Shown here piece by piece: positions 1 through 64,000 of a stretch of DNA of 64,000 nt. Below the pieces are notes generated by a model, which searched no databases, was not told where the DNA came from, and was given only the letters and a program-made list of their open reading frames with translations. Source of the DNA: Fulvivirga sp. M361 (GTDB lineage Bacteria; Bacteroidota; Bacteroidia; Cytophagales; Cyclobacteriaceae). Each line of letters begins with the position of its first letter. Position 1 is the stretch's first letter. The translations under genes and the position numbers were made by a program. The DNA lies in assembly GCF_007097395.1 (NCBI RefSeq), contig NZ_VKDC01000018.1:125036-189035 (forward strand), read 5' to 3'.

Positions 1-71
1 AGCAGGAAATATTACAGAGCAGGTGGATAATGCTCAACAAACCATCTTCTTTAACAACGCTCAGGTAGATC
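1..71 (+). repeat. 71-bp exact direct repeat, copy A (inside RHS core)
   Basis: Identical to 3230-3300 base for base, ending at CAGGTAGATC. It encodes AGNITEQVDNAQQ and following residues of an RHS repeat. The repeat may extend further left beyond the window edge. Confidence 0.95.
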
Positions 72-2005
72 CCCATGGCAAATACACCTACGATGCACTC
101 TATCGCTTACTCAAGGCGGAAGGAAGGGAACTGATCGGATTAAACTCAGCCCCGGGCCCGGGAGATATCAACTTCAACCCACTTCCTGAAAATACCCAGG
201 CGTTAAGACGTTACACACAGGAATATGAATACGATGAAATCGGTAATATCCTGAAAATGATCCACCAGGCCACCGGGGGAAATTGGACCAGGCATTATCA
301 TTATAATTTTATGCAAAACAATTATTTGCTAAGCACCTCACCGGATAATACCCCACCTGCCACTGATCAATACACCTATGATACACATGGAAGTATGCTA
401 TCGATGCCTCACCTCACTTCCATGGCCTGGGATTTTGCTGACCGGTTACAAACGGCTGACCTGGGGGGTGGGGGAATGGCTTATTATGTGTATGATGGGA
501 TTGGAACACGAGTTAGGAAGGTAGTTGAACGAAATGGTGGTGTGAAGGAAGAACGTCTATACCTGACCGATTGGGAGATTTACCGCAAAAGCCAGAGTGG
601 TACGGTACAATTGGAACGAGAGACTTTGCACCTCGGTGATGGTACTGGTAAGATGGTTTTGATTGATACCAAAACCATAGATGGAGGTACTCAGGTAGGT
701 ACTCCCGTAAATGAAATCCGGTATCAACTCTCCAATCATCTGGGATCGGCCACCCTTGAACTTGATGGTACTACAGCCATTATTTCTTATGAAGAATATC
801 ATCCGTTTGGCACAAGCAGTTATAGAAGCGGAAAGAATAGCATGGAGACTTCTTTAAAAAGGTACCGTTATGTGGGAAAAGAACGTGACGAAGAAACTGG
901 ACTATACTATTATGGAGCTCGATACTATGCCAGCTGGTTGGTAAGGTTTGTCAGTACTTATCCTTTGAAAGATGAATACCCGTTTTATACACCTTATCAG
1001 TATGCTGGAAACAGGCCAATCAACAACATGGACTTAGATGGCTTAGAGCCCAATCCTGATACGGATACAAGTTCTCAAAAAAGGACACATACGATCAAAG
1101 AAGGTGATACCTATTGGGGCTTATCACGAAAATTTGGCGTCTCGGTTGATCAATTGCGAACCTGGAATGGATATCCTGATCTTGGCTTACCAATTGGGTC
1201 CGAGTTGATTATAAGCCCTAGCTTGTCAAGTCCGAGAGTCATTGCGGCCTCAGCTAGGAGACCTCTACATGCGGTGAATCAACCCGGAACTTTAAGAGAT
1301 GATCTTCGTTTTGGCGACCTAACAAATCAACAAATTAATGATGAGGCCAGTGATTATTTGATAAATTTAAATAGTATAGATTCAGATAAATCAGACGAAC
1401 AGTTCTTTACTGATTTTCGGCTAATGGCTGCATTAATTTATACAAGTGGAGAAATGGATGAAGTGGTTCAGGATATGATCACATTATTCAGAGATAACAA
1501 CGGAGGACCAATGGGTAGAAACTTTACCGAAGGTGGATATGCGTTGTTTGAGGATGAAAGATTGAATCGAGCAGTGGAAAATAGTGCTGAAGGTCAGCAA
1601 ATGCTAACTACCATAAGTAATCAGATAACAGAACAATTAACTCGCGGGATACATCCGGACAAAATTACAATAGAAGGTTTAAACCGTCCAGCATTTAATG
1701 ATAGGATGGAACATACCTTTTGGGGAGGACTAACCATCGCAATTACCGACACTCAGGCGTTTGATGTAACATTGGAAAATTTAGAGATTAGTAAAGACGG
1801 AACATATTCAGGAGGTTTTACACTTACAATTTATGATCACTTTGGTCTTGACCGCGGAGATGTGACACCAATTTGGAATTTATATATCCAGGCTGGTTTT
1901 AGGGCTTGGTATAGACTGCAACGTGAAACAACGAGGGCTTACCGCCCATTTGTTACAAGGGTGAGTATAACACGTCAATTCTCAGGTACTAAATCTAATG
2001 AATGA
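2..2005 (+). CDS. RHS repeat-associated polymorphic toxin, C-terminal part
   Basis: The reading frame is open at the left edge, so the N-terminal shell is outside the window. The visible part carries YD repeats and the conserved RHS core end (KERDEETGLYYYGARYY, then YQYAGNRPINNMDLDGLEP). After the core comes a variable tip. It starts with a LysM domain at about residues 355-400 from base 23 (GDTYWGLSRKFGVS), which binds peptidoglycan in other proteins. A 230-residue C-terminal domain follows, with FRDNNGG, GLTIAITDTQAF and YDHFGLDRGDV. From memory this resembles the DUF3289 family; the identification is tentative. In this architecture the core forms a shell around a toxic tip delivered to competitor cells. 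LysM plus a lipoprotein partner suggests a cell-envelope target. The stop overlaps the next gene in an ATGA. Confidence 0.85.
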   Translation, partial: AGNITEQVDNAQQTIFFNNAQVDPHGKYTYDALYRLLKAEGRELIGLNSAPGPGDINFNPLPENTQALRRYTQEYEYDEIGNILKMIHQATGGNWTRHYHYNFMQNNYLLSTSPDNTPPATDQYTYDTHGSMLSMPHLTSMAWDFADRLQTADLGGGGMAYYVYDGIGTRVRKVVERNGGVKEERLYLTDWEIYRKSQSGTVQLERETLHLGDGTGKMVLIDTKTIDGGTQVGTPVNEIRYQLSNHLGSATLELDGTTAIISYEEYHPFGTSSYRSGKNSMETSLKRYRYVGKERDEETGLYYYGARYYASWLVRFVSTYPLKDEYPFYTPYQYAGNRPINNMDLDGLEPNPDTDTSSQKRTHTIKEGDTYWGLSRKFGVSVDQLRTWNGYPDLGLPIGSELIISPSLSSPRVIAASARRPLHAVNQPGTLRDDLRFGDLTNQQINDEASDYLINLNSIDSDKSDEQFFTDFRLMAALIYTSGEMDEVVQDMITLFRDNNGGPMGRNFTEGGYALFEDERLNRAVENSAEGQQMLTTISNQITEQLTRGIHPDKITIEGLNRPAFNDRMEHTFWGGLTIAITDTQAFDVTLENLEISKDGTYSGGFTLTIYDHFGLDRGDVTPIWNLYIQAGFRAWYRLQRETTRAYRPFVTRVSITRQFSGTKSNE

Positions 2006-2478
2006 TGAATTTTAAAGGAATATATTGGTTTTTTATTTGTGTTATAATGAATTCCTGTTCAATGGAAAAGCCTCAAATCTATAAACTGGAATCGCATTGT
2101 ACAGAAAAAAAAGAAAATGATTTCACCAAAATAACTGAGGTATTTTTAATTAGCAATGCTCCAAAGGAGGAGTATCAGCTTAAAGATTTTATTGAAGTTT
2201 TTAATCAAGTATCTCGTATGAAGGACTGTGGGTCTGATAGAAATATTATTAGAATAAGAAATTTCTACTATGAAACTAAAGAACTTAATAAAGACTTTAA
2301 GGATAAAAACCCTGAAGAATCCGGATATTTTGAAAAAGTTGATCTGGCGCATTACTCTTCTGAAAAATTTTACGAGAGTTATTGGATATCTGGCAAATAT
2401 TTAAGTGGTTATAATACTTCATATATCAAAGATAAAGTTGGTGAAACAAACCATTACAAACTTAAATGTTCAAAATGA
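2002..2478 (+). CDS. small lipoprotein, candidate immunity protein for the RHS tip
   Basis: This 158-residue protein has an N-terminal hydrophobic stretch and a lipobox-like Cys (CVIMNSCS), so it is probably anchored in a periplasm-facing membrane leaflet. The rest is charged and matches no family I recognise. Its ATG overlaps the stop of the RHS gene (ATGA), which implies coupled translation. A small unique gene directly after a polymorphic toxin tip is the usual place for the cognate immunity gene. A lipoprotein form would fit a toxin acting in the periplasm or on the wall. The coding sequence is AT-richer than the RHS core, typical of recently shuffled tip/immunity pairs. The immunity role is inferred from position only. 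Confidence 0.65.
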   Translation: MMNFKGIYWFFICVIMNSCSMEKPQIYKLESHCTEKKENDFTKITEVFLISNAPKEEYQLKDFIEVFNQVSRMKDCGSDRNIIRIRNFYYETKELNKDFKDKNPEESGYFEKVDLAHYSSEKFYESYWISGKYLSGYNTSYIKDKVGETNHYKLKCSK

Positions 2479-2764
2479 TCTATTTTCTAATGGATCTCTA
2501 ACGAGGTGCTGTGTTAGCCGGTTGCATATGGCTTTTGCATACGTATGAATGGGTTTTCTTGTCCAGAAGTGAAGCTATCAGTCTAAACGGCACGCATAAT
2601 CTAGTAGGGTATGATCTCAGATAGACCAATGTTTTATACGTTAAGTAGATGGTTTTATTATGCCCCTAAACGATACATAAGCATTTGACATCCCCCACTA
2701 GTTTAAGTATGATCGGAGCATTTACTTAATTCTATAGATCGTGACAAGTTTATGAACTTGCTCG
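2479..2764. other. intergenic stretch between immunity gene and orphan RHS fragment
   Basis: No open reading frame of note, no clear terminator and no recognisable insertion-sequence end was seen. It is probably scar sequence from the rearrangement that displaced the RHS fragment. Confidence 0.5.
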
Positions 2765-3362
2765 TATGGATTTGATTTTGAAGGAAATCTACTGGAAAGT
2801 TCGCGTCAATACGCTAAAGAATACAAAACCACACCGGACTGGTCTGCACTTCCCGGAGCAACCGATGCGATGGCAGTAGCCACTCCCTTATTAGAAAGCG
2901 AAACCTTTACTCAGCAGATGCAATATGACGCCCCGAACCGACCGGTGTCCATGACTATGCCGGATAACTCGGTGGTCCGGCCTGCTTACAACGAAACCAA
3001 TCTGTTAGAAAGCGTAGAAGCTAATTTGCGAGGCTCAGGCACAGCGACTTCTTTTGTTACCAACATCGATTACAATGCCAGGGGCCAAAGAGAGAAAATC
3101 GCCTATGGTAATTAATGGTAGCCAAACAAAATACACTTACGACCCGAACACCTTCAGACTTACACGACTTCTCACCACAAGAAATACCGGAGCAGACATA
3201 CTTCAGGACTTGAACTATGTATTCGATGCAGCAGGAAATATTACAGAGCAGGTGGATAATGCTCAACAAACCATCTTCTTTAACAACGCTCAGGTAGATC
3301 GGAGTTTGATAGGAACGTACCTTCGCAACGGTCAGCTAGAAGGAAGTTGGAAGCCTCGCTAA
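2765..3362 (+). pseudogene. orphan RHS core fragment, frameshifted
   Basis: Translation from about 2765 gives a typical Bacteroidetes RHS segment (FDFEGNLLESSRQYAKEYK, then TPDWSALPGA), continuing to the stop at 3115. The downstream frame (SQTKYTYDPNTFRLTRL, then DAAGNITEQVD) carries on the same protein. At 3108-3117 the sequence has a TAAT tandem duplication; removing four bases restores one frame (AYGNGSQTKYTYD). The fragment has no start or signal peptide and ends shortly after the 71-bp repeat with an unrelated 20-residue tail. It is a displaced piece of an RHS gene, useful only as a recombination donor. Confidence 0.85.
3230..3300 (+). repeat. 71-bp exact direct repeat, copy B (orphan RHS fragment)
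   Basis: Identical to 1-71. Divergence from copy A begins at 3301, inside an RHS repeat and not at the conserved core/tip border. Confidence 0.95.
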
Positions 3363-3444
3363 AGGCTTCTATGCCGATGTACTACTTCCTAATGACCTAG
3401 AGGAACAATTCAATATCCCTATTCAAGGAACAATCAAAAAATGA
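3340..3444 (+). pseudogene. possible remnant of an old RHS toxin tip
   Basis: After an in-frame stop at 3337-3339 the frame stays open for about 34 codons (AKGFYADVLLPNDLEEQF, then IPIQGTIKK) and ends at a TGA inside the stem of the next terminator. Position after a displaced RHS core suggests the last part of a former tip protein. No homology was tested. Confidence 0.35.
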
Positions 3445-3462
3445 CCAAGGTTGGTCATTTTT
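3437..3462 (+). terminator. rho-independent terminator after orphan RHS fragment
   Basis: Inverted repeat AAAAATGACCAA / TTGGTCATTTTT around GG, with the T-rich arm on the plus strand. Its core CCAAGGTTGG recurs in the hairpin at 30915-30938. Confidence 0.7.
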
Positions 3463-3604
3463 CATGAGAGGTGGCATTATTAATTTCGAATAATAAATAA
3501 GAGTGAATATTTAATCAGTTAATACATCCATTCAATAAGTATGGATTGAAAGTATCAATGGTGATTCTTAACCTCACTGTTCATGTTGCCTTGCATATCT
3601 ATTA

Positions 3605-5398
3605 ATGAATAACGAAATGAGTATCAGATTTTTTTTATATCTATCCGCAGCATCGGCTATACTTTTTTTTCGATGTGGAGATGATGACAATGTAGGACCT
3701 GAAAACGAAGCTCCAACCATAACAGCACAATCTTTTAATGTTTCAGAAGCGGAGGAACCTGGTAAGGTATTTGGCACTGTTACCGCAAAAGATGCTGAAG
3801 AAGATGAACTCACCTTCAGTATCAAAACCAATGATGAAGATTTGTTTTCTATAAGCAATTCCGGAGACCTTAGCCTTGCAAGTGGTAAAAGCCTGGATTT
3901 CGAGACTAAAAATAAGCATGTTATTACCGTTTCAGCTAGTGATGGAGAGTTATCTGCCTCTGCTGATATTACGATCACTGTGACGGATATAAATGAAAAC
4001 GTTGCACCGGATATCCAGGCCATGATGTTCACTGTTCCTGAAAACATTACTTCTATGGAGGAAATCGGCGTACTAGTCGCTACTGACGCTGATGGAGATA
4101 AACTTACCTTTTCACTTAAAGAACCCGGCATCTTCGATGGATTATTTACTTTATCGGATCAGGAAGAAAAAACAGTTTTGAAATTAGCCGAAGGCAAAAT
4201 GTTGGACTATGAAACCACCACAAGTTATAGCCTGACGGTTGTTGTATCTGATGGGATGCTCAGTGCAGAAGGGATGGTCGATATCACGGTCGAAGATGTT
4301 GATGAAGAAAGTTTCATTACAAAATGGGAAACTACAGTTGATAATCAGGAGATAAGCATGGTAACCGATGGCAGCTATACCTATAGCTATGACATAGATT
4401 GGGGAGATGGAACCATAGAAACGGGTCTATCAGAAGCCCCCTCTCATCAGTATATAAATTCAGGTACATATGAGATAGCTATACGAGGCAGATTCCCGGC
4501 ATTCAGCCTGAATGATAATAATGATGCGATCCAGGAGATCCTTCAATGGGGTACTATTGAATGGCAAAGCATGAAAGGAACTTTTTCCAGTTGCAGCAAT
4601 GTCATATCCACCGCTAAAGACACACCTGACCTGTCGTCAGTGACGGATATGGAGGGAATGTTCTCTGGCGCTTCTTCATTCAATGGCGATTTAAGTAGGT
4701 GGGATGTAAGTGCGGTTACGAATATGAGGAATATGTTTGCCGCAGCAACTTCGTTCAATGGAAGTGTAAGTACCTGGAACACGAGTTCTGTCAGAGATAT
4801 GTCGCAAATGTTCTCATCTGCAGTGGTATTTAATCAGGAAATTGGTTCGTGGAATGTGGAGAATGTGGTCGATATGTCCAGAATGTTTGATGAGGCGCTG
4901 GTTTTTAATCAGGATATAGGTGGTTGGAATGTAAAGTCTGTAGAAAATATGTCAGGAATGTTCGATGATGCCTATGCTTTTAATCAAGATATAGGCTCGT
5001 GGAAAGTAGGTTCTGTAACTAATATGTCAGGTATGTTATCTGATGCTCGTTCATTTAATCAGGATTTAAGTCAATGGGATGTAAGTGAGGTAACTAATAT
5101 GAGTTTCATGTTTTCAAATGCCTTGGTCTTTAACCAAAATATTGGAGCCTGGGATTTAAGTTCTGTCCGCTTTGCGGGTAGTATGTTAAACAATTGTGCA
5201 CTTTCCATAGCTAACTACGCATTGACCCTTGAAGGTTGGTCTGAAGGGCCAAATACTCCCAACAACATTGAAATTGGTGTTCAGGGACTGAAATATTGTG
5301 AGCGCGGGGAAACAGCCAGAGAAATGCTCATTGACGATAGGTTCTGGAGATTTGTCAATGATGATTTCGCCTCGAATGAAGAATGCAACAACCAGTGA
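3605..5398 (+). CDS. cadherin/PKD/BspA-repeat surface lipoprotein (copy 1)
   Basis: The 597-residue protein starts with a short signal peptide and a lipobox Cys (LFFRCGDDD). Two cadherin-like domains follow at about residues 35-130 and 135-235 ([31 protein letters not shown]). A PKD-like domain lies at about 240-300 (YDIDWGDGTIETG). From about 345 to 530 there are roughly eight 25-residue DUF285/BspA-type repeats of the form F-N-Q-D-I-G-x-W-x-V-x-x-V-x-x-M-x-x-M-F. The end has CERGETAREML. Such proteins are usually surface exposed and bind host or matrix ligands. The next gene is a close paralogue, so the pair arose by tandem duplication. The ligand is unknown. Confidence 0.85.
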   Translation: MNNEMSIRFFLYLSAASAILFFRCGDDDNVGPENEAPTITAQSFNVSEAEEPGKVFGTVTAKDAEEDELTFSIKTNDEDLFSISNSGDLSLASGKSLDFETKNKHVITVSASDGELSASADITITVTDINENVAPDIQAMMFTVPENITSMEEIGVLVATDADGDKLTFSLKEPGIFDGLFTLSDQEEKTVLKLAEGKMLDYETTTSYSLTVVVSDGMLSAEGMVDITVEDVDEESFITKWETTVDNQEISMVTDGSYTYSYDIDWGDGTIETGLSEAPSHQYINSGTYEIAIRGRFPAFSLNDNNDAIQEILQWGTIEWQSMKGTFSSCSNVISTAKDTPDLSSVTDMEGMFSGASSFNGDLSRWDVSAVTNMRNMFAAATSFNGSVSTWNTSSVRDMSQMFSSAVVFNQEIGSWNVENVVDMSRMFDEALVFNQDIGGWNVKSVENMSGMFDDAYAFNQDIGSWKVGSVTNMSGMLSDARSFNQDLSQWDVSEVTNMSFMFSNALVFNQNIGAWDLSSVRFAGSMLNNCALSIANYALTLEGWSEGPNTPNNIEIGVQGLKYCERGETAREMLIDDRFWRFVNDDFASNEECNNQ

Positions 5399-5546
5399 TT
5401 ATCTCCCGCTCTGTAGCTTTAGTATATCGTCACTATCCGGTGGGTCACTACAAATTAAAGTCGTGAAATGATCTGTTCATTATCCATACGACCGATTTAC
5501 CCTATGTATGGTCAAGCACTCTAGACTACATTTTATGTTGGTTTGA

Positions 5547-7571
5547 ATGCTATTTTTTTATTTAACCATTAAATTTTTTAAAATGAATTCTTTACAAAAC
5601 AGCTTGAAAAAGAGGCTTATGCATGATGCTACGTGTTCAATTTCAGGCAGTTATCAAAGTATAGCAAGAAGAGCCCTCGTGCACTTATCTCAAGCGTATG
5701 ACTTAATACCCAAATTCTTACTTTTAATTTTTTCGTCATTCCTCATAATAAGCTGTGGAGATGATGACAGTGTAGAGCCTGAAAACGAAGCGCCAGTTGT
5801 CATAGCACAGTCATTTAATGTGTCTGAGACGCTGGAATCTGGTAATGTGTTTGGAACGGTGGTAGCAAATGATCCTGAGGAAGATGAACTGACCTTTAGT
5901 ATCAACACCAATGATGAGGATCTGTTTACGATAAGCAAGACAGGAGGTCTGAGCCTGGCACAGGGCAAAAGCTTAGATTTTGAAACTAAGAATAAACATG
6001 TTATTACCGTGTCAGTAAGCGATGAAAAACAATCTTCGAATGCTGAAATTACAATAAATGTCACCGATGTAGACGAGAATGTAGCCCCTGAGATGGAGGA
6101 CCTGACTTTTACAATTCCCGAGGACTACACTCCCAGCGAAGTGATCGGTATTCTTAAAGCCACGGATTCTGATGGAGATGACCTTACTTATGCCTTAAAA
6201 GACCCTGATGTCTTTAATGGAATATTCATTCTTACGAATCTGGAAGGTGAGACGGTGTTAAAGTTAGTTGAAGGAACCGTGTTGGATTATGAATCAGAAA
6301 ATAGCTATTCATTGACAGTGATTGTATCTGATGGTGTGTTGAGTACCGAGGGTACCGTTAATATCCTATTAACAGATGTTGACGAAGCCGCCGGGTTTAT
6401 TACGAAATGGCAAATTGAGGAAGATGATAAAACAATAACGGTTGGTATTAATGATAATCACACCTATAATTTTAATATAAATTGGGGGGATGGAACTGCC
6501 GAGCGAGGGTTGACTGTTGCCCCGTCCCATACATATAGTGAAGAGGGAACATATTTAGTAACCATCACAGGTGATTTCCCGGCTATATGGTCCGATGGGG
6601 ATGTTCAAAACCAATCGCTTCTGGAAGTGGTTCAGTGGGGTAAGCAAGAGTGGAAAACGATGGCTTCCGCATTTGAATCTTGTACTCGTCTAAAAGTAAC
6701 CGCGACCGATGTTCCGGATTTATCATCAGTCACTGATATGAGTCACATGTTTTTCAAGGCTTCTTCATTGAGTGGAGATTTAAGTCAATGGGATGTTAGC
6801 AGAGTTACGAAAATGACAAGAACATTCCAGGGATGCAGGTCCTTTAATGGAGATCTGAGTAATTGGAAGGTGGGCTCAGTGACAACGATGTTTGGAATGT
6901 TCGCCGATGCCGCAGCATTCAATCAGGATATTAGTTCCTGGCAAGTGGGCAGTGTTATAGATATGACTGCTATGTTTGGTGGAGCGACTTCATTTAATCA
7001 AGATATAGGTGAATGGGATGTTAGCTCAGTGACCAATATGAATGGTATGTTTGATAAAGCCACTTCGTTCAACCAGGATATCGGAGGTTGGAACACTCAA
7101 TCGCTTGTGAGTGCACGTGGTATGTTTCAATTTTCCGAAGCATTTAATCAGGACCTAAATGAATGGGAGGTAGGTTCTATGACAGATATGTCTTTTATGT
7201 TCTCGCAAGCTACTTCCTTTAATCAAAGTTTGAGCAACTGGGATGTAAGTAAAGTAAAAAACATGGAGTTTATGTTTCAACTATGTAATTCTTTTGATCA
7301 ATCACTGGGTAACTGGGACATTCGCTTAGTAGAAAGAATGAAAGGAATGTTTAATGGCGCAGGTTTGTCCACGGCAAGTTATGATTTTACGCTGGATGGA
7401 TGGTCAAGACTTCAAAATGTTCCTAAAAACATTGAATTGGGGGCGAGAGATCTCAATTATTGTAATATTGGTGAGACTGCACGAAGTAAATTGATGAATG
7501 ATCACGGGTGGACTTTTACAGAAGATAAACGTGGCGACGCTTCTGCTTGTAGTGTTATAAGCTTTCCATAA
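5547..7571 (+). CDS. cadherin/PKD/BspA-repeat surface lipoprotein (copy 2)
   Basis: This is a 674-residue paralogue of the preceding gene with the same domain order: lipobox ([10 protein letters not shown], Cys near residue 69), two cadherin-like domains, a PKD-like domain ([13 protein letters not shown]) and about eight BspA-type repeats from about 395 to 590. The sequence before the hydrophobic signal is unusually long (about 50 residues). The real start may be ATG 5583 or GTG 5679, the latter giving a normal-length lipoprotein signal. Conservation is strongest in the cadherin part and lower in the repeats, consistent with repeat diversification. A separate promoter in the 148-bp gap is possible but not identified. 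Confidence 0.82.
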
Positions 7572-7676
7572 TGATTAAGCCTGACTATTTATAGTTAAAA
7601 TCTTGCAGATTCTTCATTATATAGGGAGAATCTGTATATCATGTTTACAACGTCAGTTTGATCTGTAACAGGACAT

Positions 7677-8010
7677 ATGGACAATGCCGAGAAAAGACTG
7701 GCAAACTTTACCACTAGTATGCCAGGCTTTTTAAACTACTTACCAACCCGGGACGAATGGAACCGTGATGCAATAAAAGGGGACATCGAAGTAAAATTTG
7801 GTAAGGAAACGGTGGTGAAGAACAACGGATACAATAGGCACTGGAGAAACGCGTACAAAAGAGACTAAGCTAGCTGGAAAAGATCTAAACTGTAAAATCG
7901 ATCTTTGAGATATCCTTGACGAACGTTGTCAGAGCCAAAAATCAACCTTGTCCCGGACAAATGACCCTACATATGGCTGGGATTTGGTAAAACAAGAGCT
8001 AAACACGCTG
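7677..8010 (+). pseudogene. remnant of a second copy of the subtilisin-like/HlyD-like gene junction
   Basis: Codons from 7677 encode MPGFLNYLPTRDEWN and EVKFGKE, matching MPGFSNYLPSRDEWN and EAKFGKE at the C-terminus of the gene ending at 14380. The similarity continues past the stop: GCTGGAAAAGATCTAA, a TAAAATCG block, TTTGTCCCG/CTTGTCCCG, a GGTAAAA block and CACGCTGCT all recur in order at about 14360-14515. That covers the 3' end of the convergent HlyD-like gene as well (RDKVDFW against RDKTGFW on the minus strand). So a segment spanning two genes was duplicated and then lost its upstream parts. The small frame itself is probably not a functional gene. Confidence 0.8.
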
Positions 8011-8164
8011 CTGTTGATAGTGTTGGAAGGTACTTTCCAAATTCTTGTACGCTTAATGGAAGAAAACTGAATGAGGAAAGAAATATGAATATAGCAAAAG
8101 GCACATTAGAAAAGATACTGTGCAAAAGCTACGAACTCCAACGTTAAGATATTAATAAATTCTA

Positions 8165-8185
8165 TACATTTGCAACAATGTTGCA
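8165..8185 (+). promoter_or_regulatory. promoter -7 box plus Fur/Zur-like operator at the TonB receptor start
   Basis: TACATTTG (8165-8172) fits the Bacteroidetes -7 consensus TAnnTTTG. It overlaps the near-perfect inverted repeat TGCAACAATGTTGCA (8171-8185). The annotated ATG (8178) lies inside the operator, so the transcript would begin at or near the start codon. Zinc-dependent repression by a Zur-type regulator is inferred from the genes served. Confidence 0.7.
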
Positions 8186-10562
8186 TTTGTATCGCTTATT
8201 GTTTTTCGCCGGTTGTTTATTTACCACAACGTTAGTGGCAGGGCAGGGACATCCATGGGTGTTTAGCGGTGTTATTAAGAACCAGGACAATCAACCTATC
8301 GATGCCGCTGCCATCAAAATCACTCCGGGGAGTAGGCATACTGTTTCTAACCAGGACGGAACGTTTATGTTGTCATGTCCTACTGGTGAAAAAATGAAAT
8401 TTCTGGAAGTATCCCATTTGGCATACCAACCCGTCCGCATCCTATTGCAGGATATTGAAAACCATGTCAACATAATCATCACCATGCACGACGCAGTACA
8501 AGTTCTGCAGACAGTGGAGATATACCATCAAAACCTGTTAACCGCAATGGTACAGGAAAGCCAGCCCATACAAGTGGTGGACAGAGAATTTATTGAAAAG
8601 AATAATACAGGTACTTTTTCCGGGGCTTTGGCCTCGCTACCCGGCGTGAGCACCATGAATGTCGGAGTGGGTATTGCCAAGCCGGTGATCCGGGGAATGA
8701 GTTTTAACAGGATACTGGTCAATAACCGGGGTATAAAGCAAGAAGGGCAACAATGGGGAGCAGATCATGGTCTTGAGGTTGATCCGTTTGATGTAGAATC
8801 AGTAGAGGTCATAAAGGGACCCGCATCGTTACTGTATGGTTCTGATGGCCTGGGAGGTGTGATCAATATCCGCGCCGATAAATTTTTAGAAGCTGATGGA
8901 GACCGGATCAACTGGATTTCCTCTTACCAGTCCAACAATGATGCATTTTCTAACTCTATGGGCTGGCAAGGCAGAAAAAACAATTGGGTGTACGGTGCCC
9001 GGCTTACCCATCAGGCGTATGGAGATTATACCGTGCCGGCCAATGAATTTACGTATGCCGGGTTCAATTTACCGATCTATGAGAACCGGTTGAAGAACAC
9101 AGCAGGCCGGGAGTTACACTACAGTGTAATGATGGGGCGAACAAGTGAGCACGTTACTTCTACGGTCCGGTTTTCCGCTTTTAACCAGGAGGCAGGTATT
9201 TTTACCGGAGCTATAGGCCTTCCCAGAAGCTATAACCTCAGGCATGAAAACCGTCACCGGGACATAGATTTTCCAAGGCAGGAAAACCAACATTTGATGC
9301 TGGTGAACAATAATACCTTTACCCTGGGAAAGAATAAACTCGAAATAGACCTGGGGATCCAATGGAACCAGCGTAAAGAGCTGTCATTTCCAGGTGCTCA
9401 TGGTATCGAGGCCTCTGCGGTCAATAGTAATTTGGCGCTGGGCCTCAGGCTCACTACTTATACGGCGAATGTACGCTACCAGGCAAGCTGGGCCCATGGT
9501 CATAAGGTACTATTTGGAGGGCAGGCCCAATATATGGATAACGAAAGAGAGGGCTTCGAATTTTTACTCCCGGATTTTTATTCTGCACAATTCGGGCTTT
9601 TCAATTATCATGTTTGGGAGGTCAACCCCAAATGGATACTTAATGCAGGTATACGCTATGACCATGGGCAACATACCATTCAACAACACTTGCAGCCGCT
9701 CTATGACAGAGCTACTTTACAGCCAACCGGCGAGTTCATGGAAAGGACACCCGACTTCGACCGGGAATTTGAGAATTTCAGCGGTGCGGCGGGGGTGAAC
9801 TACCTCTTAACTCCTGGAAATAACATAAAGGTGAATTTCGGCAATAGTTTTCGATTTCCCTCAGCCATTGAACTGTCCAGTAACGGGGTACATCATGGAA
9901 ACTTCCGACACGAAGCCGGTGATCCTTCTCTGGATATTGAAAGAGGCTATCAAACAGATGTTACTTTCTCACACGAGAGTAAGCGCCTGCTTTTTGAACT
10001 TTCCGCCTTTTATGCCTACTACCAGCAATACATCTACCTGGCGCCCACAGGCAGGTTCTCTGACCTGTCATCGGGAGGGACCTTATGGCAATACCGGCAG
10101 GATGACGCTTTGTTCAATGGCCTGGAATTGATGGCCAATTATCAACTCCCATTTGATCTGAAAGTAGAAATGGCCGTTGAGTGGGTCCAAAACCTCAATC
10201 TGCGCACTGACCTGCCTTTGCCACTTACCCCGGCTGCATCTGTACTGCTAAATTTGGAATATAGTGGTTTTAACTGGGCCCATTCGATTTTCAGTGATGC
10301 TTATATTTTTACGGGTGCGGAACAGGTTTTTGAGCAAAGCAGGGTGGATAGGAATGAACGAACGACCCCGGACAGCTTTATCCTCAACGCTGGTATGGGG
10401 TGCCGTATACAAGTTGCCGGACGCCAGCTACAATTCAGAATGAACGTAAACAATGTGTTCAACAGCTCTTACTTCAATCACATCAGCAGATACAGGCTCA
10501 TCAACCTCCCGGAACAAGGAAGGAACCTTGTGGTGTCTCTCAAAGTGCCGGTAAAATTGTGA
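8178..10562 (+). CDS. TonB-dependent receptor, probable zinc/metal uptake
   Basis: The 794-residue outer-membrane receptor has a signal peptide ending near VAGQG and a CarboxypepD_reg-like beta-sandwich at about 30-105 (SGVIKNQDNQPIDAAAIKI). A plug domain follows at about 125-235 (GVSTMNVGVGIAKPVIRGM, VEVIKGPASLLYGSDGLGGVI) and then a 22-strand-type barrel to the C-terminus. It would import a ligand across the outer membrane with TonB energy. The downstream AztD-like and DUF4625-like genes and the shared operators point to zinc. The start ATG sits within the operator; no better upstream start is present, so translation may be leaderless. Confidence 0.88.
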   Translation: MLHLYRLLFFAGCLFTTTLVAGQGHPWVFSGVIKNQDNQPIDAAAIKITPGSRHTVSNQDGTFMLSCPTGEKMKFLEVSHLAYQPVRILLQDIENHVNIIITMHDAVQVLQTVEIYHQNLLTAMVQESQPIQVVDREFIEKNNTGTFSGALASLPGVSTMNVGVGIAKPVIRGMSFNRILVNNRGIKQEGQQWGADHGLEVDPFDVESVEVIKGPASLLYGSDGLGGVINIRADKFLEADGDRINWISSYQSNNDAFSNSMGWQGRKNNWVYGARLTHQAYGDYTVPANEFTYAGFNLPIYENRLKNTAGRELHYSVMMGRTSEHVTSTVRFSAFNQEAGIFTGAIGLPRSYNLRHENRHRDIDFPRQENQHLMLVNNNTFTLGKNKLEIDLGIQWNQRKELSFPGAHGIEASAVNSNLALGLRLTTYTANVRYQASWAHGHKVLFGGQAQYMDNEREGFEFLLPDFYSAQFGLFNYHVWEVNPKWILNAGIRYDHGQHTIQQHLQPLYDRATLQPTGEFMERTPDFDREFENFSGAAGVNYLLTPGNNIKVNFGNSFRFPSAIELSSNGVHHGNFRHEAGDPSLDIERGYQTDVTFSHESKRLLFELSAFYAYYQQYIYLAPTGRFSDLSSGGTLWQYRQDDALFNGLELMANYQLPFDLKVEMAVEWVQNLNLRTDLPLPLTPAASVLLNLEYSGFNWAHSIFSDAYIFTGAEQVFEQSRVDRNERTTPDSFILNAGMGCRIQVAGRQLQFRMNVNNVFNSSYFNHISRYRLINLPEQGRNLVVSLKVPVKL

Positions 10563-10571
10563 GAATAATAA

Positions 10572-10588
10572 ATGCAACATTGTTGCAT
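10572..10588 (+). promoter_or_regulatory. Fur/Zur-like operator, -33 copy
   Basis: ATGCAACATTGTTGCAT is a perfect 8+1+8 inverted repeat. A TTG within it (10583-10585) is 19 bp before the -7 box at 10605, the spacing expected for a Bacteroidetes -33 element, so binding would block polymerase. Confidence 0.7.
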
Positions 10589-10604
10589 ATAAAATATCAA
10601 CCAT

Positions 10605-10625
10605 TATATTTGCAATAATGTTGCA
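10605..10625 (+). promoter_or_regulatory. promoter -7 box plus Fur/Zur-like operator, second copy
   Basis: TATATTTG (10605-10612) matches TAnnTTTG and overlaps TGCAATAATGTTGCA (10611-10625). It sits in the same register as at 8165-8185. It gives the DUF4625-like gene its own regulated promoter with a short leader. Confidence 0.7.
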
Positions 10626-10640
10626 TCTAAAAATCCGCCC

Positions 10641-11534
10641 ATGAAAAAAGGTTTTGTTTTGTTTTTAGCCCTATTTCCCCTTCTTTTCAATGCATGTTTA
10701 GATTCAGGGGATGAGGATACTTTAGATCTGAAAGGCCCGATCATTGGGTCAGTCGATGATATGCAGACTATCATGCCCAGTTACTTCCTGGAAGTTGGGA
10801 CGAAAGTGTTTAGTATTCCATTGGCTTTTCAAGTGGAAGATGAAACGGGTATTTCCGAGATCACGATTGAGTCGCACAGTGGTTTTGACGGCCATACCCA
10901 TGGCAGAAAGGCCAACTCGAATAACTTTGTGCTTTTCGGCTACAGCCATACGATCAGGCAGCAAGACCTGGAAGATCCCAGGCTCTTTCAAAGTGAAGTG
11001 GCCGATGATCTGCGCATTTACCTGGACGACAGGAACGTGTTGATACCCAATAACGGACTGATATTGGCGGGACCTTATCATTTTTCCATCAAAGCCACAG
11101 ATACAGAGGGTAATGAAACTTCTTATGCGGATAACTCGACCTACCATACCACCCTCTACATTCATCGCGAATATGCTCCTTTGATACATGTGGACGCAAT
11201 AGACAGGACCACAGGCACTGTGGAAGGGAGCGTCCGCAGGAATTCGGACCATGAATTTTCATCGGATATTACATTCTTATGGGCCTACATTTCACGGCCT
11301 GACTTTGGCAACCCTGCACAGGAAGGGGAGATCCGGAAGGAATGGGTTTGGGGGGAGTCAAACTGGCCACACCAGTTCAGAGGTGATACTGGCGAAGGCC
11401 TGGCTAATCCTCAGAATATAGACCTGGCCGGACTATTGGCAGGAGAAGAAGCAGTACGTCAAATGGGCGATACTGAAACCCTTACGATCTGGGCGGAAGA
11501 TGCTAACGGAAATATTTCTGTCAGATCTTTTTAA
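10641..11534 (+). CDS. DUF4625-like lipoprotein of the metal-uptake operon
   Basis: The 297-residue lipoprotein has a signal peptide with lipobox Cys19 (LLFNACLDSG). It carries Ig/cadherin-like beta-sandwich segments (FQVEDETGISEITIESHSG; FSIKATDTEGNETSYADN), the pattern I associate with DUF4625. A His-rich patch at residues 79-87 (SHSGFDGHTHG) could bind zinc. It is preceded by a regulated promoter with two operators and followed by the AztD-like gene after 115 bp. It probably acts at the periplasmic face as a metal-binding accessory of the receptor. The family name is from memory and the binding role is inferred. Confidence 0.7.
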   Translation: MKKGFVLFLALFPLLFNACLDSGDEDTLDLKGPIIGSVDDMQTIMPSYFLEVGTKVFSIPLAFQVEDETGISEITIESHSGFDGHTHGRKANSNNFVLFGYSHTIRQQDLEDPRLFQSEVADDLRIYLDDRNVLIPNNGLILAGPYHFSIKATDTEGNETSYADNSTYHTTLYIHREYAPLIHVDAIDRTTGTVEGSVRRNSDHEFSSDITFLWAYISRPDFGNPAQEGEIRKEWVWGESNWPHQFRGDTGEGLANPQNIDLAGLLAGEEAVRQMGDTETLTIWAEDANGNISVRSF

Positions 11535-11649
11535 ACAAGTTACACTATATCATGACCGTGGCCTGAAAGAAGGTTGTCCTAAGTCTCATGTATCAAGCTT
11601 CCTCAGCTTTAGGTTGTGATCCATCCAATAACAAACAAAAACAATAACT

Positions 11650-12930
11650 ATGATGAAAAAACTAACGCTAAAACTTTGGTCTATTCTGGCTTTACTGATC
11701 TTCACCGTGGCGTGTGATGATGACGATAATTCACTGAATACGGAGCCCATCACTTTTGAAGAAAGTGAGAGTGATTGGGTACGTATTACCCTTCTGCGTG
11801 AAGGCGGGATAGACCTCATGCAGGCGAATACAGGCCAAATTGTAAGTTCGGTGAATGAAAGTCTACCGGAAGCAGCCCGTCTTTATACCAGTAATTCCGG
11901 TCAGTATTTGGCAGTAATTGATAGAAGTGGCAATCAACTCCGGTTTTTTGACTCAGGAGTGATCAATCATGCAGACCATGGTCATCAGGAAGCCACGAGA
12001 TGGCTGGATAAAACGGTGGATGCTCCTGTACCTACGCATTACGCCAGTACCGGTGGCCATATGGTCGTTTTCAATGATGGAGACGGTTCTATTACCCATA
12101 TTAACGAGGCGCAACTAGAGATTCCATCGTATGAGCCCAATGTGATAACGTTTGAGAACACTGTGGCACATCACGGCGCAGGGTTTAGGTTGAAAAACGG
12201 GAAATTTGCCATTACCTTCAAAAATACCAACGAACCCGGGGGGCTTCCTCAAATGGTGAAATTCATTAACGCTGACGGAACGGTAATAGACGACAACGGT
12301 GAGGTAGAAGTTACTGGTATCCACGGCGACGCCACCAATGGTGTCTTTGGAGTTTTCGGTTCTACCGACGGGGTGATCTTAGTGGATGATCAGGATAACA
12401 TTAGTCTAATCCAAAATACCGGAGATCTTAACAGTGAAAGTGGAAACTGGATAGGGACATTAAAAGGGCATGATAATACCAACCTATTCTTTGGCAGGGC
12501 CAGGGAACTGGGGATATATGTCATAGATCCCGTATCGCAGGATCTTACCAGCTTATATGAAGGGTCTGATGTGGTCAGTGATATGTTGAGCTTCAATGGC
12601 GAGTATTACCTTGTACACACAGAAGATAACACGATACGAGTGTATGATGCTGAAAATGGGAATGCTATCACCGAAAGAGTGGTAGAAATGGAAAACATAC
12701 CAGCTATGGAAACAACGAACGGCAGGTCCTCACGTTCAGAAATAGAAATCCTTAGAAAGATGGAAGAACCCAGCCCGGTTTTGATCTGTTCTGATCAGTT
12801 CTTATACGTTTTAGCGCCGAACAGGGAAGAAATTAAAGTTCTGCAGATCCGCGATTTAAGCCATGTACATACTATACAACTGAACAGTGCGGTAGACAGT
12901 ATGGTTAAAAACGGATTCACTGAAATATAA
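11650..12930 (+). CDS. AztD-like beta-propeller lipoprotein, putative zinc metallochaperone
   Basis: The 426-residue protein begins with a lipoprotein signal (IFTVACDDDD, Cys22). The rest reads as a beta-propeller with repeated short strands and GDGSI/DDQDN loops. The motif HADHGH (His107, His110, His112), followed by PTHY and a second His pair (VAHHGAG), is the hallmark I recall of AztD-type periplasmic zinc metallochaperones, which pass zinc to an ABC transporter binding protein. No AztABC genes are in the window. Length is close to AztD. It forms the end of the operator-controlled operon and is followed by a strong hairpin. Confidence 0.72.
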   Translation: MMKKLTLKLWSILALLIFTVACDDDDNSLNTEPITFEESESDWVRITLLREGGIDLMQANTGQIVSSVNESLPEAARLYTSNSGQYLAVIDRSGNQLRFFDSGVINHADHGHQEATRWLDKTVDAPVPTHYASTGGHMVVFNDGDGSITHINEAQLEIPSYEPNVITFENTVAHHGAGFRLKNGKFAITFKNTNEPGGLPQMVKFINADGTVIDDNGEVEVTGIHGDATNGVFGVFGSTDGVILVDDQDNISLIQNTGDLNSESGNWIGTLKGHDNTNLFFGRARELGIYVIDPVSQDLTSLYEGSDVVSDMLSFNGEYYLVHTEDNTIRVYDAENGNAITERVVEMENIPAMETTNGRSSRSEIEILRKMEEPSPVLICSDQFLYVLAPNREEIKVLQIRDLSHVHTIQLNSAVDSMVKNGFTEI

Positions 12931-13033
12931 TAGTCAAATTATACATTTCCGGGTATTTGTGCGGCAGGGGAAGGGTAAATGAGACTTTACTTTAAGAGCA
13001 CATACGCAGGGATGATTATCAGAGGTCACTACT

Positions 13034-13070
13034 CTAACAGGTCCACGTTCGGCAAACGAGGACCTGTTAG
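13034..13070 (+). terminator. strong hairpin after the metal-uptake operon
   Basis: Perfect 11-bp stem CTAACAGGTCC / GGACCTGTTAG with an inner CGTT/AACG stem and a small loop. The downstream tail is only moderately T-rich (AATTTCATTT), so it may act as terminator or as mRNA 3'-end stabiliser. Confidence 0.6.
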
Positions 13071-13153
13071 AATTTCATTTGACTAGAATACGGTTAAACC
13101 TAAGCCTAAATAACCTTCTTTTCAGAGTTCCTTTTGGCTAGCTTTATTACTCT

Positions 13154-14380
13154 ATGCTAAAAGTAGGATTGATAGGGGATGGTATGGATAAAACGCTGCT
13201 TCAGCGACATCCTGTCCTGCTCAACAGACTGGTTCACATTGATGGAACAGGAACATTAAAAGCAGAATTTTACACAGACCAACTTAATGCCTGGGTCGGA
13301 GAAGAGGTCAAATTAAACGGCGAAAACAGGGTCACAAGCAATACAAAAGTTATTAGCCTTTTGCTTCAGGCCATGACCTCATACGATGATATTGCATTCA
13401 ATATCGCCCAGGTCCCGATGTTTCCGGCGGAAGATGCTATGACGGCATTCACCACGGCATTGCAATGGATGGCGGAAGTGATTCAACCGGATTTTGTTCA
13501 TGTGAGCTTTTCCAGCCAGGAAGGGAAATACCAAAGGCAGCAAAATGAGTGGGTACAAAAACTGCACGAACAAGGTTGTAAAATTATTTGCCCTGTTGGC
13601 GTACCCCCGGCTTTCCCTGCGTTGCTTGAACATGTCATTTCTGTTTCCGATCGTGGTTTTATGGAAGCCGGATTTACTTTCAGTAACCCTGATGTTATTG
13701 TGGATGAAAAATCCGTGGTAGTTTATGAAAACGGAACGTGGGTGAAACAGGCGCTCTCAAATGAAACTGCCAGCGCCCTGGTGTTAAGTAAAATGATCAG
13801 AACACAAATCACCTCATCACGTCTTAATGAAGCTAAACCCGTCAGACTACCCGATCTGGATAAGCTAAACTTTACGACGGTCAGCCAGCCTAATAACGAT
13901 CATGAATTTTCAGCACCTCCCAAACCGAAATTTTCGGAAAAAGCCCGGTGGTATTTGAAATCCATGCTTTCCAGGGTCATTGTGCCAACAGGTAAAGTAC
14001 CTCTATCCATAAAGAAAACGCGAAAAGTAAGTTGCAATGGGGATGGCGATACCATTTCCGCGTGTGCCTTTAGAATTGAAAGTAAAAAAAAGTCCGGGTC
14101 TTTTGTGTGCGGCGCCTGTGGTTGTGGTGATAGTGAAGGTGTTTTCGTAGGTGGAAATGTACCTAAGTTTGAAAAACTCGATTATCCCTATGTGAACTGC
14201 CCTGCGAGCATGCCTGGTTTTTCAAACTACTTGCCGTCCCGGGACGAATGGAATCCTGGTGAAAGAAAAATAGCCATCGAAGCAAAATTTGGGAAAGAAA
14301 GGTTGGTGGAAGAACAGCGGATACAAGGGGCACTGGAGAAACGCTTACAAAAAAGGTTAGGTTGGCTGGAAAAGATCTAA
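13154..14380 (+). CDS. subtilisin-fold pseudo-protease with C-terminal Cys knuckle, RiPP cassette
   Basis: The 408-residue cytoplasmic protein has a subtilisin-like N-terminal half: KVGLIGDGM resembles the strand carrying the catalytic Asp, and HVSFSSQEG..IICPVGVP..PALLEHVISVSD resembles the S8 core sheet. I see no HGTxVA His motif or GTSxA Ser motif, and the Asp position appears to be Gly, so it is probably inactive or incomplete. Residues about 290-345 hold SCNGDGD, ISAC, CGACGCGD and YVNCP, six Cys likely to bind zinc or an Fe-S cluster. A charged helix ends the protein. It converges on the exporter operon and a duplicate of its end lies at 7677. A role in recognising or maturing the precursor peptide is inferred from position. 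Confidence 0.6.
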   Translation: MLKVGLIGDGMDKTLLQRHPVLLNRLVHIDGTGTLKAEFYTDQLNAWVGEEVKLNGENRVTSNTKVISLLLQAMTSYDDIAFNIAQVPMFPAEDAMTAFTTALQWMAEVIQPDFVHVSFSSQEGKYQRQQNEWVQKLHEQGCKIICPVGVPPAFPALLEHVISVSDRGFMEAGFTFSNPDVIVDEKSVVVYENGTWVKQALSNETASALVLSKMIRTQITSSRLNEAKPVRLPDLDKLNFTTVSQPNNDHEFSAPPKPKFSEKARWYLKSMLSRVIVPTGKVPLSIKKTRKVSCNGDGDTISACAFRIESKKKSGSFVCGACGCGDSEGVFVGGNVPKFEKLDYPYVNCPASMPGFSNYLPSRDEWNPGERKIAIEAKFGKERLVEEQRIQGALEKRLQKRLGWLEKI

Positions 14381-14407
14381 TGTATAAAATCGTTCGCCCG
14401 GAAATCC

Positions 14408-14926
14408 TTAGGGAAGTTTATCAGGCCAGAAACCAGTTTTGTCCCGTATAAACGACCACAACGTACGAGACCTGGTAAAAACAGTAGCTGAAAGCGGTTG
14501 TCCAACACGCTGCTTCTTCATGTGATAGGGTGAGGCGTCTTCTGAATGCTTTGCAGGCTTGAGTACAATAGAATTACGCTTGTTTCCCTTCATATGATCT
14601 ATCCGGATATCGACGACTTCAGCTTCCATCACATCACCATTGTCAAGCACCACATTTGCCTTATCTCCGGGTTCAATTACTGATGCTTTAGACGTTTCAG
14701 CATATAACACGATATGATCCGACGCCATAATTCCATTGAGGGGTAGTTCAAAGTTTAATGAAACACTGGTCGTTGCATAGAAAGCGAGAGAGATCAATGT
14801 AAGAAAGAGTGCCACAGAAAACAATACGATACGAGAGATCAAAAATATACCCGGATGATCGGGGTCTTCAAGTCTGGGAAGAGAATGGTCTGCCTTCCGG
14901 GTATGGTGATCACTATTTGTTTTCAT
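14408..14926 (-). CDS. miniature HlyD-like membrane adaptor
   Basis: Only 172 residues, about 40% of a normal membrane-fusion protein. A cytoplasmic tail rich in His/Asp leads into one transmembrane helix at about 28-52 (ISRIVLFSVALFLTLISLA). A single beta-barrel-like region follows (IVLYAETSKASVIEPGDKANVVLDNGDVMEAEVVDIR), as in HlyD/NHLM exporters. The coiled-coil hairpin and lipoyl parts that reach TolC are missing. It starts 10 bp after the ABC exporter gene and ends the operon. It probably supports the exporter at the inner membrane. Confidence 0.65.
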   Translation of the reverse strand: MKTNSDHHTRKADHSLPRLEDPDHPGIFLISRIVLFSVALFLTLISLAFYATTSVSLNFELPLNGIMASDHIVLYAETSKASVIEPGDKANVVLDNGDVMEAEVVDIRIDHMKGNKRNSIVLKPAKHSEDASPYHMKKQRVGQPLSATVFTRSRTLWSFIRDKTGFWPDKLP

Positions 14927-14936
14927 TTTGCCCTGG

Positions 14937-16757
14937 TCATTTGAAGTAGATGGTATTCATGTCATTGGCCATTGGCCCGGGCACATCGGCATGTGAGATC
15001 ATATCACGAAACTGCTCGTTTTGACTCATTAGTTCAGTGTACGAGCCTTTTGACTCAACTGCGCCATTTTTCAAAATAAAGATCTCATCGGAATGGATCA
15101 GGTTTTTCACCCGATGCGTAACAAAAATGGTGGTTATCCCATATTTGCTGATAAACATGGATAAGCTATTGATCAATCCCATTTCAGTATTGACATCCAG
15201 GTTGGAAGTGGCTTCATCAAGTATCAGGATGCGTGGCTTTCTTATCAACGCCCGTGCGATGGCAAACCTTTGCCGCTGTCCGCCGGACAGACTCGATCCC
15301 CATTCCGATATGGGTGTTTGATACCCCTCGGGAAAAGAACGGATCAAATCATCTAAATGTGAGATCTTAATAATTTCGTTCACTTCATCCAGGGAAGGGT
15401 TTTCCAACCCTAACGTGAGATTTTCCCAAACCGTACCTTTGATCAGTTGAACCTCTTGCCACACGGTAGCGATCTGTCTGCGAAAATCAATAAGTGGCAC
15501 GTGTTCCGAGTTAACGTCATCAAAGTAGATGCTTCCTTCCACAGGTTTTTCGAACCTGCTCAACAATCGCAAAAGGGTCGTTTTTCCGGAGCCACTGGCT
15601 CCTACAAGGCCATAGAACTTGCCACTTTCTAATTTACAGCTGATCCGTTCAAGTATGGGCCGGTTACGCTGATAAGAAAATGAAACATTGTTAAACGTTA
15701 TAGCTCCCTGCAGATGTAATTTAATTTCCGGCGGTGGTTCATACGCTAACTTCGGATCTTGCTCGGGTGCTGCATCCAGGTATTCATACACACGGTTTAA
15801 GTTGACCGCCGCGTGCTGGAAGCTGGTGAATAAATTGACAAGGTTTGAAAATGGCCCATACATGTATCCGATATAGGCCGTAAATGCTACATAATCTCCC
15901 AGGCTCATTTCACCCTGAATGATGTATTTCCAACCAAGCCAGGTAAACAAAGCCATGTTCAGTGCGCTCAGCAGACGGTCTGAAATCCCCAATGCCGAAT
16001 TGATCGAATGTGCCCGGAGATGTGATTTCAAGGCTTTCTGCTGGATAGCTGCTCCCCGCTTAAAGTTATAATGCTCTAATCCAAGCCCCTTGAAGGTTTG
16101 CACCTGGTTCAACATTTCCACCTGGAGGGCATCAAAGTCGGCATGAGCTTCTGAAACGTCCTTCCAGCTGCTGCGCAAATATTTACCCGATAAAAATGTG
16201 ATCAGCCCTGAAACAGGTATGACCAGGATAGCCACGAGGGCCAATTTCCAATGCAGAAAAAAAAGAAAAGGAGGGACGATCAGAAGATAGATCCCTTGTC
16301 CAAATAATACCTGTACCGCATTGACAATAGCGTTCAAAGCACTCTGCCCGTCCGTAAAGCGACTTTTGATCTCGCCTACCTGGTGGCGAACAAAGAAGGA
16401 AGAGGGCAAATGCTGCAGGTGATTGAGAAAGTGCAGATTAAATACACTTCCTACTTTAGTGCTGATATAAGAGGTATAATACCCCAGCGCTATATCTGCA
16501 AAAGTCGAGGCAATGGTGATTGCCAAAATGCCCACAACGATCACTTCCATCAGGGCTATACTACCGGTAGGATATACAGAATCAAAAAGTAGTTTACTTA
16601 AAAAAGGCGTTATGATAGCAAGTAAACCAATGACAGGCCCAAGAACAATTCCCTTTCCTAGTAAAGACCAGTAAGGGCGTATCAGCCGGGTCAATCGAAG
16701 GAAATATCGAAAAGATTGCTTTAGGCCTATATTTTTCCTTTCTTTTTTGTCTTTCAC
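14937..16757 (-). CDS. ABC exporter (fused permease and ATPase), peptide type without C39 domain
   Basis: The 606-residue protein has six transmembrane segments at about 30-320 in the type-1 exporter fold and an ATPase at about 350-580. The ATPase shows Walker A GASGSGKTT, Q-loop VWQEVQLIKGT, signature LSGGQRQRFAIARAL, Walker B ILILDEATSNLD and H-loop THR. There is no N-terminal C39 leader peptidase, so any leader removal must come from elsewhere. It lies between the 613-residue maturation protein and the HlyD-like gene in one tightly spaced minus-strand operon. The likely substrate is the modified 58-residue peptide. Confidence 0.85.
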   Translation of the reverse strand: MKDKKERKNIGLKQSFRYFLRLTRLIRPYWSLLGKGIVLGPVIGLLAIITPFLSKLLFDSVYPTGSIALMEVIVVGILAITIASTFADIALGYYTSYISTKVGSVFNLHFLNHLQHLPSSFFVRHQVGEIKSRFTDGQSALNAIVNAVQVLFGQGIYLLIVPPFLFFLHWKLALVAILVIPVSGLITFLSGKYLRSSWKDVSEAHADFDALQVEMLNQVQTFKGLGLEHYNFKRGAAIQQKALKSHLRAHSINSALGISDRLLSALNMALFTWLGWKYIIQGEMSLGDYVAFTAYIGYMYGPFSNLVNLFTSFQHAAVNLNRVYEYLDAAPEQDPKLAYEPPPEIKLHLQGAITFNNVSFSYQRNRPILERISCKLESGKFYGLVGASGSGKTTLLRLLSRFEKPVEGSIYFDDVNSEHVPLIDFRRQIATVWQEVQLIKGTVWENLTLGLENPSLDEVNEIIKISHLDDLIRSFPEGYQTPISEWGSSLSGGQRQRFAIARALIRKPRILILDEATSNLDVNTEMGLINSLSMFISKYGITTIFVTHRVKNLIHSDEIFILKNGAVESKGSYTELMSQNEQFRDMISHADVPGPMANDMNTIYFK

Positions 16758-16814
16758 TGCTCTGTTGATAAAGTCGTCAAGTCACAGAACCTTCAGGTTC
16801 TCCAAGCTATGTAT

Positions 16815-18656
16815 TCAATCCGGTTGTATTGCCGGTTGCGTTGATTTAGAAATGGCAGATAGCACGGTATCCATAAGTTTGTCCATTTCTTCGGGAACTG
16901 AAAATACGCTGATACCCGTGAGTTTTTCAATCCTTTCTTTAGCCTGATCAATCATTTCATCCCGTACATCCATAAAATAAGTTTCCGTCCAGCGTGATCC
17001 TTGTATCTTTCGCCCTCCCATAATGGCAAAACCAAGCACTTCTGAGTGTATACCACGTTCCCGGGCCAGCTCCCGGATATAGTCAAGGGTTTTCGTCACT
17101 GTCTCTGAAGAAGTGTCTACGGACATGGTCAGGATGATATAGTTAGGCTGGAACTGATGATAGATCTTGGTAGAGGCATTACCCCGGTGGGTTTGGTCCC
17201 TGGGCGAATAGATCATAGAATTCTGACCTCCGGTAATCAGCAAATCGCTTTTTATCTCCAGTTCTTTCTGTAACATACGATGTATGGTAAGGCGCTTTCC
17301 TTCATCTTCATCTTCCACCCTGGAAAATCCAATATCGGCGCCCACCAGCGTACCTGTAGGTTCAGTAGCAAAATGAGTTACACGCAGCTTATCTTTCAGC
17401 GCTTCGCGTAGATAGATCTGAGTGGTGAACTTGCCTTGCACGGTATCCGTGCCAAATATTCCCAGTGTCTTTTTCGGTTTGAATTGGTGGTATTTCTTGC
17501 TATCAGCTTTGGTGATTGAAAAATCCTGGACATGGATCTTATAAAAATGGCTGTTATCTTCTGATCCGTCAAAGATATCGGTGTACATCAGCACATCGTC
17601 GTAAAGGGAAATCACCGGCATCTTCTCTGCCCTGGCTCGGCGCATGATACGCTTCAAAAAATGAACTTCAGATTCGAAATTTAAGGAGCACGTGAGGACA
17701 ATGGCATCAAAATCCATGGTATCGATAGCGTCAATATCATTGACTACCGGTATCGATGTTTTTTTCGAATAGATGTACGTAGAGGAATCTTGCAGCTCCA
17801 CCGTATCATCAAACACCACTACGGGCTCAAACGAAAGCGTATCATGGAACCGCAGCAGGCTGTAAGCTTCTTTGTTATATTTAAAAATGGCTACATTCTT
17901 TCCACGCAGCACATTTTCCACTTCTTCTTTTCTGAAGATGGCAACACTCTTATTCTTATGTTCAAGATCGATTGCAATCCGTTCTTTCACATCCCAGATC
18001 CCTTCTAATTGGTCCGAAAGTTTTGAATAATCGTATTTGGCATGTACCCGCATGTTGTTCATGGTCAGCATGGGTAAACCAAAGTCAGGGCTTTTGAAAT
18101 AGTACGGAGACTCTTGCGAACCGGAAACTTTGAACATGTGGTGAGATTCCGGGTGTAAGAGGAAATACTGGCCATAGATAAACAACCCGCCTTTTTCGTA
18201 TAGCTTTGGGTCAAGCTTCACATGTTTCAGGTTATCCAGGGGAACCTCATCGCCTTCAGCGATCAGTTTGTAGATTTCAAAAACCGGTGGGGTTTTGGGT
18301 TTTTCCGTGGATATGTACGTGAAAAAACTAAGAAAAGGATCGACCGGAAATACGCTGATCACTTCCTTCTTTCTTAACGGTACAGATTGCATCGCATTTT
18401 CATACTGGGCTAAAAAGGATTCCTGGGCCGCAGGCCACTGAGTAGGGTCTGCGTGCATGAAAATGTAGTCGCTACCGGAAAAGAGCTCGAACAGTGGAGT
18501 GGCCTCCCGGTCTTTTTCCAGATCGATATTGGCCTCGGCAAATTTGATCATCGAGTACATCCAGCAGTTTGCTTCAGCCATCCAGGCTTCGCTGTAAAAA
18601 TCATATCCCCAGGTGGAATAGTAAAGCTTAGGCAATTCAGGGGCAGTAGTCAGCAT
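16815..18656 (-). CDS. peptide-maturation-like protein with C-terminal DUF1611-type P-loop domain
   Basis: The 613-residue cytoplasmic protein has three parts. Residues 1-235 are of unknown type. About 250-385 form a Rossmann-like domain (NVAIFKYNKEAYSLLRF, FEPVVVFDD, DFDAIVLTCSLNFESE). About 395-600 form a P-loop domain with GIFGTDTVQGKFTTQIYL and HFATEPTGTLVGADIGFS, matching the GTDxxxGKxTT and TGQTG-like motifs of DUF1611/DgcN proteins; DgcN is an N-acetyltransferase for D-glutamate. The Rossmann plus P-loop layout also resembles the 'peptide maturation system' family TIGR04066 found next to clostridial Cys-rich peptides, as I remember it. It is cotranscribed with the GH57-like and exporter genes. 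A peptide-modifying reaction is inferred, not shown. Confidence 0.6.
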   Translation of the reverse strand: MLTTAPELPKLYYSTWGYDFYSEAWMAEANCWMYSMIKFAEANIDLEKDREATPLFELFSGSDYIFMHADPTQWPAAQESFLAQYENAMQSVPLRKKEVISVFPVDPFLSFFTYISTEKPKTPPVFEIYKLIAEGDEVPLDNLKHVKLDPKLYEKGGLFIYGQYFLLHPESHHMFKVSGSQESPYYFKSPDFGLPMLTMNNMRVHAKYDYSKLSDQLEGIWDVKERIAIDLEHKNKSVAIFRKEEVENVLRGKNVAIFKYNKEAYSLLRFHDTLSFEPVVVFDDTVELQDSSTYIYSKKTSIPVVNDIDAIDTMDFDAIVLTCSLNFESEVHFLKRIMRRARAEKMPVISLYDDVLMYTDIFDGSEDNSHFYKIHVQDFSITKADSKKYHQFKPKKTLGIFGTDTVQGKFTTQIYLREALKDKLRVTHFATEPTGTLVGADIGFSRVEDEDEGKRLTIHRMLQKELEIKSDLLITGGQNSMIYSPRDQTHRGNASTKIYHQFQPNYIILTMSVDTSSETVTKTLDYIRELARERGIHSEVLGFAIMGGRKIQGSRWTETYFMDVRDEMIDQAKERIEKLTGISVFSVPEEMDKLMDTVLSAISKSTQPAIQPD

Positions 18657-18688
18657 GATTCGTTTTGTTGAATTCTTAAATGGTAGTA

Positions 18689-19873
18689 TTACGTCAGTAC
18701 TTCTTCATGATCAAATTGATACTGCATTAAACCCGACAACCACTCGACCCCTTCGTGCCACCAGTGGCCAAACAGCTCTGTATCAAAAGCCACAATGAAT
18801 GTGCTGCCGTCATGGCTGAAAGCACGGTGGTCTTCAAGGATCTCATCAAAATCCACCAGATGCTCTTGTAGTTTACGCCTGGCCGCAGCTCGGTTGTACA
18901 ACGACTTAAACCCAAGGTCTACGCCCTCACCGGTGATTGAAAAGTATTTGTATCCTGTCCAGGCATTTCTGGCTTTACCCGTATGTACTTCTACTCCGAT
19001 ATGTTTGAAATACTCTGGAACTACATCTAAGCCAATATCCCTGAAGAACTCACGGTAGGGGCCATCTGCCGGAAAAGTAGTATCAGGCGCTTTCCATAAG
19101 TACATGGACAGGCGGTAGTCATGGGCGTAAATATCGAGGTCGCCATGACGATAGACTCCACTCTTGTCTTTTCCTGAATAGGCACCTATTCCCGGGACAG
19201 TTAATGCCGTGGCGCCGATATCATATTTTTTCATGTACTTTTCCGTTCCCGGAAAATAGGCGCACTCAGGCATCCAGAAGCCATCAGGTTTTCGGTCAAA
19301 TACGTTTTCAAATTCTTCTACACCTCTTCGAATAAGGTGATCGACGGTCCTGCCTTCAAAAAATGGGATAAAATTATGAAAAGGGCAGGAGGTCCATACA
19401 TCGATGCTTTCATTTTTACGATCAAACAAATCATTTAAATAAGCTGCGATATCCCGATCTTCCCAAAAAGCGCGGCTTTTGCGAACACGATTTAAGTAGA
19501 AATGGGCCATGTCATGCACCAGGTCCAGTTGGTCGGAAGGTATGTCCGCTTTGTTTTTTAAGAAGCGGTTGTACTCATGAGGGTTTGAGGTTCGTTCTAC
19601 TTCATACACTCCAATTTTTTCCATGATGTCCAAATAAGCCAGGTAACGCTCTTTGCCTTCAACCAGTTGGTTGAACAAGCATGGAGTCATGGAAAAGATC
19701 ATTTTTTTACCCCCCTGGACTGTAGGGTCCCATGCTTCAAATGCCTCGAACAGCGGAATATAAGTTTCAGTGATGGCTTCAAATAGCCAGTTCTCTTTTT
19801 CCTGGAAAATCGGACCATTATTCAGCACATAAGGCATATGTGTATTGAGAATAAAAATAACTTCTTTATTCAT
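18689..19873 (-). CDS. GH57-like protein in the RiPP cassette
   Basis: The 394-residue protein reads as a GH57 catalytic barrel: N-terminal ILNTHMPYV, MPECAYFPG with Glu203 at the nucleophile position, and VAFDTELFGHWWHEG with Asp364 at the acid/base position. These match GH57 1,4-alpha-glucan branching enzymes, which are about 520 residues; the C-terminal helical domain is absent here. No glycogen genes are nearby. It lies 32 bp before the maturation-like gene and directly after the precursor peptide, so it may act on a sugar carried by the peptide or have been recruited to a new reaction. Both catalytic residues are kept, so activity is plausible. Confidence 0.72.
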   Translation of the reverse strand: MNKEVIFILNTHMPYVLNNGPIFQEKENWLFEAITETYIPLFEAFEAWDPTVQGGKKMIFSMTPCLFNQLVEGKERYLAYLDIMEKIGVYEVERTSNPHEYNRFLKNKADIPSDQLDLVHDMAHFYLNRVRKSRAFWEDRDIAAYLNDLFDRKNESIDVWTSCPFHNFIPFFEGRTVDHLIRRGVEEFENVFDRKPDGFWMPECAYFPGTEKYMKKYDIGATALTVPGIGAYSGKDKSGVYRHGDLDIYAHDYRLSMYLWKAPDTTFPADGPYREFFRDIGLDVVPEYFKHIGVEVHTGKARNAWTGYKYFSITGEGVDLGFKSLYNRAAARRKLQEHLVDFDEILEDHRAFSHDGSTFIVAFDTELFGHWWHEGVEWLSGLMQYQFDHEEVLT

Positions 19874-19892
19874 GGGCGTCGTTGGTTGAGAT

Positions 19893-19927
19893 ACAAAAAT
19901 CCCGAACGGATTTTATGCTCGGGATTT
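19893..19927 (-). terminator. hairpin between precursor peptide and GH57-like gene
   Basis: On the minus strand AAATCCCGA ... TCGGGATTT forms a 9-bp perfect stem followed by TTTGTAT. It lies between the precursor stop and the downstream operon. Partial read-through would give far more precursor than enzyme, as is usual in RiPP clusters. Confidence 0.6.
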
Positions 19928-19960
19928 CTAGTGGTTTTTAGCAAATAGTATCAAGATTCC

Positions 19961-20137
19961 TTAATCTTCGTTAAATCCTGGATACCTGTCCTCGCAAAAT
20001 GCAGAAGAGTCTTCGCTACAGATGGAAGGACTAACCCAACTGGGGCTAACGTTTGAGGTAGACCAGTTACTTTCCGCTAAAGCATCCGGTTTAATGCTGT
20101 CCATCATAGCATTAATTTCATTTGATGAGTACTTCAT
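19961..20137 (-). CDS. 58-residue candidate RiPP precursor peptide
   Basis: ATG at 20137-20135 and TAA at 19963-19961 frame a small acidic peptide. Residues 1-22 look like a leader (KYSSNEINAMMDSIKPDALA), with no double-Gly site. Residues 23-58 are Ser-rich (ten Ser, one Thr) with two Trp (25, 34), two Cys (40, 48) and the repeat SPSWVSPS, ending RYPGFNED. An A-rich stretch precedes the ATG, common for Bacteroidota translation starts. It heads the operon of the GH57-like protein, the maturation-like protein and the exporter. No family was recognised. The identification rests on size, composition and position. Confidence 0.7.
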   Translation of the reverse strand: MKYSSNEINAMMDSIKPDALAESNWSTSNVSPSWVSPSICSEDSSAFCEDRYPGFNED

Positions 20138-20773
20138 AATTCTTTTTTTTTAATGTGTTTTTTTAAGACATAACTAATACGAATATAATTTATCAAATCG
20201 TAAATAACAATGGGAAGTTAGTAGCGAATGGTGTGAAAACGAGATACTACCTCAAGTTTAATTTTCTTAGAAAAATACTATGACTTGACAATCAAATATT
20301 TAATACACAATCTGTCTATTGAAGATAAAATAAAAAAAATAGAACAATTTATATTTTGATCATAATTTCCTTTCTTGGGAATAGTTTCCCCTGTAACGGT
20401 TACCCGGAAGTGACTAAGTTGGAAAACATTCTTCCAGGCAGCCCACTTTAGAGCTATTTGCCATAAACAATTATAATAATGTAACGAATAAATTTTTGCT
20501 TCATAATGTCCTGATTAGGATCAGCATACCTGATTAACTTCAAGCCGTTTGAATAGCACCTCATCGGTCAAAACCAATGCTGATACACTGGACTTTTAGC
20601 ATTAAAAAATACCTGATCTATAATAAAACCAACTGAGAGGAATAAGATAGTAGGAAGACTGTTGCGATTATAAACTTGTGACAGTGCTCTTAATACAAAA
20701 CTAAGCCTCTGAATCGCTGATAGTACTGAACACCTATTTTGTAACTCCTATAAACTTAAAACCCCTATTAACA
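20138..20773. other. 636-bp divergent intergenic region
   Basis: AT-rich upstream region shared by the precursor peptide (leftward) and the lipoprotein at 20774 (rightward). A weak -7-like CTATTTTG lies at about 20733-20740 before the latter. I see no gene, RNA or repeat in it. Confidence 0.5.
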
Positions 20774-22144
20774 ATGAAAAAGTTATTTTGCTTTTGCTTT
20801 ATTGTCCTGGCATTGTCGGCTTGCGAAAACCAGGAAAATGTTACTCCCTACATTCCGGTACAGGATGGAATCGCTACAAGACCTCTTTTACCCGGTGACC
20901 CCAACCTGAATGCAAATTGGAATTGGGAGGGCTCCCAGTGGACGGTCTATTTTCGAGGTGCTAATGGTAATGTAAGCCCTGCAGTAAATACTGTAAACCC
21001 CTTTTTTAATGATCCGGTCTACGGAAATGCAGACCCTGCTAAAATAGATATGAGAGCCTCTGATGGTTGGATGTTGGTGGCCAGGGACTTTGGAACCCCT
21101 AATGATGCCCCCAGAATACCGTGGATCATCATATACAACAAATACCGCGGTCTTTTAAGGGTATGTGCCCTAAAAACATCAGAGTTGTTAACCACTTATC
21201 AAAGCACTGAATTAAGCTTTGATAATTCTGTTACCGTACCGGACCTCTTTCTTTTTGTTGATGAGACTGAACAATTTGCCACTACGAAAAGTGGATCTCA
21301 GGAATGGATGGTGACTGAATTTAACCTTCAGGCTTATGATGCCTCCGTCCATCGACAAGCACGCTTTGTGATGAATTTCCGCGAAGTAGCCACCCATAAT
21401 GTCAATCTTGAGGGAGGAGGTACTATCGATGGAGTAGCACAGCCAAAGCCTTCAAAAAAAAGTGTGAGTGGGACAGTATATAAGGTCACCTCTCATACCT
21501 CCAAATTTTGGGACAAACTCCCGGAACTTGGAGAACGCACCTTCAAAAATATTGTTAAGAACATCGCCAAAAACCCTTTTGCCATTACTAGTGCTGCAGC
21601 TGGTATTATCGACGCTTTGACAGGTTCCGGTAAAGCGCCTACTTATAATATTTCATTGAAGGCAGACCTTTCTCTTGATGGAACCATTTCATTAACCACG
21701 CCGAGAGGCGCCGTAGAAGTATACCTTCGTAATGATGCCGTCCATTCGAATCAGCCCAGAGCATTGCAGTCCATTCCCTGGGGGGTAATGAACTATTCTG
21801 ACGCAGCACAGATCAATCAAAGAAGGCTCATTCTGGGGCCCAACCGTGATGATATCAGAATAGAAGTAAAGACACCAAACGGTTTTTTCAATAATATACT
21901 GATCTTAAACCCGGCAATAAGCAATGATGTCGTTAACATAGAAGCCGGATGGATCCTTAAATTCAAAAACAACGTGGTTTTCCGTCCGCTATCACAATTT
22001 CAGTCGATAGGATTCAACGGCTTATATGAAGTCGGTTCGCCCGGTCTTTCCAGCTTACCCGAGGGTGTTGCGGTTAGGATTACCTTCGCTAACGGCGATT
22101 TTGTCTACAACCGTTTTCCGGTAAGGTATACTTTTAGTTTTTAG
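20774..22144 (+). CDS. lipoprotein of unknown function
   Basis: The 456-residue protein has a signal peptide and lipobox Cys (LALSACENQ). The body is rich in beta-strand-like and aromatic segments (WNWEGSQWTVYFRG, GWMLVARDFG). A short hydrophobic Ala/Gly stretch lies near residues 274-292 (PFAITSAAAGIIDALTGSG), preceded by a Lys-rich helix; this could insert in a membrane. I do not recognise a family. A beta-barrel protein and an S41 peptidase follow in the same direction, so the three may act together at the outer membrane. The hydrophobic hairpin raises the possibility of a pore-former, which is speculation. Confidence 0.7.
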   Translation: MKKLFCFCFIVLALSACENQENVTPYIPVQDGIATRPLLPGDPNLNANWNWEGSQWTVYFRGANGNVSPAVNTVNPFFNDPVYGNADPAKIDMRASDGWMLVARDFGTPNDAPRIPWIIIYNKYRGLLRVCALKTSELLTTYQSTELSFDNSVTVPDLFLFVDETEQFATTKSGSQEWMVTEFNLQAYDASVHRQARFVMNFREVATHNVNLEGGGTIDGVAQPKPSKKSVSGTVYKVTSHTSKFWDKLPELGERTFKNIVKNIAKNPFAITSAAAGIIDALTGSGKAPTYNISLKADLSLDGTISLTTPRGAVEVYLRNDAVHSNQPRALQSIPWGVMNYSDAAQINQRRLILGPNRDDIRIEVKTPNGFFNNILILNPAISNDVVNIEAGWILKFKNNVVFRPLSQFQSIGFNGLYEVGSPGLSSLPEGVAVRITFANGDFVYNRFPVRYTFSF

Positions 22145-22306
22145 AGGCATATCTTATACATTCATTATTATCTAAATCACAGGAGGACAAAAATAGGTTT
22201 TAGAACTGTCACAGGCATATTTCCTGTGGCAGTTCTCTATGAAACGATAATATTCAGATGCAAAAAACCTTTACTTATATTCAAAGTTTGGTTAATCACC
22301 ACCGTT

Positions 22307-23023
22307 ATGTTCTGGCCTAGATCATTCTTATTAACATTTTTATTTTTTGTTACTATTTCAGAAATCTATGCACAAACGTACATAGAGATAAGAGGCGGTT
22401 ATACCCGCAACCAACTGAGTCAGGATTTCAAATCCATCACCTTTGAAGACATAGAAGCTTCGGGTGGAGGCTATGTGGCAATGGTTTTTACGTATTATGT
22501 CAATAAAAGACTCTTTTTCAAACTAGGAAGTGAGTGGGTCCAAAAAAGGTATAGACTGAGACGTGTTTCTCCCTTTAACGCTGTTTATAAACAAATTAAT
22601 AATCACTATTTACAACTACCTGTTAGTATCGGCTTACCGCTCATTTCCACAAAAAAGACCAGGTTCACCCTGAGTTCCGGAGTTTCTGGCGGATACTGGC
22701 TCTCATCTTCCATCAAAGGTACTATCCCCAATGCCTTTGACACTTTTACCACCATCGAAAACGAGGAAATGGTTCAAAACTTCCGGGTTTCTGAATATTC
22801 AACAAGAAATAATCTGGATCGAGACAATTATACCCGTTTAGAATTCGGACTTTTATTTGAATCAGACGTCATCTATACTATTAATTCTACCTGGTCGCTA
22901 AGTATCCGGATTGGCTATCAACATGCATTGATCAGCCAACAAAAAAAATCTCATGATAACGGATCTTCCATAGTCAACAGAACACTGGTTATGTCCACAG
23001 GAGTCATGTATCAACTGCATTAA
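22307..23023 (+). CDS. outer-membrane beta-barrel protein, PorT-like
   Basis: The likely start is ATG 22307, giving signal peptide FWPRSFLLTFLFFVTISEIYAQ and a mature protein of about 215 residues. The frame is open back to 22226, but that adds a charged, unlikely N-terminus. The mature part alternates polar and hydrophobic residues in short amphipathic strands (IEIRGGYTRNQL, LFFKLGSEWVQKRY, HYLQLPVSIGLP, WSLSIRIGYQHAL), the pattern of an 8-10-strand barrel of the PorT/outer-membrane-protein group. Its stop is one base before the ATG of the S41 peptidase, so the two are cotranscribed. Confidence 0.75.
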   Translation: MFWPRSFLLTFLFFVTISEIYAQTYIEIRGGYTRNQLSQDFKSITFEDIEASGGGYVAMVFTYYVNKRLFFKLGSEWVQKRYRLRRVSPFNAVYKQINNHYLQLPVSIGLPLISTKKTRFTLSSGVSGGYWLSSSIKGTIPNAFDTFTTIENEEMVQNFRVSEYSTRNNLDRDNYTRLEFGLLFESDVIYTINSTWSLSIRIGYQHALISQQKKSHDNGSSIVNRTLVMSTGVMYQLH

Positions 23024-23024
23024 A

Positions 23025-24179
23025 ATGAAATACCTCAATATTCTTTTACAGCCCCTTGTTTTGATCATGTTTGTAAGCTGTCATCAGGAAGATCCGGCCC
23101 CTACAGGTACAACAGTGGATTTTGAGCAGTTATTTGAGTCATTTTGGCGGCAAATGAATAAAAATTACGTCTACTGGGATATTGATTCCACGGATTGGGA
23201 TGGGATCTATCCCCAATATAAAGGAATATTCTCTCAACTCAATCTAAACGATGAAAACGATGTAAGGTCATCTGTCAGGTATTACCGTGAAATGACTAAA
23301 TACCTGGTGGACGGCCACTGCCGGATCAGTTTCTCTCATCCCGCTATAGTGGATTCTGTCATAGACCCTCTACTGGAAAGAAAAAACAATCTGGGAGTTT
23401 TGAATGAACCTTATTCTTACTTTCTCAGGGATACCGTTTACCTGGATACAGGCTATTTCGTAGGTCATGATGCTCAAAATACGCTCAATAACCAACCATT
23501 AACTATTATCTGTGGTGAAATAAATGGAGATATCTTATATTTTTCCTGCAACTTTTTCAAACTGTCAAAGTCCTACTATTCAAACACTGGTGAGAATATA
23601 AAAGCCACCCTTGATTTCTTTTTCAATTGGGTTGAAAATAACTTAGAAAGCTCAAAAGGGATTATAATAGACGTAAGAAATAATCCGGGAGGCAATCTGG
23701 AAGACCTTAATTTTCTCTTGGGAAAGTTGGTTGATCAGCCGTTGCATATCGGTTATTGCCAGTACAAAAATGGTGATAGTTGCTATGATCTTACCCCCCG
23801 GATAAAAGCTTATGTTAACCCTGGGGCAAGCACAAAAAATGTGCAATTGCCTATAGTTGTGCTGGCGGATAATTACTCTGCATCACTATCAGAAGTTATA
23901 ACGAACGCCATAATGGCATTTTCACAAGGTATTTTTATAGGTGAAACTACTTTTGGTGCCACAAGTCCGGTTATACCTTTCAAGGTATATGCCAGTGGAT
24001 CATTTGAAATTGAAAATTTTATGAGCGTACAATTGTCTTCCTGTAAATTCATTTCACTGAATGGAAATGTATATGAAAGTTCGGGACTGGCACCAGATAT
24101 TTTTATTCCACACTCATCTGAGGCATATGACCAGGGCAGAGATGCACAACTTGAATATGCCATAGAACTATTGAAATGA
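23025..24179 (+). CDS. S41 family peptidase lipoprotein
   Basis: The 384-residue protein has lipobox Cys (LIMFVSCHQED). A helical tricorn-core-like N-terminal region spans about 30-105 (FWRQMNKNYVYWDIDSTDW, LVDGHCRISF). The S41 protease core contains KGIIIDVRNNPGGNLEDL and the serine motif VVLADNYSASLSEVITNA at about 279-296, with Lys/Glu expected downstream. No PDZ domain is obvious. It should cleave exposed C-termini of proteins in the envelope. Translation is coupled to the preceding barrel gene, so that barrel or the lipoprotein upstream is a likely partner or substrate. Confidence 0.85.
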   Translation: MKYLNILLQPLVLIMFVSCHQEDPAPTGTTVDFEQLFESFWRQMNKNYVYWDIDSTDWDGIYPQYKGIFSQLNLNDENDVRSSVRYYREMTKYLVDGHCRISFSHPAIVDSVIDPLLERKNNLGVLNEPYSYFLRDTVYLDTGYFVGHDAQNTLNNQPLTIICGEINGDILYFSCNFFKLSKSYYSNTGENIKATLDFFFNWVENNLESSKGIIIDVRNNPGGNLEDLNFLLGKLVDQPLHIGYCQYKNGDSCYDLTPRIKAYVNPGASTKNVQLPIVVLADNYSASLSEVITNAIMAFSQGIFIGETTFGATSPVIPFKVYASGSFEIENFMSVQLSSCKFISLNGNVYESSGLAPDIFIPHSSEAYDQGRDAQLEYAIELLK

Positions 24180-24195
24180 TATTATCAAAAGGTAA

Positions 24196-24408
24196 CTACT
24201 GGTTTTCCCGGTCAACTGCTTTCAGCTCACACTTTTTGATTTGTGACCAGGGGTAAGGCTTAATCTCATAGCTATATAAGGCCCGCAAGTCATTGAAGAT
24301 ACCAAAATAGCATAGAAGAATTTCATGCCGTAACATCAAAAAACCTGCGTTAAACAACTCTACGGGCACTGTATACACTTTGTAGACGCTCACTTTTCCC
24401 ATTTTCAA
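24196..24408 (-). CDS. possible small protein, doubtful
   Basis: A 70-residue frame lies alone between convergent and divergent neighbours. It has plausible composition (VYTVPVELFNAGFLMLRHE, then PYPWSQIKKCELKAVDREN) but no recognised family, no clear ribosome binding site and no conserved neighbour. It may be a remnant or chance frame. Confidence 0.3.
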   Translation of the reverse strand: MKMGKVSVYKVYTVPVELFNAGFLMLRHEILLCYFGIFNDLRALYSYEIKPYPWSQIKKCELKAVDRENQ

Positions 24409-24517
24409 GCGGTTATCGTTTACTATGGTCGATCAACCACCATTAAACAATTCAAACATAGGGATTTACATACCCAAATGTATTTTTTGATTATACCGTT
24501 TAAACCTTTTCAACAAA

Positions 24518-26815
24518 ATGAACCATCTCAAAATACCACATGCTATTATCAGGAGTTTTCTGGTGTTGTTAACATTATTCACAGGCCTTAGAGCCAAAGC
24601 CAATGACTGTCCTGACGAAAGTGCAAAAATGGTGATCACACCGGGCAACCAGCCTGCAGAATACCTTCTTTCATTTTCTACAGAACAAGTACTTGATAAT
24701 GCCCATTTGTCGGTTTTTATCATCTATCTGGATGCGAATTATCCATCTAAAGACCAGGAGATCCACGATTATGATTTCACCACCGGGAATTTTGAGCAAA
24801 CATTGCAATTTGACCTGAACGGGCAATACGCTATCCACCTGTACCTTATGTCTCCCGATTGTTTTATGAGCATCGAAGACACCATCGAAGTAGCCGGAGC
24901 GGAGCATTCCATAAATTGCAGCGCTTCTATGGAGGTACAGTTGGTGAATGAGGACCTGGGGATCTACGAAGTGCAATGGTCAGAGCTATCGTTCGATCTT
25001 GATCTTCCGGAGCCTTATCAATTCACTGCAGAACATCAGATCTACGAATATGACGATAGTATTGTCATGATCACGGTACCCACTTCGCTTGCCTCCGTCA
25101 AAAGATTAACTCCCAGGGGGTTTAATGACTACTTTACAGATAAGGGAAACATAGTATATAAGCAGACACAACCCTACATACACCTTTCACCAGGGCAGCA
25201 CATGTACCTGAAAGAAGGAGAGTATAACGTCAAGGGTAGAAGGGCCTTCAGTTTTGAAGACACTGAAGGCAACCTGTTTCAATGCGATGTCACGGGAGAG
25301 GCGATGGTGAACGTATCTGACATTCCCGTAGTACCCAACTGCGATGCATGGCAGCGAGACCTTACCTTGGAAAGTTATATCCAATGGCCTGGCAAAGAAC
25401 TGACACCCGGAGAAAGGACGTTCCGTATCCAGTACCCGGGAGCGCCTGAAACCAATGACCTGATGCAACATCATGCCTACGCTTTTTGGCTTCAGGCCAG
25501 GGAGATACAGTGGGATTTTGGTGACGGCGAGACGAAGATAATTCCAAGGACTTCAGCTCTTCTCGATTACGATTACTACAGTAAAGCATCCCATAAATAT
25601 GCACAGAACGGCTCTTACACGGTGTCTTTCAAGGTACTATCGATGGCCGGCTGTACACTGATGGAAACCAGCAAGGTCATTGAGATCTTCGAACTGGATC
25701 AGGAATGCCAGGATCTGGAGGTCTCCATCTTTGAAGAAGACCTACCCAACAGCCAGAAACACCGCTTTACCTTCACACATAACCTGCCCGACCCCGGCGC
25801 TGTATTTGACAAAGTGGTGTGGAAATTCGATCATGAGGAGGTGTTTGAACAGGAAACTGTGGATTACCTGTTCAAAACCAATGGGGAGCATACGGTTGAA
25901 CTGGAAGTGTTCTATGCGAATTGCCAGCGCACCTTCCAAAAAGTGGTGCAGGTGGACGATTCATTTTGCAGTCCCTGGGATTTTTCCGCATTGTTCAACT
26001 ACTGGCCCGAAAAGGATTCCATCTATATGATGGCCCGGAATATTGGCAGCAATTATATGTACTCATGGCAGGTAGAGGACAAGGAAAAGGCCGGACTGGG
26101 GTTGTCTGCCGTAGCCTTGCCCATGGACAGCCAAAATACCACGACGAAATTAAAAATGACCATTGAGGACACCGATGCTTCCAGCCCATACTTCGGCATA
26201 TCGCTGAGTGACTCTGTTTTGCTGCATAAAGCGCCTGAGGCCTGTGACAGTGATGTACAACTGACGTCTTCCATCTCCTCCCAGGAAGAGCCGGGCAAGG
26301 TCTCATTCGACATCACAACCACCACATCAGACCTGGACTTTTACTCCATCACCTTCGGCGACGGTCAAAGCTCTTACAGAAACAAGATATGTTCAGATGA
26401 AGATCGTGACTCGGACACGCGTGAGCATACCTACGCCGCAAACGGCAACTATACCGTAAGCCTGTATGTGATAAACAGTGCGAATTGTATCTCAATTTTG
26501 GAACAGGAAGTGAAAGTAACTACCCTTCCGGAACCGGACGATGAGGATACCGTGACCTGTGTTCATGACCCACTCCGGTCTAATCCCATAGCAGTATACC
26601 CCAATCCGGCAAAGAATGAATTACATATCTCCATCAAAAATACGGACCAGACGGCACGTTGGAACATCGTTGACCTCAACGGCAAAAAGCTGCTGTACGG
26701 GCAGCTATCGAACACTGATTCTAGAGTGGATATCCGATCGCTCCGCAAAGGTTTGTACATACTTCAGACAAGCGTTATAGGTGAGGTACACCAAACAAAA
26801 TTTTTAGTGAACTGA
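24518..26815 (+). CDS. PKD-domain protein secreted by T9SS (type A sorting domain)
   Basis: The 765-residue exported protein has signal peptide HLKIPHAIIRSFLVLLTLF..LRAKA. Several PKD-like beta-sandwich domains follow, with WDFGDGETKIIP and HKYAQNGSYTVSFKVLSMAGC at about 330-390, WKFDHEEVFEQETV near 435, and ITFGDGQS with HTYAANGNYTVSLYVINSANC at about 610-650. The last 70 residues form a T9SS sorting domain (VYPNPAKNELHISI, WNIVDLNGKKLLYGQL, LRKGLYILQT, KFLVN). It would cross the outer membrane through T9SS and be displayed or released. Regularly spaced Cys suggest disulfides. No enzyme domain is visible, so an adhesin or structural role is likely. Confidence 0.88.
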   Translation: MNHLKIPHAIIRSFLVLLTLFTGLRAKANDCPDESAKMVITPGNQPAEYLLSFSTEQVLDNAHLSVFIIYLDANYPSKDQEIHDYDFTTGNFEQTLQFDLNGQYAIHLYLMSPDCFMSIEDTIEVAGAEHSINCSASMEVQLVNEDLGIYEVQWSELSFDLDLPEPYQFTAEHQIYEYDDSIVMITVPTSLASVKRLTPRGFNDYFTDKGNIVYKQTQPYIHLSPGQHMYLKEGEYNVKGRRAFSFEDTEGNLFQCDVTGEAMVNVSDIPVVPNCDAWQRDLTLESYIQWPGKELTPGERTFRIQYPGAPETNDLMQHHAYAFWLQAREIQWDFGDGETKIIPRTSALLDYDYYSKASHKYAQNGSYTVSFKVLSMAGCTLMETSKVIEIFELDQECQDLEVSIFEEDLPNSQKHRFTFTHNLPDPGAVFDKVVWKFDHEEVFEQETVDYLFKTNGEHTVELEVFYANCQRTFQKVVQVDDSFCSPWDFSALFNYWPEKDSIYMMARNIGSNYMYSWQVEDKEKAGLGLSAVALPMDSQNTTTKLKMTIEDTDASSPYFGISLSDSVLLHKAPEACDSDVQLTSSISSQEEPGKVSFDITTTTSDLDFYSITFGDGQSSYRNKICSDEDRDSDTREHTYAANGNYTVSLYVINSANCISILEQEVKVTTLPEPDDEDTVTCVHDPLRSNPIAVYPNPAKNELHISIKNTDQTARWNIVDLNGKKLLYGQLSNTDSRVDIRSLRKGLYILQTSVIGEVHQTKFLVN

Positions 26816-26973
26816 TGAGAGCTTGAAACCTCAAAAATTAACTAAAAGAACAGGTTTCAAGGCAGAACACTACTAAAACCTGCCATCGAGTGACCGAAAA
26901 GCTGCAAAAGACACAGATGTTTGCAATGGGTTATGCAGCCATAAACCTCCATAGGTTAATGTAAAGAATTGCG

Positions 26974-29325
26974 CTAATGAGCTGATCCGCTTTCAATCGC
27001 TTCCATGAGTTTACCCACAGACAACTCCTCTGCATACACCACTTCCACCCTTAAGGCCTTCAGACCCGTTACGCCTTGCAGGTCTTCTAATTCAAGGTCT
27101 TCGAATTGCTTTTTCACATGACCTCTTGCCGCCAGAAAATGTAGGTATTCCCGGTACTCTTTAGCATCCTGCTCCTGTGAATAGACAATAGCGATCGAAC
27201 CCGGTTTGGTAATGCGCTCATTAGTACCTCTGATAAGGGCTTTGTCCACCCGTTTTTTTATGATCTCATAACGTGCATTATACGCACCTTCTACGTCAAA
27301 CCGTTTTTCATCCATTCGAAAATGCACGGAGAGAGGCGTGTTATATACTAAAATAAGAGAAGCTATTTCCACCGGGGTTTGCAGCTCCCGTTGCATCTTA
27401 TGGAATTCGTTTTCCATTTCACACATGATCATCAACTGCCATACGCGAAGGTTACGCAAATAGATCGTATTGAATTTCTCATTTTTCGTGATAGATTCGC
27501 CGATGTACATATTGTATTCTATCCCATCGGTTTTATATCGTTCGAAGTAATGCGGGAACATCTTCTGAGCATCTACCTGCTTCTGGTCTAAAAAGGATGC
27601 CAGGCGCTGGTTGATCTGGTTGATGCTCGTGTCATACTTTTTTCTTTCCTCGTAAACGGTTTGCAGGGTAGGGTCCAGCGTATCTTCGTACTGCCGGATT
27701 AATTTCCTTAACGGGCCATCCGTCTCCTTTAAGTGGTCAAAAACCGGATAGACATCGGATTTCAGAAAACGCAAAATTCTATGCTCACTACCGGCAGAAA
27801 GCCCTTTCTTAAGATCAGACCGGTAGTTCTCTAAACGAAATATCAATTCTTCAAATACAGGCATGCGGGTTTGTTGACAGGCATATTTCAATACCTTTTT
27901 GACCCCGTTGATCTGTTTGATCAGGTCACTGCTGACCGCCTTATTCCGTTTAACGGACGAGCCTTTGATATCCATCTGCCCATACAAGGGGTACAGATTG
28001 TTGAAAATAATATCTTTAAAAACCGGCTGCTCATTGTTGAACTGCTTGTGCATGAATTTCTCTGCTTCTTGCTCAAAACGCCATTTTACCGAATGGTGGA
28101 TCGTAGTACATTCCTGCTGGATAATGGCTTCAATCCGGTTCTGGGCCTCATCGATAAAACGCTTCTGGGCCATAGCGATGATAGGTACAATTTCATCTAA
28201 TCTATGAAGCGTGCCGTTGTTCAGGGCATACCGATTGTGAGAGGCTAATTCTATGAAGCCCAGCATCTGCTCTTCATGAAGCAAGGGAACAAGAATATAA
28301 CTTTTTGTTTTGGACGCTACCAGTTTGGAAGACATGCCACTCTCGGACCGTTCATGAAAACGGTCTACATCTGAAATGACCAGCGGTTCCTTCCTTTGCA
28401 GCAATTGACCGGATACGTATTCGCACATTTCCAAACTGCAATCCAACGTTTCATTGGTTTTTAGCAAAACGCTTTTTACATGTTCTTTACCGATGGGTAT
28501 CAAGTGGTTATTTTCCAACGTAAGCACACCAATTTCCAGTTCAGCGTTGTTAAGCAAGCTCCGCATTCCGTTTTGAATATTCTCAAAGGTGTCATCGGAT
28601 TTTTGGAGAAGGTTGGAAGTAATCGATCCGACAGATTCGTCAATGGTGACGTCCACCAGGTTAATGATGTTCACCCCACGCATGATCCAGCTGTTGGGCG
28701 GGAATTTTTTCTTCCAAAGACTGATGTCTCCAAAATTATCGATGAGCTCTTCGAAGTCTTCCCGGGTGATGTCTACGGCCTTATCGGTAGGTATGAATTC
28801 CGACATATCCGCATTGATCAGCATTTTGTAAGTGCGGGTAAGGCCCTGATCTTTATTCAGGATGTCCAGCTTCCACGACCCACCACCGGGAGCGGGGTAA
28901 CCATAATAGCTTCCCAGGATGAAATAACAGCAATAGAAGTAGAAGGTGTCTTCATCCACATCCTTCATGCTATAATCAAACGCTTCACCGGAGGCCTTGA
29001 TGATGTTATCAAATCGTGTGGACGTATGGAGAGGTTTGAAAAAAAACGGGGGTGTAATAGCCTTGATCTCATTCGTGGTGAGTGCATCCGGAAACAGGAC
29101 ACGCGTTATTTTTCGGACCGACCCCATTAACCTGTCCAGCTGATCCACGTCAGCAATGCCATCTCTTAATTCCGGATGCTTTTCCACTTCCTGCAGCATT
29201 TGCCCGGCATAGGTCGCTGTATCCTTATCTTTGTCCTTAGCCATTTGCTCCAGGGTTTCTATAACTTTGTAGAAACTGATCTGCATTACGGCCGGGAATT
29301 CCACTTCTTTTCCGTTGTAAATCAT
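26974..29325 (-). CDS. large cytoplasmic GAF-domain protein
   Basis: The 783-residue protein has no signal peptide or membrane segment. An N-terminal helical region of about 240 residues is followed by a GAF-like domain at about 240-400 (IGVLTLENNHLIPIGK, PLVISDVDRF, YILVPLLHEEQMLGFIELAS). A long helical/coiled-coil part (about 405-620) and a C-terminal region ending ALRVEVVYAEELSVGKLM complete it. No kinase, cyclase or DNA-binding output is visible. Such long GAF proteins are common single genes in Cytophagales and are usually annotated only by the GAF domain. It is transcribed alone and its ligand is unknown. Confidence 0.75.
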   Translation of the reverse strand: MIYNGKEVEFPAVMQISFYKVIETLEQMAKDKDKDTATYAGQMLQEVEKHPELRDGIADVDQLDRLMGSVRKITRVLFPDALTTNEIKAITPPFFFKPLHTSTRFDNIIKASGEAFDYSMKDVDEDTFYFYCCYFILGSYYGYPAPGGGSWKLDILNKDQGLTRTYKMLINADMSEFIPTDKAVDITREDFEELIDNFGDISLWKKKFPPNSWIMRGVNIINLVDVTIDESVGSITSNLLQKSDDTFENIQNGMRSLLNNAELEIGVLTLENNHLIPIGKEHVKSVLLKTNETLDCSLEMCEYVSGQLLQRKEPLVISDVDRFHERSESGMSSKLVASKTKSYILVPLLHEEQMLGFIELASHNRYALNNGTLHRLDEIVPIIAMAQKRFIDEAQNRIEAIIQQECTTIHHSVKWRFEQEAEKFMHKQFNNEQPVFKDIIFNNLYPLYGQMDIKGSSVKRNKAVSSDLIKQINGVKKVLKYACQQTRMPVFEELIFRLENYRSDLKKGLSAGSEHRILRFLKSDVYPVFDHLKETDGPLRKLIRQYEDTLDPTLQTVYEERKKYDTSINQINQRLASFLDQKQVDAQKMFPHYFERYKTDGIEYNMYIGESITKNEKFNTIYLRNLRVWQLMIMCEMENEFHKMQRELQTPVEIASLILVYNTPLSVHFRMDEKRFDVEGAYNARYEIIKKRVDKALIRGTNERITKPGSIAIVYSQEQDAKEYREYLHFLAARGHVKKQFEDLELEDLQGVTGLKALRVEVVYAEELSVGKLMEAIESGSAH

Positions 29326-29570
29326 GCGCTGTATATTTTACGGGTATACACTCGGTATACGGTAAAAGTATGCAATTGGGTCGAAGATTATGGAATAAAG
29401 TGAGTTATGTGGGTTTTTGTCTGGTTTACTTTGACACTGATTAGGCCTAAGGAGCCGAAATGAAAGTGTACGGTTCGGTATAGATACTGGGTCAAGGTCA
29501 CGAATAACTTTATTATTAGATAATAATGAATCACTTTTCCATAAGATAAATTGTGTAATTTACTCTCAAT

Positions 29571-30434
29571 ATGTTTGTTGAGGGACAAGTGTATAAACGA
29601 AGTGAAATTCACGACCGATATGGTGGCAATCGGCAAAGTGGTATTTGTCCTTCAGCAACAAACCCTTACATTTTTATTTTTACCGGAGCTAGCGGAAATC
29701 AGTATGGCTATAAAGATGAATGGTTGAATGAAGATATCTTTTCATATACAGGGGAGGGGCAAGTGGGAGATATGCAATTTACAAAAGGTAACCTTGCGCT
29801 AAGAGATCACTTAATAAATGGTAAACGAGTTTTCCTATTCGAATACATCGCAAAAGGCACTGTAGAGTATATCAATGAACTTGGTTTTTTGGATTGCGAT
29901 TACTTTGAAACTCATGATACAAATGGGAAAGTGCGTATGGGTATTAAATTCTTTTTTAAGCGTGAAGCCACAAGATTGTATGAGATACCAGATGAATTGA
30001 ACTTTAGCCTCGCCCATGAGGAAAATGAACCTTACGGAATCAGGCTTCCCAACAAAACAGAAAGAAAAGGCCTTGTAACATCACGAGTAGGGCAAGGCGC
30101 CTATCGTAAAAGTATCCTTCACCGATGGAAATATAAATGTGCGGTCACGGCCTTCAATAATCCCAAGGTGCTAATAGCTTCTCACATCCTGCCCTGGAAG
30201 GAATCTACTCATGCTCAAAGACTGGATGTTGATAACGGCATCTTATTGTCTCCAACTTATGATGCTCTTTTCGATAAAAAACTAATCTCATTTGATGAGA
30301 CGGGTAAAATTATGTTGAGCAAGGAACTCAAAAAATATTCCTATGATAAAATCAAGGTAACGGGAGAGGAGAAGATCGTCGGGTTAAGGGAAGGCAATCA
30401 GTGTTATTTAGAAAGGCATAGGTTGCTGCTATAA
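29571..30434 (+). CDS. HNH endonuclease, McrA-like modification-dependent restriction candidate
   Basis: The 287-residue protein combines an N-terminal domain of about 160 residues (YKRSEIHDRYGGNRQSGI, IFTGASGNQYGY, FSYTGEGQVGDMQFTKGN) with a C-terminal HNH_2-type nuclease. The nuclease contains KYKCAVTAFN, IASHILPWKESTHAQRLDVDN and GILLSPTYDALFD; the His of ASHI and the Asn/His-type pair of DVDNG-ILL fit the beta-beta-alpha metal motif. The N-terminal part matches what I remember of SRA-like sensor domains in McrA-type enzymes that cut methylated or otherwise modified DNA. No methylase is adjacent, as expected for type IV systems. Substrate specificity cannot be read from sequence. Confidence 0.8.
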   Translation: MFVEGQVYKRSEIHDRYGGNRQSGICPSATNPYIFIFTGASGNQYGYKDEWLNEDIFSYTGEGQVGDMQFTKGNLALRDHLINGKRVFLFEYIAKGTVEYINELGFLDCDYFETHDTNGKVRMGIKFFFKREATRLYEIPDELNFSLAHEENEPYGIRLPNKTERKGLVTSRVGQGAYRKSILHRWKYKCAVTAFNNPKVLIASHILPWKESTHAQRLDVDNGILLSPTYDALFDKKLISFDETGKIMLSKELKKYSYDKIKVTGEEKIVGLREGNQCYLERHRLLL

Positions 30435-30727
30435 ACAAATGATAATCCTTAGCAATAGCCGATCATAAATGAGTGATTAATTAATACGGTATTTCAAAGG
30501 GATTCAGTAATTTCCAATTCAAGAAATCTATTATCTGGCTATATTAATCCGTTATGTGGTTAAAGAACCACATGCCTCATATACGATTTAGAAGCTTTAC
30601 CATAAAAAGTTAGTATTCAGTTCGTCGAGCAGGTATTGTACAATTTCTGTACGGATTTGATGATGCGATCTGAATTTTTTATTCGACTCTCTGATCTTAG
30701 CTGAAAAAGAACTGCAAGAAAAATAAT

Positions 30728-30750
30728 GAAGTATTAATACTTCGTTTTTC
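30728..30750 (+). terminator. terminator-like palindrome with T tail
   Basis: Perfect 16-base palindrome GAAGTATTAATACTTC followed by GTTTTTC. The stem is AT-rich, so strength is uncertain. Confidence 0.45.
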
Positions 30751-30914
30751 TTCCTTTAAACAACCACCCTTTCCACTTATTATTGCAATTGAGCACCTCG
30801 TCTAAATGACTTCAATCGCTTGAACTTTGACGGCTTTAGTTTTTTACAAAATCAGGCTGGCAAAGGAGATTAGTAGCGATTAATTTCTAACTCAACCCTC
30901 ATTTCTAGTGATGA

Positions 30915-30938
30915 AAAATACCCAAGGTTGGGTATTTT
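30915..30938 (+). terminator. rho-independent terminator-like hairpin
   Basis: AAAATACCCAA / TTGGGTATTTT around GG, with T-rich right arm. Its centre CCAAGGTTGG equals that of the hairpin at 3437-3462. Confidence 0.6.
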
Positions 30939-30980
30939 CTTCTCAAGAAGATCTGGATACCTTACCAGAAAAAAGAATAA

Positions 30981-31256
30981 ATGAAAGTTATTGCTTACCG
31001 AATATTTAACCAACTTAATGCGAGTGCAGTCATAGAGGTGTTTTTAGACAATAATGATTCCGATCTTGTTCAATATTCTCAAAACAGAATGAGTCAGTTT
31101 GTTGCATCTGCAGCTATGCTTCAAAGTGATCATGATATCTATTACGATAAGGTAATAAAACGCTTCTGGTCTGAAGGAGTAAAATCAATAGATTTTTCTT
31201 CATCTGAACTAACGGCATTTTTAAATAATAGCCCTAATATGAATTCTAACTCATGA
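30981..31256 (+). CDS. small hypothetical protein
   Basis: A 91-residue soluble protein without signal peptide (KVIAYRIFNQLNASAVIEV, FWSEGVKSIDFSSSELTAFL). No family recognised. Its stop overlaps the ATG of the next gene (ATGA), which supports it as a real, cotranslated gene. Confidence 0.55.
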   Translation: MKVIAYRIFNQLNASAVIEVFLDNNDSDLVQYSQNRMSQFVASAAMLQSDHDIYYDKVIKRFWSEGVKSIDFSSSELTAFLNNSPNMNSNS

Positions 31257-32050
31257 GAGGAACCGAAAGTATAGTTTTAATATTTATTGCCGTTTTACTA
31301 TGGTCAAGCTGTGCGAATCGAATCCATAGAGGTCAGATTATCTACCAAATTAGCGCTGTTGGTGGGAACGATCGAATCGAGACTTTAAGGGTCACAGATG
31401 GTGTAAACGTTAATATTACTGAAGTGGCAGGTAAGGGAGTTATTATTTCGCCCCGTCCAGGCTCAACCATTTCGACTTCATCTGTTAGTAGCACTACTTT
31501 GACTGGCAAGGTAACGGATCCTTTCAGATCTGCATTATCACCTGGAAGCTACTACCTACCAGACAAGGATTTTTCGTCAAGCGCAAAGGGTTATACTAGC
31601 TTGAATCTATCACTGCAGGCAGTAAACATTACTTTTAAAAATAGATTTAATCCTGATGAACGACTATCTCAGGCAGTTCGTGATACATTCCCTTCCACAT
31701 GGTCATCTTCATTCAGTCCAGCCCTTGCTATGGGGTATACAATTACTAGAAACCAATATCAGCCAGATGGTAAAAAAATTACATTTGATCTTACAATAGG
31801 AGGTTTTTTTGGGTTTGGCACTACTGATATAAACAACAAGACGACTCGAGCTCCAGTCTACAATTTCTCAAGAAAAGCGCTTACAACTCAGAAAGGGTTT
31901 TACTTGAATTTAGGAATTCAGAAATGGGATGTTGGATATGCATATGGTTGGGAAAGAGCACATGGTGATGGAAGTGAGTCTTGGGTGTTCCAGAATCAAC
32001 CATTTCATGGAATAATCATAGGCTATGACCTTGTCAAATTAAGACAATAA
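31253..32050 (+). CDS. lipoprotein of unknown function
   Basis: The 265-residue protein starts with MRGTESIVLIFIAVLLWSSC, a lipoprotein signal. The mature part has a Ser/Thr-rich stretch (STISTSSVSSTTLTGKV) and C-terminal beta-strand-like segments that end in aromatic residues (GFYLNLGIQKWDVGYAYGW, GIIIGYDLVKL), as in small barrel or barrel-associated proteins. No family recognised. It is translationally coupled to the small gene before it. Confidence 0.65.
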   Translation: MRGTESIVLIFIAVLLWSSCANRIHRGQIIYQISAVGGNDRIETLRVTDGVNVNITEVAGKGVIISPRPGSTISTSSVSSTTLTGKVTDPFRSALSPGSYYLPDKDFSSSAKGYTSLNLSLQAVNITFKNRFNPDERLSQAVRDTFPSTWSSSFSPALAMGYTITRNQYQPDGKKITFDLTIGGFFGFGTTDINNKTTRAPVYNFSRKALTTQKGFYLNLGIQKWDVGYAYGWERAHGDGSESWVFQNQPFHGIIIGYDLVKLRQ

Positions 32051-32145
32051 GCCGGTGGCAACTCTTTTAATCGGAAACTCCATTCGACAGGTTTTTTATT
32101 CTAATTGGGCAGCTCGAATTTAAGTTTGCAAAATAATATATTTTA

Positions 32146-32241
32146 AAACCTGCCAACCCTAATGATCATGATAGATTCTTTTCTGATGTCTACACAGTTA
32201 AGATTACAGTGAAAGGTTATAAATATGGAGACGAAGAATAA
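32146..32241 (+). pseudogene. short C-terminal gene remnant in a 423-bp gap
   Basis: The frame FFSDVYTVKITVKGYKYGDEE followed by TAA looks like the end of a beta-rich secreted protein. There is no start and the upstream part is broken. The rest of 32051-32473 shows nothing else that I can name. Confidence 0.3.
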
Positions 32242-32473
32242 ATGAAGATTTGTATCGTCCAATGATTCAAACCAGAACAGACTCAGTTCTTTCAGAAGCA
32301 TAGGATCTCTATACAGTAACTTGGACCTGCTACTTTTGATCGGACAGTAAGTCAGGCTCGTTTGAAGCTCCGGTTTGGAGATAAAAAAGCAAGCCTAAGA
32401 TCCATACTTAACCATAAGATAATTAAATGTTTATAAGATATTTTAGCTGAAATCGTTATACCATAAAAGTACC

Positions 32474-33130
32474 GTGCTCAGAAAGATATTACTACTTGTA
32501 ACACTGTTGTTCCGGTTGTTCAATTTAAATGCTCAGGAACAGGGCAATATAAAACTAAAAATAGAAGCCGGGTTTGATCTCGAAAAACCAGGGTTATTCC
32601 TTAATGTGGAGCCCAAAGTAAGAGCTACAAAAAATTCCGTCATCGGATTGAGAGTTGGAGTTGTTGGCTATTCAGGAACAAAAAGTGTCAGTACAATTGA
32701 TACGCAAACCACTGGAAATAATGCCGATTTTGAATATATCATCAATGAAAAGTCAGGTAACGGGATCATTTCGTTTGTACCAACCTTTGACCATTACCTG
32801 AATGAAAATATCTTTTTGAATAAGCATTTTTTTCGTCCTTACTTAGGTTTAGGCGTAGGGTACTATTTATTGGGTACCTACATAGAAGTTACTCAGCTAG
32901 ACAAAGCGAATGCTTCCGAAGATGAAATTAAAGGAAGCGTCAGTAATCAAGTAGGGCTCTTAGTACGGGGAGGGATTGAATTCGATAAGTTAATCATTGG
33001 GTTAGAATACAATTTCACTCCAAAAGCGGATATTGAATTACCAGATGGCCAGACAATAGGAACCATTGATCTAAGTTTCTTTGGACTGTCTTTTGGATTT
33101 ACCATTGGACTTGGGAAAAGCGCAAAGTAA
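32474..33130 (+). CDS. outer-membrane beta-barrel protein
   Basis: The 218-residue protein starts at GTG (LRKILLLVTLLFRLFNLNAQ signal). The mature part alternates residues in strands (IKLKIEAGFDLEKPGLFLN, VIGLRVGVVGYSG, FRPYLGLGVGYYLLG, VGLLVRGGIEFDKLIIGLEY) and ends LSFFGLSFGFTIGLG, the aromatic-terminated pattern of small outer-membrane barrels. It stands alone between a 423-bp and a 273-bp gap. Function is not evident. Confidence 0.7.
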   Translation: MLRKILLLVTLLFRLFNLNAQEQGNIKLKIEAGFDLEKPGLFLNVEPKVRATKNSVIGLRVGVVGYSGTKSVSTIDTQTTGNNADFEYIINEKSGNGIISFVPTFDHYLNENIFLNKHFFRPYLGLGVGYYLLGTYIEVTQLDKANASEDEIKGSVSNQVGLLVRGGIEFDKLIIGLEYNFTPKADIELPDGQTIGTIDLSFFGLSFGFTIGLGKSAK

Positions 33131-33403
33131 TTGTGAATTTGATTATGCCCAACTGATTCATCAATAAGTGAATGATCCATAAAACATTTACTCACCAGAC
33201 AGGGAGCATCGAATTATTCCTTTAAACCGGGTTGACTTTAGTGACTTTTAGGACCTTTGTCCATTAAGTAGCTAAGGGAATAGGCTGGTAAAAAAATATT
33301 CTCTTTTTCATTTATGGAATCCGATGAATGACTGCATCTTAACGATAGAAATCATCAGAACAATGCGTTTGAATTTTATACAAAGCATCCAACCCTACTA
33401 ACT

Positions 33404-36400
33404 ATGAGTAAAGTGCTATATATATTGGTGTTATTCATCAGTCCAATACTTTTTATCCAAAACAATTCGGAACCTATGCCCACATTTGATTACGATAAAG
33501 CCTGGAAAGAAGTCACACAGTTGAGCAACAAACAACTTCCTGAATCCGCTTTGAAACTTGTTGATGAAATATATGCTGCTGCCAGGGCTGAAAAAAACAC
33601 AGGCCAACTAATTAAAGCAGTGGTTCACCAACTCAAGTTTGTAGATTACAAAGAGGAAAATGCTTTTATTAAAAATCTTAATAGACTAAAATCCGAAGCA
33701 GATCAGGCTTCTTTTCCAGCCAAGCCTATCCTGCACTCCATGCTAGGCGAAATGTACTGGCAGTATTATCAAAATAACAGATATACCTTTCTAAATCGTA
33801 GTGAAACCACTGATTTTGATGACTCCGATATTGAAACCTGGAGTTTGGCTAAGATCGTAAAGGAGACGTTGAAGCAATATAATTTGAGCCTGGCTTCTTC
33901 TGAACAAAGCAAAAAAGAAGATATCACTGATTTTGAAATCATTTATAGGAGCGGAAATGAATTGGGTCTTAGCTATCGTCCTACCTTATATGATTTCCTG
34001 GCCCATAGAGCGGTTGGTTTTTTCTCTTCAGAAGAGCCGGGACTGATCAAACCTGCTTACGCTTTTACCTTGAACAAGGAGGAATACCTAACGGATGCTG
34101 AAAGCTTCTCCAGGTTGAAACTGGAAACGAAGGATGAATTATCCATGAAGTTTTATGCTCTGACGATTTACCAGGACCTGACTCAATTTCATTTACAGGA
34201 TGAGAACCCTTCTGCCCTGGTGGAGTTGGATCTGGCGAGGTTACAGTTTGTGAAAAGTAATCTAACGCTTCCCAATGCCATTGAACACTATCGAAAAGCC
34301 CTGGAAACATTGCGACAGCGCGTGATAGATCATCCCATCATAGCGAAGGTCATACTGGAACTCGCGAAAACGTATCAGGAAACGGCCCACTTATACAAGC
34401 CTTTGATTTCTGACGATCATAAGTGGGACTTGAAACGTGCTATGGAGCTATGTGAAGAAGCCAGAACTCGGTTTCCTGACTCTGATGGCGCCAAAGCCTG
34501 TTTCAACTTCCAGCAGGAACTTAAGTATAAAAACCTTCAAGTGACCATGGAAGAACAGAATGTGCCGGGCGTACCGTTTAGAGCCCTGGTTAAATACCAG
34601 AACCTCGACCAGTTACACTATCGCATCATCAAAGTAGACAGGAAGGCTATCCGAGCATTAAGAGAAAAGTTGAATGAAAATTATGATGTAGATCGCGAGA
34701 AAGAATTTATAAAACAATTTTCGTCAGTCTTCCCTGTCCAGAACGGCAGTTTTGAATTGACAGATGATGGAGATTTCCAGATGCACGGTGTAGAAGTAAA
34801 GTTAGATGAACTTCCGGTGGGGGAGTACATGGTACTATTTAGCCATGATAAAGATTTTGTCCCTTCCAAAAATGGTATGGCGTATGCGTTTACGATTGTA
34901 ACGGATATCAGCTATATGCATAGAAATACACCTGATGGCGAGACGGAGTTTTATGTATTGGACAGAACCTCCGGAAAGCCTGTGAAGGAGGTCACATTGA
35001 AAGTTATATCCAACGAATACAATTATAAAAAACGGAAATATGAAACGATCCACATAGGTAATTTCACAAGCGATAAAGACGGTTATGCCAGGGTGGGCTA
35101 TATCAAAAACAGTGAAAGAAGGAGTTTCTATGTTGAGTTTAGGAAAAAGGGTGATTTTAACAGTACCGAGCCTATAGATAGCTACCGTCATGGGGGAGGT
35201 ATGCTTAGTCAATACAAACAAGAGCATTATGAGCAGCCCGCACAGACCTTTTTCTTTTTAGACAGGGCTATTTATCGACCCGGACAAACGGTTTATTTCA
35301 AAGGTTTAGTCATCCATCCGGACAAGAAAAACCCTACGATCAAACCAAATTATTCGACCACTATCCAGCTGATAGATGTTAATTATCAGCCTAAGGAGAA
35401 TTTGGAGGTCAAAACGAATGAGTTCGGAACGTTCAGCGGCAGCTTTACGGCTCCTTCTGGTGGCCTGACAGGACGGATGCAACTCAGCAACACAGATGGA
35501 AGCGGAAGCACTTATTTTCATGTGGAAGAATATAAAAGGCCTAAGTTTTATGTGGGATTCAACCCCGTAACAGGAGCATTCCAGCTGAACGATGAAATCA
35601 ACGTGGAAGGGTACGCCACTGCCTACTCCGGTGCGCAGATAGATGGGGCGAATGTCAACTATAGAGTAGTTCGTCAGGCCAATTTTCCATTTTGGTGGTG
35701 GTGTCGTTGGGGATATTATCCAACTTCTCCTGAAATGGAGATAACAAGCGGTGAAACCCAGTCAGATGAAAATGGTAAATTCAAGATTGCCTTTGAGGCG
35801 CTGCCAGATTTGTCCGTAGACCCAAATTCTGATCCAACGTTTAGTTATACCATCTACGCTGATGTAACGGACATCAATGGAGAAACCCACAGTTCATCAA
35901 CATATATGGCAGCCGGTTACAAATCCTTGAGGGTGGGGGTTAGCATGGGTACCATAGATAAGGATACTTTGTCTTCGGACAGGCAATTTGCTATTCGCAC
36001 TACTAATCAGTCGGGCGTATTTTTAGCGGCAAAAGGAAGTATTAAAATCTCTCGTTTGGAAATGCCTGACCGGGCCTTCAGAAAAAGATTGTGGCCACAG
36101 GCTGACCGTACCATTTATTCGCGGCAGCAATATTATGATCACTTTCCTCATGACCAGTATAAAGATGAAAGCAATCAATACAAATGGGAAAAAGGGGAAG
36201 AAGTGTTTGCCACTAATTTCGATACAGGGGAGGAAAAGAGCTTTAAAATAGGAGGTTTAAAATCCTGGAATAGTGGTATTTATATCCTTGAAATTCAATC
36301 CAAAGATAAGAATGAGCAAGTAGTAAAAGAGGTGTCTTATTTTGAAGTATTGGCTAACTCAGCAAAGGAGCTTTCCGTTCCTGCCATTCAGTATTTTCAG

Positions 36401-39400
36401 GAAGAAAAACTGACCGCGGAACCCGGAGAAACGGCATCTTTCTATGTGGGAACTTCTGAGCCTGATGTGAAATTATTGTATGAATTAGAACACGATGGAC
36501 GTATCGTAGAAAAGAAGTGGTTGTCGCTGAAAAATGAAAAAGTAAAGATCGAAGTCCCAATTAAAGAAGCTTATCGGGGAAATGTCACTGCGCAATATGC
36601 TTTTGTGAAGGACAACAGAATGTACACACGGCAAGTGACGGTTTATGTGCCTCATACCAACAAGCAACTGGACGTGTCTTTTGAGACGTTTCGCGACAAG
36701 CTGAAACCGGGCGAAGAGGAGCAATGGAAGATTGTGGTGAAAGGAAAAAATGCCGACAAGATCGTGGCTGAAATGGTTGCTACGCTCTATGATCAGTCGT
36801 TGGATGAGTTTAGCGCCTACAGTTTTTCCGCCTACTTCTATGATTCGCAATATGGACAGCTATCCTGGCACAGCACCAATGGCTTTACCACAGAACATGC
36901 AATAGGATATACCGATGGGTGGAATTATTATAATTCAAAGGGATACAATTCGCCTTCTTATCCCTACTTCAACTGGTTCGATTATAACTACTATCGATTT
37001 GGTGGTAGGCGTGATAGAATGATGATGAAATCGATGAGTGCAGAAGCGCCTATGGAAGAAGTCGCATTTGAGATAGTTGCAGAAGATATAGAAGCAGAAA
37101 TGGACAATATTTCTGTTGAAGAAAACGCCTCTGCTCCTAATGTCGCTGAAGAACCGGGAGAAGCTGAGGATTTTTCGGAAGTAAAAGTAAGAACCAACTT
37201 CAATGAGACCGCTTTCTTTTACCCCCATTTACAAACCAATGAAAAAGGGGAGATTATCGTCAAATTCACTATTCCCGAGGCATTAACCACCTGGAAGATG
37301 CTAGGCTTTGCCCATACCAAAGATCTGAAGTCAGGCTATGCTTATAACCAGCTGGTAACCCAAAAAGAGCTCATGGTCGTGCCTAACCAACCAAGATTTT
37401 TCAGGGAAAATGACAAGATGAAGTTTTCCGCCAAAATCAGCAGTTTGGTGGACAAAGAGCTATCAGGAACTGCCCAATTGGAGTTCTTTGATGCATTGAC
37501 GATGAAGTCAGTGGATAATCTCATGAAGAACCAAACCAGGAGCCGGTCTTTTAGTTTGAAGCCAAGTCAGAGCACCAGTATGGAATGGGATATCGAAATC
37601 CCTGAGGGGCTGCAGGCCATCAGTTATCGAATCGTAGCCAGGGCCGGGGACTTCTCGGATGGCGAGGAGATGACCCTACCCGTAGTGACCAATAGGATGC
37701 TTGTGACCGAGAGTTTGCCTTTGCCGATTCGTGGCAACCAAACGAAAGAATTTCGATTCGAAAAACTCCTAAAGAATAAGTCGACAACACTGCGCCATCA
37801 TCGGTATACCTTGGAATTCACTTCCAACCCGGCATGGTATGCCATTCAAGCATTGCCCTACTTGATGGAATATCCTTATGAGTGCGTGGAGCAAACGTTT
37901 AGTAAGTTTTATGCCAACAGCATTGCAACTCATATTTCAAATGCTAACCCGAAGATTAAAAAGGTATTTGATACCTGGAAAAACATCCAGCCCGATGCTT
38001 TACTATCGAATTTAGAGAAGAACCAGGAATTGAAATCTGCACTTCTGGAAGAGACCCCCTGGGTATTGCATGCCAAAGATGAAAGTCAAAGAAAACGAAA
38101 CGTAGGATTGCTCTTTGATCTGAATAAGATGTCGCAACAGCAGGAGAAGTCACTGGAAAAGCTTCGCAAAGCTCAGACTTCTAATGGTGGGTTCAGTTGG
38201 TTTCCTGGTATGCCGGAAGATCGATACATGACCCAGCACATTGTAACGGGTATGGGGCATCTGGATCATTTGGGTGTAAAATCCGTCAGGGAGGATGATC
38301 GTACCCGGACTGTGGTGGTCAATGGCATTGGGTTTTTAGACACCAAAATCAAGGCGGATCACGATAGATTATTGCGACTGGAGAAGAAAGGAACGATAAA
38401 AATGAGTGACAGACATATTTCCCAGCTTCAGTTTCAATACTTGTATATGCGGAGTTTCTTTATGGATGTGGAAGTATCTGAGCGTGATAAAAAGGCTTTT
38501 GATTACTTCTTAGGACAAGCAAAGAAGTACTGGACAAAAAATACACTGTCTATACAAGCAATGGCCTGCTTAGCCCTCCATCGATTTGGTGAAAAGACAG
38601 TAGCTGCTGATATGATCGAATCATTTAGCGAGCGTGCCTTGCATTCGGAAGAGATGGGGATGTACTGGAAAAACGAAAGAGGATACTACTGGTACCAGGC
38701 ACCCATAGAGACCCAAGCCCTTATGATAGAGGTGTACGAAGAAGTAGCTGAGGACATTAAATCTGTAGAAGACCTGAAAGTGTGGTTGCTCAAACAAAAA
38801 CAAACCCAGGATTGGAAAACAACTAAAGCGACAGCAGAGGCCTGCTATGCGTTGCTTCTTAAAGGAACCGATGCGCTGGCTGGTACTGAGCTGGTCGAAG
38901 TGACCGTCGGCAATGAAGTGATTGATCCTTCCAAACGTGAAGACACCAGGGTGGAAGCAGGTACAGGCTACTTCAAAACCGCCTGGCAAGCTGGAGCTAT
39001 TACCGGAGAGATGGGCAACATCAAAGTGACTAAGAAAGATGACGGAGTCGCCTGGGGAGCTGTTTACTGGCAATACTTCGAACAACTGGACAAAATATCG
39101 CCTGCCGAGACGCCTTTAAAAATTAAGAAAGATCTCTTTGTTCAGAAGAATACGGATAGGGGACCAGTCATCACTCCTGTCAATGATCAATCGTCTTTCA
39201 AGATTGGAGATCTTGTCAAGTTAAGGGTTGAACTGCGGGTAGACAGGGACATGGAGTATGTACACCTCAAGGATATGCGTGCTGCCGGTTTTGAACCCGT
39301 ATCCACGCTATCAACATACAAGTATCAGGATGGGTTGCATTACTATGAGAGCCCCGGGGATCTTGCCACGAACTTCTTCATGGGCTACTTATCAAAGGGA

Positions 39401-39532
39401 ACTTACGTATTTGAATATGACTTACGAGCGTCTCAAAAGGGGGATTTTTCGAACGGGGTCACCACTATTCAGTGCATGTATGCTCCTGAGTTTAGTAGTC
39501 ATTCGCAGGGGATCAGGGTAAATGTCCAATGA
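33404..39532 (+). CDS. bacterial alpha-2-macroglobulin family protein with thioester motif
   Basis: The 2042-residue exported protein has signal sequence SKVLYILVLFISPILFI. An N-terminal helical region of about 380 residues precedes the macroglobulin-like domains. MG2 is marked by FFLDRAIYRPGQTVYFKG near 625. A low-complexity Tyr/Trp and acidic bait-like segment lies at about 1150-1265. The A2M domain follows (FPHLQTN..IIVKFTIPEALTTWKMLGFA), then the thioester domain with YPYECVEQ (Cys1494, Gln1497) and a receptor-binding-like end. Such proteins trap attacking proteases by covalent capture. It is longer than the E. coli homologue (about 1650). There is no lipobox, so it may be soluble or membrane-attached by another means. 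It overlaps the next gene by ATGA. Confidence 0.88.
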   Translation: MSKVLYILVLFISPILFIQNNSEPMPTFDYDKAWKEVTQLSNKQLPESALKLVDEIYAAARAEKNTGQLIKAVVHQLKFVDYKEENAFIKNLNRLKSEADQASFPAKPILHSMLGEMYWQYYQNNRYTFLNRSETTDFDDSDIETWSLAKIVKETLKQYNLSLASSEQSKKEDITDFEIIYRSGNELGLSYRPTLYDFLAHRAVGFFSSEEPGLIKPAYAFTLNKEEYLTDAESFSRLKLETKDELSMKFYALTIYQDLTQFHLQDENPSALVELDLARLQFVKSNLTLPNAIEHYRKALETLRQRVIDHPIIAKVILELAKTYQETAHLYKPLISDDHKWDLKRAMELCEEARTRFPDSDGAKACFNFQQELKYKNLQVTMEEQNVPGVPFRALVKYQNLDQLHYRIIKVDRKAIRALREKLNENYDVDREKEFIKQFSSVFPVQNGSFELTDDGDFQMHGVEVKLDELPVGEYMVLFSHDKDFVPSKNGMAYAFTIVTDISYMHRNTPDGETEFYVLDRTSGKPVKEVTLKVISNEYNYKKRKYETIHIGNFTSDKDGYARVGYIKNSERRSFYVEFRKKGDFNSTEPIDSYRHGGGMLSQYKQEHYEQPAQTFFFLDRAIYRPGQTVYFKGLVIHPDKKNPTIKPNYSTTIQLIDVNYQPKENLEVKTNEFGTFSGSFTAPSGGLTGRMQLSNTDGSGSTYFHVEEYKRPKFYVGFNPVTGAFQLNDEINVEGYATAYSGAQIDGANVNYRVVRQANFPFWWWCRWGYYPTSPEMEITSGETQSDENGKFKIAFEALPDLSVDPNSDPTFSYTIYADVTDINGETHSSSTYMAAGYKSLRVGVSMGTIDKDTLSSDRQFAIRTTNQSGVFLAAKGSIKISRLEMPDRAFRKRLWPQADRTIYSRQQYYDHFPHDQYKDESNQYKWEKGEEVFATNFDTGEEKSFKIGGLKSWNSGIYILEIQSKDKNEQVVKEVSYFEVLANSAKELSVPAIQYFQEEKLTAEPGETASFYVGTSEPDVKLLYELEHDGRIVEKKWLSLKNEKVKIEVPIKEAYRGNVTAQYAFVKDNRMYTRQVTVYVPHTNKQLDVSFETFRDKLKPGEEEQWKIVVKGKNADKIVAEMVATLYDQSLDEFSAYSFSAYFYDSQYGQLSWHSTNGFTTEHAIGYTDGWNYYNSKGYNSPSYPYFNWFDYNYYRFGGRRDRMMMKSMSAEAPMEEVAFEIVAEDIEAEMDNISVEENASAPNVAEEPGEAEDFSEVKVRTNFNETAFFYPHLQTNEKGEIIVKFTIPEALTTWKMLGFAHTKDLKSGYAYNQLVTQKELMVVPNQPRFFRENDKMKFSAKISSLVDKELSGTAQLEFFDALTMKSVDNLMKNQTRSRSFSLKPSQSTSMEWDIEIPEGLQAISYRIVARAGDFSDGEEMTLPVVTNRMLVTESLPLPIRGNQTKEFRFEKLLKNKSTTLRHHRYTLEFTSNPAWYAIQALPYLMEYPYECVEQTFSKFYANSIATHISNANPKIKKVFDTWKNIQPDALLSNLEKNQELKSALLEETPWVLHAKDESQRKRNVGLLFDLNKMSQQQEKSLEKLRKAQTSNGGFSWFPGMPEDRYMTQHIVTGMGHLDHLGVKSVREDDRTRTVVVNGIGFLDTKIKADHDRLLRLEKKGTIKMSDRHISQLQFQYLYMRSFFMDVEVSERDKKAFDYFLGQAKKYWTKNTLSIQAMACLALHRFGEKTVAADMIESFSERALHSEEMGMYWKNERGYYWYQAPIETQALMIEVYEEVAEDIKSVEDLKVWLLKQKQTQDWKTTKATAEACYALLLKGTDALAGTELVEVTVGNEVIDPSKREDTRVEAGTGYFKTAWQAGAITGEMGNIKVTKKDDGVAWGAVYWQYFEQLDKISPAETPLKIKKDLFVQKNTDRGPVITPVNDQSSFKIGDLVKLRVELRVDRDMEYVHLKDMRAAGFEPVSTLSTYKYQDGLHYYESPGDLATNFFMGYLSKGTYVFEYDLRASQKGDFSNGVTTIQCMYAPEFSSHSQGIRVNVQ

Positions 39533-39876
39533 GATTGATCTATCGGGTATACGTTATCGAATTATCCAAAAAGGTATTTACAGAAAACACCCGGTTTCGA
39601 ACTGCCAATCCACAGTTCAACGGTGTACTGGAATGTTTGTACGTTGGGATGACCAGCAAAACACCTAAGGAACGATTCGAACAACACAAAAGAGGGTACA
39701 GGAACAAGAAAGGTCATAAACTGTCCTCTAATATTGTTCAGAAATATGGCATGTACCTTCGTCCTAATCTCTACAATCATATTGAGCCCATGGCCACCCG
39801 GGCAGAAGCCCTGAAGATGGAGGAACAGCTGGCGCTGGAGTTGAGAAGGAAGCGCTATGCGGTTTGGTTTAACTGA
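39529..39876 (+). CDS. GIY-YIG-like small protein
   Basis: The 115-residue protein contains VYVIEL and LYVGMTSKTPKERFEQHKRG, corresponding to the GIY and YIG strands plus the Arg helix of GIY-YIG nuclease folds, and ends MEEQLALELRRKRYAVWFN. The catalytic Glu region is represented by MEEQ. Its ATG overlaps the stop of the macroglobulin gene. Small members of this fold in Bacteroidota have no established role, and the link to the macroglobulin is probably only transcriptional. Confidence 0.7.
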   Translation: MRLIYRVYVIELSKKVFTENTRFRTANPQFNGVLECLYVGMTSKTPKERFEQHKRGYRNKKGHKLSSNIVQKYGMYLRPNLYNHIEPMATRAEALKMEEQLALELRRKRYAVWFN

Positions 39877-40312
39877 ATTTAATAGGGGAGTAAACCCGGG
39901 TTAAAAGGAGGCACCGTAAAGTAGCGTCCTGCTTTTTAATAGTTTACTTGAGTTAAGTAATGTTGCTGGCAGCATCAATTTGAATAATGAGCTAGTCCGG
40001 CTTGTTAAAATCTCCGGTAACACGTGTCATCACACATCCATCGTCATTGGGCTTTCATGTTTCATTTTCCCCCTGCTTTTATCTCCGTTTTACCCCCTGA
40101 CCGGTAATTCGATTCTAGTCATATTTGGAGTATGATCTGCTTACTCAACCAAGTGCGATTACGATCCGGGCTGACAGTTATATTTTCACATGCCTAAACA
40201 AAGTATGTTGAAAGGAACAATTTGATATATGTATGGGAGGGTAACTTGTGTGATGTAGTACTTCAATGACCTATTAATTAAATTAATAATTTAATATATA
40301 ATAATTAACCCA
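39877..40312. other. 436-bp intergenic region before GH29 gene
   Basis: No gene. An imperfect GC hairpin with T tail (AAAAGGAGGC ... GTCCTGCTTTTT, about 39901-39938) could end the macroglobulin transcript. The last 60 bp before the fucosidase are almost pure A/T. Confidence 0.4.
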
Positions 40313-41725
40313 ATGAAAATCAAAATTTTAAAACAACTACTATTGGGCACATTGATCCCCCTGGTCATCAGTTGCACCTCACCCGAAAAGGAAGAAGAAG
40401 CATCACCGCTTAAGCCATTTGATAACACCTGGACCTCCTTAAGGCAGCATCAAACACCGCAATGGTTGATCGATGCCAAATTTGGCATCTACTGCCACTG
40501 GGGTATTCAGACACTGGAATATATCCCTGAGTATGCCGACCTGTCTGTAGATGAACGAATAGCGCTGTTTAAGGGAGAGAAGTTTGATGCAGATCACTGG
40601 GCGGCATTGTTTGAAACTGCCGGAGCAAAGTTTGGTGGCGTGATCGGTTGGCATGGAAGTGACTTTAAACATTGGGATAGTGACCTCTCCGAATACAACT
40701 CTTCTGCTATGGGGCCGAAAATTGATATTGTAGGTGAAGTATCGAAAGCCGTTAGAAAAAAAGGTATGAAATTTTTGGTATCCTACCACTCCATAGAAAA
40801 GCAGGATTGGATAGACTTTGCCAAGGAAGGGGTAGAAAAATATGATCCTGACATTTTTTGGGTGGATGCGAGCTTTGGAGGAACGAAAGGGGCTAATCAT
40901 CACAAGACCCTGGTTCGCACCAGGTATGTGGGGCAGGCTGAAGCCGACAGGCCGGTCTTTCCGGAAAAATACCAACGCGCTTTTATCACGCACTTCTTCA
41001 ACCGGGCCATTGAAAGGGGTAAAGAAGTGGAGTTTGTTTACAAATCCAACGACATCCCTCCGGGTGTGGGTATGCGGGACCTTGAAAATGGTATTCTCAG
41101 CGAAACCGCCTACGACCCATGGATGACTGACATGGATATGAGCGTGCCCCCCGACTGGGAAACGCATGGGTGGTTTTACAGAGAGGGTATACCGCTTCGG
41201 TCGGCGGATGAACTGGTAGATATGATCGTGGATGTGGTCAGTAAAAACGGGATCTTTCTGCTCAACATCCCGCCCAGGGCTGATGGTACATTCCCGCAAC
41301 AGGTGGTAGCTACCCTTACTGAATTAGGTGATTGGCTCAGACAAAACGGAGAGGCCATCTACGGCACTTCTCCCTGGTTCATCTATGGCGAAGGACCCAA
41401 TGAAGTCCCCCTGGGTAACTATTCTTTTCATCACAACAATCATTTCGCCGGTATTGCCTATTCAAACAAAGATATCCGGTTTACTACCAAAGGGGATTTT
41501 CTGTATGCCACCTGTTTAGGTAACCCGGGCGATAAATTGAGCATCCCATCCCTCAACGCTTCTTTTAAGTTAAGGAAAGAGGATGTTATTTCTATCACAC
41601 ATCTGAGCAGCGGCACGTCCGTAAAATGGGACCATCACGAACAAGCCCTTGACTTAGACCTGGAAGGTATCCCACTGGATGATAAGGCGAATAGCTTTAA
41701 AATTACATTGGATTTTAACCTTTGA
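40313..41725 (+). CDS. GH29 alpha-L-fucosidase lipoprotein (isolated)
   Basis: The 470-residue protein has a lipoprotein signal (PLVISCTSPE). The GH29 barrel begins with QHQTPQWLIDAKFGIYCHWG and carries FGGVIGWHGSDFKHWDS and DPDIFWVDASFG, with Asp185 at the nucleophile position. LVDMIVDVVSKNGIFLLNIPP and the C-terminal beta-sandwich (IYGTSPWFIYGEGP, DIRFTTKGDFLYAT) complete it. It removes terminal alpha-L-fucose from glycans. It is about 15 kb from the two other GH29 genes and differs from them in the HHDG region (GWHGSD), so its linkage preference may differ. It is convergent with the two-component system. Confidence 0.88.
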   Translation: MKIKILKQLLLGTLIPLVISCTSPEKEEEASPLKPFDNTWTSLRQHQTPQWLIDAKFGIYCHWGIQTLEYIPEYADLSVDERIALFKGEKFDADHWAALFETAGAKFGGVIGWHGSDFKHWDSDLSEYNSSAMGPKIDIVGEVSKAVRKKGMKFLVSYHSIEKQDWIDFAKEGVEKYDPDIFWVDASFGGTKGANHHKTLVRTRYVGQAEADRPVFPEKYQRAFITHFFNRAIERGKEVEFVYKSNDIPPGVGMRDLENGILSETAYDPWMTDMDMSVPPDWETHGWFYREGIPLRSADELVDMIVDVVSKNGIFLLNIPPRADGTFPQQVVATLTELGDWLRQNGEAIYGTSPWFIYGEGPNEVPLGNYSFHHNNHFAGIAYSNKDIRFTTKGDFLYATCLGNPGDKLSIPSLNASFKLRKEDVISITHLSSGTSVKWDHHEQALDLDLEGIPLDDKANSFKITLDFNL

Positions 41726-41730
41726 TAACT

Positions 41731-41763
41731 TCAGAGCATTTCATCAAGCGTTTTCGGCTCTGA
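41731..41763. terminator. weak convergent hairpin
   Basis: TCAGAGC / GCTCTGA with a 19-base loop, between the stops of the convergent fucosidase and response regulator genes. The loop is long and no T-run follows. Confidence 0.3.
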
Positions 41764-41808
41764 TTCAGGCTGACATGTTTTTGTATACTAAAACAAGCTC
41801 TAATTTGC

Positions 41809-42576
41809 CTAGAGTGTTTTAAACAGTTTAAAAACGACTTCTCTATTAGCTGAGCTCACCGGGATCTTTTCATCACCTACGAACACCATATTTCCCTGAT
41901 AGCCACGGATTGACTGAATATTGACTATATAGCTTCTGTGAACCCGTAAAAATTGACTTCTGGGCAGTTGAACCTCTATCTTTTTCAGCACAGTGGAGTA
42001 AACATACCTCTCTGAGATCGTGAAGATATTTGTATAATTACTATCGGCCTCAAGGTATAGTATTTCACTCAGCGGCACACGGAGAAAATGATGATCCTTC
42101 TTCAGGAATAAGCTGTCTTTTATTTGAGGAATAGGGGGTTCGAGAGTCAAACTGTTTCCAGGCACTTGTTGCTCACTGTCATCATTTTTTGGATTACCAA
42201 TCAGCGTCATTTCAATAGCTACACTAATTTGACGGTCGTTAAAAGGTTTAAGAATGTACGCTCCCGGCCTTACGTCATTAGCCCGTACAATGAAGTCTTT
42301 ATACGAATAAGACGTGAGGAATATGCAAGGTATAGCATAGTTTTCTTTAACAATCTGTGCTAGTTCTATACCATCCAGGTCACCGTTTAAAACAATATCC
42401 AACAAAACAACATCTATATGAGAGTGTTTTTCAATTGCGTTGAGTGCGCTTTCGGCATCATGCACCATGGACACCACTTCGTAGTTCATCTCCTCAAGTC
42501 TGAGCGAAATATCTTTGGCGAGTAATACTTCATCTTCAACCACCAGAATTTTCGCATTTAAAGCCTTATCCGTCAT
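41809..42576 (-). CDS. LytTR response regulator
   Basis: The protein has a CheY-like receiver at about 1-125 with acidic pocket VVEDE, phospho-acceptor Asp in DVVLLDIVLNGDLDG, Thr in CIFLTSY and Lys in YILKPF. A C-terminal LytTR DNA-binding domain follows (VPLSEILYLEADSNYTNIFT, FLRVHRSYIVNIQSI). ATG 42576 is the likely start; the frame continues to TTG 42588, which would overlap the kinase stop (TTGA). It follows the kinase gene directly and forms a two-component pair with it. Targets are unknown. Confidence 0.85.
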   Translation of the reverse strand: MTDKALNAKILVVEDEVLLAKDISLRLEEMNYEVVSMVHDAESALNAIEKHSHIDVVLLDIVLNGDLDGIELAQIVKENYAIPCIFLTSYSYKDFIVRANDVRPGAYILKPFNDRQISVAIEMTLIGNPKNDDSEQQVPGNSLTLEPPIPQIKDSLFLKKDHHFLRVPLSEILYLEADSNYTNIFTISERYVYSTVLKKIEVQLPRSQFLRVHRSYIVNIQSIRGYQGNMVFVGDEKIPVSSANREVVFKLFKTL

Positions 42577-42584
42577 TTTCCATT

Positions 42585-44371
42585 TCAATTAACAAACTTT
42601 CTATATCTTAAAATTACTTTCCAGTGTGTGCCCGGAGAGGCCACCTTTTCAAAGGACCCACCTAACTGCTTTGTCAGTGACTTGATGAGATAAAGGCCGA
42701 AAGAACCTTTGGAATTATGGTCTTTAAAACCGATTCCATTGTCGATTACATCAATTATTAATTGTTGATCGATTTCTTTCAGGGCAATGGTTAGCCTTGG
42801 GTTAGAAATATCCGGATATGCATACTTCAGCGCATTACTAATTAACTCATTTACGATCAAAGACAAAGAAACCGCTTTGTCAATGTTCATAGATATACTG
42901 TCCATATTGAAGCTGAGTTTCAGCTTCACTTTATGGTAATGACACAGGTTCAGCGCTAACTCTTTTATGTAAACGCTAAGGTCTACCTTAGTATCCGCTC
43001 CTTGCCGGTAAAGCATAGCATGTACCAGGGACAGTGCCTCCACCCGGGACCTGCTTTTCATCAAGGCCTCCTTCACCTTCTTATGAGCCGGCTGCCTACC
43101 TTGCAATGAGAGTAAACTTGAAACCAGTTGCAAGTTGTTCTTTACACGATGGTTGAGTTCTTTAAGTAAAAGTGCCTTTTCTTTTTCTCTCCTGGCAATA
43201 GCCACTTTCTGATCAATTAAAATTATGTTCGATTTTTTCAATTTTCTATTTCCATAATAAATCAATACCATCAGCCCGATCAATAAAATCGTTCCAAGAA
43301 CCAGTACCATGTTGATGTCTTGCTGCTGCTCATTTACTTTGTTGAGCAGTGTTATTTTAGACTCACGTTTGGCAATTTCATAGCTGGCCTTTATCTGTTC
43401 TATTTTTTGAAGATTGGATTTGTTAACCAGACTATCCTGATAGACCTGATAAAGCTTCTGGTACTTCAGTGCAAGAGAAAATTGGTTGATTTGTTCGTAT
43501 AAGCTAACGGCAAAGGCGCTGATATCTCGAATTTGCTCTTTAAGTCCGGCTTGAATAGCAATATTCAGCGCTTGTGTTATTTTGTCTTCCGCCAGCTTCC
43601 ATTCCTCTTCTACTTTATAAATGTGACCCAGTTCGGCAAGATATACGGATAAAGAATAAGGGTCCTGAAGCGGTGTAATGATATCAATTGACTCGTTAAG
43701 TTTTTTTTTGCCAGTACCATCTGACCTTTCGAAGAATAGACCATGCCCATATTACCGATCGAATATCCCCTCACTACCTCACTTTTTAATGAATGGTTCA
43801 TAGACAATGCCATTTCAAAAGAGGATAAAGCACTGTCCGGTTGTCCCCCCATGCGATACACCTCACCCAGGTTTATCATGGTCAATGCAAACCTCAATGA
43901 ATCAGGTATGTTTCTATATATGTCTATCGCCGTCTTAAGATACTTTATAGCTTCCTCAAAGTTTTGATCAACGACATAATTCTGAATAATTTGATTATAA
44001 ACAGCGACTTGCTTTTCTTTCAGGTTGAGTGATTCAAAAATTTCCAATGCCTTTAAAGCTGCTTCAAACGAAGCGGTTGTATTCCCTAATCTTCGTTGAA
44101 TATGACCTATTTCTTCCCATGCTTCTGCCTGCAAAACCTTGTTGCCAATAGTCTCCGACAAATCAAGTGATTGCGTGGCATAGTTAAGCCCTGTTACATA
44201 GTCGGTATGATAGAAAGCTATGCGACGTTTAAGCTGCGCTATTTCTATTGTAGTAAGGTCCTTTTCATCAAGCTGTTTTATTAAACTATCAGTGGTTTTA
44301 ACATCCTGGAAGAATAACATGCTACTGATCACTAAAGGTTTAAAGCACATTGATAAAAACCAATGGGTCAT
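42585..44371 (-). CDS. TPR sensor histidine kinase, interrupted by a frameshift at an A9 tract
   Basis: Two frames form one protein. The first (44371-43610) has an N-terminal hydrophobic segment and TPR repeats (AEAWEEIGHIQRRLGNTTAS, SLRFALTMINLGEVYRMGG). At 43701-43709 a run of nine A on the coding strand breaks it. Ten A would give MVLAKKKLNESIDI and run without a stop through another TPR (YLAELGHIYKVEEEWKLAED), a coiled coil, a transmembrane helix (VLVLGTILLIGLMVLIYYG) and the kinase: HisKA_2 (LLKELNHRVKNNLQLVSSL), N-box VNELISNALKYAYP and G-box DNGIGF, GSFGLYLI. The break is therefore a mutation, a sequencing error or transcriptional slippage. Cotranscribed with the LytTR regulator. Confidence 0.85.
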
Positions 44372-44385
44372 GGCTATTGCGGATT

Positions 44386-44949
44386 CTAATTCCCTGAACT
44401 TACTTTTACAAAAGGGTCTAAAATACAGTAATAAGGCATATTAATCTCAGAAGATAGGTTTCCCTCAGACTCTTCGGAAAAAAGTATTGAAAAAACCACT
44501 CTGTAATTCAAAAAAACATCCTTTAGGCGGGGCTTTATTTTAATGCCACATTTATTTTCGAAACTTTTAATGAACAGAAAATCATCAGGTGCTACTGTGA
44601 TCTCACCTATGTTCTTTCTTGTCTCTCGAGTATCATTATGAGTGTCAAATACGCCTTCAATGGGTATATCACCAACTATATCCAACATGCAATGCGATAG
44701 AGTGATAATATCTTTTCCCTCATGTGAGCATTCTAACTCCAGGTAGTCCGTTTTCAGGCTAGGCACTCCTGTAATTGGTTTTCCATCATGATTGAATACT
44801 TCAACAAAATTCTCGATGGGCAGAGGCCTGCTTTTTGTTCCCCGCCCCATATTCAGGTTTTTTAAAAACGAAAGAAGGTCGCCTGTAGGAATATCAAAGT
44901 GTATAGAGTTGGTGGACGTTGACGAGTCAGTGACGATGAAGGAGGACAT
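44386..44949 (-). CDS. hypothetical protein upstream of the two-component system
   Basis: A 187-residue soluble protein with no signal peptide (IHFDIPTGDLLSFLKNLN, VFNHDGKPITGVPSLKTDY, VFDTHNDTRETRKNIGEITV). No family recognised. It lies 14 bp before the kinase gene on the same strand, so it is probably in its operon, and it is divergent from the lysin/DUF2589 module. It could be a target or sensor input of that system. Confidence 0.6.
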   Translation of the reverse strand: MSSFIVTDSSTSTNSIHFDIPTGDLLSFLKNLNMGRGTKSRPLPIENFVEVFNHDGKPITGVPSLKTDYLELECSHEGKDIITLSHCMLDIVGDIPIEGVFDTHNDTRETRKNIGEITVAPDDFLFIKSFENKCGIKIKPRLKDVFLNYRVVFSILFSEESEGNLSSEINMPYYCILDPFVKVSSGN

Positions 44950-45234
44950 AATAAATATTGGTTTGGGTTAAAAAATGCAAACAATCAAGAACGATTGTGT
45001 TGATAATGTTATCACATTTTTTCATGGAATAAAAGTCAATAACGTACCGGATTATTCTTCTTTTTTAAAATCATTTACTCAATAATTATATATACACACA
45101 CAAGTATTTACCTCAACCGCTCATCTGTTTTTTCTTTCCTTCTGACCCTTAGCAAGTTTGATCCATCAGCCGCCTGGTAAGTGTGACCCTTAATGGGAAC
45201 TTGTCAGGTTTGAAATATCAATAAAAAAATCATT

Positions 45235-45825
45235 ATGAAATTCAGTCTTGAACAAATTACAGATGTCCTGAAACAAAAAGGATATAAGTTTTTCGATGCT
45301 CACAAGCCTTATAACCTAAATATTATTGGGATACGCAGCAACGAACAAGTAGCCAATAGTTTTGACGATTGGCTTTATCTTATCTTTCGAAACGATGCGC
45401 TGGAAACACAGCTACATGAGTTTCCTGTCACTACCGATCCTGGTAATTACTGGCTTCAAAATCCTACCAACGTCAATGGTACCGCTATCCTGGTGCCCGG
45501 GCAATACAGAGGATCACACGAGATAAGAAAACACCAGGGCCGATACGATGCGCTGTGCCAAAAGGCTGACATGAAAGTCTGGCGGGACAAAAACAACGAT
45601 GATGTCCTTGACATGAACGGAACCATTTATACGGGCATCTTCGGGATCAACATTCATAGAAGTAATGCCAGTTCCGAATCGGAGAGGGTGGAAAAATGGT
45701 CAGCAGGATGCCAGGTGTTTAAGCGTGTCCATGACTTTAACTTCTTTATGAACCTATGCCGGAAAGCAGTACAGCTATACGGCAACTCATTTACATACAC
45801 TCTTTTAGAAGAGAAGGATTTTTAA
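45235..45825 (+). CDS. L,D-transpeptidase-like/phage-type lysin protein
   Basis: The 196-residue protein has the signature GIFGINIHRSN and VEKWSAGCQVF: His141, fourteen residues, then S-A-G-Cys159, matching the H-x14-17-[ST]-x-G-C pattern of YkuD-fold enzymes. This form (NIHR, WSAGCQVF, followed by FFMNLCRKAVQLYGNSFTYTLL) is the one seen in phage-like peptidoglycan hydrolases of Bacteroidota. No signal peptide is visible, so it needs another export or delivery route. It is the first gene of the module with DUF2589 and a metallopeptidase. The substrate is presumably peptidoglycan cross-links. Confidence 0.72.
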   Translation: MKFSLEQITDVLKQKGYKFFDAHKPYNLNIIGIRSNEQVANSFDDWLYLIFRNDALETQLHEFPVTTDPGNYWLQNPTNVNGTAILVPGQYRGSHEIRKHQGRYDALCQKADMKVWRDKNNDDVLDMNGTIYTGIFGINIHRSNASSESERVEKWSAGCQVFKRVHDFNFFMNLCRKAVQLYGNSFTYTLLEEKDF

Positions 45826-45851
45826 CCCAGTAAATATAAACAATAAGTAAT

Positions 45852-46547
45852 ATGGAAATTGCAAATCAATTTAAAGGTCTGCCTATGGAAAGTCTTATAG
45901 GGGGGCCACTCAAAGCCGCATGCGATGCCAACATTTTGATGGCCCAGGCTACTTCTTCATTTATTAAAGATGTCGGTTTTCTGCCGGAGAGAGATGCAGA
46001 GGGCAATATTCTCCCCGGAGCCCCGAGGATGGTAGACTTCTCTTTTGAAAAACCGGGAACCGATGCAGATGGTAATCCTGCCATTGACCTTGTGAAACTC
46101 AAAGTTCCGATCCTCGCCATTGTTCCTATACCTAACCTCCAGGTAAATAATGTAGACGTTACGTTTGACATGGAGGTGAAAAGTTCTACCTCTTCCAAAG
46201 ATTCATCCAGCAAAGAGGCAAGCCTTGAAGCCAGCGCCACCTTTGGCTTTGGACCGGTTTCAGGTTCCGTCAGCATTTCCGGGTCAGTTTCTTCCAGTAG
46301 TGAGAACACCCGCTCCAGTGACAGTTCTGCCAAATATCATGTCGAGATCAACGCTGCCAATTTCGGATTACCGGAAGGCCTGTCCCGGGTACTGGACATG
46401 ATGAACCAGGCGGTGGCCCCAAGAAGAGTAGAACAGTACAAACCTGACGAGAACGGTGAGATCGGCAGAGATGAAAACGGTAAGATCAAAGAGAAGCCGG
46501 TACTACTGGATGCTGAAAACAAACCCATAGAGAAAGACAAAGAATAA
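45852..46547 (+). CDS. DUF2589 protein A
   Basis: The 231-residue protein has the DUF2589 pattern as I remember it: an N-terminal helix (GPLKAACDANILMAQATSSFIKDVGF), an acidic linker, then VKLKVPILAIVPIPNLQVNNVDVTFDMEVKSS, followed by a Ser-rich sandwich segment with alternating residues (SATFGFGPVSGSVSISGSVSSSS). The last 40 residues are Lys/Glu-rich. No signal peptide. The function of the family is not known to me. Its stop TAA overlaps the next ATG (TAATG). Confidence 0.7.
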   Translation: MEIANQFKGLPMESLIGGPLKAACDANILMAQATSSFIKDVGFLPERDAEGNILPGAPRMVDFSFEKPGTDADGNPAIDLVKLKVPILAIVPIPNLQVNNVDVTFDMEVKSSTSSKDSSSKEASLEASATFGFGPVSGSVSISGSVSSSSENTRSSDSSAKYHVEINAANFGLPEGLSRVLDMMNQAVAPRRVEQYKPDENGEIGRDENGKIKEKPVLLDAENKPIEKDKE

Positions 46548-46843
46548 TGAATAGTAACCCACTAAAGTCGCCCCCAAAACAGTTTTCACTCGAACATGTA
46601 CGGTTTGTAAAGAAGATTGCCATAGGGTCTGTCAACCCACAGATTACATTCTCAGAAGAAGAACATGACAAGCAAATGGATTTGCTTAACCGATGTCTGA
46701 ATGATTATCCAAGGGGTAAGATCATAGGCAGGGATTTAACCATCGCGACTTTTCAGTTGGGTGAACATCAAATGAACATGCAAAAAACAACCTACCATAT
46801 AGGGTTTGAACGCAAGCCTCATTGGTTGGATGATAACCATTAA
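46547..46843 (+). CDS. small hypothetical protein of the DUF2589 module
   Basis: A 98-residue basic protein (FSLEHVRFVKKIAIGSVN, GRDLTIATFQLGEH) between the two DUF2589 genes and translationally coupled to the first. No family recognised. Confidence 0.6.
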   Translation: MNSNPLKSPPKQFSLEHVRFVKKIAIGSVNPQITFSEEEHDKQMDLLNRCLNDYPRGKIIGRDLTIATFQLGEHQMNMQKTTYHIGFERKPHWLDDNH

Positions 46844-46855
46844 AACTTCATAACA

Positions 46856-47320
46856 ATGTCACAACAGCGATTCGATCACCTTTTACAGGCCATACACAAT
46901 GCTGTCCTCAGGGCGCAGGAACTCACCGAAGAGCAGCACATTCATCAAATCAGTAAATACTTTGATGATGACGGCTTGCCCATTATTCAGGAGATGCAGG
47001 TGCCTTCACTGGACCCCGACGATGACCCTGACAACATGGTAACACTCAGAGTACCGCTGATGAGCCTGCTGCCACCTTCCGCCATTAAGATCAAGGAGAT
47101 GAAAGTAAGCTTTCAGGTGGCCCTGGGTAAGATAAAGATCAGCGATGGCAATAAGGAAAAGGAAGGTATGCAAGCTTCGCTGGACATTGATATGGGGGGT
47201 AGTGGTGGCAAGTTTGGCAAGGACCAGGCTAAAGCAGACATCCAAATCACCTTTGAAGCAGGAGATCCCTCGGAATCATTCCTCAGGATCAATGATCATC
47301 TGATAAAAAGTGTGGTTTGA
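46856..47320 (+). CDS. DUF2589 protein B
   Basis: A shorter (154-residue) relative of DUF2589 protein A: N-terminal helix (FDHLLQAIHNAVLRAQELTE), acidic linker (DPDDDPDNMVTL), then LRVPLMSLLPPSAIKIKEMKVSFQV corresponding to PILAIVPIPNLQVNNVDVTF in protein A, and a Gly-rich end. Two family members of different length in one operon suggest a hetero-oligomer. No signal peptide. Confidence 0.65.
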   Translation: MSQQRFDHLLQAIHNAVLRAQELTEEQHIHQISKYFDDDGLPIIQEMQVPSLDPDDDPDNMVTLRVPLMSLLPPSAIKIKEMKVSFQVALGKIKISDGNKEKEGMQASLDIDMGGSGGKFGKDQAKADIQITFEAGDPSESFLRINDHLIKSVV

Positions 47321-47393
47321 TAAACATAAAAATTAAGGAACCAGGGAAGCCGAAAACTGCGTAGAGTAGGCAAAAATTTAATCAAATAGTATT

Positions 47394-47918
47394 ATGGGAT
47401 TTACTAAAGAAGAATCCGGAGAGTATATTGGATATACGCAGGGTAGCGGCCAACCCCCTACATTATATTTCGAGAATGGCCGATTAACACAAGAGCACCC
47501 TCATGCTGATAACGTTGGATGGCATCCGCTGAGGAACCGCCAGCCAAACCATGTCAGAATTAACGCAACCCTGGAGCTGGGAGAAGTGAGAGAATTGGTG
47601 GTAATAAGTGATAATTTGAGCTACGAAGAGGCAGAAAATGCTATAAAATCGATAAGAAGTAAGAGGAGGGAGAATATTGTAAAAAAGAATAAGAAAAATC
47701 TTGAAGAGAAATTGAGAAAATTTGATTCTGAATCACGAATACGTCTCTATGAATTTCTCGACGAAGATGGAACTATTCGTAAGCCACACCCCTCCCGTGG
47801 TCACCTGGTAAGGCCCTTAGATGACGATTTTAACGATGCCTACAATGAAGACTATGCCTTCGAACAGCTTAGCAATGCCAACCTGGCCGAGAATGAAATC
47901 CGACGAATGAATAATTAA
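47394..47918 (+). CDS. hypothetical protein of the DUF2589 module
   Basis: A 174-residue soluble protein with a beta-rich N-terminal part (YIGYTQGSGQPPTLYFENG, VRINATLELGEVRELVVI) and a charged helix (RSKRRENIVKKNKKN). Not recognised. It is two bases from the metallopeptidase gene, so it may be its partner, carrier or inhibitor. Confidence 0.6.
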   Translation: MGFTKEESGEYIGYTQGSGQPPTLYFENGRLTQEHPHADNVGWHPLRNRQPNHVRINATLELGEVRELVVISDNLSYEEAENAIKSIRSKRRENIVKKNKKNLEEKLRKFDSESRIRLYEFLDEDGTIRKPHPSRGHLVRPLDDDFNDAYNEDYAFEQLSNANLAENEIRRMNN

Positions 47919-47920
47919 TC

Positions 47921-48445
47921 ATGTGTACCGTATTAAATAATGAGCAATGGCGTATGGTCGTTGAAGCTAAAGGAATTGCTACAGGAATTCTGAAATCTGC
48001 CGCAGAAAATATAACGACAGCAGGTACTTCATTTGATACTTTAATACCAAAGTATCTAAGTATTAGACCAACGCCGGAACGCAAGAGTGCCTATGCCGGT
48101 TTTTTTCTGAAGACCGCAGCTACAATTGACGCACTGAAACGCGACAATTTCAATTACGATAGTATAGGTCTTGATGAAAAAAAGGAGCCATACCTGGCTT
48201 CTGTTTACGCAGAAGACATGACGCATAAAATGACCCTTACCAAGTTCTATTTCCAATCCTTGAAAATGACCGGTTATGATTCCCGGTGGGGAACATTAAT
48301 TCATGAAGCCACACACTGGAAAGATGTGAAGCGTACGGAAGATTGGGACTATGGAAAAAGTAGTCAAAAACTTTGTACGGCGAAAAGCCTAAATAATGCA
48401 GATAACTGGGAAAGAATGCTGGAAAATTATGCGTCTTCCTTGTGA
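47921..48445 (+). CDS. M35/aspzincin-like metallopeptidase, effector candidate
   Basis: The 174-residue protein carries LIHEATHWKDVKRTEDWDYG: HExxH at His128-His132, and TEDWDYG aligning with the GTxDxxYG aspzincin motif, with Asp141 as third zinc ligand. NNADNWERMLENYA after it is typical of M35-like toxin domains. There is no signal or propeptide, unlike secreted fungal deuterolysins, which fits a protease delivered by a specialised system or acting inside the cell. It is the last gene before a hairpin terminator. Confidence 0.75.
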   Translation: MCTVLNNEQWRMVVEAKGIATGILKSAAENITTAGTSFDTLIPKYLSIRPTPERKSAYAGFFLKTAATIDALKRDNFNYDSIGLDEKKEPYLASVYAEDMTHKMTLTKFYFQSLKMTGYDSRWGTLIHEATHWKDVKRTEDWDYGKSSQKLCTAKSLNNADNWERMLENYASSL

Positions 48446-48480
48446 ATTTAACCATGATCAATAGATCAATTAATCCATTA

Positions 48481-48508
48481 ATCGAGCTCCTTAAAAAGGG
48501 AGCTCGAT
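48481..48508 (+). terminator. terminator after the DUF2589/metallopeptidase operon
   Basis: ATCGAGCTCC / GGAGCTCGAT, a perfect 10-bp stem with an 8-base A/T-rich loop, just after the metallopeptidase stop. The tail is weakly T-rich. Confidence 0.6.
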
Positions 48509-48554
48509 ATCATTTCTGTTCAGATAAATTGAACTATATAATAGTGTTTTAGAA

Positions 48555-49448
48555 ATGAATATTCAGGACAAAATAAAACATAGAAGAGTATATGCGGTAG
48601 AGGACTTTCCGCAGGAGGATAGTACAGACGACACTGAGACAGTGGAAGAAGGTAACGATGCTGAATATGAAGATCCGGCAGCAACAGTGCAAAATGATGA
48701 CGTGTCCGAATATGAATATGCGTTGGAAGAAACTGCACAGAAACCCGTGAATATGCCTTCAGACTCAGAAGACATTTTTACTACAACTCGCTCAGAAGTA
48801 GACATCATCACTACTTACGTACTTGGTAAAGGGAAGAAGATCCCTGAACAGGTTTGTCAGTTAATTGTCAGTCATAAGCTAAGCGAGCTGCTGCTGGCCC
48901 ATGGCCAATTGTGTGAACTTATTAAACCTTCTACTCCGGAATCTATCTTATACCTCAGACAATACCTCCATTCCAAACCGTATCTATTCAGCCCTATTCC
49001 GTTGGCACGAAACTTTATCGTCATAGCACTTTTATCGGTCACATTATTATTAGGCATAGGGTTATCAGAAGATGTCAATAGCGAAATATTATCAAAAGGT
49101 ATTCTTAATAACTCAGGATTACCTTTATTAAAAAACCTTGTTTTTCTTTGCTCCGGAGCAGGCATAGGAACCGTGTTCTTTCTTTTATCCAAACTTACCA
49201 AAGAAGTCAAGGAGGCTACCCTGGTAAAAAACGATATTACCTACTACTACGCTATGCTCATTATGGGTATTCTTAGTGGCCTGATCATGTCTGAAATGAT
49301 CGTATTAAATCAGAGCAACCTTGACGGACAGTCCGTAGAAATGAATCGATTACTTTTCGCCTTGCTGGGAGGCTTTTCTTCCGAGCTGGTTTATGGAATG
49401 CTCCAGGCTATTGTGAATAGGTTACGAACGATAGTAGGCGCGAAATAA
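48555..49448 (+). CDS. membrane protein with acidic cytoplasmic domain
   Basis: The 297-residue protein begins with a very acidic disordered region (DFPQEDSTDDTETVEEGND). A helical segment at about 80-140 follows, then four hydrophobic segments: FIVIALLSVTLLLGIGL, LVFLCSGAGIGTVFFLL, YYYAMLIMGILSGLIMS and LLFALLGGFSSELVYGML. No family recognised. It lies downstream of the DUF2589 module but after a terminator, so it may be separately expressed. It could anchor the module at the inner membrane; this is inference. Confidence 0.6.
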   Translation: MNIQDKIKHRRVYAVEDFPQEDSTDDTETVEEGNDAEYEDPAATVQNDDVSEYEYALEETAQKPVNMPSDSEDIFTTTRSEVDIITTYVLGKGKKIPEQVCQLIVSHKLSELLLAHGQLCELIKPSTPESILYLRQYLHSKPYLFSPIPLARNFIVIALLSVTLLLGIGLSEDVNSEILSKGILNNSGLPLLKNLVFLCSGAGIGTVFFLLSKLTKEVKEATLVKNDITYYYAMLIMGILSGLIMSEMIVLNQSNLDGQSVEMNRLLFALLGGFSSELVYGMLQAIVNRLRTIVGAK

Positions 49449-49689
49449 TCAAGTGCTAATAATTAAGCAACACAACATTTTGGAGTTGAAGATGACAAAG
49501 GGAATGATGGGCAACAAACAACGTGTAAATAGCAGTGTTTCTTATCCGACATGAGATGTTAGCCCGCATTCAAATCAACATGCACTGGATATAGTTAGCG
49601 GCAATAGTAGGATTAAGAGGTTATTATTCCTGCCCCTGCGCTGGTCAAACGGATAAAAATCTGCACATAAAGAAAACACATTGCAATCA

Positions 49690-50541
49690 TCATAACCCTT
49701 GAAACTGCTGACGATAACTTTTAGGAGACATTTCTTTGTATAGGTTAAACTGCCTGTGAAAAAAAGACAGGTTGTTAAAACCTGATCGATACCCTATTTC
49801 GGAAACCGACAGGTCTGTTTCAATAAGCATTTTGCTCGCTGTTGTGACTTTATATTCATTGACATACTTTGAAAAAGTTTTGTCAAAGGTTTTTTTAAAG
49901 AACCTGCAAAATGCCTCTTTGCTGAGGGATAACCTCTCCGAAAGTGTTTCCAGAGAGTGCTGGTCATGAATATTATCTTTGATGTAATTATTAATTACAT
50001 TAACTCTATGACTTTCTTTGGAAGAAAGGGCTTTGCCGAAACCCGGGCCGGCCAACAATTCTGTTTTGGATCGGGTAGCCAGTGTATTTAAAATGTTCAA
50101 TAAGGTCATCAGTCTTTCGAAAGGCGCCTGGTCAATAAGGGAAACAAATGACGACTCCAGGGACACGGACGTTTCGTAATCAAAGAATACCCCTTGAGAT
50201 GACTTTTGTAACAAAGTTTTTATGGGAGTCAATTCAGGTTTGTCCAGCCAGCCCTCAAGGAGCGTTTCGTCCCATTGTATAATGACACATTTAACATGCT
50301 CGCTTTTGGCATCTATGGTTTTCCACGAATGTGGCACGTTTTTACCGACCAAGACCAGGTCACCGCGCTTGAAAGGGTGCATAGAATCTCCCACATATCT
50401 AATGCCTGTACTTCTCACCATGTAGGTCAGTTCGTATTGAGGATGAAAATGCCATTCGGCTTTGAATTCTTTATCTTCAAAAACTTTGACCTTAAAAGAA
50501 TTGTCAGGTGAAGTGGTGACCTCTCTAAGATGGGCTTTCAT
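49690..50541 (-). CDS. AraC family regulator of the fucose locus
   Basis: The 283-residue protein has an N-terminal cupin domain (FHPQYELTYMVRSTG, GDLVLVGKNVPHSW) for ligand sensing and a C-terminal double HTH (LSLSKEAFCRFFKKTFDKTF, VSEIGYRSGFNNLSFFHRQF, SPKSYRQQF). It is divergent from the dehydratase gene at 50709 and is the natural candidate to control the catabolic genes, probably in response to a sugar or sugar acid such as fucose or fuconate. Confidence 0.85.
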   Translation of the reverse strand: MKAHLREVTTSPDNSFKVKVFEDKEFKAEWHFHPQYELTYMVRSTGIRYVGDSMHPFKRGDLVLVGKNVPHSWKTIDAKSEHVKCVIIQWDETLLEGWLDKPELTPIKTLLQKSSQGVFFDYETSVSLESSFVSLIDQAPFERLMTLLNILNTLATRSKTELLAGPGFGKALSSKESHRVNVINNYIKDNIHDQHSLETLSERLSLSKEAFCRFFKKTFDKTFSKYVNEYKVTTASKMLIETDLSVSEIGYRSGFNNLSFFHRQFNLYKEMSPKSYRQQFQGL

Positions 50542-50708
50542 GTTCTACCAGTTCTGTAAAGCTTCTGCTAAAATGACTATTATTAACTTAAAATTTTAGT
50601 TTATAAGATTGAAAAATCAATATAGTGTACAAAATGTGCAATATGCTGTATCGATTCTTCATTTCAATACACAATATTTGTATTCAATAAAATGGTTAAA
50701 ATACCAAT

Positions 50709-51791
50709 ATGAATGACCTGGTCATAAGGGATGTAAAAATATACAAAGCATCTTCAGAGCTCAAGAAACCCATTTCGGATTCAACCCATACCCTGACGGA
50801 GATTTCCTTTATCGTGATGAGAATTCAACTGGAAAATGGGGTGGTAGGTGAGTCCTACCTCTTGTCATTCCAATATTCTCCTTATGCCATTATGGGTGCC
50901 TTGAAGGATGTTATCCCGGCAGTAAAGGGGCACAAAGCTTACGAAACAGGATTTATATACCAGAAATTAGAAACTCTTTTTGAGTATTTTGGCAATCAGG
51001 GCTTACTCCGATGGTCACAGGCAGCGGTGAACATTGCCATGTGGGATGCCTGGGCAAAATCCCAGGGGCAACCCGTTCATAAACTACTGGGGGTTGCCCG
51101 GGAGAAAGTAAGTATTTACGGTAGTGGCGGATGGATTTCTTACTCTATTGATGAATTGATCGAAGAGGTAACAGGATATGCTGACCGTGGCTTCAAAGCG
51201 GTAAAGATCAAGGTAGGATCGCCCAAAGTCAGTACGGATTTAGTACGTCTTAAAAAGGTCCGTGAAGCAGTAGGAGATACGGTAGACATCATGATGGATG
51301 CCAATCAGGGTATGGATTTGCCATCAGCCATTAAGTTATCCAACGGCGCAAAAGATTTGAACATCCACTGGTTCGAGGAACCTGTGGATCACCAGGACTT
51401 TCAGGCTTATGAAATATTGAAAAATCAAACAGGCATTTCACTCGCCATGGGAGAAAGAGAGTTTGACACCTTACCACTTCGCGAATTGGTGTCAAGGAAT
51501 GCACTGGATATTTGGCAACCTGATATATTGAGAATAGGAGGAGTGGAGGCCTGGAGAGCAAGTGCAGCTTTGGCGGACAGTTTTCACCTTCCGGTATTAC
51601 CGCATTACTACAAGGATTATGACGTGCCATTGCTATGTACGATCCAGAATGGGGTAGGAGCCGAGTCTTTTGATTGGGTGGATCCTTTAATTGATAACCC
51701 TATGGTGATAAAGGATGGTTATGCACAACCACATGATCTACCGGGCTGGGGGTTTAGTTTTATAGAAGACAGATTAACGGAAATTAAATAA
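50709..51791 (+). CDS. enolase-superfamily sugar-acid dehydratase (fuconate dehydratase-like)
   Basis: The 360-residue mandelate racemase/muconate lactonizing type protein keeps the key residues: KIK (Lys166, Lys168), metal ligands Asp197 (MMDANQG), Glu223 (WFEEP) and Glu249 (GERE), and a late His299 (PHYYKD). By locus context the substrate is probably L-fuconate or a related acid, giving a 2-keto-3-deoxy acid. It is shorter than typical L-fuconate dehydratase (about 440), so another sugar acid is possible. It heads the operon and nearly abuts the SDR gene. Confidence 0.78.
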   Translation: MNDLVIRDVKIYKASSELKKPISDSTHTLTEISFIVMRIQLENGVVGESYLLSFQYSPYAIMGALKDVIPAVKGHKAYETGFIYQKLETLFEYFGNQGLLRWSQAAVNIAMWDAWAKSQGQPVHKLLGVAREKVSIYGSGGWISYSIDELIEEVTGYADRGFKAVKIKVGSPKVSTDLVRLKKVREAVGDTVDIMMDANQGMDLPSAIKLSNGAKDLNIHWFEEPVDHQDFQAYEILKNQTGISLAMGEREFDTLPLRELVSRNALDIWQPDILRIGGVEAWRASAALADSFHLPVLPHYYKDYDVPLLCTIQNGVGAESFDWVDPLIDNPMVIKDGYAQPHDLPGWGFSFIEDRLTEIK

Positions 51792-51793
51792 AC

Positions 51794-52555
51794 ATGGCAT
51801 TGTCTGTATTTTCATTAAAAGGAAAACTGGCGATTGTGACCGGTGGGGGTACTGGAATTGGTTTAGGCATTTCAAAAGCCTTCATCGAAGCTGGTGCGCG
51901 CGTGGTGATTACAGGTCGCCGCGAAAAAGTATTGAAAGAAGCAGTTGCTGAATTAGGAGAAGGGGCAAGGTATCTGGTAAATGATATTACCGATAAAGCA
52001 GGGATCCCGGCCCTGGTACAAGAGATAGAAAAGACCATTGGGCCGATAGAAATTTTGGTGAATAATGCTGGAATACACCACAAGGCAATGGCCCAGGAAA
52101 CCTCCGATGAGGTCTTCGAGAGCATCCTTCAGACCAATGTCATGAGTGTATTTGCACTTACACGTGAATGTGCCAAATACATGCTGGAAAGAAAAAGCGG
52201 TTCTATTCTGATGATTGGCTCCATGGCTGGTTTATTCGGCATTGACAAGGTAGTGGCTTACGGAACGTCTAAAACCGCTTTGACAGGATTAGTCAATGCA
52301 CTGGTAACAGAATATTCCACCAGCAATGTCCGTGTGAATGCTATTGCACCGGGCTGGATCGAATCCAATATGTTTTTGAATGCCATCAACCAGGACGAAA
52401 CACGCAAGCAACAAATCACTAACCGTATTGCCATGGACGGTTTCGGTCAAACCAGTGATATCGGTAATGCTGCTGTGTTTCTAAGTTCTGAAGCAGCGCG
52501 ATACATAACGGGAGTAGTATTACCGGTAGATGGTGGCGCAACCGTGAATTTTTAA
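51794..52555 (+). CDS. short-chain dehydrogenase/reductase
   Basis: The 253-residue classical SDR has the cofactor motif TGGGTGIG, NNAG, Ser in IGSMAG, and YGTSK for the catalytic Tyr/Lys, and ends GVVLPVDGGATVNF. ARVVITGRREK after the second strand leaves the cofactor preference (Arg residues) open, NADP possible. Two bases separate it from the dehydratase. It probably oxidises L-fucose to the lactone or 2-keto-3-deoxy-L-fuconate to the diketo acid. Confidence 0.82.
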   Translation: MALSVFSLKGKLAIVTGGGTGIGLGISKAFIEAGARVVITGRREKVLKEAVAELGEGARYLVNDITDKAGIPALVQEIEKTIGPIEILVNNAGIHHKAMAQETSDEVFESILQTNVMSVFALTRECAKYMLERKSGSILMIGSMAGLFGIDKVVAYGTSKTALTGLVNALVTEYSTSNVRVNAIAPGWIESNMFLNAINQDETRKQQITNRIAMDGFGQTSDIGNAAVFLSSEAARYITGVVLPVDGGATVNF

Positions 52556-52666
52556 TGGATGAACAGACCTTCTTATATCGGAAACTACACTATAAGCACC
52601 ATTGGATCGGAAATCAGGCAAGTTGGATAAAGAAATTGTTGAGCAAGATACCAGACTAAGCACACG

Positions 52667-53689
52667 ATGAAAGTAATAAGACTAAAAGAGCCGGGACTTT
52701 GGGAGACCTATTCGACAGATGAACCTGACAAAAATTTACAGGCAGGAGAAGCGCTTGTTAAGATAAATAAAATGGGAGTTTGCGGTACCGATCTGCACGC
52801 ATTCAAGGGTAACCAACCGTTCTTTGCTTATCCAAGAATACTAGGGCATGAATTAGCAGTGGAAGTATTGAAAACAGGAGCGGAGGTCACCCATGTGAAA
52901 GCGGGAGACAGGTGTTCTGTTGAACCTTATTATAATGTAAAAACAGGGCAGGCCGCCAGGAGAGGAAAAACAAATTGCGGAGATCATTTAAGAGTTTATG
53001 GCGTCCATGTAGACGGCGGGATGCAGGAAGTTATGAAGGTCCCGGCTGCGCTTCTGCATCCATCCAATAATTTGTCAGATGATCAACTGGCTATGATTGA
53101 ACCATTGGCAATTGGATGTCATGCGGTTGACCGGGCTGAGGTGAAGCATGACGATATCGTACTGGTGATAGGGGCGGGGCCTATCGGGTTAGGCACAATC
53201 CAGTTTGCACAATTGGCAGGAGCGCGGGTAATCGCAATGGACATTGATCCGGGCAAACTTAAAAAGGCACGGGAGATTACCCAGGTGAAAGATACTCTAC
53301 TCGCGTCGGACCATATCGAAGAAGATTTAATGCACCTTTTGGAAGGTGATTTACCCACCATCGTACTGGATGCAACAGGTAGTGCCCAATCCATGCTCAA
53401 TACGTTTAAGTATGTCTCGGCGGGGGGTACTATCGTTTTCATTGGACTATTTCAGGGAGATGTAGTTTTCAATGACCCTTATTTCCATAAAAAAGAATTG
53501 ACGCTAAAAGCCAGCCGTGCCGCACTAAGTACTGATTTCAGTCGGATCATCAGGCTGATAGAAGCAGGAAAAATAGATCCCGGGAGCTACATCACCCACC
53601 GGATGGATTTTAACGATGTGCCAGAGAAATTTAAGGACCTTTATGAATACGGAGGATCACTGATCAAAGCCATTATTGACTATCACTAA
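52667..53689 (+). CDS. zinc-type alcohol dehydrogenase, sugar metabolism
   Basis: The 340-residue medium-chain dehydrogenase has catalytic zinc ligands in GVCGTDLHAF, LGHELA and IEPLAIG, and the Rossmann motif VIGAGPIGLGTIQ with acidic MDIDP favouring NAD. The structural zinc loop has only one Cys (KTNCGDHLRVYG), so that site is lost; this occurs in some sorbitol-dehydrogenase relatives. It likely shares the fucose oxidation steps with the SDR. Confidence 0.82.
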   Translation: MKVIRLKEPGLWETYSTDEPDKNLQAGEALVKINKMGVCGTDLHAFKGNQPFFAYPRILGHELAVEVLKTGAEVTHVKAGDRCSVEPYYNVKTGQAARRGKTNCGDHLRVYGVHVDGGMQEVMKVPAALLHPSNNLSDDQLAMIEPLAIGCHAVDRAEVKHDDIVLVIGAGPIGLGTIQFAQLAGARVIAMDIDPGKLKKAREITQVKDTLLASDHIEEDLMHLLEGDLPTIVLDATGSAQSMLNTFKYVSAGGTIVFIGLFQGDVVFNDPYFHKKELTLKASRAALSTDFSRIIRLIEAGKIDPGSYITHRMDFNDVPEKFKDLYEYGGSLIKAIIDYH

Positions 53690-53739
53690 ACCTAACCTGA
53701 CCTCTTGAAACTGCTGTACATCATTAGGCCCGTTATACT

Positions 53740-55368
53740 ATGAATATTTCATTTCTTGACCTTACGATCATTGCTGTTTACCTGGTAGGTATCGTAGTCA
53801 TAGGTATTTGGGCCGGAGGTGGCTTCAAAAAGCAATCGTCTGACAAATACTTCCTGGCGGGAAGGTCGCTGGGATGGGGGGTTGTTGGCGCATCACTCTT
53901 TGCATCCAACATTTCAACGGTCCATATCGTTGGGTTTGCCGAGTCCGGTTTTACCTCCGGTTTGTCCGACGGAATATTCGAATGGATGGCCATTCCGTGT
54001 CTCATATTCCTGGGGATCTTTATTGCCCCGTTCTATTTTAGAAAAAAGATTGCTACCCTACCGGAATATTTCGAAAAAAGGTTCGACGGTTCCTCCAGGA
54101 CATTCATGGTCATATTTGCCATCTTAACAGCCCTGCTAATTCATATTGGCATAAGTTTATATGCAGGAGCTACCATTATGAAAGAGTTTTTTGGATTAGA
54201 CCAGTTTTGGGGTGTACTCCTGATCTCGTTTCTAACGGCTCTTTATACCATCCTTGGCGGTTTAAAAGCTGTCGCTATAACGGAAACCATTCAATCTGTG
54301 ATGCTTTTGGGGGGTAGCATTTTGATCACGGTTTTCGGACTGTATATGTTGCCTGAGGCCGGCATTGGTAGTTTTGAAGATTTTAAAGCGGCCATTAAGC
54401 CCGGAAGTTTGTCCATGCTGCGTAGTGATGCAGTAGTAAAAGAAACCGGTGGAATTGCCTGGTATGCTGTACTTTTAGGTTACCCCGTTTTGGGTATTTG
54501 GTACTGGTTTACCGACCAGACCATCGTTCAACGTGCCCTGGGCTCAAAATCGGAAAACGATGCCCGAATCGGTCCGATGTTCACCGCGGTTTTAAAACTG
54601 GCACCGGTATTTTTTATGTTGCTTCCCGGCTTGATCGCCTACATCCTTTTCAAAGACACCATAGATGCTTCCGGTACCGGACAGACCTATTCCATTTTAG
54701 TAAGTAAAGTACTGCCCACCGGCTTGATAGGCATTGTCATTGCCTCTTTACTGGCTGCTTTAATGAGTTCAGTAGCTGCGGCCTTAAACAGTACTTCAAC
54801 ACTTGTTTCAATAGACATCATAAAACGGTTGAACCCGGATACAAAAGACAATAAGTTAGTTTATATCGGTAGAATTACCGCTTTTGCAGTCATGGTTATC
54901 TCCATCCTGTTTTCATTGGTGGCAGGTGCCAAAGGTGGTTCTATTATCACTATTGTAAATTCTATCGGTTCCAGTATTGCACCTTCCATTTCAGCCGTTT
55001 TTATATTAGGCTATTTTTGGAAACGGGGTACAAAAGAAGCCGCAAAGATAACGTTTGCCTTTGGACTATTGATAGGCGGGCTTATGTTTGGATTTGATTT
55101 TCCTGATGCGGAAGGCATGAAACTTATCACAGATTCCTGGGGCATCCCTTTTATGATGCAAGCGTGGTGGGCTTTTGTAATTTGCTGTTCTATCTTTATC
55201 CTGGTAAGTTATTTAACGCCACAACCCACCACAGAACAACAAGGCTACACCTTCTCATCATCAGCATATTTCACAAAAGTTAAAAGCGCTCTCGATTACC
55301 GCATCCTTGGGAGTGCGGTTCTGTTACTCTTAATCCTGCTTTGGTTTATCATTGAAGTAATGGCATGA
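53740..55368 (+). CDS. sodium/solute symporter (SSS family), sugar uptake
   Basis: The 542-residue protein has about 14 transmembrane helices and SSS signatures (DKYFLAGRSLGWGVVGASLFASNIST, GFAESGFTSGLSDGIFEW, LGGLKAVAITE, WYWFTDQTIVQRALGSKSENDAR). The family imports sugars with sodium across the inner membrane. In this operon fucose is the likely cargo. It ends 4 bp before the mutarotase-like gene. Confidence 0.88.
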   Translation: MNISFLDLTIIAVYLVGIVVIGIWAGGGFKKQSSDKYFLAGRSLGWGVVGASLFASNISTVHIVGFAESGFTSGLSDGIFEWMAIPCLIFLGIFIAPFYFRKKIATLPEYFEKRFDGSSRTFMVIFAILTALLIHIGISLYAGATIMKEFFGLDQFWGVLLISFLTALYTILGGLKAVAITETIQSVMLLGGSILITVFGLYMLPEAGIGSFEDFKAAIKPGSLSMLRSDAVVKETGGIAWYAVLLGYPVLGIWYWFTDQTIVQRALGSKSENDARIGPMFTAVLKLAPVFFMLLPGLIAYILFKDTIDASGTGQTYSILVSKVLPTGLIGIVIASLLAALMSSVAAALNSTSTLVSIDIIKRLNPDTKDNKLVYIGRITAFAVMVISILFSLVAGAKGGSIITIVNSIGSSIAPSISAVFILGYFWKRGTKEAAKITFAFGLLIGGLMFGFDFPDAEGMKLITDSWGIPFMMQAWWAFVICCSIFILVSYLTPQPTTEQQGYTFSSSAYFTKVKSALDYRILGSAVLLLLILLWFIIEVMA

Positions 55369-55372
55369 TACT

Positions 55373-56164
55373 ATGAGAACACTGAAACACATCCTCTTAT
55401 TTTTAATCCTTGCATGTATTGGTTGTAAAAACCAAACACAAGAGTCTTCAAATACTACATCTGAAAATAAGGGAGTTATTGAAAATCAATTTCGTCGCTT
55501 TACCTTTTTTATCCAATCTCAAAATAAGGAATTACCCAAATTGTTTCAATCTGATTCATGGGTTAAACTGAAAGTCATGGAAGGTATTCATGAGATAAAT
55601 GTCTACCAAAAAGAAAGTGACTATTTCCTGGTTTTTGATGTTGACATTTCATTTAACAGCAAGAAGTTGATGGGTATGCTTAAGGGATCCGAAGGCTTTT
55701 TGTCTTTTGAAAACAGCCTGAGCGCCCTGGGAGTGGTATTTCCAAAACACGACCAGGCATTGGAACGCATTTACAAACTGGATCAGAAAGTGAGTTACAA
55801 ACCCGTTGAGGGACAACTAAAAACTACCGTTAAACCTTATAAACGTTTCGTATGGACATTGCTGCTGGAAGAAGACCCGGAGTTAATTGCCGAGTATAAA
55901 AAAGTACATGGTATTGGTCAGGCATGGCCTGAAATTACCGCAAACATGAAATCTGTGGGCGTTAAAGACATGGAGATCTATATACACAAGGAACAGGTCG
56001 TTTTAATCATGGATACGAAACCCGGTTTCAATTTGGAAGAAGTTGGTCCAAAATGGCAAAAGCTGCCTCGTGAAGAAGAATGGCAGGCTTATGTAGCCAA
56101 ATTTCAAAGAACAGACCCTGAAAGTTCCATTCAGGAGAAATGGAAAGATATGATAGTACTTTAA
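55373..56164 (+). CDS. lipoprotein with two RhaM-type mutarotase domains
   Basis: The 263-residue protein has lipobox Cys (LILACIGCKNQ) and two copies of an L-rhamnose/L-fucose mutarotase-like alpha/beta domain. The first, at about 35-140, is diverged (FTFFIQSQNKELPKLFQ, IHEINVYQKESDYFLVFDV). The second, at about 155-260, is closer to the family (RFVWTLLLEEDPELIAEYKKVHG, WPEITANMKSVGVKDMEIYI). Family members are usually single-domain cytoplasmic proteins; a secreted lipid-anchored tandem form would interconvert anomers before uptake. Operon position next to the symporter supports that. Confidence 0.72.
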   Translation: MRTLKHILLFLILACIGCKNQTQESSNTTSENKGVIENQFRRFTFFIQSQNKELPKLFQSDSWVKLKVMEGIHEINVYQKESDYFLVFDVDISFNSKKLMGMLKGSEGFLSFENSLSALGVVFPKHDQALERIYKLDQKVSYKPVEGQLKTTVKPYKRFVWTLLLEEDPELIAEYKKVHGIGQAWPEITANMKSVGVKDMEIYIHKEQVVLIMDTKPGFNLEEVGPKWQKLPREEEWQAYVAKFQRTDPESSIQEKWKDMIVL

Positions 56165-56193
56165 AACCATAACAATAAAACCAAACTGGAACA

Positions 56194-57690
56194 ATGAACA
56201 AAATCGTAATTGTGATTGTATGGCTGATAGTTTTAAATTTTAGTCAAAATAGTTATTCTCAAAAATCTCAAAAAAAATATGAACCCAACTGGGAATCATT
56301 ATCACAGTATGAATGCCCGGAGTGGTTCCAGGATGCTAAGTTTGGTATTTATGCACATTGGGGTGTCTATTCCACTGCCAAATGCCCGGGAACCCCGGAC
56401 TGGTATGGTCATAATATGTATGTAGAAGGGCATCCAAACAATACATTTCATTTGGAAACCTATGGGCCGCTGGACAAATTCGGTTATAAGGACATGGTTC
56501 CACTTTTTACGGCGCCTAAATTTGATGCCGATGAATGGGCCGATCTATTTGTTGAGGCAGGAGCCCGTTTTGCAGGACCGGTTGGAGAGCATGCTGACGG
56601 TTTCGCTATGTGGGACTCAAAAGTAAACCCCTGGAATTCGGTAAAGAAAGGTCCAAAACGTGATATTGTCGCTGAGATGGAAAAAGCCATCCGTAAGCGC
56701 GGATTAAAATATGTAGTGAGTTTACACCATTCGTGGCTTTGGGGCTGGTTTCCAACCTGGCAGAAAGGCACCGATTGTTACGACCCTGCCAATGCAGTGC
56801 TGTATGGAGAAAAAGTACCTGAAACAGCGTGGAGAATGCAAAGCTCTGAAAACTATTACAAAGTCGACCCGATGCCAAGTGCCGGGTTCGAACGTGTTTG
56901 GCTCGAAAAAGTGAAAGAGGTAGTTGACGGCTATTCTCCCGACTTGCTTTGGTTTGACAATCGTGTACAAATACTTTCGGAAGAGGTGCGCCAAAAAATG
57001 ATGGCCTATGCATACAATCATGCTGTTGAAATTGAACAGGATTTTGTGCTTACGTTTAAACGTCCGGATTTTCCGTTAGGGACAGGAACTGTTGACCTGG
57101 AACGTGCTCGTATGCCTGAAATATATCCGGAGCCCTGGTTAACTGATAATTCCGTATCTCGTACCTCCTGGACCTGGTCGACAGACCTGGAATGCTATAC
57201 GGAAAACCGCCTGATTGATGACCTTGTAGACATTGTCAGTAAGAATGGATGCCTGTTGCTAAATGTTGCACCACACCCTGACGGGTATATCCCGGAGGAG
57301 CAGAAACAACGTTTGAGAGCCATGGGAAAATGGCTAAGGCTCAACGGAGAAGCTATTTACGAAAGTCGTCCCTGGTTAATCTACGGTGAAGGCCCGACCA
57401 AAACGAAAACAGGCCATTTGGCCGATCAAAAGTTCCATGGTTTCAGCGATGAAGATATCCGTTTCACCACCCGCGACGGACAATTGTACGCTATTGCTTT
57501 AGGATGGCCTGAGTCAGGCATTCTTCCTATTAAATCATTGAGCTCTTCGCTGTACAATGGTAAAATAGAAAAGGTTGAATTAATAGGTCATAAATCCAAA
57601 TTAGCATGGGAGCAGAAGGTCACTGCATTAGAAATTCAGTTACCTGACAATAAGCCCTGTGAACATGCATTTGTGTTTAAAATCAATTAA
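56194..57690 (+). CDS. GH29 alpha-L-fucosidase
   Basis: The 498-residue secreted enzyme has a cleavable signal ([16 protein letters not shown]). GH29 features: [52 protein letters not shown] with the nucleophile Asp, and [19 protein letters not shown]-terminal beta-sandwich follows. It is the middle of three GH29 genes in the window and is in the fucose operon. It releases terminal fucose; linkage specificity cannot be read. Confidence 0.9.
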
Positions 57691-57725
57691 GAAATAATTT
57701 CTAAACTGATATAAGAACAAACTTT

Positions 57726-58247
57726 TTGCTTAAGATCAATATGCCAGAGAACACACCTCTATCTCAACACAAAGATATCCCATTGTATAATACAGAAACA
57801 TGGATGTACGAAGATTTTCAAATTGGTCAGAAAGATCGATCCATAAGTCGGACGATCTCAGAAGGAGAAGCCATGCTTTTTAATGGATTGGTGTTAGACA
57901 TGCATCCCTATGTAGGTGATCAGGTCTTCGCTGAAAAAGAAGGGCTTTTCGGAAAAAGGTTGGTGGCAGGAGCAATGGTATTTGCGCTCGGATTAGGCCT
58001 GATGGCCAACAACAATGTAAATACGTTTAGTTATGGCTATGACAAACTGCGCTTTATAAAACCTGTTTTCATTGATGACACAATTTATACTGTGCGCACG
58101 CATTTGAATAAAACACCAAAATACGATGAAATGGGCCTTATTACAGTGAGTTATGAGGTATATAAGCAACCAGGAGAATTGGTATTGTATTGTGAACACT
58201 TACAAACGGTAAAGTATCGAAATGCAGAAAACTTCAAAAACGGTTGA
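57726..58247 (+). CDS. MaoC-like hydratase/dehydratase domain protein
   Basis: The 173-residue protein has a hot-dog MaoC fold pattern: [63 protein letters not shown]. It would hydrate or dehydrate an enoyl-CoA or keto-acid intermediate in the cytoplasm. Its place between two fucosidase genes suggests a step in further breakdown of the deoxy sugar acid, although MaoC proteins are not part of the standard fuconate route. Confidence 0.75.
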
Positions 58248-58306
58248 ACCAGATAACGAAGGCTATTTAAACCCTTAACGTGAGTAAACCTTTATTAAAA
58301 TTAACG

Positions 58307-59812
58307 ATGAGAGCCATAAATTTAATAGTCATTTGTGTTCTTGTCTCCTGTACCTCTCAAAAGCAGCAGGAGACTACTTTTAAGTTTGAAGAAAACTGGG
58401 AAAGCTTAAAGAACTACGAAATTCCACAGTGGATGAAAGATGCCAAATTTGGGATTTTCATTCATTGGGGTCCAAACTCCGTTGCAGAATTACACACCGA
58501 TTGGTACCCGCGTTGGATGTACCTTGATTCAGGACATGTTAACCATACGACAGGAAAAAAGGTGAATGACGTCCCTCACCCCGCGTCTGTTTACCACAAA
58601 GAAAAATTCGGTAACCCCAAAGATTTTGGTTACAAAGACTTAATTCCCATGTGGACAATGGAAAACTTCGACCCGAAAGCCTGGGTGGATCTTTTCAAGA
58701 AAGCAGGAGCACAGTATGTGGTGCCGGTGGCTGAACATCATGATGGGTATGCACTTTATGAGTCAAGCATCACACCGTACAATGCGAAGGCCATGGGGCC
58801 TGAACGGGATGTCTTTAAAGAACTTACTGACGAAATTAAAAAACAAGGCTTAATTTGTGGAGCAAGTTCGCATTTAGCTTTTAATTGGAACTACTATACT
58901 CAAAAACCCCATTTTGATACCGGAGATCCACAATATGCAGATTTATATGCTCCTCCGCATGAGCCTTACACTCCTGCAAGTGCAGCGTGGTTAGCCGATA
59001 CCTGGTGGCCGCGGACAAAGGAGATCATAGATAAATACCAACCCGATATTTTATGGTTTGATTTTTACCTGGATCGTCCGGAATTCGCTCCTTATCATAA
59101 GAAATTAGCAGCTTACTACTACAACTCCGGTCTCAGAAGAAATAAAACAGTTGTGCTTCAAACTAAAAACTTAAACTATGAATCCTTCAAAGAAGGTACG
59201 CATATGCTGGATCTGGAGCGTAGTAAAATGGACTCTCTAAGAAGTGAATACTGGCAAACAGACACATCCATTGGCAAAAATTCATGGTATTATGCCAAAA
59301 ACTGGATCCCAAAGTCGGCCGGTGAACTGATCACTGATCTGGTGGACATTGTAAGTAAAAATGGATGTCTCCTGCTCAATATTGGCCCGAAAAAAGACGG
59401 TACCATTCCAAAAGACCAGCAAAAAACACTTTTGGACATAGGGAAGTGGTTAGACATCAACGGAGAAGCCATATATGGCTCACGTTACTGGGAGGTGTAT
59501 GGGGAAGGCCCCACCAAAACCAATACAGGTCACCTCTCTGAAAATAAAAACAAACGCTTTACTTCTGAAGACATCCGCTTTACCACCAAAGACAACATGC
59601 TCTATGTATTTGCCCTGGTCCCTTCGGAGGAAGTAATTGAGATCAAATACCTCAATACCTCCCATATTGATATAAAATCCATAGCGCTGTTGGGTCACAA
59701 TGAAGCAATGACATTTGAACAAACAGAAGAAAAGCTGACCATACAGGTCCCCCAAGCCTCCGGTTTGGAGCATACACTGGTTTTCAAAATAATACCCAAT
59801 GGGGTTTTATGA
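58307..59812 (+). CDS. GH29 alpha-L-fucosidase lipoprotein
   Basis: ATG 58307 gives a lipoprotein signal (RAINLIVICVLVSCTSQ); the frame is open to GTG 58280. GH29 motifs: IPQWMKDAKFGIFIHWGPNS, GAQYVVPVAEHHDGYALYES with the conserved HHDG, YQPDILWFDFYLDRP with the nucleophile Asp, and [17 protein letters not shown]. At about 500 residues it is a full-length family member. The HEHHDG form and this adjacency to the GH2 gene suggest joint action on a fucosylated galactose-containing glycan. Confidence 0.9.
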   Translation: MRAINLIVICVLVSCTSQKQQETTFKFEENWESLKNYEIPQWMKDAKFGIFIHWGPNSVAELHTDWYPRWMYLDSGHVNHTTGKKVNDVPHPASVYHKEKFGNPKDFGYKDLIPMWTMENFDPKAWVDLFKKAGAQYVVPVAEHHDGYALYESSITPYNAKAMGPERDVFKELTDEIKKQGLICGASSHLAFNWNYYTQKPHFDTGDPQYADLYAPPHEPYTPASAAWLADTWWPRTKEIIDKYQPDILWFDFYLDRPEFAPYHKKLAAYYYNSGLRRNKTVVLQTKNLNYESFKEGTHMLDLERSKMDSLRSEYWQTDTSIGKNSWYYAKNWIPKSAGELITDLVDIVSKNGCLLLNIGPKKDGTIPKDQQKTLLDIGKWLDINGEAIYGSRYWEVYGEGPTKTNTGHLSENKNKRFTSEDIRFTTKDNMLYVFALVPSEEVIEIKYLNTSHIDIKSIALLGHNEAMTFEQTEEKLTIQVPQASGLEHTLVFKIIPNGVL

Positions 59813-59851
59813 TGCAAGTCATGTGAGATTGAATGAAATTATGATATATAA

Positions 59852-63070
<3,219 letters not shown>

Positions 63071-63250
63071 ATCTTGAAAGTGTAGCGCTGCTTAACACAA
63101 CGCTTGAAAACTACCCTTTGCATAGATTTACCTTAACCCCTCCCATGTCGGGATATTACAAGCATTTGCCGGATTTGTGGCATAAGAACGTAGTGTTGAT
63201 CTTTACTTTTGGTCGAAAGTATAATTTGATAATCTATTGTTATAATCCTT

Positions 63251-63892
63251 ATGGATATCCTGAAGAAGATCTCACTTATTTTTTTAGTCTCATTGGCCGT
63301 TTGGAGTTGTGGTGAAGACGATGAGCCCACTGCAGATAATGATGACAATTCACAGCGCTCGTTTGCTGATGCACAAGCTCAGTATGAGGTGTTGAGAGAG
63401 GGTTTCACACTAGGACTCACGAGAAAGGCCGGATTCCCCCAAAGTGGCGTCATGATCTATAAAGGAATGCATACGGGGGAGTTTTTTAAAGGAAATACCA
63501 CCTCTGACACTAAATTGGATTACTTCGCCGATGTAGAATTTACGCTGGATTTCGAAGCCCAGACATTTACCGGCCAGCTGGTAAATTTCACCACCAATCT
63601 TGAAGGATTTGAGAATCCCGAAGGAACACTCAATGTTAGTGGATCTATCCGTGGCCCGGATGATCTGGGAGGAGATGAGTTCGGCCTTCGTTTCAGAGTA
63701 CAGGAAGGGGAATTGACACAGGATGGCAGAACGGCCAATTTCGATGCATTTACGAATAGTAAAGGAAGGTTCCTTGGCGATACAGGGCAATCTGTTAACA
63801 TCCGGATATCGTCCGTTTTTAACTGGACCGAAGGCCCGGATGAAGGAACTACCTCCGGGACGGTAGGGTTTATGCATGCGAACCGGGAATGA
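63251..63892 (+). CDS. small lipoprotein, transferrin-binding-like beta-barrel domain
   Basis: The 213-residue protein has lipobox Cys (LAVWSCGEDDEP). The body has strands DVEFTLDFEAQTFTGQLVNF, GTLNVSGSIRG, ANFDAFTNSKGRFLGDTG and TSGTVGFMHANRE, the pattern of the eight-strand barrel lobe of TbpB-like lipoproteins and many outer-membrane surface lipoproteins. The ligand is unknown. It may belong to the end of the fucose locus, but a 180-bp gap separates it. Confidence 0.65.
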   Translation: MDILKKISLIFLVSLAVWSCGEDDEPTADNDDNSQRSFADAQAQYEVLREGFTLGLTRKAGFPQSGVMIYKGMHTGEFFKGNTTSDTKLDYFADVEFTLDFEAQTFTGQLVNFTTNLEGFENPEGTLNVSGSIRGPDDLGGDEFGLRFRVQEGELTQDGRTANFDAFTNSKGRFLGDTGQSVNIRISSVFNWTEGPDEGTTSGTVGFMHANRE

Positions 63893-64000
63893 GGTAGCTC
63901 ATCCGAAACATGTACTTTCCTCAACTCAGAAGCACCGACATTTCATTTAGCAAACATTCGTTCCCGCATTGATCAGTTTTTTGGTCTTTTGTTATCCTGC

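Follow-up and report, generated by a model that had tools for sequence, protein, structure and literature searches.

Glycocins are glycosylated, exported ribosomal peptides made with nucleotide-sugar glycosyltransferases. Other peptide clusters, those of SacP23 and Roseburia, carry a TIGR04066 gene together with radical SAM, carrier-related, subtilase and ABC genes (excerpts of PMC4573289 and PMC10731318). For the TIGR04066 protein of SacP23, immunity and not maturation was proposed (excerpt of PMC10731318). GH57 branching enzymes, such as AmyC of T. maritima (2b5d), TK1436 and TT1467, have glucans as substrates; in AmyC, Glu185 is the nucleophile, Asp349 the acid/base and His10 the polarizer of the acid/base (excerpts of PMC6616209).

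The cassette described here is located in a 64,000-nucleotide stretch of Fulvivirga sp. M361 DNA, referred to below as the window. It resembles the GH57 branching enzymes in the match to their catalytic domain and part of their C-domain, in the catalytic Glu and Asp, the Trp gatekeepers and the Ser-Asp-x-x-Phe motif. It differs from them in that these parts are divided between two genes, the C-domain is shortened and fused to DUF1611, the polarizer His is replaced by Asn, Arg237 is lost, and a peptide gene and an exporter lie alongside. With the TIGR04066 clusters, as far as the excerpts describe them, the cassette shares a related module (linked to it through two other loci, L008 and L053), a subtilase-type gene and an ABC exporter. 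It departs from them in that none of the six cassette proteins matched TIGR04068 or TIGR04069, the module is joined to a GH57 C-domain and it lies below TIGR04066 detection. Unlike in glycocin production, no nucleotide-sugar glycosyltransferase family of Pfam or NCBIfam was matched by the six cassette proteins.

Since no radical SAM match and no protein reaching the TIGR04066 cut-off were found in the cassette, we regard it as a RiPP-type variant outside the TIGR04066/radical-SAM class. Our leading reading, to which we give slightly less than even confidence, is that this RiPP-type system uses a split GH57/DUF1611 pair where related clusters have a radical-SAM enzyme, and that the pair probably glycosylates the peptide. 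The GH57 fission, the fusion to DUF1611 and the placement in a peptide cassette look new, while the parts themselves are relatives of known families.

Organisation and conservation of the cassette

The preliminary description of this DNA had named the parts of the cassette and their minus-strand order, and a check of the ORFs found every one of them in place (Table 1).

Table 1. Features of the cassette, in window coordinates
Feature	Position	Strand	Basis
Precursor-like peptide, 58 aa, two Cys, N-terminus and Cys-Glu-Asp conserved	19961-20137	minus	ORF, alignments
Hairpin with U-rich tail, intergenic (peptide gene / enzyme genes)	19874-19960	minus	RNA fold
Putative GH57 catalytic half, 394 aa, Glu203 and Asp364	18689-19873	minus	PF03065, profiles
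613-aa protein: ~1-98 putative GH57 C-domain half, ~98-190 predicted beta-rich, ~253-605 DUF1611 Rossmann/P-loop	16815-18656	minus	profiles, hhalign, Foldseek
ABC exporter, permease and ATPase, no leader-peptidase domain	14937-16757	minus	Pfam, NCBIfam
Mini HlyD-like adaptor, 172 aa	14408-14926	minus	ORF; no Pfam match
Pseudo-subtilase, triad lost, Cys-rich C-terminal region	13154-14380	plus, converging	alignments

A protein of the 613-aa type was found in four loci: the window, L003, L004 and L005. The last three were confirmed among 22 pattern stretches in a scan of genome contigs with the 613-aa protein, the reach of which is limited to close relatives. L003 and L004 come from MAGs recorded as Roseivirga sp. 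and L005 from a MAG recorded as Bacteroidetes bacterium; their best-segment identities to the window protein are 67, 68 and 41%, respectively. Relatives of the 613-aa protein were also sought in genome samples that overlap one another. Besides the own genome, one genome was matched among the 58 relatives' genomes (G022, E 9.3e-5), none among 390 genomes of the order, one among 395 of the phylum (G487, profile E 3.1e-17) and one among 255 of the family (G913, profile E 1.1e-9).

In all four clusters the GH57-like gene adjoins the 613-aa gene, with a spacing of 32 bp in the window, 23 bp in L003 and 25 bp in L004 (assuming a start at 9983); in L005 the two genes overlap by 11 bp. One or two peptide genes lie upstream of the GH57-like gene in every locus, and each cluster also encodes an ABC protein, an adaptor and a subtilase-like protein. 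The order is different in L005: the exporter, a 385-aa adaptor of HlyD type and the subtilase are all encoded upstream of the peptide gene, which lies about 850 bp from the GH57-like gene, with a 72-aa ORF in this interval. A thioredoxin/MauE-like gene (family match and inspection by eye) lies near the L005 cluster. The cassette is real, conserved and rare in bacteria. The co-occurrence of the peptide and the 613-aa protein, a check put forward in the preliminary description, was borne out by the presence of the peptide in 4/4 homologous clusters; clusters lacking it were not met.

The hairpin noted earlier behind the peptide gene is recovered by RNA folding (-19.7 kcal/mol, z -3.2, with 1/200 shuffles as good), while a stricter terminator scan (loop at most 8) returned 0 hits in 19874-19960. 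L005 has a similar hairpin (z -3.05) and L004 a T-tailed stem; no such hairpin was found 3' of the second peptide in L003. Sigma-70 promoter scans found 4 sites against 3.8 expected in the window, 3 against 2.1 in L003, 7 against 3.2 (sd 1.9) in L004 and 5 against 7.4 in L005. Neither tRNAs nor Rfam families at the gathering threshold were found in the window.

The precursor-like peptides

Six peptides are encoded in the four loci, one each in the window and L005 and two each in L003 and L004. All six are 51-58 aa long, have exactly two Cys and contain Cys-Glu-Asp. In agreement with its earlier listing as unannotated, searches with the window peptide found nothing in Pfam or NCBIfam (E up to 1) or in PHROGs (E up to 0.1). 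When the window's genome was searched with the peptide, the next match after itself had an E of 0.045.

That the peptide gene is not just a chance ORF is shown by its relatives, which sit at the matching place in L003, L004 and L005. The window-L003 alignment score was reached by 0/5000 shuffles both globally and locally, the window-L005 score by 0/5000 (global) and 1/5000 (local), and that of the weakest pair, L003-L005, by 3/5000 and 40/5000. For ungapped residues 2-17, shuffles scored as high in 0/20,000 (window-L003), 0/20,000 (window-L005) and 2/20,000 (L003-L005) cases. Between L003 and L004, copy a shows 29 base differences, 23 of them at third positions (dN 0.030, dS saturated and not computable), and copy b 24, with 20 at third positions (dN 0.022, dS 1.25); dN is 0.02-0.09 over all six pairs. 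Because base changes fall mostly at third positions, the peptides are, as judged from their sequences, evolving as translated sequence. A small encoded precursor that appears translated and is conserved, as expected of a RiPP, is thus represented by six peptides in 4/4 loci.

A GH57 enzyme apparently divided between two genes

The GH57-like ORF matches PF03065 with 54.1 bits (cut-off 21.2). Two further GH57-family matches are located elsewhere in the window's genome. A profile of the four GH57-like proteins matched residues 4-368 of the 528-aa AmyC in two stretches (E 1.4e-50), and the window protein ends at residue 394, soon after its AmyC-matching part. A profile of the four proteins of the 613-aa type in turn matched AmyC 400-449 (E 0.0064, 177,635 sequences searched) with its positions 16-62, i.e., approximately residues 14-60 of the window protein. 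With hhalign, the first 110 residues of the 613-aa type aligned to the C-domain of GBE-like proteins (seven proteins, L040-L046, from genomes of the same phylum) with a score of 34.2, E 2.5e-4 and a probability of 43%. This score was reached by 0/200 column shuffles (best 21.8), and nine other segments of the 613-aa protein scored at most 20.2 against the same proteins; the whole 613-aa alignment gave E 0.0021 and a probability of 13%. The catalytic half alone scored 280.9 and the joined halves 303.2. The catalytic part and the C-domain part are on separate ORFs in 4/4 loci.

Fourteen AmyC positions of PMC6616209 Table 1 were mapped, leaving out loop entries and those having no AmyC equivalent, and 12 of them are identical in all four loci. 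In the catalytic protein these are Glu185 (Glu203), Asp349 (Asp364), His12, Trp29, Trp246 (Trp260), Phe261 (Phe276) and Trp356 (Trp371), the window residues being given in brackets. The 613-aa protein contributes Trp402 (Trp16), Trp411 (Trp25), Ser462 (Ser62), Asp463 (Asp63) and Phe466 (Phe66), where the last three were assigned from the hhalign alignment together with the spacing within Ser-Asp-x-x-Phe. The remaining two positions are changed: that of His10 is Asn in 4/4 loci, and that of Arg237 is His in three loci and Ser in one. Compared with what defines a GH57 branching enzyme, the Glu and Asp catalytic pair, the aromatic gatekeepers Trp29 and Trp260 of the one protein and Trp16 and Trp25 of the other, and the C-domain Ser-Asp-Phe are thus found in every locus, while the polarizer His10, Arg237 and a single chain for the catalytic and C-domain parts are not.

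One branching-type GH57 enzyme thus seems to be present in two halves, the GH57-like protein being one and the N-terminal ~98 residues of the 613-aa protein the other, and the two genes do not look like those of unrelated enzymes. Taken alone, the C-domain match is modest evidence; with position, motif and controls considered together, a GH57 fission is well supported. Given Asn in place of His10 and His or Ser in place of Arg237, glycosidase chemistry may be changed or lost; of all single observations, it is the Asn in the polarizer position that speaks most strongly against an ordinary glycosidase mechanism.

An AlphaFold model of residues 1-250 of the 613-aa protein (pTM 0.71, mean pLDDT 66.7) had 0 Foldseek matches at E 0.001 or better. 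Among the weak matches are Ig-like domains of receptors, TapA, CBM21 and alpha-amylases, so the middle stretch of the protein is best described as predicted beta-rich and no more.

The DUF1611 module and its relatives

The 613-aa protein had been described as a Rossmann/P-loop, maturation-like protein. A DUF1611 module is indeed recognised in it by PF07755 (30.9 bits, over the gathering cut-off of 25), and the profile of the 613-aa type matches 2g0t (E 6.4e-13). The AlphaFold model of the whole protein is poor (mean pLDDT 56.8, pTM 0.38); its seven best Foldseek matches consist of the DUF1611 entry 2obn, 2g0t and DgcN (7xrj), with low TM-scores by query for the DUF1611 entries (0.20-0.26). DgcN, which we take to be a DUF1611 protein on the basis of this match, thus shares the DUF1611-type fold with the 613-aa protein, at 10% identity in the Foldseek alignment, and its 7xrj entry is titled N-acetyltransferase. 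It differs in being an enzyme of D-amino-acid metabolism (PMC12363236, excerpt). The P-loop Lys409 of the 613-aa protein is invariant in 4/4 loci.

Two more distant relatives link this module to peptide clusters. L008 (genome G487) encodes an S8 subtilase with a DUF1611 module fused to it; its neighbours are a radical SAM/SPASM gene, a Cys-rich ORF of 127 aa, and HlyD-like and ABC genes. A second S8-DUF1611 fusion, L053 (G913), adjoins an ABC gene and comes from a contig of 4.2 kb. The two fusions match TIGR04066, “peptide maturation system protein”, with scores under the curated cut-off of 200 bits (L008 89.6 bits, E 2e-25; L053 57.3 bits, E 1.3e-15), and through them the DUF1611 part has a precedent in peptide clusters, contrary to what the preliminary description implied. 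The window 613-aa protein itself gave no TIGR04066 match up to an E of 1. Among 296 phylum genomes TIGR04066 was matched in G487 only, and in 0/14 control genomes. The L008 fusion matched 32 of 296 phylum genomes, G487 over the whole length; in the other 31 the matches listed all fall within residues 14-258, i.e., the subtilase part. The existence of S8-DUF1611 fusions leads us to favour maturation over immunity as the role of TIGR04066-type proteins.

Like the cassette, L008 and L053/L054 have an ABC gene near the fusion, and the motifs NKExxSLxRF and GTxxxQGKFTTQ are common to the window and L008. The S8-DUF1611 loci differ in that their subtilase is fused and has the triad motifs; L008 also differs in its radical SAM/SPASM gene and its Cys-rich ORF, and neither L008 nor L054 has a GH57 gene among the ORFs listed (from 120 aa upward in L008 and from 35 aa upward in L054).

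As the module is the part shared with L008 and L053, it might itself perform the defining chemistry, an acyl or other group transfer driven by the P-loop, with the GH57 halves serving only as a binding scaffold that has lost its glycosidase activity. The loss of His10 and Arg237, the invariant Lys409 and the N-acetyltransferase title of DgcN all speak for this alternative, which we nevertheless consider unlikely: the catalytic Glu and Asp and the aromatics lining the substrate are kept in 4/4 loci, and a mere scaffold would not need them.

Exporter, adaptor and subtilase-like protein

None of the 17 Pfam matches of the ABC exporter is a leader-peptidase family, as had been noted before, and bacteriocin-exporter models are among its best matches, all below their cut-offs. 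The counterpart of the mini-adaptor in L003 matched an adaptor model only at E 0.0073.

The subtilase-like protein of the window was called a subtilase outright by no library (best match QhpE of NCBIfam, E 0.084); it aligns to the L005 subtilase. QhpE is also the best match of the L005, L008 and L053 subtilases, below its cut-off. According to an alignment with L008 and L005, the Asp, His, Ser triad is lost in the window, L003 and L004 proteins, in keeping with the earlier name pseudo-subtilisin for the converging plus-strand gene. These three have an extra Cys-rich C-terminal region, absent from L005. The L005 and L008 subtilases keep the three triad motifs. No ATG, GTG or TTG precedes the Asp motif in the L005 frame, so that its start, and hence an active subtilase in L005, is uncertain.

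A dedicated exporter, the second expected part of a RiPP system, is represented by the ABC gene in 4/4 loci. A leader peptidase, which is not obligatory, was found neither on the ABC protein nor in the window subtilase, which has no triad, and the earlier view of the cassette as internally complete is therefore doubtful. Its characterisation as RiPP-like stands, given a conserved precursor that appears to evolve as translated sequence, maturation-type proteins and an exporter.

Known classes and alternative contexts

Searches of the six cassette proteins in Pfam and NCBIfam gave no lanthionine synthase, YcaO, radical SAM or ATP-grasp match, and neither did ten flanking ORFs tested between 3605 and 29325, in keeping with the initial survey. 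The TIGR04068 radical SAM maturase that marks SacP23/CLI_3235-type clusters was likewise not found in the cassette proteins or the ten flanking ORFs. The statement that no known class of modifying enzyme is present holds for the classical RiPP enzymes and fails for the GH57 halves and DUF1611, which are recognisable. No donor-forming gene was recognised among the cassette proteins (Pfam, NCBIfam).

A defence system was considered and rejected; the 613-aa protein has only a weak Csx28 match (PADLOC E 0.0029, residues 241-298; NCBIfam E 0.044). In plasmids, neither the 613-aa protein (at E 0.01) nor the DUF1611 part of L008 (at E 0.001) had a match. The whole L008 fusion matched 333 plasmid records, none covering 80% of it, and the 25 matches listed all lie within residues 2-300, the subtilase part. 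Viral contigs gave 58 pattern matches, 0 of them confirmed. In the open-licence PMC literature no description of GH57 or DUF1611 joined with RiPPs was found among the matches listed. DUF1611 occurs there, by title, in Dickeya work.

Proposed mechanism

Glycosyl transfer, acyl transfer and the function of the product are what we infer from the parts described above. Since the hairpin separates the peptide gene from the enzyme genes, we propose that the peptide is made in excess; its conserved N-terminal part may serve as a leader. By coming together, the 394-aa protein and the domain at the N-terminus of the 613-aa protein would rebuild one GH57 branching-type active site. With a glucan or oligosaccharide as donor, this site would place an alpha-glycosyl group on peptide side chains. 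The fused DUF1611 module might add or gate a second step, e.g., acyl transfer, its fold relatives including the N-acetyltransferase DgcN. The dead subtilase presumably holds the precursor, and the L005 version, with its triad motifs in frame, might cleave it. Judging by their families, the ABC exporter and the small adaptor would secrete the product. An antimicrobial or a signal would be an ordinary product for such a cassette.

It is also conceivable, but in our view improbable, that the substrate of the GH57/DUF1611 pair is a glycan or other small molecule and that the pair leaves the peptide, a separate exported signal or bacteriocin, unmodified. Glucans are what GH57 branching enzymes use (PMC6616209, excerpts), and it is gene context that connects enzyme and peptide; yet the peptide genes precede the GH57-like gene in 4/4 loci, and DUF1611/TIGR04066 genes do occur in peptide clusters. 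Least probable of all is an unmodified exported peptide with a disulphide, surrounded by enzymes that are decayed or in transit: the two Cys in 6/6 peptides, the triad loss in three loci and the thioredoxin/MauE-like gene near L005 would fit it, but the 41-68% identity and long invariant blocks of the 613-aa protein across four loci argue for function.

Returning to glycosylation of the peptide by the split GH57/DUF1611 pair, its most specific form would be a new RiPP class, in which a leader-carrying ribosomal peptide is glycosylated, and perhaps also acylated, by a two-gene GH57 branching-type enzyme with a transferase-like DUF1611 module as fusion partner. We rate this form as possible though doubtful. 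If true, the defining chemistry would be carried out by a retaining transglycosidase and not by a nucleotide-sugar glycosyltransferase or a radical SAM enzyme; the unusual chemistry suspected earlier for this peptide class is plausible. TIGR04066/DUF1611 proteins occur in peptide clusters with no established role, and a system that joins this module to one half of a sugar-transferring enzyme known from much earlier study makes that role testable. If the peptide is glycosylated, this would be a branching-enzyme fold acting on a ribosomal peptide, of which we found no description in the open-licence PMC literature. Should the cassette work as we propose, it would represent a new way of decorating a ribosomal peptide.

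Subtilase genes

The Cys-rich C-terminal region of the window pseudo-subtilase is kept in L003 and L004, two other loci with relatives of the 613-aa protein. It has no family match in Pfam or NCBIfam, and metal binding could be considered as a candidate role. At L005, the most distant of such loci, the subtilase frame contains the Asp motif, with no ATG, GTG or TTG start upstream of it; this is either a decayed gene or a gene with an unusual start. Two transposase-like ORFs, both recognised by eye, flank the split GH57 genes of L005 and hint at past mobility or disturbance of the cluster.

Features of the window and of related loci
Locus	Position	Length	Feature
Window	3605-7571		adjacent ORF pair, cadherin-like and repeated DUF285 domains
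Window	13154-14380		pseudo-subtilase, Cys-rich C-terminal region
Window	33404-39532	2042 aa	ORF
L005	6987-7721		subtilase frame
L005	8268-8486		ORF resembling an IS5-like transposase piece, by eye
L005	11893-12324		ORF resembling an IS200-like transposase piece, by eye
L005	12542-13981		BT_3928-family match (E 2e-13); thioredoxin-like part, by eye
L008	3507-3923		BT_3928-family match (E 2.4e-10)
L008	4585-6648	687 aa	second ABC gene
L008	8935-17243		peptide cluster: radical SAM/SPASM, S8-DUF1611 fusion, HlyD-like and ABC genes
L008	within 8935-17243	127 aa	Cys-rich ORF
L054	616-3945		ABC gene, then S8-DUF1611 fusion

Related peptide clusters

The S8-DUF1611 fusion is found in genome G487 (L008) and in G913 (L054), the latter belonging to the same family as the window genome; the L054 contig (4.2 kb) is too short for judging the presence of a precursor. 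Judged by eye, the N-terminal stretch of the 687-aa L008 ABC protein seems peptidase-like. The genes of L005 and L008 with BT_3928-family matches both adjoin the peptide clusters and may be involved in disulphide formation.
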